DNA from: a virus
Length of the DNA stretch: 31,164 bases
Direction: 5' to 3' (one strand)
IMG/VR virus record: IMGVR_UViG_3300031509_000004
Coordinates: 1-31,164 of that record
Under the pieces are notes generated by a model. The model was not told the origin of the DNA. It worked only from the letters and a program-made list of their open reading frames with translations, and did no database searches. How positions within the stretch are numbered: position 1 is the stretch's first letter; every line of letters begins with the position of its first letter. Position numbers and translations under genes: made by a program. This document shows positions 1-31,164 of this stretch, piece after piece.

Positions 1-53
1 CAATGCCGAGCGCGGCGAAGGCTTCCGACAGGGCGCGCACGCGCTCGGCATTG
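1..53. repeat. 14-bp inverted repeat at the left end, probable fold-back artefact
   Basis: Bases 1-14 are the exact reverse complement of 40-53. Bases 1-9 are absent from the matching right-hand copy of this region, so they look like a copy-back or assembly artefact rather than genome sequence. Confidence 0.7.
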
Positions 54-2062
54 CGCGCCGCATCGGGCCCGGTCAGCGGCAGGGCGGCCAGCGCCGCCTC
101 GCGCTGGTCGGGAGGCAGGCGCGCGGCCTCGGCGCGCAGCCGCGCGATCTCGGCCGCCTGCTCGAGGTCGCGGTTGACGGCGGCCACCTGCTCTGGCCGC
201 AGCCCTGCCGCGCGGCCCTCCTCCTCCGTGATGGCCGGCGCCTGGCCGGTCGCCTGCGCTTCCACCGTCAGGTCGCGGATGCGCTCGGCCAGCGCCGCAT
301 GGCGCACCTGCACCCCGCGCGCTTCCAGGCTGCGCAGCATCTGCGCCGCCGCCTGCGGATCAGCGGCGAAGCCCGGCGTGCCGGGGGCGAACTGCGCGGC
401 GAGCTCGGCCAGCGCCGCCGGGTCCGTGGTGCTGCGGGCGATGCGGTCGGCGGCGAAGACCTCCATGCGCAGCCGCTCGCGCTCCAGCACCTCTGCCGGG
501 TCGAGCCCGGCGGCGGCGATCTCGGCCTCGGTCAGCCGGTGCACCGGCTGGCCGGAGACGCCGATGGCGGCGAGGTTCTCGGCGATGCGTCGGTTGAGGC
601 CGGCGCGCGCCTCGGCGCGGCCCTCGGCGGTCGCCTGCTGATCCGCCGCATGCAGGGCGCGCAGCCGGGCGGCGAGGCGCGCCACCTCGGCCGAGGGCAG
701 CGCCCCCGCCGCGCCGGCCGCCGGCAGCAGCGTGGCAAGGTAGTCCTGCGTCTCGCGCGGCAGCGGCCGGTCGCCGCGCGCGGCCTCGGCCACGCGGCCC
801 ATGCCGGCGTTGTAGGCGGCCAGCGCCTGGCCGAGGTCGCCGTTGAAGTGTTCGCGTAGCGCCGCCAGGTAGCGCGCCGCCCAGGGGATGGCGCGGGCCG
901 GATCGCGCAGCGCCTCCTCGGGCAGCGGCGGCACGCCCGGCAGGCCGGGGTCGCGCGCCGTGCTGGGCAGGATCTGCGCGGGGCCGACCGCGCCGGCGGG
1001 GCTCACGGCATCGGCGCGCCCGCCGCTTTCCAGGCCGATCAGCGCCAGCAGCAGCCCGGGCGGCAGGCCGTTGTCGCGCGCCGCCTGCTCGACGATCGGC
1101 CGCCACGCCTCCGGCACCCGCGCGGCCAGCGCCTCCGGCGTGGCGCGCATGCGCCCCTGCGCCGCCTGGCGGGCGGCGAAGCCCTCGCTGCCCGCGGCGC
1201 GGCGCTCGAACTCCGCGATCCAGCCGAGGCCGCCGCCCGCCTGCCGCCAGGCCGCGACCACCGCGGCCTCGGTGCGCGCCCGCTCGATCGCCTGCATCTG
1301 CTGGGCGATCTGCTGGGCGGAGAGCGCCCCGGCGCGCGAGGGGTCGGCCGGATACTGGCGGGTGCCGATGCGGAAGGCCTCGCGCGGCCCGAGCGCGATC
1401 AGCTCGGCCACCGCCTGGTCTTCCAGCACCGCCAGCGCGCGGGCCGCCTGCGGGTCCGTCACGGCCTGTGCCGCGGCGCGCTCGATGTCGGCGATGCGGC
1501 CGGGCAGCGCGGCCTGGAAGGTGGCCAGGGCGTCGTCGGCGACGCGCCGGCGCAGGGCTTCGCGCACCTGTTGCGCCACCGGCAGCGCCATGGCGTCGAA
1601 GCGCTGCGCGACCACCGGCCGGATGCGCTCGGGCAGGCCGGCAAGCAGGCTTTCGCGATACGCCTGCGCCTGGGCGTTGAAGGCATCGGGGTCGGCCGGA
1701 TGCGCCTCGGCCAGCTGCTGCAGCCGCTCCCGCGCCGTGATTTCCAGCCGCCGCGCCGCCGCGTCCACCGCCGCGCGGTTGAAGGCGGTGCGGTAGAGGG
1801 TGCCGCCGCCTTGCATCAGCGTGCCGGGCGCCGCCTCGCCGGCCCGCGTGCCGGCCTCCCAGGCGGCTTCCGCCGCCTCGCGGTCGGCGATCGCGCCGGT
1901 GGTGGCGGCGAGCTGCTCCAGCCTGCGCGCCAGAGTGGCGGAGGCGGCGGCATCGGCGGCCGGCACCTCGCCGGCGGCGGCAGGCTGCAGCACGCCCGGC
2001 CGCTCCTCGCGCTCCCATGTCGGCGCGCGCATGTCCATGCGGCGCAGCGGCGGCAGGCTCAT
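1..2062 (-). CDS. Internal virion (ejection) protein with lytic transglycosylase domain, N-terminal part
   Basis: This is the 5' two thirds of one gene that crosses the ends of the circle; its remainder is at 30032-31164. Joined through the terminal repeat it is 1020 codons (about 1019 aa) with no frame break. Residues ~317-430 form an SLT (lytic transglycosylase) domain: the catalytic Glu is ~E345 in GLESGG, followed by GPAQILPST (~360-368) and AYNAG (~416-420). The rest is long, Ala/Arg/Glu-rich and helical. In T7, gp16 carries such a domain and is injected to cut a local hole in peptidoglycan for the DNA channel; the same role is inferred here. The ATG at 2062 overlaps the stop of the gp14-like gene as ATGA. 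The last nine bases of the window end (1-9) do not match the other copy and should not be translated. Confidence 0.9.
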   Translation of the reverse strand, partial: MSLPPLRRMDMRAPTWEREERPGVLQPAAAGEVPAADAAASATLARRLEQLAATTGAIADREAAEAAWEAGTRAGEAAPGTLMQGGGTLYRTAFNRAAVDAAARRLEITARERLQQLAEAHPADPDAFNAQAQAYRESLLAGLPERIRPVVAQRFDAMALPVAQQVREALRRRVADDALATFQAALPGRIADIERAAAQAVTDPQAARALAVLEDQAVAELIALGPREAFRIGTRQYPADPSRAGALSAQQIAQQMQAIERARTEAAVVAAWRQAGGGLGWIAEFERRAAGSEGFAARQAAQGRMRATPEALAARVPEAWRPIVEQAARDNGLPPGLLLALIGLESGGRADAVSPAGAVGPAQILPSTARDPGLPGVPPLPEEALRDPARAIPWAARYLAALREHFNGDLGQALAAYNAGMGRVAEAARGDRPLPRETQDYLATLLPAAGAAGALPSAEVARLAARLRALHAADQQATAEGRAEARAGLNRRIAENLAAIGVSGQPVHRLTEAEIAAAGLDPAEVLERERLRMEVFAADRIARSTTDPAALAELAAQFAPGTPGFAADPQAAAQMLRSLEARGVQVRHAALAERIRDLTVEAQATGQAPAITEEEGRAAGLRPEQVAAVNRDLEQAAEIARLRAEAARLPPDQREAALAALPLTGPDAARNAERVRALSEAFAALGI
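10..135. repeat. 126-bp terminal direct repeat, left copy
   Basis: The sequence is identical to 31039-31164. Because a gene reads in frame across the joint, this is the overlap of a circular or circularly permuted molecule rather than two independent repeats. Confidence 0.95.
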
Positions 2063-2601
2063 CCGCGCTGGCCTCCGCCCGGCGGCGGCACCACCGTGCC
2101 CGGCTGGCGCGCCCACCAATCCGCCACGCCGCGGCCGGCGGTCGCGGCCGCGCCGAGCCAGCCGGCGGTGCTGGTCCAGCCGGCCTGGTCCGCGAGCAGC
2201 CGCACGCGCTGCTGCGTCCCCGCCGCGCCGATGCGCGCGCTGGCGGCGTCCAGCGCCGTGCTGGTGGCCATCACCTGCAGCTGCCGTTCGGCATCGCGCG
2301 CGGTTTGTTCCGCCACCGTCGCCGGCGTGCCGTCGTCCAGCACCAGGCCGCCGGCGGCGTAGCGTGCGTTCTGCGCGGCCAGCACGCGCAGCAGCTGCTC
2401 GCGCGTGTTCAGCGCCTCCATCTCGCCGCGCTGCTCGATGCTGCGGGCGGAGAGTTCCTGCTGCCGCGCCTGGATGCTGAGCAGCGCCGCCTGGTTGCGC
2501 ATGGCCCCGGCCTGCTGCTGCGCCTGCATCACCTGCAGCCCGGCCGACGCGATGCTGCCGAGCGCGGAGAGGGCGGTGGCGATGGTGGCGATCTCGGCCA
2601 T
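2059..2601 (-). CDS. Internal virion protein, T7 gp14-like
   Basis: This 180-aa protein has an N-terminal hydrophobic/amphipathic stretch (residues ~4-25, TALSALGSIASAGLQV) followed by a Gln/Ala/Arg-rich helical region containing NQAALLSIQARQQELSARS and an RDAERQLQVMATS segment. This is the pattern of T7 gp14-type internal core proteins, which are ejected first and form the outer-membrane pore. The position between tail tubular protein B and the SLT ejection protein matches T7 gene order. It starts 2 bp after the upstream stop, and its stop overlaps the next ATG (2062) as ATGA. The family call rests on composition and synteny rather than on a diagnostic motif. Confidence 0.8.
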   Translation of the reverse strand: MAEIATIATALSALGSIASAGLQVMQAQQQAGAMRNQAALLSIQARQQELSARSIEQRGEMEALNTREQLLRVLAAQNARYAAGGLVLDDGTPATVAEQTARDAERQLQVMATSTALDAASARIGAAGTQQRVRLLADQAGWTSTAGWLGAAATAGRGVADWWARQPGTVVPPPGGGQRG

Positions 2602-2603
2602 GG

Positions 2604-4334
2604 TCAGCCCCCCAGCGCCACGGTCAGCGCCACCGCCTGCACCGTCAGCGGCGCGGGACGGTCTGGCGGCTGGCTGATGGTGACGGCCTGGCGGGAGGCC
2701 CAGCCGGTGAGCCCCTGCAGCCGGTCGTCGCCCGAGCGCCAGACGGGCGGCGGCGGCGGGATGGTATCCAGCGGCGGCGCCGGATCGTCGCCCAACGTGC
2801 GGGTGTTGAGCGTGGTGCCGCGCAGGTCATAGGGCCCCGACCGGAAGACCCGGATGGTGGCCTCCACCAACCGCAGGCGGCGGCCGATGGCCGGGCCCTC
2901 CGCCGCGCGGGGTTCGATCGGCATGGTCTCGATCTCGACCGGCACGCCAAGGCCGATCTCGGCCGTCAGGCATTCCCGCGGCAGGGTGATGGCGCCGGAG
3001 GGCGGCACGGTGATGGTGCCCTCGGGCCGGCCGTCCAGCAGCATCACCGCCTGCCGCCCGGCCAGATGCGCAAGGCCCGTCAGGCTGCCGACCGGCGCGG
3101 CAAAGGAGAAGCGCAGGGAGTGGTCCAGCAGGCAAAGCGGATCGAGGAACAGCAGCCGCACCGCGCCGTCGCGGCCGCTCGCCAGCCAGACGGTGCCGTT
3201 CGGCAGCGCCGCCACCCCACGCACGTCGCCATCCACCGTCCAGCGCGCGAAGGCCGTGACTTCCTGGCTGCGCAGGGTGGACAGCACGGTGATGCCGGCC
3301 GCATCGGGCAGCAGCACCAGGTCGGCGTCGTCCTGCACCGCCGCCTTGCGGATCACCACGTCGCGCGGGTCGAGGATCAGATGCGGCGCGAGCAGGCTGG
3401 CCAGGTCGGCGCGCCAGGCCTGCTCGAGTTCCGAATATTCGAACTGGCGCAGCGCAGCGCCGCCGCGCTGGACGAACAGCACCGCCCCGTCCACCTCGTC
3501 CACCCGCGCATAGCGCTTGATGCCGCGGCGCGACTGCTCCTCGATCGCCACATTGGTGGGCGTGATCGGCGGGGCGACGGTGATGGCGTGCTCGGCCCCC
3601 GAGGTGAAGATCAGCAGGCCGCGATGCGGCAGCAGCTGATGCACGGCGTTGAGCTGGTCGGTATCCAGCGTCAGCATCATGCCGTCGTCGTCGGCGCTGC
3701 CGAGGGCGAGGTCGAAATACTGCGCCACCTTGCTCGCCAGCAGCGTGGTGGGGCGCGACTTGAGCCCGCCGAGCCAGAACCGCCCCTGGTGGAAGCACCC
3801 GCATTCCGGCCAGCCGCGGCTGGCGGAGATCACCGGCTCCGGCCCGCTGCCGTAGTCCCATGTCGGGATGTTGGAGAGGGTGAGCGCCGCGCTGGTCCAG
3901 CTGGTGTCCGACCCGGCGCGCTGGATGCGCCAGGGCGGCAGGTCGTGATGCAGCAGGATCAGCGTGTCGGCCGACTGCGTCCAGTTCACCTGCTGCGCGA
4001 TGGTGGCGGTCCAGGGCTGGCCCGTGGCGGTGAACAGCAGCGTGCCGTCATTGCCGCGGAACACCTGGAAGCCCTGGTGGTAGACGGCGATGAGGAAGCT
4101 CTGCGCGGCCGAGAAGGCGAAGGGGATCAGCCGCAGCCCGTCGCCCGCCTCGGCCGGCAGGGTGGCGATGTGGCGGAAGCCGGGCCGGCGGGTCACGCCG
4201 CCCTGCGGCAGCGGCACCACGTTGCGCAGCCGCGCCGCGCCCGCGTAGTAGCGCGACACCTCGATGCGGGCATCGAGCCTCGGATCGAGCTCGCCGGCGG
4301 TGAAGCTCGTCTGGATGCTTCGCAGCGTGCGCAT
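2604..4334 (-). CDS. Tail tubular protein B (nozzle), T7 gp12-like
   Basis: This 576-aa protein begins with a typical gp12-like segment, SFTAGELDPRLDARIEVSRY, followed by GAARLRNVVPLPQGGVTRRP. In T7-like and related tail nozzle proteins these N-terminal residues precede a large beta-propeller-type fold, and the beta-rich body here (for example GRFWLGGLKSRPTTLLASKV) fits. Its role would be the tail nozzle that joins the adaptor ring to the tail spikes and forms part of the DNA channel. The start at 4334 shares one base with the stop of tail tubular protein A (TGATG). The longer open frame reaching 4760 on this strand belongs to sequence overlapping protein A and is not used. Confidence 0.88.
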   Translation of the reverse strand: MRTLRSIQTSFTAGELDPRLDARIEVSRYYAGAARLRNVVPLPQGGVTRRPGFRHIATLPAEAGDGLRLIPFAFSAAQSFLIAVYHQGFQVFRGNDGTLLFTATGQPWTATIAQQVNWTQSADTLILLHHDLPPWRIQRAGSDTSWTSAALTLSNIPTWDYGSGPEPVISASRGWPECGCFHQGRFWLGGLKSRPTTLLASKVAQYFDLALGSADDDGMMLTLDTDQLNAVHQLLPHRGLLIFTSGAEHAITVAPPITPTNVAIEEQSRRGIKRYARVDEVDGAVLFVQRGGAALRQFEYSELEQAWRADLASLLAPHLILDPRDVVIRKAAVQDDADLVLLPDAAGITVLSTLRSQEVTAFARWTVDGDVRGVAALPNGTVWLASGRDGAVRLLFLDPLCLLDHSLRFSFAAPVGSLTGLAHLAGRQAVMLLDGRPEGTITVPPSGAITLPRECLTAEIGLGVPVEIETMPIEPRAAEGPAIGRRLRLVEATIRVFRSGPYDLRGTTLNTRTLGDDPAPPLDTIPPPPPVWRSGDDRLQGLTGWASRQAVTISQPPDRPAPLTVQAVALTVALGG

Positions 4335-4918
4335 CACACCCCCCCGTGGCGCGCCGCGATCAGCGGGAAGTCGTGCATCGCCGCATGCGGCTGCTGCTGC
4401 GCCTCCACACGGCGGGCGGCGGCGAAGGCCTCGGCCGCGCGGCTCGCCCAAAGCTGCGCGTCGGTGGCGCTGCCGGTGATGGCGAGCGCGAGATCGGCGG
4501 CGAGCTGCGCCCGCGCATAGGCCACCAGATGCGGCGGCCACTGGCCGAGCGGCGGCTCCCGCCGCACATCGGCCCAGGCCTCCTCGGCGTCGGCGTGCAG
4601 CTCGGTGCCGACCACGCGCCAGGCGTTGAGCGGCGGCCCCTGCGGGTGGCCGAGGACGCGGCGCAGCTCGATCAGGCCGGCAGGCAGGGCGAAGGCGTAT
4701 CGGAAGCCGCTCTCCGGCGGATCGGCGAGGCGCGAGAGGCGGATCAGCGCCAGCGTGCACGCCCAGGGATGGGCGGCCAGCGCCGCCGCCAGCGTGGCCG
4801 GCGCGATGCGGAACAGCGTGGCGGCGAGTTCCGTGCCTTCGTCCACCTGCGCCACCGGCTGGGCGCCGAGCAGCGCCAGCGCCTGGTTGCCTATGGCGAG
4901 CGTGGTGTGGCTGTCCAT
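4334..4918 (-). CDS. Tail tubular protein A (adaptor), T7 gp11-like
   Basis: This 194-aa protein carries the family signature of gp11-type adaptors. An N-terminal helix with NQALALLGAQPVAQVDEGTE leads into LFRIAPATLAAALAAHPWAC (the PW segment is typical), then RYAFALPAGLIELRRVLG. The C-terminal helices include WPPHLVAYARAQLAADLALA. The protein should form the ring that connects portal to nozzle. It lies directly ahead of tail tubular protein B, as in T7, and 39 bp after the holin stop. The ATG at 4918 is the first start in this frame after the holin gene. Confidence 0.88.
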   Translation of the reverse strand: MDSHTTLAIGNQALALLGAQPVAQVDEGTELAATLFRIAPATLAAALAAHPWACTLALIRLSRLADPPESGFRYAFALPAGLIELRRVLGHPQGPPLNAWRVVGTELHADAEEAWADVRREPPLGQWPPHLVAYARAQLAADLALAITGSATDAQLWASRAAEAFAAARRVEAQQQPHAAMHDFPLIAARHGGV

Positions 4919-4957
4919 CTCAGCCGTCCGGACTGGCCTGCGTGCACGCGCGCCGCG

Positions 4958-5272
4958 TCATCGGTCGTCGCGGTCCGGCGGGCGGGGCAGGATGCGCGCC
5001 ACCAGCCGATCGAGCCCGCGCGCGCCGAGATTGGCGAGCACCGCCACGAACACCACGCGGCCGCTGTCGTGGGTGAAGCCCAGCAGCTCCGCCCCATACC
5101 AGCCGAGCAGGGCGAAGGAGACGATCAGCGGGATCTCCCACAGCGCGACCGTGATCACGGTGCGCCAGCTGATCGGCGCGTAGCGCTGGACGTCCAGCAG
5201 CAGCAGGGCGCGGCCGGCGAAGGCGGCGGCGAGCGCCTTCAGCCAGGCGGGCGCGTCTTCGAAGTGCAGCAT
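4958..5272 (-). CDS. Putative holin
   Basis: This 104-aa membrane protein has an amphipathic N-terminus (WLKALAAAFAGRALLL), one long hydrophobic segment at residues ~36-66 (ITVALWEIPLIVSFALLGWY), and a second at ~71-92 (VVFVAVLANLGARGLDRLVA). It ends in a charged tail RPPDRDDR. Size, topology and the WEIPL-like first membrane segment resemble phage holins that accumulate in the inner membrane and set lysis timing. The start at 5272 lies just after a conflicting ATG/TAG overlap with the upstream stop (5275). No endolysin gene is adjacent, which is unusual. An alternative is a small membrane protein of unknown function. Confidence 0.7.
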   Translation of the reverse strand: MLHFEDAPAWLKALAAAFAGRALLLLDVQRYAPISWRTVITVALWEIPLIVSFALLGWYGAELLGFTHDSGRVVFVAVLANLGARGLDRLVARILPRPPDRDDR

Positions 5273-5274
5273 GG

Positions 5275-5550
5275 CTAGCCCTCCTGCCGCGGCGCGGCGC
5301 CGGGCGCGGCGTCGCGCGGCGCCGCCTTGCGGCGGCCGCGGATGCTGACACCTGGCCTGGCGGCGGGGCGCAGGCCCTGCGCCAGCGCCTCGGCCTCGGG
5401 CAGGAGCGCGCAGCCCGGAGGAGGCGAGTAAGGCGTGGCGCCATCCCAGACGATGGTGTTGACGATGGCGCCGCTGAGCACCAGCGCGTAGCGCTGCGGC
5501 GGCGGCGACGTCTCGGCCTCTGCCGGATGTGTGCTCTGCTGCCCGCCCAT
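5275..5550 (-). CDS. Small phage protein of the tail-appendage neighbour type
   Basis: This 91-aa protein has a central segment, RYALVLSGAIVNTIVWDGAT followed by PYSPPPGCALLP. Short proteins of this look (Y-x-V-x-x-G-x-V-x-N-x-I-x-W-D) are common beside tail-fibre or glycine-rich genes in proteobacterial phages; their function is not established. The C-terminal third is basic and Ala/Pro-rich and probably disordered. The gene overlaps the stop of the glycine-rich gene: the ATG at 5550 shares its A with the TGA, and a GTG one codon upstream (5553) would give a GTGA overlap. An AGGA sequence about 8-11 bases upstream fits either start. Confidence 0.65.
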   Translation of the reverse strand: MGGQQSTHPAEAETSPPPQRYALVLSGAIVNTIVWDGATPYSPPPGCALLPEAEALAQGLRPAARPGVSIRGRRKAAPRDAAPGAAPRQEG

Positions 5551-6491
5551 CACCCGTAGATCCTGATGCGCACGAAGCCGTCTCCGCCATTGCCGCCCTG
5601 GCCGCCATTGCCGCCGACCGCAGAGCCGCCGCCCGCGCCGCCGCTGCCGTGTATGCCGTTGCCGCCACGGCCGCCCGGGCCCGCGGTGTTGTTGCCACCG
5701 CCGGAGGCGCCGAGCTGCATGCCGCCGATCTGCTGCGCGTCGGCGCCGTCGCCGCCGGTGCCGCCGGTGCCGCCCGGAAGCGGCGTGCCGCCGCTGGTCA
5801 CGCCGCCGGCGCCGCCGGCGCGCGCGGCGGGCGTGACGGGCATGCCGCCGCCGCCGGCGCCGCCCGTGGCGCCGCCGAGCGGCGGAACGGCCGTGTTGGC
5901 GTTGCCGGGATTGGCGCTCACCCCCCTGGCCCCGCTGGCGGCCGCGCGCGGGAAGGCGGCGACTGTCCCGTTGGCCGAACCGGCGCTGCCGCCGACGCCG
6001 CCGGCGCTGCCGTTGGTGCTGCCCGTTGCGTTGCCGCCTGGTGTGTTGCCAAGCCCGGCCGATCCGCCAGCACCGGAATTTTCAGAAATCACCCCCCCCG
6101 CGCCGCCGCCGCCCGGCTGGGCGCGCGCCAGCACCTGCGCGCCGAGCAGCACCTCGGTGATGCCGCCCTGGCCGCCATCGCCGCCGGCGGTGTTGTCGGC
6201 GGTGGCGCCGGCGCCGCCAGGGCCGCCCGCGCCGATGGTGATGGTGAGCGGTCCGGTGAGGAGGGAGGCCGCGAACAGCGCCTCGGCCCAGCCGCCGCCG
6301 CCGCCGCCGGCGCCGCCGCTGCAGGCCGTGCCGGAGGCGACGCGCGCGCCGCCGCCGCCGCCACCACCCGCGCCGCGCGCCTCGATCTCGAACCAGCGCG
6401 CCCAGGGATACTGCGCCGGGTCGAAGGTGCCGCTCGCGGTGAACTCGACGAGCTCGACGCGCTGGGCCGCGCGGCGCCGCCAGACGCTCAT
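5550..6491 (-). CDS. Glycine-rich virion appendage protein
   Basis: This 313-aa protein opens with about 40 normal residues (RVELVEFTASGTFDPAQYPW, then ARWFEIEARGA). It then becomes almost pure Gly/Ala/Asn/Thr/Ser with GGXGG repeats, and ends in GDGFVRIRIYG. Phage glycine-rich domain proteins have this layout: short beta strands at both ends of a polyglycine-helix-like bundle, normally part of tail fibres or other surface appendages. Here it lies among head/decoration genes and just upstream of the holin, not next to the tailspike. The GGC/GCC-rich DNA makes this the most slippage- and recombination-prone gene in the genome. Start and previous stop overlap as ATGA. Confidence 0.75.
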   Translation of the reverse strand: MSVWRRRAAQRVELVEFTASGTFDPAQYPWARWFEIEARGAGGGGGGGARVASGTACSGGAGGGGGGWAEALFAASLLTGPLTITIGAGGPGGAGATADNTAGGDGGQGGITEVLLGAQVLARAQPGGGGAGGVISENSGAGGSAGLGNTPGGNATGSTNGSAGGVGGSAGSANGTVAAFPRAAASGARGVSANPGNANTAVPPLGGATGGAGGGGMPVTPAARAGGAGGVTSGGTPLPGGTGGTGGDGADAQQIGGMQLGASGGGNNTAGPGGRGGNGIHGSGGAGGGSAVGGNGGQGGNGGDGFVRIRIYG

Positions 6492-6805
6492 TGGCTGAGC
6501 CTCACGCTGACCGAGCCGGAGGCGATGGCCAGAACCTGCGCGCGATACAGCACGCCCGGCTCGGGCTCCTCGCAGACCTCGGACAGCGGCGCCACGATCG
6601 CCACCGGCCCGCCCTGCAGCGTGCAGTCGTGCCAGGTGGCGCCGCCGTCGAAGCTGCGCTGCAGCCGCGCCGACAGCCCGCCGAAGCTGCCGGAGACGGT
6701 CAGGTTGAACGGCCCCTGCAGCAGGATGGCGGGCGAGGCGCCCGGCGCCGCGGTGCTCCATTGGAGCACCCCGGTCGCCATCTCGCGGCCGTTGAAGACG
6801 CCCAT
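6488..6805 (-). CDS. Small beta-sandwich-like structural protein
   Basis: This 105-aa protein is rich in predicted beta strands (GPFNLTVSGSFGGLSARLQR, then SFDGGATWHDCT). The S-x-D-G-G-x-T-W phrase is typical of small phage surface or decoration domains and also of sialidase-like repeats. No catalytic motif is visible. It lies two genes after the capsid protein, five bases after the previous stop, and overlaps the glycine-rich gene by ATGA. A head decoration or head-fibre base role is inferred only from its position and fold. Confidence 0.65.
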   Translation of the reverse strand: MGVFNGREMATGVLQWSTAAPGASPAILLQGPFNLTVSGSFGGLSARLQRSFDGGATWHDCTLQGGPVAIVAPLSEVCEEPEPGVLYRAQVLAIASGSVSVRLSQ

Positions 6806-6809
6806 GGCC

Positions 6810-7091
6810 TCAGTCGCTGTTGGTCACGGTCAGCGCCGTGACGTTGGAGACGTCCACCGTGCTGGCGGTCTTGGTCATCACCACATGCCAGCCGGCGGTC
6901 TGCACCACGCCCGAAGCGTTGACGACCAGGACATAGATCAGGTCGCCGACCTCGAGCACCGTGCGCACCTCGTTGAAGTAGCCGTTGTTGTCCACCACGG
7001 TGTGCGCATCCTGCGTGCGGTAGGTGTGGATGCGCGGCGCGGTGCCCGTGGTGGCGGCGGCCGGGCGGAAGCCGATCATCTCGAAGGCCAT
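6810..7091 (-). CDS. Capsid-adjacent conserved phage protein, possible decoration protein
   Basis: This 93-aa protein has a beta-rich sequence with HTYRTQDAHTVVDNNGYFNE followed by VRTVLEVGDLIYVLVVNASG. Small proteins of this look (NGYFN, then GDLIYV, then TVT near the C-terminus) are frequent just downstream of capsid genes in proteobacterial phages. The gene begins 13 bp after the capsid stop and has its own strong ribosome binding site, AAGGAG, nine bases before the ATG, so it may be made in high amount. Decoration or head-completion is inferred, not shown. Confidence 0.7.
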   Translation of the reverse strand: MAFEMIGFRPAAATTGTAPRIHTYRTQDAHTVVDNNGYFNEVRTVLEVGDLIYVLVVNASGVVQTAGWHVVMTKTASTVDVSNVTALTVTNSD

Positions 7092-7103
7092 GTCGGGGTC
7101 TCC

Positions 7104-7934
7104 TTACTCGACGCAGTCGACGCGGATGAGGCCCTGGGGGTCGATGACGACCGCGCCGGCGGAGAAGCGCTGCTCGACCAGCCAGGCGGCATGCGTCGGC
7201 ACCCAGTTGATCTCGACCGGCCGTTCGGCGCCGATGGCAAGGCCCACGGCGCGGCGATCCCAGGCGAAGCAACGCCGCACGTTGGAGGCGATGGGCAGCC
7301 CGCCTTCGTCGCGCGCGTCGTCAAGCATCACGATGTCAAGCCCGTAGAGGTTCGGCACGCGGCCGGTGCGGGCGGTGGAGGTTTCGCCGAAGTCCCGGTT
7401 CTGCGCGATGGCGAGGCCGCGGATCTGGTCGTAGACGGTGGCCGAGACGAGCAGCTTGCGCTCGCCATAGGGCACGGCGCGGCTGTCGAAGATGCGCGCG
7501 ATCTGGCGCAGCTTGGCTTCCGTCATGCCGGTGCCGCCGTCGGGGATGTCGGGGGTTGGCCGTTCGGCCACCATCTGGTCGATCGGCAGCTGGTCCATCC
7601 GCCGCGCGATGGCAGCGGCGATGATCTCGGCAAGATACGGGCGCTCGTCCGCCACCGTGCGGGTCTGTTCGATGTCGTCCGCCCATTCGGCGGCCGACCA
7701 GGCCTGCATGGTCGCCACCTTCTTGGTATAGGTGACGCCGATGGGGATGCGCGGGCTGGCCGGCACATGGGCCCGCGCCATGCCGCGGTTGACCAGCGGG
7801 AACTCGGCGGTGGCGCCGGTGATGCCGGTCTTGACCGTCACATGCGGCCGCAGGACGACCTTGCCCTGGTAGGCGACCGTGATCGCCTCGGAGAACCAGA
7901 TGCGGGTGATGTTGTTGATGCCCAGACTGGACAT
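7104..7934 (-). CDS. Major capsid protein
   Basis: This 276-aa protein has the look of T7-like/Phage_capsid_2-type major capsid proteins: an N-terminal IWFSEAITVAYQGKVVLRPH arm, a VTVKTGITGATAEFP E-loop start, a helical spine (VADERPYLAEIIAAAIARRM), and a C-terminal segment with conserved NWVPTHAAW. It follows the scaffold gene and comes first after a 326-bp gap that can house its own control elements. A GAGG element lies about ten bases before the ATG, and a GAAA-tetraloop hairpin lies about 30 bases upstream. The short length for a capsid protein suggests a plain HK97 fold without insertion domains. Confidence 0.85.
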   Translation of the reverse strand: MSSLGINNITRIWFSEAITVAYQGKVVLRPHVTVKTGITGATAEFPLVNRGMARAHVPASPRIPIGVTYTKKVATMQAWSAAEWADDIEQTRTVADERPYLAEIIAAAIARRMDQLPIDQMVAERPTPDIPDGGTGMTEAKLRQIARIFDSRAVPYGERKLLVSATVYDQIRGLAIAQNRDFGETSTARTGRVPNLYGLDIVMLDDARDEGGLPIASNVRRCFAWDRRAVGLAIGAERPVEINWVPTHAAWLVEQRFSAGAVVIDPQGLIRVDCVE

Positions 7935-7963
7935 GCCTGACCCTCATGCACGAACGAAGACAT

Positions 7964-7977
7964 GCGGCTTTCGCCGC
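7964..7977 (-). promoter_or_regulatory. GAAA-tetraloop hairpin upstream of the capsid start
   Basis: On the minus-strand transcript GCGGC-GAAA-GCCGC is a perfect 5-bp stem capped by a GNRA tetraloop, about 30 nt before the capsid ATG. Such very stable hairpins in 5' leaders commonly stabilise or process mRNA. The role here is inferred. Confidence 0.4.
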
Positions 7978-8013
7978 GGCTCGGTTCGCGTCCGATAGGC
8001 CAGGCATCGGCGG

Positions 8014-8035
8014 GGTCCGGCAAAGCGGATGGGGC
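8014..8035. repeat. 22-bp direct repeat, copy 1 of 3
   Basis: The copy reads GGTCCGGC, then AAA, then GCGGATGGGGC on the plus strand. It shares 19 fixed positions with the copies at 8097 and 8143; only the three central bases vary (AAA, GGA, GAG). All three lie in the capsid leader in the same orientation. Confidence 0.8.
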
Positions 8036-8096
8036 CCACCTGTCCCGGGTCGTAACGCTTCGGGTCTGACGCGCCCGCCGACGGCACGCCGGCCCA

Positions 8097-8118
8097 GGTC
8101 CGGCGGAGCGGATGGGGC
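8097..8118. repeat. 22-bp direct repeat, copy 2 of 3
   Basis: The copy matches copies 1 and 3 outside the central triplet (here GGA). Spacing to copy 1 is 83 bp and to copy 3 is 46 bp, start to start, so the array is interspersed rather than tandem. Confidence 0.8.
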
Positions 8119-8142
8119 CAGGCCGACGCTTGCGGCCACTCC

Positions 8143-8164
8143 GGTCCGGCGAGGCGGATGGGGC
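8143..8164. repeat. 22-bp direct repeat, copy 3 of 3
   Basis: The copy matches copies 1 and 2 outside the central triplet (here GAG). It is the copy nearest the scaffold gene, about 65 bp downstream (minus strand) of the TTGACT hexamer. Confidence 0.8.
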
Positions 8165-8241
8165 GGAGCGCCGCTGCGACGCCATGTCTAGATCACGCGA
8201 CTCGCGCCGCGCAACATTGTTTTTCTGAAGTCAAGGGGGCG

Positions 8242-8262
8242 GACGGCTGCGCGCGCGCCGTC
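8242..8262 (-). terminator. Hairpin at the scaffold stop, possible weak terminator or attenuator
   Basis: GACGGC and GCCGTC form a perfect 6-bp stem around a 9-nt GC-only loop, starting inside the scaffold stop codon. No U-tract follows on the minus strand, so a classical intrinsic terminator is unlikely; pausing, attenuation or mRNA protection are alternatives. Confidence 0.35.
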
Positions 8263-9103
8263 ACAACCCCTGCGGCAGCGCCCCGCGCGCCTCCAGCTCG
8301 CGCAGCGTCGCCACCGCGCGATCGAGCAGGCTCTGGTCTCCCTTGTGCAGCGCCTCGCGCATCATCCGCCGCGCATCGGCGTAGCTCATCGCCTGGGGAT
8401 CGAGCGCCTCCACCGGCACCGGCTTCTCGCCCGTCATGGCGCGCAGCTTGGCCAGCGCGCGCACGCCTTCGGCCGTCGAGATGCCGCGGATCTCCCGCGC
8501 CTCCTCCGCCGTCAGGATGCCCCGCGCCTCAAGGCCCTTGAGCCAGGCGCCGACCTCCGCCACCACCTGCCGCCCCGTGGGGCCGAGCCGCGCCAGCTCC
8601 GCCTCATAGGCCGCCCGCTGCGCCGCCGGGTCGGCCTGCGCTCCGGCCTGTTCGGCCAGGTGCCGCAGATAGGGGGCGACGATCGCCTCCAGCTGCTTCT
8701 GCGTCACGCCCGCCTTCAGCGCATTCTCCCGCACCGCCTTCCACACCGGATCGTCCGGGGCGGGGCGCAGCGCCTCGGGCAGCGCCTCCACCTCGGGCAG
8801 GCGGTAGTCCTCCGCGCTGGCCGGCGGGTCGTCGCCGCGGCGGGCGATGCGCGTGCGCAAATCCGCCCAGCTCTTGGCCAGGTGCTCGAGCTTCGGCGCC
8901 TTGGCCTTCTCGTCCCAGAACTGCTCCGGCAGCCAGTCCGGCCGGCCATCGGCAGGGGGCGCGGCATCGCCCGCCACCTCGAACAGGCTCTGCGGCGCCG
9001 CAGGCGCGGGCGCGCTCTCGGCCGGCGCCGCTGTTGCGGCCGGCGTGGTGCCGGATACCCCCCCGGGGGCATTCGGCATGTCCGTCGTGATGACCTCGCT
9101 CAT
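8261..9103 (-). CDS. Capsid assembly scaffold protein
   Basis: This 280-aa acidic, helical protein has a Pro/Ala-rich disordered N-terminus followed by DWLPEQFWDEKAKAPKLEHL and AKSWADLRTRI, a segment seen in many phage scaffold proteins. The rest is charged alpha helix with low complexity. T7-type scaffolds line the inside of the procapsid and leave before DNA packaging. Position between portal and major capsid protein is the T7 order. The start at 9103 has a strong ribosome binding site, AAGGAG, eight bases upstream, preceded by a 72-bp gap, so it can be translated independently of the portal gene. Confidence 0.85.
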   Translation of the reverse strand: MSEVITTDMPNAPGGVSGTTPAATAAPAESAPAPAAPQSLFEVAGDAAPPADGRPDWLPEQFWDEKAKAPKLEHLAKSWADLRTRIARRGDDPPASAEDYRLPEVEALPEALRPAPDDPVWKAVRENALKAGVTQKQLEAIVAPYLRHLAEQAGAQADPAAQRAAYEAELARLGPTGRQVVAEVGAWLKGLEARGILTAEEAREIRGISTAEGVRALAKLRAMTGEKPVPVEALDPQAMSYADARRMMREALHKGDQSLLDRAVATLRELEARGALPQGL

Positions 9104-9175
9104 CTCACCTTCTCCTTCTTGCGGGGGCGCGCGGCATGGCCCGCGCCTCGGCCATCGTTGCAGCCTGTGGCGGGC

Positions 9176-9412
9176 TCACGGCTCGCGCTCCGCCAGCGCC
9201 AGCAGCGTGCGCCACACCGCCTTGCCGCCTTCGGCATAGGCGGCATGCTCGGCGGTCTCGCCCGGCCGCCAGGACGGGGCCATCAGCTGCGCCTGCGCCA
9301 CCGCACGCAGCGGCCCGCGCACCGCCCGCAGCGCCGCCGCCAGCGCCGTCAGCGCCTCATCCGCCGGCAGGCTCGCGTCCATCACCGGGTCGAAGGGCTG
9401 CCAGCCGCTCAT
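9176..9412 (-). CDS. Small protein between portal and scaffold
   Basis: This 78-aa protein of unknown function has a helical centre (ADEALTALAAALRAVRGPLR) and a GETAEHAAYAEGGKAVWRTL segment. Small proteins of this kind sit between portal and scaffold in other podoviruses, but I recognise no motif. Start and portal stop overlap as ATGA, so it is coupled to portal translation. Confidence 0.65.
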   Translation of the reverse strand: MSGWQPFDPVMDASLPADEALTALAAALRAVRGPLRAVAQAQLMAPSWRPGETAEHAAYAEGGKAVWRTLLALAEREP

Positions 9413-11034
9413 GGCGCCGCCTCCTGCCCGGCCAGCGCCGGGGCCAGATTGCCCACCGCCTGCGCCAGCACGGGGCTGGCCAGCGCCGCATCGCGCGCCT
9501 GCGCCTCGGCCTGCGCGCGCGCCCGCTCGGCCAGCTCCGCCTCGGTCGGAATGAGCTCGGGCGGCACGCCGGACCGCCAGGCCGCCCAGCGCCCGGTGCG
9601 CGCCAGGTCGATGCCGTTCTCCAGCAGCTGCTGCCCGAAGGGCCCGAGCGCCGCGCCGGCCTGGATGAAGCCCAGCACCGCCGAAAGGTCCGCCCGGTCC
9701 TGCGCCTGCGCCAGCGGGCTGACGGCCCGGATGCGCACCACATCGTCGCGCACCGCCTGCAGCAGGCCGCGGAAGCGCTCGGCGGCGAAGACGCCCGCCT
9801 CCTCCAGGATGTCGAGGCAGCGCACCACCAGCGGGTTCAGCGCATCCGCCTGCAGCCGCCCGAAGGCCCCCGTGTCCTGCTGGAAGCGCCGCACCCGCTC
9901 GGCCACCTCGGTCGCGGTCAGCCCCACCTGCACCTCGGGCGGCAGCGGATCGTCGAACAGCGTCTGGCGTATGGCGGTGCGCAGCCGCTCCATCAGGTCC
10001 TGGCTCAGCGCGAACTGCGCCGGCGGATCGAGCGGGCGGATCGAAGGGCCCGCCGCGCCGCCATTGCTGCGCACCGGGATCAGCGCGCCCGGCACCAGCC
10101 GGATGGTGGCCGGATTGATCACCCCGTCATCAGCCACCGTATAGGCCGGCGTGACGGCGAAGGAGGCCGCGCGGAGATACAGCTCCATCAGCTTGTTCAG
10201 CACCCGAATGTCGGGCAGCGCCGCCGCCAGCGGCCCGCGGCCATGCGTCTCGCCGGGGCTTTTGCTCCAGCGCGTCACGATCCAGGGGCAGGTGCGGTAG
10301 CGCCGCTCGGCCAGCACCGCCTTTGATGCGCGGTGGATCACCGTCATCCGCCAGGCGTCCTCCTCCGGGTCGAAGACGGTCGCCTGGGTCAGCTCGATCA
10401 CCCGCTCGGGCTCCTCGCGCTCGGCCCGCGCCACCTCCTCCGGCACCTCGGCAAGGTCGGGATAGAGCCGGCGCAGGACCCTGGCGGCGATGTTCTGGCG
10501 GAAGAACACCCCTTCCACCGTGCCCATCGGCCCGTCGTCGAAGGCGACCAGCGCCGCCGGCACCGCCTGGAAGCGGAGCAGCGGCGCGCCGGCACGGCGG
10601 GCGGACAACCTCCCGTTCTCGACCAGCAGGCAGCCGACCCCGGCGGCGAGATCAAGCGCCCATTCGTTGATCACCTGGTCGAAGTTGCTGGCATGGATGG
10701 CGGCGAAGAGCATGTCGGTCGCCGCCGCCAGGTCGCGCGCCACGTCGGCCGCCGTGGCCGATCCGGTCATCTCCGGCGGCAGGGCAAGCTGCGCCCAGCG
10801 CTGCTGCGGCGGGAACAGCGCCTGTTGCAGGCGGTTGGCGAAGCGCGCCACCGCGATCACGGCGGTGCTGTCATACACCTTCACCGTGCGCTCGGCGCCG
10901 TAGCCATAGGCCTGCCAGGCGTCGCGCTCGGGCATGGCATAGGCGTAGATGTCGCGCATCAGCGACGCGAAGGCGTCGCGCTTGCGCTCCGCCGCCTCGA
11001 TGCGCTTGAGCAGCGCTTCCGGCGCCTCGGCCAC
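9409..11034 (-). CDS. Portal (head-tail connector) protein, T7 gp8-like
   Basis: This 541-aa protein matches the T7-type head-tail connector in length (T7 gp8 is 536 aa) and sequence pattern. It has an N-terminal helix with RDIYAYAMPERDAW, then VYDSTAVIAVARFANRLQQA followed by LFPPQQRW. Further features are GVGCLLVENG, a GRGPLAAALPDIRVLNKLME segment, and a C-terminal LTATEVAERVRRFQQD stretch. Twelve copies would form the packaging and ejection channel and organise the internal core. The start is GTG at 11034, four bases after the upstream stop; no nearer ATG exists. Identification is strong. Confidence 0.92.
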   Translation of the reverse strand: MAEAPEALLKRIEAAERKRDAFASLMRDIYAYAMPERDAWQAYGYGAERTVKVYDSTAVIAVARFANRLQQALFPPQQRWAQLALPPEMTGSATAADVARDLAAATDMLFAAIHASNFDQVINEWALDLAAGVGCLLVENGRLSARRAGAPLLRFQAVPAALVAFDDGPMGTVEGVFFRQNIAARVLRRLYPDLAEVPEEVARAEREEPERVIELTQATVFDPEEDAWRMTVIHRASKAVLAERRYRTCPWIVTRWSKSPGETHGRGPLAAALPDIRVLNKLMELYLRAASFAVTPAYTVADDGVINPATIRLVPGALIPVRSNGGAAGPSIRPLDPPAQFALSQDLMERLRTAIRQTLFDDPLPPEVQVGLTATEVAERVRRFQQDTGAFGRLQADALNPLVVRCLDILEEAGVFAAERFRGLLQAVRDDVVRIRAVSPLAQAQDRADLSAVLGFIQAGAALGPFGQQLLENGIDLARTGRWAAWRSGVPPELIPTEAELAERARAQAEAQARDAALASPVLAQAVGNLAPALAGQEAAP

Positions 11035-11037
11035 GGC

Positions 11038-11286
11038 TCAGCCCCCGAGCAGCCGCTGCCTGGCGAAGGGCAGCGGCTGGTCTTCCGTGCCCGCCTCGCT
11101 GCCGCCGAGCAGCAGGACCCGGCCGCGGAAGCGGTTCTCGCGCGCGCGCCGCCGCGCCTCCTCCTGCGCCTTGACCTCGGCCTCCCGCGCCGCGATGCGC
11201 GCCTCCTGCTCGCGCAGCAGCTGTTCCTGCCGCGCCAGCTGCGCCTCCATGGCCGAGGTGTCCACGCGCTTCGGCTTGCCGCCCAT
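11038..11286 (-). CDS. Small coiled-coil protein before the portal
   Basis: This 82-aa protein is mostly one charged coiled coil (residues ~12-52, with EAQLARQEQLLREQEARIAA), ending in RGRVLLLGGSEAGTE. The final GG-rich portion resembles small phage proteins encoded just ahead of portal genes, but its role is unknown. It could be an assembly helper; a small terminase subunit is possible but no HTH is visible. It starts one base after the upstream stop. Confidence 0.65.
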   Translation of the reverse strand: MGGKPKRVDTSAMEAQLARQEQLLREQEARIAAREAEVKAQEEARRRARENRFRGRVLLLGGSEAGTEDQPLPFARQRLLGG

Positions 11287-11287
11287 C

Positions 11288-11725
11288 TCATGCCCCCTGT
11301 GCTGACGGATAGGGCGCGACCGGCCGCGCCCCCATGCGAATCACGGCGCGGCGCAGCTGCCGCGGCGTCCAGATGCGCCACCCCTCGAGGCCGAGCAGCG
11401 CCTTCACCAGCTCCACGCAGGTCATGGGCGGGCGCAGCGCGGCCCGCCGCTCGACGGCGCGCGGCCGCACCCTCAGCGCCTCGCCCTGCCAGGACCACAT
11501 CAGGCCGCGCGCGCAGCTCTCGGCCGACAGCTCCACCCATTCGAGGCCGAGCACGCTGCCGGCATGGTCAAGCACCAGCGTCCGCGCCGGCCCGGCCGGC
11601 ACCAGCGCCACCACATGCGCCCGGTGCCGGTCGGTGAAGACCCGCTGCCACCAGCGCAAGCCCTCGCTGGCCGCGCGCGGGCGGAACACCAGGAACACCT
11701 CCTGTGGCACCGCCGGGCCGGTCAT
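11288..11725 (-). CDS. Possible papain-fold (NlpC/P60- or YiiX-like) phage protein
   Basis: This 145-aa protein has an N-terminal beta-hairpin region containing WWQRVFTDRHRAHVVALVPA and a later MTCVELVKALLGLEGWRIWT segment followed by PRQLRRAV. Small phage proteins with a conserved His in the first part and a Cys in TCVxxVKxxLG look like circularly permuted papain-like hydrolases; here H54-region and the C of TCVELVK would be the pair. This is inference from pattern, not a confirmed family. It overlaps its upstream gene by ATGA and stands three genes before the portal. An unrelated structural helper is the main alternative. Confidence 0.6.
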   Translation of the reverse strand: MTGPAVPQEVFLVFRPRAASEGLRWWQRVFTDRHRAHVVALVPAGPARTLVLDHAGSVLGLEWVELSAESCARGLMWSWQGEALRVRPRAVERRAALRPPMTCVELVKALLGLEGWRIWTPRQLRRAVIRMGARPVAPYPSAQGA

Positions 11726-12168
11726 GGCATCCTGCCCTTGTGACCGAGACGCCCGACAAGCTGGTGCTGGCCCTGCTGCGTCGGCTGGATGAGCGCACCG
11801 CGCGCATCGAGGACAGGCTCGCCAGCATGGAGCGTCGGCTCGCGCTGCGCGACCAGGAGGCGGCGCTCGACCGCGCTGATCTGCTGGCGCTCTCGGGCCG
11901 CGTCGCCCGCATCGAGCGGCGGCTCGACCTCGCGGAGGGGTAGCCGACGCAGCGCTTGGCGCGGGACGACCACGCGCCAGCCATCGGCGAACTCGATCAG
12001 CGCCGAGCACAGGGCGCCCGTGCGGATCAGCCGGCACAGCTCGCCGCCACGGCTGCCCCAGCGATAGGCATGCGTCGGCCGCCAGGCGCGCGCCTCGCCG
12101 ACCAGCCGGCGGGTCTCGGCCGCCGCGCGTGCGGCGCGGGCCAGCTGCGCCACCGCCTCAGCCGTCAT
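11722..12168 (-). CDS. Unknown small protein, overlapped by an antisense ORF
   Basis: This 148-aa protein has a helical N-terminus (AEAVAQLARAARAAAETRRL) and a small beta domain, TGALCSALIEFADGWRVVVP followed by RQALRRL. The last ~74 residues lie opposite the plus-strand ORF at 11740-11943 and look less protein-like (Gln/His-rich). The start overlaps the previous stop region and the final TGA overlaps the next ATG as ATGA, which supports translation through to 11722. No function is recognised. Confidence 0.6.
   Translation of the reverse strand: MTAEAVAQLARAARAAAETRRLVGEARAWRPTHAYRWGSRGGELCRLIRTGALCSALIEFADGWRVVVPRQALRRLPLREVEPPLDAGDAARERQQISAVERRLLVAQREPTLHAGEPVLDARGALIQPTQQGQHQLVGRLGHKGRMP
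11740..11943 (+). CDS. Small coiled-coil protein encoded antisense to the lytic operon
   Basis: This 67-aa plus-strand ORF opens with VTETPDKLVLALLRRLDERT and continues as clean coiled-coil heptads (RIEDRLASMERRLALRDQEA) to RRLDLAEG. Its codons have almost only G or C in third position. Small proteins of the same look (TPDxLVLxxLRRLDE, then repeated RIERRLD) are common and uncharacterised in alphaproteobacteria. It is embedded tail-to-tail in the minus-strand gene 11722-12168, and no other plus-strand gene lies within 7 kb. No good ribosome binding site precedes the GTG. It could also be a by-chance reading of the opposite strand. Confidence 0.45.
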   Translation: MTETPDKLVLALLRRLDERTARIEDRLASMERRLALRDQEAALDRADLLALSGRVARIERRLDLAEG

Positions 12169-12436
12169 CGCCGAAGCGGTCCGGCAGCGTGGCGGCGGCG
12201 TATTCGACATCCTCCCGCAGCGCGCTGCCCTCGGGCAGCAGCTCGGCCGCCTGCTCCAGCAGGCTTTGTGCGAGGTTGATCAGCGCTCGCGGCTGCGGGT
12301 CCCAGATGTCCTGCGCCGACCACAGATGGTTGCCCACCATCACCAGCGCCATGGCGTCCGCCGGCAGGCCCTGGCGCAGCACCTCCATCGCTTCGCGCAG
12401 CCGCAGCTTTTCGGCCAGAGGCTCCGGCGCGCTCAC
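12158..12436 (-). CDS. Unknown small protein
   Basis: This 92-aa acidic helical protein contains ALVMVGNHLWSAQDIWDPQP followed by RALINLAQSLLEQAAELLPE. No domain is recognised. It begins with GTG at 12436 in a GTGA overlap with the previous stop, and its own stop lies inside the start of the next gene, so it is part of the coupled block between terminase and portal. Confidence 0.65.
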   Translation of the reverse strand: MSAPEPLAEKLRLREAMEVLRQGLPADAMALVMVGNHLWSAQDIWDPQPRALINLAQSLLEQAAELLPEGSALREDVEYAAATLPDRFGDDG

Positions 12437-12663
12437 CGCGCCACCGGCCGCGTCGCGGCCGCCCCCTGCTGGTGCCGCCACTGGTCGTGATGTGCCCAGT
12501 AGGCGCGCAGGATCGTGGCCGCGTGCTCGCCCGGCTCCTCCCCATGCGCGGCCGCCCGCGCGGTAAGCCAGGCGGCGAACATGCTGTCGAGCTCGACCGT
12601 CACGCAGAGCGGCGCCGACGCCTCGGGCGCATCGCCCGCCACAGGTTGCAAGGTCAAAGCCAT
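12433..12663 (-). CDS. Unknown small protein after the terminase
   Basis: This 76-aa protein has a centre, TVELDSMFAAWLTARAAAHG followed by EEPGEHAATILRAYWAHHDQ, that could form a short helical, ribbon-helix-helix-like bundle. A ribbon-helix-helix fold is only a guess. It overlaps the end of the terminase gene by ten bases. Confidence 0.62.
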   Translation of the reverse strand: MALTLQPVAGDAPEASAPLCVTVELDSMFAAWLTARAAAHGEEPGEHAATILRAYWAHHDQWRHQQGAAATRPVAR

Positions 12664-14108
12664 GACATCGTCTCCTTCGCGAAGGGGTTCCACTCGATTC
12701 GCGCCTGCATCGGCAGCGGCCGGCGCAGGCCCGGGCGCGCCGAGGCCTCGGCCAGCCCCTCGGCATCCAGCAGCGCGTATTGCGCCGCCTCCACCAGGTG
12801 GCTCGCCCAGTTCTTCACCGCCCGGTCGCCGCGCCGCCCGGCCGTGACCTGCCAGCGGTAGTCGCGCGCGAGCGCACGCGCCATCAGCCGGCAGGAGGGG
12901 TCGAGCACCAGGCCCGGCTTGCCGGCCTCGAGCAACCGCGTCAGCGGCCGGCGCAGCGCCTCCATGCGCAGCGTCGGGTCCTGGCTGCGCGCGGTCGTCA
13001 CCGGCAGCCCGGCCGCGCGCGCCACGATGTCGATCCACGAACTCTCGCCCGCCTCGCGGTCGGCGCCGAAGGCCGCGGCCGGATCGGCCACCACCTCCGC
13101 CGCCACGCCCGGCGCGCGCTCGGCCAGAAGCGCCGCCAGCGCCTCGCCGAAGCGCCGCGGCCCGACCACGCCGGCGCGCTCGCGGTCATGCGTGGACAGT
13201 TCCGCGAGCATGCGCCACTGGCCATCGGGGGCACGCTGCAGCACCGCCGCCGCCGGGCTGCCGCCGGCATCCACCCCGATGCGCAGCGGCGCGCCCGAAA
13301 GCACCGGCAGAGGCTTGGGCGACACATGCACGGCTTCGGAGAACTCCGGATACACGGCCGCCTCCTCGCGCACCAGGCCGGGGATGTTCTCGATGAAGCG
13401 CCGACGCTCGTAATCCGGCAGCACCGCCGCCTGCTGGCGGTAGAAGTCGGGGCCGAGCACGGCGAGGTTCTCGGCCTCGGGGCTCAGGCCCGACGGCTGG
13501 CGATACAGCACCCAGCCTTCGCGCGGGTTCTCGATCATCTCCCGCACTACCCAGCTGTCGGGTTCGGGCGCGTTGCAGGTGCCCCAGACCTGGCGCGGAT
13601 TGATGGCAAGCGTCTCCGCCGGGTAGCGGCCGGCGCGCTTGAACAGCGTTGCCATCACGTCTGCGTCCATCAGGTCGCATTCGTCCACATAGGCGTAGGA
13701 GAACTCGAAGCCGCGCAGCGCATCGTCGACGCTCTGCTCGCCGATGCCGCGGAAATGCACCTCGAGCTCGATTCGCCCGCCATCCGGATGGCGCAGGGTG
13801 ATGGCATGCCGCTTGGGGCTGCCCTCCTTGCCGACGAAATGCCCTAGGCTTTTCGGATACCAGGCGAGCCAGGAGGGGATGGTGCTGGCCTCCATGTCGG
13901 TCATGCGCTGGCGCATGACCAGGAAGCGCACGCGCCGCAGCCCAGGCGCCGTCTCCGGCCAGCGGAACGCCATCAGCACGCCGCGCTGCAGGCCCGTGAC
14001 GGTCTTGCCGCCGGCGGCAGGCCCCATCAGCACCGAGACCGGAGCCGTCGTGTCCACGAAGGCCGTGCTGACCGGCCCGGGGCTGGTCCATGGGCGCGGG
14101 CTACTCAT
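12654..14108 (-). CDS. terL: Terminase large subunit
   Basis: This 484-aa packaging motor has a Walker A motif GPAAGGKT at residues 29-36 and a Walker B with catalytic acidic pair, YAYVDECD, at ~138-145. A coupling motif region lies near WGTCNAPEP. An RNase H-like nuclease half begins at RIGVDAGGSPAAAVL and ends near WASHLVEAAQYALL. It cuts and pumps phage DNA into the prohead through the portal. The ATG at 14108 is eight bases inside the upstream gene (ATGAGTAG) and places the Walker A at the usual distance from the N-terminus; upstream residues in this open frame are out-of-frame reading of the helicase-like gene. In T7 the terminase is a late gene after the fibre, so its place here, ahead of the portal, is different. 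Confidence 0.92.
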   Translation of the reverse strand: MSSPRPWTSPGPVSTAFVDTTAPVSVLMGPAAGGKTVTGLQRGVLMAFRWPETAPGLRRVRFLVMRQRMTDMEASTIPSWLAWYPKSLGHFVGKEGSPKRHAITLRHPDGGRIELEVHFRGIGEQSVDDALRGFEFSYAYVDECDLMDADVMATLFKRAGRYPAETLAINPRQVWGTCNAPEPDSWVVREMIENPREGWVLYRQPSGLSPEAENLAVLGPDFYRQQAAVLPDYERRRFIENIPGLVREEAAVYPEFSEAVHVSPKPLPVLSGAPLRIGVDAGGSPAAAVLQRAPDGQWRMLAELSTHDRERAGVVGPRRFGEALAALLAERAPGVAAEVVADPAAAFGADREAGESSWIDIVARAAGLPVTTARSQDPTLRMEALRRPLTRLLEAGKPGLVLDPSCRLMARALARDYRWQVTAGRRGDRAVKNWASHLVEAAQYALLDAEGLAEASARPGLRRPLPMQARIEWNPFAKETMSWL

Positions 14109-15933
14109 GCGCGCCCGTCCCGTCCAGGAACAGCTCAAGCGGCACCAGCACCGCCCGCGCAAGCCTTGCGCCGAAGCGCACGCAGTCCGCCGGCTGGGCA
14201 CCCGGCGCCTGCAGCAGCACGCCCTTCCAGGCGCCGGGGGCGCCGGCGCGCGCCGCCCATTGCGTCTTCTCGAGCAGCTTGGCCAGCACCGGGTTGGCGT
14301 TTGCCACCGCCACATGGCCGATCTGCGGCCCGGCATTCTGGCTGGACGGCTCGGCCGACGGATCGTCCCACCGCCCGCGCAGGATGCGCCCGGCCTCGTC
14401 CCGCATGGGCACGAAGCGCAGGCCATGAAGCGAGAGAACCTGGTTGGCGCGCTCGGCCCGCTCGGGCGGGATCGGCACCAGGTCGCCGGTCTGCGGGTCG
14501 GGCTCGCGCCGCGCCTGGGCGGCGGTCTCGACCAGCTCGGCCACGCTCCGCTCGCTGCGCCCGCCATCGTCCTTGAGCGGGGTGGCGGCCAGAGTCTCGA
14601 TCAGGCGGAACCATTCCGGCCGTTCCTCGGCGCGGTCCGGCGCAGTCGCTTCCGCCACCAGCCGCGCCCATTCCGAGAGGCTGTCGCTGTCGGGCTCGAG
14701 GTCCTGCTCGGCGATCCAGGCGGCGGCGAGCAGCGTGCCATACTGGTCCTGCGCGCGTGGTTCGAGACCCTCGGCCGCCAGAGCCTGGCGCCAGGCCTGC
14801 AGCACCTCCGGCCAGCGCTTCCAGCCATCGAGCGCGCGGCGGAACAGCCGCCGCCCCAAGAGCTCCAGCACGGCGGGGCGCAGCAGCGGGGCGCTGCTGC
14901 CTGGCAGCGGCTTCTGCAGCTGCAGCACCGCGATCCGGCTCGCATCCTGCGCCTTCAGCGCGGGGCGGACGACGGAGGCGCACATCGCCGTGAAGCGCAC
15001 CGTCTGCACGATGGTGGTCTGATCGACCTGCGCGCGCATCACCGTGCCGCCGGTGGACGCGATGCGCATCAGCTCGACCACCGCATTCAGCGCGCGGTTG
15101 TCCTCGCTGGGCTCGGTCTCGTCGAGGATGACCGGCCGCGCGTCGTAGTGCAGCGTAGCCCGCACCGATGGGGCGGAGGCGCTCTCGCTCATCAGCGCGA
15201 AGTCGCCGCGCTGCAGCATGTGGCCCACGGCTTCCAGCAGGGTGGATTTGCCGGCGCCGCGCGGCGCAACCAGCCACAGATGCGGCCGCCAGGCCAGCGC
15301 CCCGCACAGGAAGCCGCAGACGATCCAGCCGAGGAGCAGCCGCGGCGCCAGCCGCGGTTCCGCCCAGCGCCAGCAGTCGAACAGCGCCAGCGCCTCGGCC
15401 GCCGGTCCGGCGGGGCCGGCCGCCTGCGGATCGGGCGCCGGGCCGCGCCATTCCGGGCGCAGCGGATAGACGCGGTTGCCGATCACGCCCACTGGGCGTT
15501 CCCGCCCACCCACAATCAGCGTGCGGCCGAGATGCACGCGCAGCTCGCCGTCCTCGCCCGGCCAGACGCCACGGCCGTGGATGTTGTCGGCCGGCTCCCA
15601 GGACCGGCCCTGGCCTTGCGCCGCGGACATCAGCGCGGCGGTGACGGCGTTGACCTCGAAGTCCTTGGGCTCGCCGGTCTCCTTGTCGAAGGTCTTGGGG
15701 AAGGTCTTCTTCAGCCAGTCGAAATGCGGCGCGAAGAGGCTTGCGATGATGTTCTTCGAGTGCTGCTGCGCGGGCACCGAGACGAACTGCCCGATGGCGT
15801 TGATGTAGTGGAACACCTGGCCGTTGCCGCCCAGAGGGGTGACGGGGCAGCCCGGCGGCAGGGCGGTTGCGCCAGTGTCGCGCCGCCGCGCGGCGGTGGC
15901 GAGGTGGGCGCGGATCGACGTCGGCTTGTTCAT
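14101..15933 (-). CDS. P-loop ATPase, replicative helicase-like
   Basis: This 610-aa protein has a Walker A motif APRGAGKST at residues ~223-231 and a Walker B VILDE at ~268-272. It is followed by a sensor-like region and a long helical C-terminus. The N-terminal ~200 residues contain FHYINAIGQF and VIGNRVYPLRPEW. Such proteins next to Toprim primases in phages and mobile elements act as primase-associated or superfamily 3-like helicases that open the origin or load host replication enzymes. That role is inferred. The overlap with the Toprim gene is ATGA, so the two are made together. Confidence 0.78.
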   Translation of the reverse strand: MNKPTSIRAHLATAARRRDTGATALPPGCPVTPLGGNGQVFHYINAIGQFVSVPAQQHSKNIIASLFAPHFDWLKKTFPKTFDKETGEPKDFEVNAVTAALMSAAQGQGRSWEPADNIHGRGVWPGEDGELRVHLGRTLIVGGRERPVGVIGNRVYPLRPEWRGPAPDPQAAGPAGPAAEALALFDCWRWAEPRLAPRLLLGWIVCGFLCGALAWRPHLWLVAPRGAGKSTLLEAVGHMLQRGDFALMSESASAPSVRATLHYDARPVILDETEPSEDNRALNAVVELMRIASTGGTVMRAQVDQTTIVQTVRFTAMCASVVRPALKAQDASRIAVLQLQKPLPGSSAPLLRPAVLELLGRRLFRRALDGWKRWPEVLQAWRQALAAEGLEPRAQDQYGTLLAAAWIAEQDLEPDSDSLSEWARLVAEATAPDRAEERPEWFRLIETLAATPLKDDGGRSERSVAELVETAAQARREPDPQTGDLVPIPPERAERANQVLSLHGLRFVPMRDEAGRILRGRWDDPSAEPSSQNAGPQIGHVAVANANPVLAKLLEKTQWAARAGAPGAWKGVLLQAPGAQPADCVRFGARLARAVLVPLELFLDGTGAHE

Positions 15934-16997
15934 GCGAGCCTCCGCCGCGCGCCGCCCGCAGCAAGCTCCGCAAGATGCCAGGCGTTGAAATCCTTGTGGC
16001 CCTCGGGCGGGCGGATCTCCCGCACGCTGCGGCCCTCGCGCAGCATGCGTTCCACCGCCAGCTCGCGCGCCCGCGCCGCGCCCTGGTTGTCTCCGTCTCG
16101 ATCCCAGCAGAACACCAGGTCGCGCAGCCGCTCAGGCAGCTTGAGGTTGGCCATGTTGCCCACCGACACGGCGGCGATGACGCGCCATTCCGGCATGTGC
16201 AGCGCGATGGTCAGCGCGTCTTCGATGCCCTCGGCGATGGCCAGCACGTCGTCCTCCGGCGCCTCGCGCAGAGGCTTGCCGGAGCGGCCGCGCCAGAGCG
16301 GGATGAAGCCGCCGCCCACCTGCCCCAGCACCTTCTTGGGCGCGACAATCGCGGCCTTGGTCCAGCGCCCGGCCGGGCCTGGCGCAAGGTAGGTGCGGTG
16401 GCAGCCGATGATCGGGCCGCCACGGGTGATGGCGGCAAGCATCGCCGGCGCCGCCTGCTGGCGCTCGGCGCAGAAGGTGTCGGCGCGGAAGCGCAGCGCC
16501 TGCGGCACCTGGCCGAGCGCCGCGAGCTGAATGCCGCGCCCGGCCAGGTAGGCCGCGGCCGGCGTGCCGGCGATCGGGTGGCCGCCGAGCCAAAGCGCGC
16601 GCGCCTTGCCCGAGAAGTCGCGGCTCACTTCGCTGGCCGGCACGCGGGGCGGCGGCGGGGGCGGCGCGCTGGCCTCCGGCGCGGCGCGGTCCGACAGGCC
16701 GAGATAGGCGCGCGCCCAGCGCAGCGCGGCCGCCTTGTCGCCGCGGTAGCGCGCCTGTGCCACCAGTTCCAGCATGTCGCCGCCGATGCCGGCCGCGAAA
16801 TCGGCCCACACGCCCTGCTTGGCCCCCGCGATGCAGATGCCGAGCGACTGCCCCGGCTCCCCGGCCAGGGAGCCGACGCGCCATTCCCTTCCCTCCCGCC
16901 GCCCGGCTGGGAACAGTTCACGCGCGATGGCCTCCGCATGGGCATTCAGCATGCGCGCGATGTCCTGGACGGAATGGAGGTGCCGCCGCGCCGTCAT
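15930..16997 (-). CDS. Toprim-domain primase-like protein
   Basis: This 355-aa protein has a C-terminal Toprim domain (residues ~250-345) with IAEGIEDALT (E257, D260) and FCWDRDGDNQGA (D299, D301, D303), the acidic metal-binding sets of DnaG-like primases. The N-terminal part has VWADFAAGIGGDMLELVA, which resembles the region beside a primase zinc finger, but no Cys/His zinc site is visible. A Pro-rich linker (~110-120) separates the two. It may synthesise or position primers for phage replication together with the adjacent ATPase. No DNA polymerase is encoded here, so elongation would be by host enzymes. Confidence 0.82.
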   Translation of the reverse strand: MTARRHLHSVQDIARMLNAHAEAIARELFPAGRREGREWRVGSLAGEPGQSLGICIAGAKQGVWADFAAGIGGDMLELVAQARYRGDKAAALRWARAYLGLSDRAAPEASAPPPPPPRVPASEVSRDFSGKARALWLGGHPIAGTPAAAYLAGRGIQLAALGQVPQALRFRADTFCAERQQAAPAMLAAITRGGPIIGCHRTYLAPGPAGRWTKAAIVAPKKVLGQVGGGFIPLWRGRSGKPLREAPEDDVLAIAEGIEDALTIALHMPEWRVIAAVSVGNMANLKLPERLRDLVFCWDRDGDNQGAARARELAVERMLREGRSVREIRPPEGHKDFNAWHLAELAAGGARRRLA

Positions 16998-17287
16998 TCC
17001 CCCGCCCCCGTGAGCGGCTGCGCCGGGGCCGGCAGAGCCGAGACCTTACGGGCGGCCTTGTCGATCGAGCCGCAAGGGGCCGCCGGGGGGCGCGCGCGCG
17101 CGTCCGGGGGGGGCGGCCGGGTCCCCCCCCGGGGGGGTGCGGCCGGCGCGGGCTCGGCGGGCGCGAGCACCAGGCGCGGCTGGGAGGCGCGCGGCAGGTG
17201 ATCCGCAATCACCTGCCCGACGCGCCCGAAGCGCTTGTGCGTCAATGGGTTGCGCCAGAGCGTCAGAGTGCGCGGCGTCAAAGTCAT
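16994..17287 (-). CDS. Small protein with homopolymer-encoded proline linker
   Basis: This 97-aa protein has a short normal start (MTLTPRTLTLWRNPLTHKRF, then GRVGQVIADHLP) followed by a low-complexity Pro/Ala/Arg tail. The DNA of the tail contains runs G8, C8 and G7 within 32 bases, so a single-base slip would change the tail and uncouple it from the Toprim gene, whose ATG overlaps its stop. The function is unknown. The N-terminal piece does not match a family I recognise. Confidence 0.6.
   Translation of the reverse strand: MTLTPRTLTLWRNPLTHKRFGRVGQVIADHLPRASQPRLVLAPAEPAPAAPPRGGTRPPPPDARARPPAAPCGSIDKAARKVSALPAPAQPLTGAGE
17106..17137. repeat. Cluster of three homopolymer runs (G8, C8, G7)
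   Basis: G8 (17106-17113), C8 (17123-17130) and G7 (17131-17137) lie inside the proline-rich tail of the 97-aa gene. They are prone to slippage in replication and in sequencing. Confidence 0.8.
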
Positions 17288-17844
17288 GCCGTGGACCCTC
17301 CGCCATCCTGTTGATTTGGCACGAGGTTCAGAGCGGCCGCGACGGCGGGCGTGACGTTGAGCTGCACCGCCACCGCAGGCGTCTCGCCCGCGCCCTTGGC
17401 CTGCGGCGGGCGGCCGAAGAGGCGGTCGAGAAGCTCGCGCTGCGCGTCCTGCGCCAGGCGCGCCGCCTCGAGGCGCGAGCAGTCGAGCAGCCGCGCGAGC
17501 AGCTCCACCGGCGCGTTCGCGGTCTCGGCCAGGCGCAGCAGCGGGTGGCCGTAGAGGCGGAGGATCACGGCCTTGGCGCCCTCAAGCGTGCGCTCGGCCA
17601 GCGCCAGGCCGCGCGCGCCTTCGTCCAGGTGTTCCTCGATGCGCGCCAGGTCGGCCTCGGCCTGGGCGGCGAGCAGCAGGCGCAGCGGCGCGCGCGCGGC
17701 CTCGGCCCGGCGCTGCTCGATCTCGGCGCGCCGCCGGGCGCGGGAGCGGCGCATGCGCTCGGCCGCCGACAGCGGCGCCGGCCGCCCGCCCGCCGCCGCG
17801 TCGAGCGGGCCCCCAGACGCTGTTGCGCCTGTTGCGGCGGGCAT
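17284..17844 (-). CDS. Unknown helical, basic-N-terminus protein
   Basis: This 186-aa protein has a basic motif near the N-terminus (SAAERMRRSRARRRAEIEQR), then long Ala/Leu/Arg helices with HLDEGARGLALAERTLEGAK. A conserved-looking ARLLDCSRLEAARLAQDAQR region follows. The basic segment could bind DNA, and the gene directly follows the TGTTGC repeat region, two copies of which overlap its first codons. It might be a replication initiator or small terminase-type protein; neither is demonstrated. The start at 17844 is chosen because GAGGGAG lies nine bases upstream; an upstream ATG at 17868 has no such site. Confidence 0.65.
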   Translation of the reverse strand: MPAATGATASGGPLDAAAGGRPAPLSAAERMRRSRARRRAEIEQRRAEAARAPLRLLLAAQAEADLARIEEHLDEGARGLALAERTLEGAKAVILRLYGHPLLRLAETANAPVELLARLLDCSRLEAARLAQDAQRELLDRLFGRPPQAKGAGETPAVAVQLNVTPAVAAALNLVPNQQDGGGSTA

Positions 17845-17902
17845 AACGCCTATCTCCCTCACAGACATGGGAAATCCGTCAGTGTTGCGTGTTGCGGCAC
17901 TC

Positions 17903-17936
17903 CGCGCGCACATGCGCGCGCGCGCGCATACGCGCG
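17903..17936. repeat. 34-bp alternating purine-pyrimidine tract
   Basis: The stretch alternates CG/CA/TG/TA dinucleotides without interruption, the kind of sequence that can adopt Z-DNA under negative supercoiling. It lies between the two iteron groups. Confidence 0.65.
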
Positions 17937-17977
17937 AGACCCCGCAACACCTGCAACATCCGCAACACGGCCTGAAA

Positions 17978-18034
17978 TCAATGGCTTGCGCGTTGCTTGA
18001 AGCGCAACATCCTGCAACACCCGCAAGCCATTGA
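17978..18034. repeat. 13-bp perfect inverted repeat enclosing two iterons
   Basis: TCAATGGCTTGCG (17978-17990) is the exact reverse complement of 18022-18034, with a 31-bp centre holding two GCAACA copies and an inner GTTGC/GCAAC pair. It could form a cruciform or bind a dimer; terminator function is unlikely without a U-tract. Confidence 0.75.
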
Positions 18035-18190
18035 AAGGACGCGACTTCGGCGCCGCAGCACGCAACATCGTTGCGTCAAGGCGGAAGCTGCCTTTCCTAT
18101 TGTTTCCCTCTCTTCGGGGCTGGGGCAGTGCGTGGCGGGGCGGAATGGCCGCGAAGAGCTCCGCGCTGCGCAGGGGACGGGGCGCGGGCA

Positions 18191-18481
18191 TCACGCGCGG
18201 CCCTCGGCCGGGGTTCCGGCCATCGCCTCGGCGGCCTCGAGCTGCTCGACGAGGCTCAGCATCGCCTCGTAGTGGGCGGCGAGCGCGCGGAGGGACTTGC
18301 CCCGGCGCAGCGCATCGCTGACCTCACCCACGCGGGCGGCGAAGGCGCGCTCGGCGGGCGACCAGGCGTGCCAGTTCGTAGCGGGCACGGCGGCGGCCAC
18401 CGCGGCGCCGCAGGGCGAGAGCGTCAGCAGCACGATCCGCCGCCCGCCCGCGTCCTCGATGTGCACAAGGCGGCGGGTCAT
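18191..18481 (-). CDS. Unknown small early protein
   Basis: This 96-aa protein has a beta-like start (RLVHIEDAGGRRIVLLTLSP) and a helical second half, EVSDALRRGKSLRALAAHYE followed by AMLSLVEQLEAAEAM. I recognise no domain. It overlaps the previous stop by ATGA and is the last gene before the repeat-rich gap, so it belongs to the Cro-led operon. Confidence 0.62.
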   Translation of the reverse strand: MTRRLVHIEDAGGRRIVLLTLSPCGAAVAAAVPATNWHAWSPAERAFAARVGEVSDALRRGKSLRALAAHYEAMLSLVEQLEAAEAMAGTPAEGRA

Positions 18482-18852
18482 GCCGCGGCCCTCGCTTGAC
18501 CGGACTCGGCGGCGGCGGCGAGCGTGGCGATCATGCGCCGCCGCATTGTCGTCGCCTTCGATCCGCCCACCCTCGCCGTGCTGCGCCAGCTGACCGCCGC
18601 GCTGCGCGCCGCTGCGGATACCCGTGGAGCTGCGCCGCCGAGGCGGATGACGCCCTCGGCTTCGAGGGTCTTGAGCGCATCGGCCAGGATGGCGTCGGCG
18701 GTGGCGCCGGGCGGCGCGCCGAGCACGCGCACCAGCAGGAAAGGCGCGCGCATCTCGGCCTCACCCTCGCGCCCCGCGGCGCGGACCAGGCCGATCAGCG
18801 CCTCGGCCAGGGCAAGGCGGGCTTCCAGGCGATCCATCAGCTGCGCGGTCAT
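18478..18852 (-). CDS. Unknown small early protein
   Basis: This 124-aa protein starts with a helix (QLMDRLEARLALAEALIGLV) and has a middle segment, ATADAILADALKTLEAEGVI followed by RLGG, that resembles the end of a winged-helix domain. A Ser/Arg-rich tail follows. A DNA-binding role is possible but not shown. The start at 18852 forms an ATGA overlap with the Cro-like gene; longer upstream reading of the frame overlaps that gene and is rejected. Confidence 0.62.
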   Translation of the reverse strand: MTAQLMDRLEARLALAEALIGLVRAAGREGEAEMRAPFLLVRVLGAPPGATADAILADALKTLEAEGVIRLGGAAPRVSAAARSAAVSWRSTARVGGSKATTMRRRMIATLAAAAESGQARAAA

Positions 18853-19142
18853 GCCGCTTCCTCCGTCTGCTGCGGCGCACGATGAGAACATTGCGCGAAC
18901 ATGGGCGCGGCGACAGGATCGCCCGCCATGGCGGCACGCGGCACGATGTCCAGGTCCTCGGCACCCGGCGGGCGCCAGTCCAGGCCACGCTGCTTGGCCA
19001 TGCGCCACAGGCGCAGCCAGTGGCGCGCGGGGATGCTGCCGGTGACCTGCCAGCTGCCGACCGCGGAGATCGTCACCCCACAGGCCTCGGCCACCGCCTT
19101 CGGCCCCCCAAGCCCACGGATGAGATCCCAGGTGCGTTCCAT
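18849..19142 (-). CDS. Cro/YdaS-like helix-turn-helix regulator
   Basis: This 97-aa protein opens with IRGLGGPKAVAEACGVTISA followed by VGSWQVTGSIPARHWLRLW. This is the YdaS/Cro-type layout in which a short HTH recognises an operator and the conserved W and IP-x-xHW residues follow. It is the first gene of the leftward lytic operon and is divergent from the XRE repressor gene, the standard arrangement of a lysogeny switch. The ATG at 19142 would be nearly leaderless if the TTGACA at 19176-19181 is the -35 box. A GTG at 19160 is the alternative start. Confidence 0.78.
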   Translation of the reverse strand: MERTWDLIRGLGGPKAVAEACGVTISAVGSWQVTGSIPARHWLRLWRMAKQRGLDWRPPGAEDLDIVPRAAMAGDPVAAPMFAQCSHRAPQQTEEAA

Positions 19143-19152
19143 GGGCGGGGAG

Positions 19153-19181
19153 GCTACCACGGTTTAGCCGTAGTCTGTCAA
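19153..19181 (-). promoter_or_regulatory. Candidate leftward promoter of the Cro-like gene
   Basis: A perfect -35 hexamer TTGACA (19181-19176) is followed after 17 bp by GGTAGC (19158-19153), a poor -10 but preceded by TG. Operator O1 fills the spacer. The predicted transcript would begin only a few bases before the ATG at 19142. Confidence 0.5.
19155..19175. promoter_or_regulatory. Operator O1 (9-3-9 palindrome)
   Basis: The right half GCCGTAGTC is identical to O3; the left half TACCACGGT is a 6/9 match to its complement, with a TTA spacer. It sits inside the leftward promoter, where a bound repressor would shut the lytic operon. Confidence 0.6.
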
Positions 19182-19196
19182 TACGGGAGAGACAAG

Positions 19197-19502
19197 GTGA
19201 CGAACCTCCACCGTGGGCCGGATCATTGGTTCATGCCCAGGACCATTCGGCTTTCATCGGACCAGGCTCGGATCGGAGCCCGCCTGCGCGCAGCCCGCCG
19301 CGCGCTCGGGATGACGCAAGCCCAGATCGCCGCCGCCTGCCACATCAGCCCTCAGGCGTGGAGTGGCTGGGAGCGTGGCGCCGATAACCCAGATCCCTTG
19401 GTGCTCCGCCGTGCCTTCAAAAGCTTCGGCATTTCGCTCGATTGGGTCTATGCGGGCTCGCTCGCTTCGACCGGCAGCGAGTTGGCGGCCAAGCTCCGTT
19501 AA
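19197..19502 (+). CDS. XRE-family repressor, HTH only
   Basis: This 101-aa protein has a canonical XRE helix-turn-helix: RIGARLRAARRALGMTQAQI, then AAACHISPQAWSGWERG, at residues ~24-65, followed by a SLDWVYAG segment typical of this family. It should be the lysogeny repressor, acting on operators O1-O3. GTG at 19197 is chosen because GGGAG lies seven bases upstream; the ATG at 19233 lacks a ribosome binding site but starts closer to the HTH. There is no C-terminal S24-type self-cleaving domain, so classical RecA-triggered cleavage is not expected. Confidence 0.78.
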   Translation: MTNLHRGPDHWFMPRTIRLSSDQARIGARLRAARRALGMTQAQIAAACHISPQAWSGWERGADNPDPLVLRRAFKSFGISLDWVYAGSLASTGSELAAKLR

Positions 19503-19549
19503 GAGGTGCCGCATCTCCTGATGGGCGCCGAAGACGATTCGGAACAGCG

Positions 19550-19570
19550 GAAAACGGCTTAGCCGTATTT
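19550..19570. promoter_or_regulatory. Operator O2 (9-3-9 palindrome)
   Basis: GAAAACGGC, TTA and GCCGTATTT match the O3 half-sites at 7/9 positions each. Its centre is 33 bp (about three helical turns) from O3, so dimers could bind side by side on the same face. Confidence 0.6.
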
Positions 19571-19582
19571 TCTCTTGCGCCG

Positions 19583-19603
19583 GACTACGGCTCCGCCGTA
19601 GTC
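19583..19603. promoter_or_regulatory. Operator O3 (perfect 9-3-9 palindrome)
   Basis: GACTACGGC and GCCGTAGTC are exact reverse complements around TCC. It lies 29-49 bp upstream of the first gene of the integrase operon, well placed to control a rightward promoter whose hexamers I could not fix by eye. Confidence 0.7.
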
Positions 19604-19631
19604 TCTCCTCCACCACCTGACGGAGGGGAGC

Positions 19632-19865
19632 ATGCTGAGTGACTGTTTGGACGCCTTGTCCTCCCATTTCGCGGCCTGGGCGTCGCGGCCCGAGCCGCTG
19701 GCGCTGGATCAGCGCTTGGCGGCCTTGCTCGCCGACCAGCTGGCCGAGGCCGCCGCCTTGGCCCGCACCCTCGAAGGCCAGCCCGTGCCGCCGCATCTCG
19801 CCGGCGGCCCGCTTCCGGCCGGCGTCGTCAGCCTGGCCGACGCGCGGGCGCGGAGGGCGGCATGA
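19632..19865 (+). CDS. Unknown first protein of the integrase operon
   Basis: This 77-aa protein is mostly helical (LSDCLDALSSHFAAWASRPE, then QRLAALLADQLAEAAALART). It has the strongest ribosome binding site of the plus-strand block, GGAGGGGAG ending one base before the ATG region, directly downstream of operators O2 and O3. The function is unknown. Confidence 0.68.
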   Translation: MLSDCLDALSSHFAAWASRPEPLALDQRLAALLADQLAEAAALARTLEGQPVPPHLAGGPLPAGVVSLADARARRAA

Positions 19866-20074
19866 GCGGGCGCGATGACCCCGCCCGGCCGACACCGGCC
19901 GAGCTCTATGGCCTGGCTTCGGCTCTGCCGCCCGACGCCTGGGAGCGCGTCGCCAGCGCGCTGGAGGCGGCCGCGCCGCTGCTGCTCTCGCGCTTCGGCC
20001 CCGGCTCAGTGGCTGCCCTTGAGGTGGCGCAGCACTGCAAGCCCGAGCAGGTTGACGAAGGCGGCGCGTCATGA
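19862..20074 (+). CDS. Unknown small protein
   Basis: This 70-aa protein has a helical centre (LYGLASALPPDAWERVASAL, then EAAAPLLLSRFG). No domain is recognised. ATGA overlaps at both its start and its end show it is translated as part of the coupled integrase operon. Confidence 0.62.
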   Translation: MSGRDDPARPTPAELYGLASALPPDAWERVASALEAAAPLLLSRFGPGSVAALEVAQHCKPEQVDEGGAS

Positions 20075-20370
20075 GCGGCCCCCGTGACGCCCTTGACGGC
20101 GACACCATCGCCTTCGTGCTGGCGGCGCAGATGCGCGGGCTGATCGAGGCTCTGCGGCAGCCCGACGTTCTGCTGTCGTCCGGCCTGGACCCGGAGCGCG
20201 TGCGCGCGTGGATTTTGCGCTGCGCGCCGCAGCCTACGGCGGCGCCCAGCCCGGGAAGCCTGTCGGCTGCGGAGATCGCAGCACTCACGCGGATAGCCGA
20301 GGCGCTGAAGCCCTATACCGACTTCATCGCGAGGTTTCGGCCAGATCCCGAGTCGAGGCAAGCGCCATGA
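20071..20370 (+). CDS. Unknown small protein
   Basis: This 99-aa protein has two helical halves (DTIAFVLAAQMRGLIEALRQ and SLSAAEIAALTRIAEALKPY) joined by a Pro/Ala linker. No family is recognised. It overlaps both neighbours by ATGA. Confidence 0.62.
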   Translation: MSGPRDALDGDTIAFVLAAQMRGLIEALRQPDVLLSSGLDPERVRAWILRCAPQPTAAPSPGSLSAAEIAALTRIAEALKPYTDFIARFRPDPESRQAP

Positions 20371-20597
20371 CTGCCCTCACCGGCCCGATGCGCGTGGCGT
20401 TGATGCGCCTGCCGCCGCAGGGCGAGCCGCCGCAGGTCCGCCCGAAATGGACGCACCGGGTGACGATCGAGCGTTTGCTCAACCTCGGGCTGATCGAGGA
20501 AGTCAGCCCGGGCCTCTACCGTCGCACCGCGGCCGGGCAGGCGGCGCTCGATGCGCACTGGGAAGAGGCGCACCAGGCGTGGCGGGAAACAGGCTGA
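20367..20597 (+). CDS. Small winged-helix-like protein
   Basis: This 76-aa protein contains TIERLLNLGLIEEVSPGLYR followed by RTAAGQAALD, the recognition-helix-plus-wing pattern of small winged-helix proteins (xLxxLGLIxxxxxGxYxxTxxGxxAL). It may be a DNA-binding accessory of the integrase operon. Target and function are unknown. The start overlaps the previous stop by ATGA. Confidence 0.65.
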   Translation: MTALTGPMRVALMRLPPQGEPPQVRPKWTHRVTIERLLNLGLIEEVSPGLYRRTAAGQAALDAHWEEAHQAWRETG

Positions 20598-20845
20598 TGC
20601 TGTGGACGGCGCATCAGGTGGCCGAGGCGCTGGCGCTGCCCTCGGCCCGCGCCTTCCACTGCCGCCGCCGGCGGCTCGAGGAGGCCGGCTTCCCGCCGCC
20701 GGTGGCCGGCCTGCCGGACCGGTGGGACCCGCGCGCCATCGAGGCCTGGCTGGCGGCCCAGCGCCCGCCCGAGCACGCACCGCCCGAGGCGGCGGAGGCG
20801 CTGCTGATCGCGCGGGCGCGGGCTATGCTGACCACGGAGGCCTGA
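20597..20845 (+). CDS. AlpA/excisionase-like HTH protein
   Basis: This 82-aa protein opens with WTAHQVAEALALPSARAFHC followed by RRRRLEEAGFPPPV. It then has RWDPRAIEAWLAAQRPP, the layout of MerR/AlpA-type excisionases: HTH, wing, and a final helix ending in xxWLAxxRP. Immediately upstream of integrase, it is the best candidate recombination directionality factor for attP. It shares one base with the previous stop (TGATG) and the integrase ATG follows its stop directly. Confidence 0.72.
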   Translation: MLWTAHQVAEALALPSARAFHCRRRRLEEAGFPPPVAGLPDRWDPRAIEAWLAAQRPPEHAPPEAAEALLIARARAMLTTEA

Positions 20846-22036
20846 ATGCGCATCCGCCATCTGATCGCGAAGCCGAACCGCGACGGCACCGCCCGCTTCT
20901 ACTGGCAGCCCTCGGCCGAGCTGCGCGCCTGCGGCTGGCGTCCGCAGCGCCTGCCGGACGACCGCGCCGAGGCGGCCGCCCGCGCCGAGGCGCTGAATGC
21001 CGAGGTGGACGCCTGGCGCCGCGGCGAGCCCGCGCCGCATGCCCCGCCGGCCGCGCAGAAGCGCCGCGCCCCGGCGCCGGGCAGCGTCGCGGCGCTGATC
21101 CGCGACTACCGCGCCTCCCGCTGGTGGCGCGATCTCGCCCCCGCCACGCGCCGCCACTACGGCTGGGCGCTGGAGGCGATCGAGGACTGGGCCGGCGACA
21201 TGCCGGCGCGCGCCATCACGCCGCCTGCCGTGCAGGCCTGGCACGAGAGCCTGCGGCGGCGGGTGGAGGGCAAGGGCCGGCAGCGCCAAGTGGTCGAGAC
21301 CCCGGCCAAGGCCGCGGCCGCGCTGCGCGTGCTGCGCCTGCTGCTGCAGGTGGGCGTGCGGCTCGGCTACTGCTCGAGCAACGCGGCGGCGCGGCCCGGC
21401 ATCAGCATCGAGCGCCAGCGCGAGCCGATGCTCTGGCGGCCCGAACAGGTGGAGCACATGGTGCGCGTGGCCGATGCGCTCGGCTGGCGCAGCCTCGGCA
21501 CCGCCATCCTGCTGAATGCCTGGATCGGGCAGCGGGTGGCGGACGTGCTGAACCTGCCGCCCTGGTCGCCGGAGGGGGGCGCGCTGGTGCTGCGCCAGGG
21601 CAAGACGGGCCGGCGCGTGGCGCTGCCGATCGCGCTGGTGCCGGCGCTGGTCGAGCGTCTGCGGGCGGAGGCCGAGCGGCCGGGCGCGGTGCGCTCGCCC
21701 ACGCATCTGCTGCTGCATGACCGCACGGGCCGGCCGTGGCAGTTGAGCACCTTCGAGCATGTGTTCGCCGATGTGCGCGCGGCGGCGGTGCGCGGCCTGC
21801 CGGAGGCGGGTCTGCCGCCGATGCCCGACTGCGCCGGGCTGCTGTTCCGCGAGCTGCGGCACACGGCGGTGACGCGCCTGCACGAGGCCGGGGTTGATGA
21901 CTTGGGGATTGCCGGCATCACCGGGCACACGCCTGGCAGCGTGCGGGCGGTGCTGGATCGGCACTACCTGGTGCGCACCGAGCGCGCGGCGGCGGAGGCC
22001 TTCCGGCGGCGGCTGGAGACCGAGAACAAAGCGTGA
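20846..22036 (+). CDS. int: Tyrosine-type site-specific integrase
   Basis: This 396-aa recombinase has an arm-binding/core-binding N-terminal half (SAM-like segment ~79-175) and a catalytic half. Visible catalytic residues are R230 (IGQRVADVLNL), K253 (QGKTGRR), R338 (FRELRHTAVTRL), H361 (ITGHTPGSV) and nucleophile Y374 (LDRHYL). The first His of the usual H-x-x-R box is Arg (R335), a variant also met in phage integrases. It should recombine attP at 22113-22158 with a tRNA-Lys gene. The ATG directly follows the HTH gene stop. Confidence 0.93.
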   Translation: MRIRHLIAKPNRDGTARFYWQPSAELRACGWRPQRLPDDRAEAAARAEALNAEVDAWRRGEPAPHAPPAAQKRRAPAPGSVAALIRDYRASRWWRDLAPATRRHYGWALEAIEDWAGDMPARAITPPAVQAWHESLRRRVEGKGRQRQVVETPAKAAAALRVLRLLLQVGVRLGYCSSNAAARPGISIERQREPMLWRPEQVEHMVRVADALGWRSLGTAILLNAWIGQRVADVLNLPPWSPEGGALVLRQGKTGRRVALPIALVPALVERLRAEAERPGAVRSPTHLLLHDRTGRPWQLSTFEHVFADVRAAAVRGLPEAGLPPMPDCAGLLFRELRHTAVTRLHEAGVDDLGIAGITGHTPGSVRAVLDRHYLVRTERAAAEAFRRRLETENKA

Positions 22037-22041
22037 AGGAA

Positions 22042-22078
22042 CGTCAGAGGAACGGAGGGACTTTGACGTTCTCTGACG
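22042..22078 (+). terminator. Inverted repeat after the integrase, possible terminator or Int arm site
   Basis: CGTCAGAG (22042-22049) and CTCTGACG (22071-22078) are perfect 8-bp complements around 21 bases; an overlapping GAACGTC/GACGTTC pair exists within. It starts six bases after the integrase stop. The long loop and lack of a T-run weaken a terminator reading; binding sites for integrase arms are equally possible. Confidence 0.4.
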
Positions 22079-22102
22079 CGCACTTTCCTTTCGCGCTAAG
22101 TG

Positions 22103-22183
22103 GTTGATTTTCTGGTGGGCGCACAAGGATTCGAACCTTGGACCCGCTGATTAAGAGTTCCGCTGCAACGCAACAAAATCAAC
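22103..22183. repeat. 9-bp inverted repeat flanking attP core
   Basis: GTTGATTTT (22103-22111) and AAAATCAAC (22175-22183) are exact reverse complements, one on each side of the tRNA-like core. Symmetric AT-rich sites around a core are plausible integrase, Xis or host-factor binding sites. Confidence 0.55.
22113..22158 (-). other. attP core: 3' 46 bp of a tRNA-Lys(CUU) gene
   Basis: On the minus strand this reads from the anticodon loop CTCTTAA (anticodon CUU, Lys), through the variable region GGGTCC and T-arm CAAGG-TTCGAAT-CCTTG, to the acceptor TGCGCCC and ACCA. The 5' half of a tRNA is absent: upstream sequence no longer pairs as a full anticodon stem. This is the usual form of a phage attachment core that restores the 3' end of a host tRNA gene on integration. 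It lies 76 bp past the integrase stop. Confidence 0.85.
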
Positions 22184-22189
22184 GCACCG

Positions 22190-24559
22190 TCAGACTGGCG
22201 GCCGCGTGAGTGTGATCTGCAGCGTAAGCTCCGGCGCGTCGATCGCCGAGCCGGTGTGGTTGAACAGCCGCACCCGCACCGTGTCCGTCGCCACCACATG
22301 CGCCAGAGGCAGCAGGATGGTGGCAGGCGACACTCCCACTGCCACGTGATCGCCCGGCCGCGCGCCGGACACCGTGATATCGGTATGCGTCGAGCTGTTG
22401 GCGCCGATCGAAGGCGGATCCCATGTCGCCTGATGCGCCTGCGTGCGGCCGCCCCAGGGCCGCGCGCCGCCGTAGAGCAGATGCGGGGTGACCAGCGGCG
22501 AGGCATACACCCGCAGCGCCTTCAGCACCGCCGAGGCAGAGCCGCCGCGCACGCCGATGAACACGATGGCGCAGGACGGATGCAGCGTGACCCGCTGCAG
22601 CGCGTTCACCGGCAACCCGCCCGTCAGCGTGTCCAGGTTGACGTTCATCTCCCACCAATAGCTCGGCGCCCCTGCAAACACCGCATTGGCGTTGCTCCAC
22701 AGGACCGGGGCCGCCGCACCCAGCACGTTCTCCGCGCTGTCGAACTGCATCACCACGCCGCGCAGCTCGCTGCCCTCCGCGCCGAGGAACAGCTCCTTCG
22801 GCCCTTCATAGGCAGCAAGGGTGGTGCGCAGGTCGAACACGAAGCCAAGCGCCCGGGACGTCGGCACCACAATGCTTTCGGCGTTCAGAGTGAAGCCGGT
22901 GGCGCCGCCGAACAGCAGCGTATCCAGCGTGGTCGGGCTGCCGTTGGGGTTGCTCGAGGCGATGGCCATCCGCTCGAAGCCGACACCGCCTGCGACGGTG
23001 CGCACGTCGCGGTAGGCCAGGCGGCGCAGGTTGCCAGCCTCGGCCAGCAGCCACGGGCTGGACTGCGCGGCCGCCGCCTGATGCAGCGGCACGACGCTGC
23101 CACCCGCCCGCGTCGCGCTGGCCGGGTAATCCACCGCGCAGCCGAGAAAGCCATAGGTGCCGACATAGGCCACCTCGTAGACGGCATCGTTTTGCGCCGC
23201 CGTGTGCCGCGCCACGAAGCGCGAGCAGTTCTCCATGCGCACGCCATAGGCGCGCAGCGCGCGGCCGTTCACCTCCACCAGAAACGGGATGGCATCCACA
23301 GTGCCCGGCGTGCCCTGGCGGTTCAGCTCGAAGGCGGGGCCGAGGAAGACATGCGCATTGTGCAGGTCATAGGCCCCGGGTGCGGCCGACAGCCGCACCC
23401 CGAAGCGCGACAGCGTCGGATGCGTGGTCGAGGCATTCGCGAAATGCCCGCCGATGTAGCGCACGGAGTTGTTCCAGGCGTCCGGTCCCGGCTGCGAACA
23501 CCGGATGTCGAGGCCATAGCGGCAATCCACGATCCGGCCCAAGACCAGTGTCGTGTCCTCGAACCCCGCCGGCTGTCCGGAGATGCCGCTACCGAGCGTG
23601 CGGATGCCGACGGTGAACCCCTCGACGCGGCGATGCAGCACGTAGCACGCATCAAGGTTGCGCAGCACGATGCCGACATCGCCCTCGTTGGTCCAGCTGG
23701 CCAGGGACGACCGACGCACATCCAGCCCGACCAGCGCCTTCGCCTGCATGCGCTGGGTGGCGTTGCCGATCACTAGCGCCGCCTGCCCGGCCGGGCCGTT
23801 GTAGACCAGCGCGCCCTCCATCCGCACTCCGGCCACCGCGGCGGCCACCGTCACGGTGCCGGTCGTCCGCCAGGTGCCCTCCGGCAGCCACCACAGCAGC
23901 CCCTGCGCCGCCGCATAGTCGGCAGCCGCCTGCAGCGGCACCGTGTCATCGGCGATGCCGTCGCCCACACCGCCCCAGTGGCGCGGATTGGCAGCCCGCA
24001 GCAGCTCGGCCAGCAGCCGCGGCGTGGTGCCGCCGAGCGGCGTGACCGAGGTGCTGCTGAGGTCGGTGCCGGAGACCGCCACCGGCGCGCCGGCGGCGTC
24101 GAAGCCCAGCAGTTTCGAGGCGCGCTGCGCGACGGACGGCAGCTCCGCCAGCGCCGCCCCGTCGGTGATCGGCAGCCGGACGGAGCGTGAAAGGTCGCGC
24201 GCCAGCTGCTGCGCGGCGATCCACCAGCGCGCGAACTCGGCATTCAGCGCCGCCGCCCGCAGCGCCTGGCCGTCCGTCCATTCCGAGCTGCGCGACACCG
24301 GCTGCGCCGAGACCACCACGATCAGATCGCCCGCCAGCGCCGGCGCCGTCAGCGTCACCGTGAAGCCGCCCGGCGCGCCGATGCCGGACAGCGTGTAATC
24401 GCCCGGATTGGTCAGGGTCACGGTCACGCCGGCGCGCAACCGCACCACCTGCACGTCCGCCGCGGCGAACACGGGGAAGGTGACGGCGAACACCGTCTCG
24501 CCGCCGGTGCATTCGAAGCGGCGCAGCCGGGTATCCTCCGGCACGAGGCTGATGGTCAT
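22190..24559 (-). CDS. Tailspike with T7 anchor and pectate-lyase-like beta helix
   Basis: This 789-aa protein has an N-terminal adaptor (residues ~1-130) of T7 gp17 type: GGETVFAVTFPVF, a beta-rich region, then EWTDGQALRAAALNAEFARW and the trailing amphipathic helix. After a linker, HWGGVGDGIADDTVPLQAAA (from ~195) is the classic start of a pectate-lyase-3 right-handed beta helix with WLPEGTW following. The remainder is repetitive beta strand. It should bind, and probably cut, a host surface polysaccharide. The start overlaps the previous stop by ATGA; longer upstream reading is rejected. It is the last gene before attP. Confidence 0.85.
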   Translation of the reverse strand: MTISLVPEDTRLRRFECTGGETVFAVTFPVFAAADVQVVRLRAGVTVTLTNPGDYTLSGIGAPGGFTVTLTAPALAGDLIVVVSAQPVSRSSEWTDGQALRAAALNAEFARWWIAAQQLARDLSRSVRLPITDGAALAELPSVAQRASKLLGFDAAGAPVAVSGTDLSSTSVTPLGGTTPRLLAELLRAANPRHWGGVGDGIADDTVPLQAAADYAAAQGLLWWLPEGTWRTTGTVTVAAAVAGVRMEGALVYNGPAGQAALVIGNATQRMQAKALVGLDVRRSSLASWTNEGDVGIVLRNLDACYVLHRRVEGFTVGIRTLGSGISGQPAGFEDTTLVLGRIVDCRYGLDIRCSQPGPDAWNNSVRYIGGHFANASTTHPTLSRFGVRLSAAPGAYDLHNAHVFLGPAFELNRQGTPGTVDAIPFLVEVNGRALRAYGVRMENCSRFVARHTAAQNDAVYEVAYVGTYGFLGCAVDYPASATRAGGSVVPLHQAAAAQSSPWLLAEAGNLRRLAYRDVRTVAGGVGFERMAIASSNPNGSPTTLDTLLFGGATGFTLNAESIVVPTSRALGFVFDLRTTLAAYEGPKELFLGAEGSELRGVVMQFDSAENVLGAAAPVLWSNANAVFAGAPSYWWEMNVNLDTLTGGLPVNALQRVTLHPSCAIVFIGVRGGSASAVLKALRVYASPLVTPHLLYGGARPWGGRTQAHQATWDPPSIGANSSTHTDITVSGARPGDHVAVGVSPATILLPLAHVVATDTVRVRLFNHTGSAIDAPELTLQITLTRPPV

Positions 24560-27018
24560 GGCCTGCCTCCCATCGCGGCGTTGAGGGATGGCGCGCGGCG
24601 CGGCGCGCCCTCGCCCGGCGCCCACCAGAACTCCTGCTCGTATTCCCGCATGGCGCGGCGCTCGAGCTGGCGGAAGCGCCGCCCGGCCTCGGGGTCGGCC
24701 CACCATTGCAGCCGGTCCCACAGCAGCCGGTCCATGGCGAGCCGCGAATACCACAGCGAGCTGCCCGGCGTGTTGAGCCGCATGAACCGCATCAGATCGG
24801 TACCGAGCGCGCGCTCGCGCCGCTCATCGTCCAGCGCCTGGATGTTGAGGCCGGCGATCCTCGCGATGTCGGAGGCAAGCCCGCCCATCGGGCCGCCTGC
24901 CATCTGCGCGTAGAAGTCCTGGTCGGTGCGCGCCACCGCCGAATAGAGGAAGTCGCCCAGGATCCCCGCGCCGCCGCCCTGCGCGAAGGCGGCCAGCCAG
25001 AAGCGGTGGTCCTCCATGTTGCGCGGGTCGCGGCCCTTGGCGATCTCCTTGAGCTGCATGGCGAAGGCGCCCATCAGCGTCATGCCGATGCCGTAGCTCG
25101 CGAGATAGGCCGCCTTGCCGCGCAGCCCTTCCGCGTTCAGCCCGCGGCCGATGTGCATCAGCATCACGGTGACGGGGAAGGACTTGAACTGCATGGCGCT
25201 GCGGACGAACTCGCCGATGAAGGTGCCGGGCCTGGTCTGCCCCACCATCAGCGCGCGCTCGGCCGCGCCGGGCTCGGGCACCGCGAAGCGCGCCTCGGTC
25301 TGCACGAACTCGAGCAGGCGTGTTGCCGCTTCCAGCCGGGCGCGCCCTTCCGGCGTGGCCAAGTCCGCCGCCCGCGCCACCGCCTCGGGCGAAAGGAAGC
25401 GCCAGCCGCCTTCCGTCACCACGCCGGAAGCGCGCAGCATGTCCCACTCCGCCGGGCCGATGCCGTAGCGCTCCATGGCCCGGCGCAGCGGCTCCTCGAT
25501 GGCCTGGAACTCCCGCCCGGCGCGGTCGGCGAGCGCGCCCAGGAACTCCATGCCGATCGCCCAGCGCGCCGCCTGGGTGTGCGCCGTCAGCCCGGAGGCA
25601 CGCAGGACGAAATCCGCCGCACGGCTGCCAAGGCCCGTGCCGATCACATCCGCCTGGTTGCGCATGGCGCCGGCGGCGCGCTGCGCCCAGGCCTCGGCCA
25701 GCAGGCCCGCACGCACGGCAATCCTGCGATCCTCGGCATTGGCCGGGTTGAGCAGGCGCAGATAGTCGCGCATCCAGCCCACGGATGGCAGCCCGTTCCA
25801 GGCCGCCACCTGGCGCATGGTGGCGAAGTCGCTCACGCTGGAGAGCAGCGCCGAGCCGAGGCGCGACGCCGTCAGCCACCCCCGCAGCTCGCGGAACAGG
25901 GTGGCCGCCCATTCGTTGACCGGCGTGCTGGCCAGCCCCGAGACATGCGCCCAGGTGCTCTCGATCCGCCAGGCTTCGGCGCGCGCGCGGTCCGGCCGGT
26001 CGGCCAGGCGGCGCACCGCCTCATCGCGCAGGTAGCGGAGCATCCAATCCGGGTTGGGCCCCAGCACCTCCAGCATGGCGATGTCGCGCGCCATCCCGTC
26101 AATGTGCCCGTTCAGCAGGTCGTAGAGGTTGCGGTTGCCGACGCCGAAGCGCTCATTGGCTTCAAGCCAGGCCTCGGCCGAGGTCCACTGGAAGGCGCGC
26201 ATCTCGGCCCGCCGGTTGGCGAGCGCCCCAAGGCCGCGCTGCGCGCCGGGGGTGATGTCCACAAGCCCCTCGGTGCGGATGCGCTCATAGGCGTTGGCGA
26301 GGATCTCGGCCCGCCGCAGCGGGTTCACCTCGAGCCCCGTGTCTGGGTCGCGGATGGACAGCCGCCCCTGCGCGTGCTGGTCCTCCATCCAGCGCAGCCA
26401 TTCCTCGCGCCCGGCGGCGGCGACCTTCTCGCGGTCCCAGGCCTGCGGCAGGCGCCAGTCCTCGCGCCGCGGCAGGGCGCCGCCGGCGGCGTTGAAGCGC
26501 TCGACCAGCCCATCCGTCACGCGCCCCCAGGCCTCGGCCAGCGCGCGCAGGGCCGGGTCCTTCGGCGCCTCGCCATAAAGGGCGCGGACGAAGCCCGCGA
26601 GCCCCTCCTCGTCCCGCATCAGTCCGAGCATCCGCGACCGGAAGCGGTCCAGCACATCCACCAGCCCCGCATGGGCCAGGCCGCGGATGGCCCGCGCGCG
26701 GGCTTCCACGTTGGAATAGGTCGCCTTGCCCGAGAGGTCGCGCGCCAGAAGCGCGCGCACACCGGCGGCGAAGCCGTCCGGGTGGGCCTCGGCCAGGTCC
26801 ACATTGCGCGCGGCGGCGAGGATGCGCAGCGCGGTCTGGCGCTGCTTGGTCTCGGCGGCGCGGGTGATCTCCTCGGCCGCCTTGCGCATCGCCTCGGCTT
26901 CCGACAGGCCCTTGCCCAGCAGCTCCTCGACGCGCGCATTCACCCGCCCGGCCATGGCTTCGCTGATGCGCCCGGCCGCCACGGCATCGGCCACGCATTT
27001 GCGGTGGCGGGTGGTCAT
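24556..27018 (-). CDS. Large internal virion (ejection) protein
   Basis: This 820-aa protein is mainly helical, with a basic N-terminus (MTTRHRKCVADAVAAGRISE) and one hydrophobic stretch near residues ~640-670 (YLASYGIGMTLMGAFAMQLK) preceded by RSAMQFKSFPVTVMLMHIGR. Proteins of this size and layout follow polyvalent proteins in many podoviruses and are taken to be part of the ejected core that spans the cell envelope. No enzyme motif is recognised. It overlaps both neighbours by ATGA. By position it fills the place of T7 gp16, although the transglycosylase domain here is on the first ejection protein. Confidence 0.72.
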   Translation of the reverse strand: MTTRHRKCVADAVAAGRISEAMAGRVNARVEELLGKGLSEAEAMRKAAEEITRAAETKQRQTALRILAAARNVDLAEAHPDGFAAGVRALLARDLSGKATYSNVEARARAIRGLAHAGLVDVLDRFRSRMLGLMRDEEGLAGFVRALYGEAPKDPALRALAEAWGRVTDGLVERFNAAGGALPRREDWRLPQAWDREKVAAAGREEWLRWMEDQHAQGRLSIRDPDTGLEVNPLRRAEILANAYERIRTEGLVDITPGAQRGLGALANRRAEMRAFQWTSAEAWLEANERFGVGNRNLYDLLNGHIDGMARDIAMLEVLGPNPDWMLRYLRDEAVRRLADRPDRARAEAWRIESTWAHVSGLASTPVNEWAATLFRELRGWLTASRLGSALLSSVSDFATMRQVAAWNGLPSVGWMRDYLRLLNPANAEDRRIAVRAGLLAEAWAQRAAGAMRNQADVIGTGLGSRAADFVLRASGLTAHTQAARWAIGMEFLGALADRAGREFQAIEEPLRRAMERYGIGPAEWDMLRASGVVTEGGWRFLSPEAVARAADLATPEGRARLEAATRLLEFVQTEARFAVPEPGAAERALMVGQTRPGTFIGEFVRSAMQFKSFPVTVMLMHIGRGLNAEGLRGKAAYLASYGIGMTLMGAFAMQLKEIAKGRDPRNMEDHRFWLAAFAQGGGAGILGDFLYSAVARTDQDFYAQMAGGPMGGLASDIARIAGLNIQALDDERRERALGTDLMRFMRLNTPGSSLWYSRLAMDRLLWDRLQWWADPEAGRRFRQLERRAMREYEQEFWWAPGEGAPRRAPSLNAAMGGRP

Positions 27019-30000
27019 GCCGCCCCTCCGATCAGGCAGGCGGCCGCGGCGGCGGCCTCGGCGGCCTCGGCCTCGGCCTCGTCCAGCAGCTCGCGCGCGC
27101 CGCGCTGCGCCGTCTCCTCGGGCACCGGCAGGTCGCGCTCGGCGGCGATGCGCTGCGCTTCCAGGAGCTCGGCCGAGCGGGTGGCAGGGTCGGCGGCGAG
27201 GCGGCGGGCTTCGGCATCGGCGGCCAGCAGCCGCGCGGCCTGCGGCTCGGCGGCTGGCGGCGGCGCAAATGCCGGGTTTTCGCGGGCGGCCCCCTCCTCC
27301 GCTCGCCCGGCGGCGGCCAGCATCTCGGCAGGCGACGGCCGCGCCTCGGGCAGCAGCATGGGCCCGGCATCGGCGGCGCGCGCGCGCTCGACATAGCCGC
27401 GCAGCGCCTCCGTCAGCCGCACTTCGGGCTTGATGCGGCGCGCAAGGTCGCCCTCGGGGAACATCGCCTGCAGCATGGCCAGCCCCTGAGGCGTCATGGC
27501 CGGCCGCTCGAAATCCGCCTGCAGCACCAGATCGGCGAGGCTCACGCGCCGCTGCTGCGCCTCGGCGATGGCCTGCACCGCCTCGGCCAGCGCGGCGGTG
27601 GCATCGTATTCGGCCGGGATGCGCCCGGCGGCGGCATCGGCGCGCAGCGCCGCCCAGTCGCCCGCCAGGTTGCGCAGCGCCGCGGCCAGGCCGCGCATGC
27701 CCTCCGTCTCGCCGGCGATCAGCCTCGCCGCCACCGGCCCCAGCGCGTCGCCATAGGCGGCCGAGAGCAGCGCGCGGGTGACGCGCTGGATCAAATCCGG
27801 CGTCGGCGTGCCGTCGGCGGCGAGCAAACCGCTGCGCTCCTCTGGCGTCAGCCGCGCCAGGAAGCGGCGCAGGAACTCGCGATTGGCCGCCTGGTCCACC
27901 GTGCCGCCGCGCCAGAAGGGCAGGGCTGCGCGCGCGGCCTCGGCGTCGCGCGCCGCCATCTCGGTGGCCGTCTCGGCGGCCGTGCCGCGCAGATTGGCCT
28001 CGCGCACGAAGGCCGCGCGCTCGGCCGGCGTCATCTGGGTGATCCGCGCCGAGACCAGCACGGGCTCCTCGATGCCCGTCAGGTCGAAGCCCAGGCGTTC
28101 CAGCATGGCGAGATAAGCCTGGCGCTGGGCGGCCAGCGCCGGGTCGCGGTGGATGAGCGCGAGCGCCGCCACCCGGCCATTGCCGGACTCCACCACCCGG
28201 TCGGGGCCGATGATGGGCGCGCCGGCACCCGCCTCGACATTCGGCGCCAGGCGCTCGGGGATGAGGCGCGCGGCGATGGCGCGCACCTGGTCCTGGCTGG
28301 GGGCGGCGGCGCGATCGCGCGGCTGCAGCCCTTCGGCGTGCGGATAGGCCGGGTTGGGCCGGCCGTCCGGGTCGTGGCTCGGGATCAGTCGGCGGAGCGA
28401 GACCACGCGCGGCTGCACCAGCACGGCGCGGCCGGCGGGGGTGTAGGCGTTGAACTCCGTCAGGTTCGGCGATAGGGTTTGCGCGGCGGCTCCTGGTCCC
28501 CGTTTCGGACGTAGAGGTGGGGGCGCGCCCGGCGCCGGGCTCGATCCTGCCGTTCCAGGACCGCCACCCTTGCGGGCAAAGTAGGCCGTCTTCAGCGCCA
28601 GCAGTCCGCGCGCGGCGCGCACTGTCTCCACGATCACCAGGGTTCCGTCTGGCAGGTCTTTCTCGGCCCGCAGCACGGGCAGCCCCTGGTGCGTGGCGCC
28701 GTCGTGCCGGAACCTGTCCGCCTCACGCAGCCAGCGCGGCAGGTTGGCCAGGTCCTCCAGCGTCAGCGGCCGCACGCGGATATCGTCGCCTTCCGGCCCG
28801 TGCCGCTGCCACACATGGCGCAGCTCATCGCGCTGCATGACATGGACCAGCCCGCGCACATCCAGCCCCGTCTGCGTCCGGATGCGTGCGGCCACCTCGT
28901 CCGGAAGCGCGCCGAAGCCCAGCGCGAAGCTGCCCGCGCCGGGTGGCGCGTCCAGCGCCGCCGCCACCTGGGCCCGCACCGTGTCGGGCGCGGCCCCATC
29001 CAGGTCTCGAATTGGCACGCGCCGCCACGGCGGCGGCAGCTCGGGCACCGGCGGCGCCTCGGGCGTCTCCACCCGGCGTATGCCGGCCGCCAGCGCCGCC
29101 TCATGCGCCGGCACCAGTTCCGGCGCGCCGGGGGCGGCGGCCTCCTCCAGCGCGTCGGTGCGCGCGAGTGTGGCGGCATCCTGCGCCGCCACCCGCGCCG
29201 GGTCGGCCGGCGAGAGGCGCGCGGCCAGCCGCTCGGCCCCGACGATCGCCGCGCGCAAGCCCCCGCCGATGACGGCGCCGCCCAGCGCCGCCATGCCGAT
29301 CTGCTCAAGGCTGTCGTCCGGCAGGCCAAGCGACTGCCGGTAGGGCCCGGCGCGGGTCTCCACCACCGCCTGGGTGGCCCCTGCCACCGCGCCCTCGATC
29401 AGCGCGGTCCGCCCCACCTGCGCCAGCACGCCGCCGGCCATGCGCCCGGCGCCCAAGGGCAGGGTCAGCACCTGGATCGGGTCGGCGAAGATGCCCGCCA
29501 TGCCGCCCAGGAAGCCGCCGAACCCGCCGCCGAGGCCTTCCGCCGCCGCCGCTTCGGCCGCCGCGTTCTGCGCCCGCCGGCGCGCCATGGCGGCCACCTC
29601 GTGGCTGTAGAGGTAGCGATCGGCCTGGTCCGGCCGCTCCTCGCGCAGCCGCGTCACCGCCTGGTCCCAGGCCAGTTCGCGGCGGCGGCGCTCCTCGCGC
29701 TCGGCCTCGCGCCGGTCGAAGCGCCCTCCGGGCAGCAGATCAAGCGGCGTGGGCGGAACCACGCGCTGCAAGGCGCGGCCCAGATCGGGCAGGAAGGCGC
29801 CGGTCCAGTCGCCCGTCTCGTAGGGGTTCTCCACCGCCGCCCCGGCCTCGCGCAGCGCCGCCGCGGCGTCGTCGAAAGCGCGGCGCAGGTTGCGCTCCTC
29901 CGAGGCGAAGTTGCCGGTGGCGAGCTGCGCCTCGAGGTTGAGGGCGAACCGCTCGGCATCCGTGCGCGGCGTGGTGGGCAGCGGCTGCCAGGCCAGCGGC

Positions 30001-30035
30001 CGCGGTTCCTGCCCCAGCGCCAGCACGCCGCTCAT
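27015..30035 (-). CDS. Polyvalent ejection protein with PBECR nuclease and DdrB-like ParB domains
   Basis: This 1006-aa protein has several parts: a helical N-terminus; Gly-rich hydrophobic segments (~166-260, LGGGFGGFLGGMAGIFADPI); and a PBECR-type domain at ~370-490 (VMQRDELRHVWQRHG, then PLTLEDLANLPRWLREAD, then ALKTAYF). A DdrB-like ParB domain follows at ~540-690 (VVSLRRLIPSHD, GAPIIGPDRVVESGNGRVAA). A long Ala/Glu helical tail ends it. PBECR domains are barnase/EndoU/colicin-like RNases and DdrB-type ParB domains are predicted nucleases or nucleotide-binding modules; both are known from phage and mobile-element polyvalent proteins thought to act inside the recipient. The ATG at 30035 (ATGA with upstream stop) is preferred to a GTG at 30047. 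Confidence 0.82.
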   Translation of the reverse strand: MSGVLALGQEPRPLAWQPLPTTPRTDAERFALNLEAQLATGNFASEERNLRRAFDDAAAALREAGAAVENPYETGDWTGAFLPDLGRALQRVVPPTPLDLLPGGRFDRREAEREERRRRELAWDQAVTRLREERPDQADRYLYSHEVAAMARRRAQNAAAEAAAAEGLGGGFGGFLGGMAGIFADPIQVLTLPLGAGRMAGGVLAQVGRTALIEGAVAGATQAVVETRAGPYRQSLGLPDDSLEQIGMAALGGAVIGGGLRAAIVGAERLAARLSPADPARVAAQDAATLARTDALEEAAAPGAPELVPAHEAALAAGIRRVETPEAPPVPELPPPWRRVPIRDLDGAAPDTVRAQVAAALDAPPGAGSFALGFGALPDEVAARIRTQTGLDVRGLVHVMQRDELRHVWQRHGPEGDDIRVRPLTLEDLANLPRWLREADRFRHDGATHQGLPVLRAEKDLPDGTLVIVETVRAARGLLALKTAYFARKGGGPGTAGSSPAPGAPPPLRPKRGPGAAAQTLSPNLTEFNAYTPAGRAVLVQPRVVSLRRLIPSHDPDGRPNPAYPHAEGLQPRDRAAAPSQDQVRAIAARLIPERLAPNVEAGAGAPIIGPDRVVESGNGRVAALALIHRDPALAAQRQAYLAMLERLGFDLTGIEEPVLVSARITQMTPAERAAFVREANLRGTAAETATEMAARDAEAARAALPFWRGGTVDQAANREFLRRFLARLTPEERSGLLAADGTPTPDLIQRVTRALLSAAYGDALGPVAARLIAGETEGMRGLAAALRNLAGDWAALRADAAAGRIPAEYDATAALAEAVQAIAEAQQRRVSLADLVLQADFERPAMTPQGLAMLQAMFPEGDLARRIKPEVRLTEALRGYVERARAADAGPMLLPEARPSPAEMLAAAGRAEEGAARENPAFAPPPAAEPQAARLLAADAEARRLAADPATRSAELLEAQRIAAERDLPVPEETAQRGARELLDEAEAEAAEAAAAAACLIGGAA

Positions 30036-31164
30036 GGCTCGTTCCACCCTTCGATCGGCCGAACCGCGCTCTGCCCCGGGTTGCCGCGCGCGCGCTGCCG
30101 CGTGCCGGGCTGAGCGTGTGTCGGCTCGGCGCCGTTCAGGTCAAGCACGAAGGCCTGATCGGGCGCCGCGCCCGGCCGCACGTCCAGCACCTCATGCCGC
30201 CCGAAGCGCAGCAGGTAGCGGCCGGGTCCGACCGCCTGCAGGGTGAAGCCGCCGCGCGCCAGCATCTCGGGCGTGATGGGCCGGCCGTCCGCCGCCCTGG
30301 CGCCGTCCAGCCGCTCCGGCGGCAGGGCGGCCAGCAGGTCCTGGAACTGCCGTTCGCCCATGCCCGGCGGCAGCGGCACGCGCTGCCCGCCATAGGTCGT
30401 GACCGGGATGATCCGCTCCAGCACCTCGGCGTATTCGCCGCGGCCGATCGGCGTGGTCAGCCGCCCTTCGGCCGCCCGGCGCGCCGCCACCGCCGCCAGC
30501 GTGGCTGCCTTCACATCCGCCAGCACATCCGGCCGGGCGGCGAGCGCGTCCCGCACATGCGCCTCCACCGCCGCGTCCACGTTGTTGCGCGTCGCGTCCG
30601 GCACGGCGTTGTCGCGCAGCACGAAGGCGCCGCGCAGGATCAGCCGCGCGGTGGCCTGGTCCTGCCCGCTCAGCGCCGCCGCCACGGCGATGGCGCGGCG
30701 CCGGTCGTCTCTCCGGTCGCCTTCGGGGCGCCACTCGGCCGCCAGGCGCTGCACCCCGGCCGGGCCGACCGCCTGGTTCAGCGTGACCAGCGCGGCCCAG
30801 GCGCCGTCCAGGTCCACGCTGTTGGCGATGCGCTGGAAGATCGCCTCGGCGAAGGGCTTGGGCAGGTCGCGCTGCTGCCCGGCCGGGATGCCCAGCACCT
30901 CCTGCTCGGCGCGCAGGCGTCGGACGAACTCCGGCAGCGCCGCCCAGTCTCCGCCGGACACCCGCTGGCCCAGCTCGCGCAGCGCCTCGCTGCCGGCCAT
31001 GGCATAGGCGGCGGCATCCTGCGCCACCGCCCGGTCGCGCGCGGCGAAGGCTTCCGACAGGGCGCGCACGCGCTCGGCATTGCGCGCCGCATCGGGCCCG
31101 GTCAGCGGCAGGGCGGCCAGCGCCGCCTCGCGCTGGTCGGGAGGCAGGCGCGCGGCCTCGGCGC
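30032..31164 (-). CDS. Internal virion (ejection) protein with lytic transglycosylase domain, C-terminal part
   Basis: This is the 3' third of the SLT-domain protein that starts at 2062. Base 31039 equals base 10, and the reading frame is preserved because 2053 + 1007 nt = 3060 nt. This part shows no second enzyme domain by eye: it is mainly Ala/Arg-rich predicted helix, ending in a short beta-like segment (FTLQAVGPGRYLLRFGRHEV) and a disordered tail. A GTG at 31069 opens an ORF inside the window, but that is an artefact of where the circle was cut. The stop at 30032 overlaps the ATG of the next gene (30035) as ATGA, so the two ejection proteins are translationally coupled. Confidence 0.88.
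   Translation of the reverse strand, partial: AEAARLPPDQREAALAALPLTGPDAARNAERVRALSEAFAARDRAVAQDAAAYAMAGSEALRELGQRVSGGDWAALPEFVRRLRAEQEVLGIPAGQQRDLPKPFAEAIFQRIANSVDLDGAWAALVTLNQAVGPAGVQRLAAEWRPEGDRRDDRRRAIAVAAALSGQDQATARLILRGAFVLRDNAVPDATRNNVDAAVEAHVRDALAARPDVLADVKAATLAAVAARRAAEGRLTTPIGRGEYAEVLERIIPVTTYGGQRVPLPPGMGERQFQDLLAALPPERLDGARAADGRPITPEMLARGGFTLQAVGPGRYLLRFGRHEVLDVRPGAAPDQAFVLDLNGAEPTHAQPGTRQRARGNPGQSAVRPIEGWNEP
31039..31164. repeat. 126-bp terminal direct repeat, right copy
   Basis: The sequence is identical to 10-135. Base 31038 (c) is the first that disagrees with the left end (base 9, a), so the right copy shows the true upstream sequence. Confidence 0.95.

Follow-up and report, generated by a model that had tools for sequence, protein, structure and literature searches.

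The gene in the gp16 position of this epsilon15-type phage appears to specify an ejection protein that serves as a carrier with exchangeable cargo, docked on gp17 and delivering a ParB-type and a PBECR3 domain, a reading to which we assign a probability of roughly 0.6. The window (the whole 31,164-nucleotide stretch of viral DNA that was analysed) encodes at this position an N-terminal carrier with a hydrophobic stretch, an exchangeable cassette, a ddrB-ParB module and a short acidic tail holding the sole cysteine. With at least two disparate domains in one polypeptide encoded among virion genes, the protein can be added to the polyvalent proteins as a new member, lying in the epsilon15-type ejection slot. 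Its features are as follows:

27015..30047, minus strand: gp16-position ejection protein, ORF of 1010 aa (likely ATG at 30035, 1006 aa)
29088..30035, minus strand: N-terminal carrier region, residues 5–320, detected, with one iteration of the profile, in 64 of the 68 non-redundant proteins of the gp16 slot
29220..29522, minus strand: Gly/Ala-rich hydrophobic stretch (hydropathy), residues 176–276, a candidate membrane-interacting segment
28455..29090, minus strand: exchange cassette, residues about 320–531, without DNA similarity to close relatives
28572..28892, minus strand: PBECR3 domain, residues 386–492, predicted BECR/RelE-like RNase fold
28800-28817, minus strand: putative active-site residues H411 and H416
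28587-28589, minus strand: putative active-site residue T487
28044..28433, minus strand: ddrB-ParB domain, residues 539–668, with boxes Q575-P-R577 and G622-N-G-R625 (the latter at 28173-28184)
27468..28043, minus strand: mostly helical conserved extension of the ddrB module, residues 669–860, including E683-A-N685-L-R687
27018..27095, minus strand: C-terminal tail, residues 985–1010, with the sole cysteine of the protein, C1004 (27036-27038)

Genome context

The preliminary description had placed the gene at 27015-30035, which is right, and the strand is minus. The open reading frame extends to a GTG at 30047, from which residue numbers are counted here; the ATG at 30035, preceded by AGGGTGGA and used by close relatives too, is the likelier start. 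The two ends of the window share 126 bp, giving a circle of 31,029 bp, and the transglycosylase gene runs across the join. The neighbouring genes are:

24556..27018, minus strand: gp17-like pilot protein, 820 aa, with a 4-bp ATGA overlap with the gp16-slot gene and a sole cysteine, C8 (26995-26997)
30032..31038, minus strand: gp15-position lytic transglycosylase, C-terminal part (1019 aa overall, without cysteine)
10..2062, minus strand, across the circular join: N-terminal part of the same transglycosylase, with the SLT domain (E-value 1e-21)
2059..2601, minus strand: gp14-like internal virion protein, 180 aa, without cysteine (phrog_418, E-value 3e-9; Pfam T7_gp14 below cut-off)

The gene downstream of the slot is a full-length homolog of the epsilon15/phiV10 gp17 family (phrog_684, E-value 1e-177), of which 91 phage records cover at least 80%, including phiV10, SPN1S, Yersinia phage YeP and Pseudomonas phage Shamal. 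Together with the order gp14-gp15(SLT)-gp16-gp17 in overlapping genes, the same as in epsilon15 and phiV10, this identifies an epsilon15-type module: the ejection-protein slot proposed earlier stands, and the T7-type label attached to it is dropped, the position between the transglycosylase (gp15) and gp17 being that of epsilon15 gp16. As to T7 gp16, which has its transglycosylase at the N-terminus, residues 121–408 give only a partial match (E-value 8e-10) to phrog_342, annotated as "internal virion protein with endolysin domain", and in the window a different protein holds the transglycosylase. Sequence searches yielded no solved structure of gp16 or gp17, and a single-protein scan returned one distant relative only.

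The phage has an integrase, and its relatives are prophages in Rubritepida, Roseomonas, Roseococcus, Neoroseomonas and other Alphaproteobacteria. The phage is probably temperate, an epsilon15-type podovirus whose host is a high-GC alphaproteobacterium, probably one of the Acetobacteraceae. Integrase and prophage relatives would also suit a protein that serves the lysogen, expressed from the prophage without virion delivery and turning its RNase or ParB domain against superinfecting phages, a role which Iyer et al. raise for captured polyvalent proteins (PMC5512222). We regard this as very improbable, since the gene, counted from the ATG at 30035, overlaps a virion gene by 4 bp on each side inside the late operon and its product shows the carrier and C-terminal tail regions of an ejection protein. 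The protein is plausibly virion-borne, packaged and ejected.

PBECR3 domain

Residues 386–492 match PBECR3 (PF18812) with an E-value of 4e-9 and 36.7 bits against a curated cut-off of 30, spanning positions 8–109 of the 115 in the profile. The claim of a PBECR-type domain made in the preliminary description is thus upheld at a score above the curated cut-off and far above chance, and both motifs quoted there are present in the protein. Residues 345–860 were modelled with AlphaFold from 46 aligned sequences (mean pLDDT 89). In this model the region takes BECR-type and ParB-type folds, not coiled coil, and the PBECR3 part is predicted to have the N-terminal helix and four-stranded sheet of the BECR fold. 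Using VIA-align 2, model residues 55–149 (protein 399–493) were superposed on the BrnT RNase toxin 3u97 (Z 6.9, rmsd 2.7, 75 of 77 residues), and the region also aligned with RelE-family toxins (Z 4–5); structural Z values of 5–8 are moderate. Foldseek alone gave no significant match for the model of residues 345–860.

Most PBECR families have a histidine in the first helix and a serine or threonine near the C-terminus (Iyer et al. 2017, PMC5512222). Aligned with its relatives, the domain carries this putative site as H411 and H416 in "LRHVWQRHG" and T487 in "LALKTAYF". The second histidine is retained in nearly all aligned relatives. The serine/threonine is replaced by aspartate in one of them (L013) and by asparagine in two others (L108 and L118), so that some relatives may be inactive. 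Metal-independent RNase activity of PBECR domains is itself a prediction (PMC5512222), and the copy in the window, its putative active site intact, may be an active nuclease. The absence of an immunity or antitoxin gene beside the gp16-slot gene speaks against an RNase of broad toxicity, except a latent one: the enzyme would be either specific or held inactive until ejection. An alignment of PBECR3 only was too divergent to serve for a scan of the sequence collection, and PBECR domains appear in two papers only of the literature searched.

The ddrB-ParB module

Residues 539–668 match ddrB-ParB (PF18763) with an E-value of 6e-24 and 84.8 bits against a curated cut-off of 27.6, and DdrB-type PHROGs families extend over residues 534–846. 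This second domain, recognised earlier as a DdrB-like ParB domain, is likewise far above chance, and a ParB-type fold is predicted for it: model residues 187–348 (protein 531–692) align on Noc (7ng0, Z 8.2) and on Caulobacter crescentus ParB (7bm8, Z 7.6). Residues conserved in more than 90% of the 46 sequences are N565, Q575-P-R577, R579, GAP611 and VVESGNGR625; R625 of GNGR corresponds to the conserved active-site arginine of the ParB/Srx fold. By eye, three short boxes occur in the same order in both proteins, QPR, GERR and ENLQR in the host ParB and QPR, GNGR and EANLR here. Profile comparison with hhalign found no significant similarity between ddrB-ParB and the host ParB, the profiles being shallow.

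Going by the nearest structural matches of the model, the domain is at least as likely to be a nucleotide-gated DNA-binding domain as a nuclease. A non-specific DNase degrading host or rival DNA is an option considered by Iyer et al., and other ParB/Srx domains are reported to have nuclease activity (summarised in PMC5512222). An ejected enzyme of this kind would endanger the entering DNA of the phage itself, the same authors prefer NTP sensing (PMC5512222), the ddrB gene of P1 is dispensable for plaque formation (PMC10695390), and the nearest solved structures are CTP-binding clamps; we therefore consider a DNase improbable.

A ParB-type box, either ddrB or the DGHQR motif, occurs in 56 of the 68 non-redundant gp16-slot proteins and is far commoner than any RNase domain, suggesting a core function in the entry of DNA, to which the RNase-type and toxin-type domains would be added as accessory cargo. 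Such a core function would also be expected if both domains belonged to the ejection machine as structural or regulatory components, the ParB-like domain gripping the entering DNA on the cytoplasmic side as a nucleotide-gated clamp and PBECR3 being an RNA-binding or inactive relic. The CTPase domains of ParB and Noc as nearest folds, the report of T7 gp16-C as a cytoplasmic DNA-binding part (PMC8954989) and the loss of the serine/threonine in some PBECR3 copies all agree with this. Against it, the copy in the window retains H411, H416 and T487, and PBECR3 is exchanged or missing in close relatives (see below), which fits an accessory effector better. Machine parts of this sort are a serious alternative, if a rather unlikely one, and the carrier with delivered cargo is preferred.

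An exchangeable cassette

Residues about 320–531 of the gp16-slot protein are an exchangeable cassette, and the slot is polymorphic. In the closest relatives, whose gp17 is 72–79% identical, the DNA is 69–79% identical on both sides of the cassette; the match runs to nucleotides 832–957 of the gene, and no similarity is seen until it resumes at nucleotide 1594. Four relatives (L009, L083, L011 and L012) share this 3' edge, which lies just before ddrB-ParB. The cassette holds PBECR3 in the window phage and in L083, L090 and L013, and a PBECR1-like match below the Pfam cut-off in L009 and L011. In L010, L012 and L092 no domain was recognised there. More distant relatives carry in the same slot a Zeta toxin (19 of 42 members scanned; with a local profile, 21 of the 68 non-redundant proteins), SLT together with ddrB-ParB, PBECR1, or the ParB-like DGHQR motif (44 of 68).

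That one RNase has been exchanged for another is suggested by two below-cut-off Pfam matches. Comparison of the PBECR1-like cassettes with PBECR3 by hhalign gave no significant match, again with shallow profiles, and modelling of the L009 cassette gave a poor structure (pLDDT 58) and an uninformative fold search. The gp17 proteins of L083 and L011 have 172–178 extra residues after position 553; these contain "GLAHI..", and their resemblance to the PBECR1-like cassettes is only a lead. Pfam has no family for these inserts, and the insert model was poor. An apparent fusion of gp15 to gp16 (L118) and an apparent extension of the N-terminus (L009) were rejected, the upstream frame in each case being an open non-coding frame of high-GC DNA.

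Facing cysteines and co-variation of gp16 and gp17

Cysteines were counted in 68 non-redundant phages, comprising 70,200 residues and 88 cysteines of gp16 and 56,697 residues and 69 cysteines of gp17; one locus (L093) was left out, its upstream ORF being a DUF927 protein and not gp16. In all 68, gp16 has a cysteine no farther than 10 residues from the C-terminus, and in 63 of them no other; gp17 likewise has one at residues 4–30 in all 68, and in 67 of them no other. This cysteine is the only invariant position of the gp16 C-terminus and of the gp17 N-terminus, the gp16 tail being acidic before it and the gp17 head basic. Epsilon15 conforms, with C629 of 634 residues in gp16 and C5 in gp17. 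Gp15 is cysteine-free in 83 of 86 loci, and gp15 and gp16 of T7 and gp7, gp20 and gp16 of P22 have no cysteines at all. The pattern is not explained by composition, since other virion proteins of these phages contain several cysteines.

Sequence distances of the gp16 tail co-vary most with N-terminal windows of gp17: of 72 windows, the six highest-ranking all lie within columns 1–99 of 815. Conversely, the last window of gp16 is the one with which the gp17 head shows the strongest co-variation. This is a small effect (partial r 0.2–0.3, without a formal P value). Linkage of neighbouring DNA was discarded as its cause, as the gp15/gp16 junction has no such signal. The co-variation of sequence distances fits docking of gp16 on gp17, or a disulfide between them. 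No ejection-protein cysteine pair was found in the literature searched.

Proposed mode of action

In the preferred reading, a carrier with exchangeable cargo, the gp16-slot protein would be packaged next to the gp15 transglycosylase and the gp17 pilot protein and would be ejected before the DNA or together with it. Its tail would dock, perhaps as a disulfide, on the basic gp17 N-terminus that bears gp17's only cysteine. Once in the cytoplasm, the ParB-type domain would bind nucleotide and the entering DNA, and, during the first minutes of infection, PBECR3 would cut RNA (mRNA of the host or the phage, tRNA or CRISPR RNA). Variation among the host targets would account for the fast turnover of the cassette directed at them. 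Iyer et al. 2017 (PMC5512222) proposed several targets, host defence or competing elements among them, and the present data do not tell them apart.

More tentatively, epsilon15-type podoviruses at large may carry a general protein-delivery train, in which a gp16 carrier with exchangeable middle effectors (RNase-fold, Zeta-toxin, ParB-type or transglycosylase) is hitched to gp17 by a unique facing cysteine pair, the other ejected proteins being nearly cysteine-free. The subject bears on how podoviruses order and couple their ejected proteins and on whether they deliver enzymes besides the channel; both questions become testable through the recognisable cargo slot of the carrier and the conserved cysteines, one on each facing end, and the cargo becomes predictable across many phages by reading the gene before gp17.

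Comparison with known systems

That both domain types occur in phage polyvalent proteins, as the preliminary description had it, was already known (Iyer et al. 2017, PMC5512222). The Helicobacter protein jhp1044, with several PBECR domains plus DdrB-ParB, and P1 DdrB, whose processed form is a head component, are described there; like them, the present protein belongs to a class combining PBECR and DdrB-like ParB in one large protein among virion genes. It also shares with polyvalent proteins the mosaic exchange of domains already described for them (PMC5512222), and ejection proteins are known as mosaic too. It differs in having no metallopeptidase domain (Pfam) and in being an epsilon15-type gp16 ejection protein with a conserved carrier and tail around the cargo. 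In the literature searched, neither this carrier-and-cargo layout of the gp16 slot nor a Zeta toxin in an ejection protein was found described; what is new here is the exchangeable cassette in the gp16 slot and the facing cysteines of gp16 and gp17.

The gp15-gp16-gp17 genes of epsilon15 and phiV10 (Uetakevirus) are alike in order, in gp17 homology (about 32–34%) and in the single C-terminal gp16 cysteine and single N-terminal gp17 cysteine. Their gp16 has 600–634 aa, without a significant Pfam domain in that of phiV10, whereas the protein described here is about 1000 aa long and contains both PBECR3 and ddrB-ParB. Alcaligenes phage Piluca and Acinetobacter phages MD-2021a and TPWB-05 have ddrB-ParB in the same slot, adjoining a gp17 homolog, but a transglycosylase-like domain where the window has PBECR3; the transglycosylase of the window is in gp15.

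Residues 399–493 resemble the BrnT/RelE-type ribonuclease toxins in their predicted fold, with an identity of about 10–16%; unlike those toxins, the domain has no antitoxin gene and is embedded in an ejection protein. Residues 531–692 are likewise akin to the N-terminal CTPase-clamp domains of ParB and Noc in predicted fold and in the order of the QPR, GxGR and ExNxxR boxes, but have GNGR for the GERR box and an extra helical insert, and show no profile-level sequence similarity to them by hhalign.

Genome ends and the glycine-rich ORF

The two ends of the window share 126 identical bases (10-135 = 31039-31164), and because of this overlap the record closes to a circle of 31,029 bp. Nine bases at the left end are unmatched and lie outside the overlap. 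The collection gives no completeness value for this record. Between the capsid and tail genes lies one further feature:

5550-6761, minus strand: ORF for a repetitive, glycine-rich protein (very high glycine)

Ejection proteins of related phages

Many phages, marine and alphaproteobacterial, possess a Zeta-toxin domain (PF06414, E-value down to 6e-36) inside the ejection protein of the gp16 slot, among them the related loci L014, L024, L062, L089 and others. The gp16-slot proteins of L079 (4379-8797) and L085 (4544-8992), of about 1475 residues, show a weak, below-cut-off match to GNAT acetyltransferase. In two close relatives, L083 (9001-12003) and L011 (9001-11949), the pilot protein gp17 carries an extra 172-178 residues, in frame, after window gp17 residue 553; a "GLAHI" helix within these inserts appears similar to the PBECR1-like cassettes.

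Comparison with other phages

The locus L152 contains an open frame (3244-13113) specifying a polyvalent protein of 3290 residues, far bigger than the gp16-slot protein of the window, with a PBECR3 match and ddrB-ParB. The small gp14-type proteins of T7, epsilon15, phiV10, Piluca and TPWB-05 (loci L195, L196, L003, L006 and L008) start with Met-Cys, whereas the gp14-like protein of the window is without cysteine.
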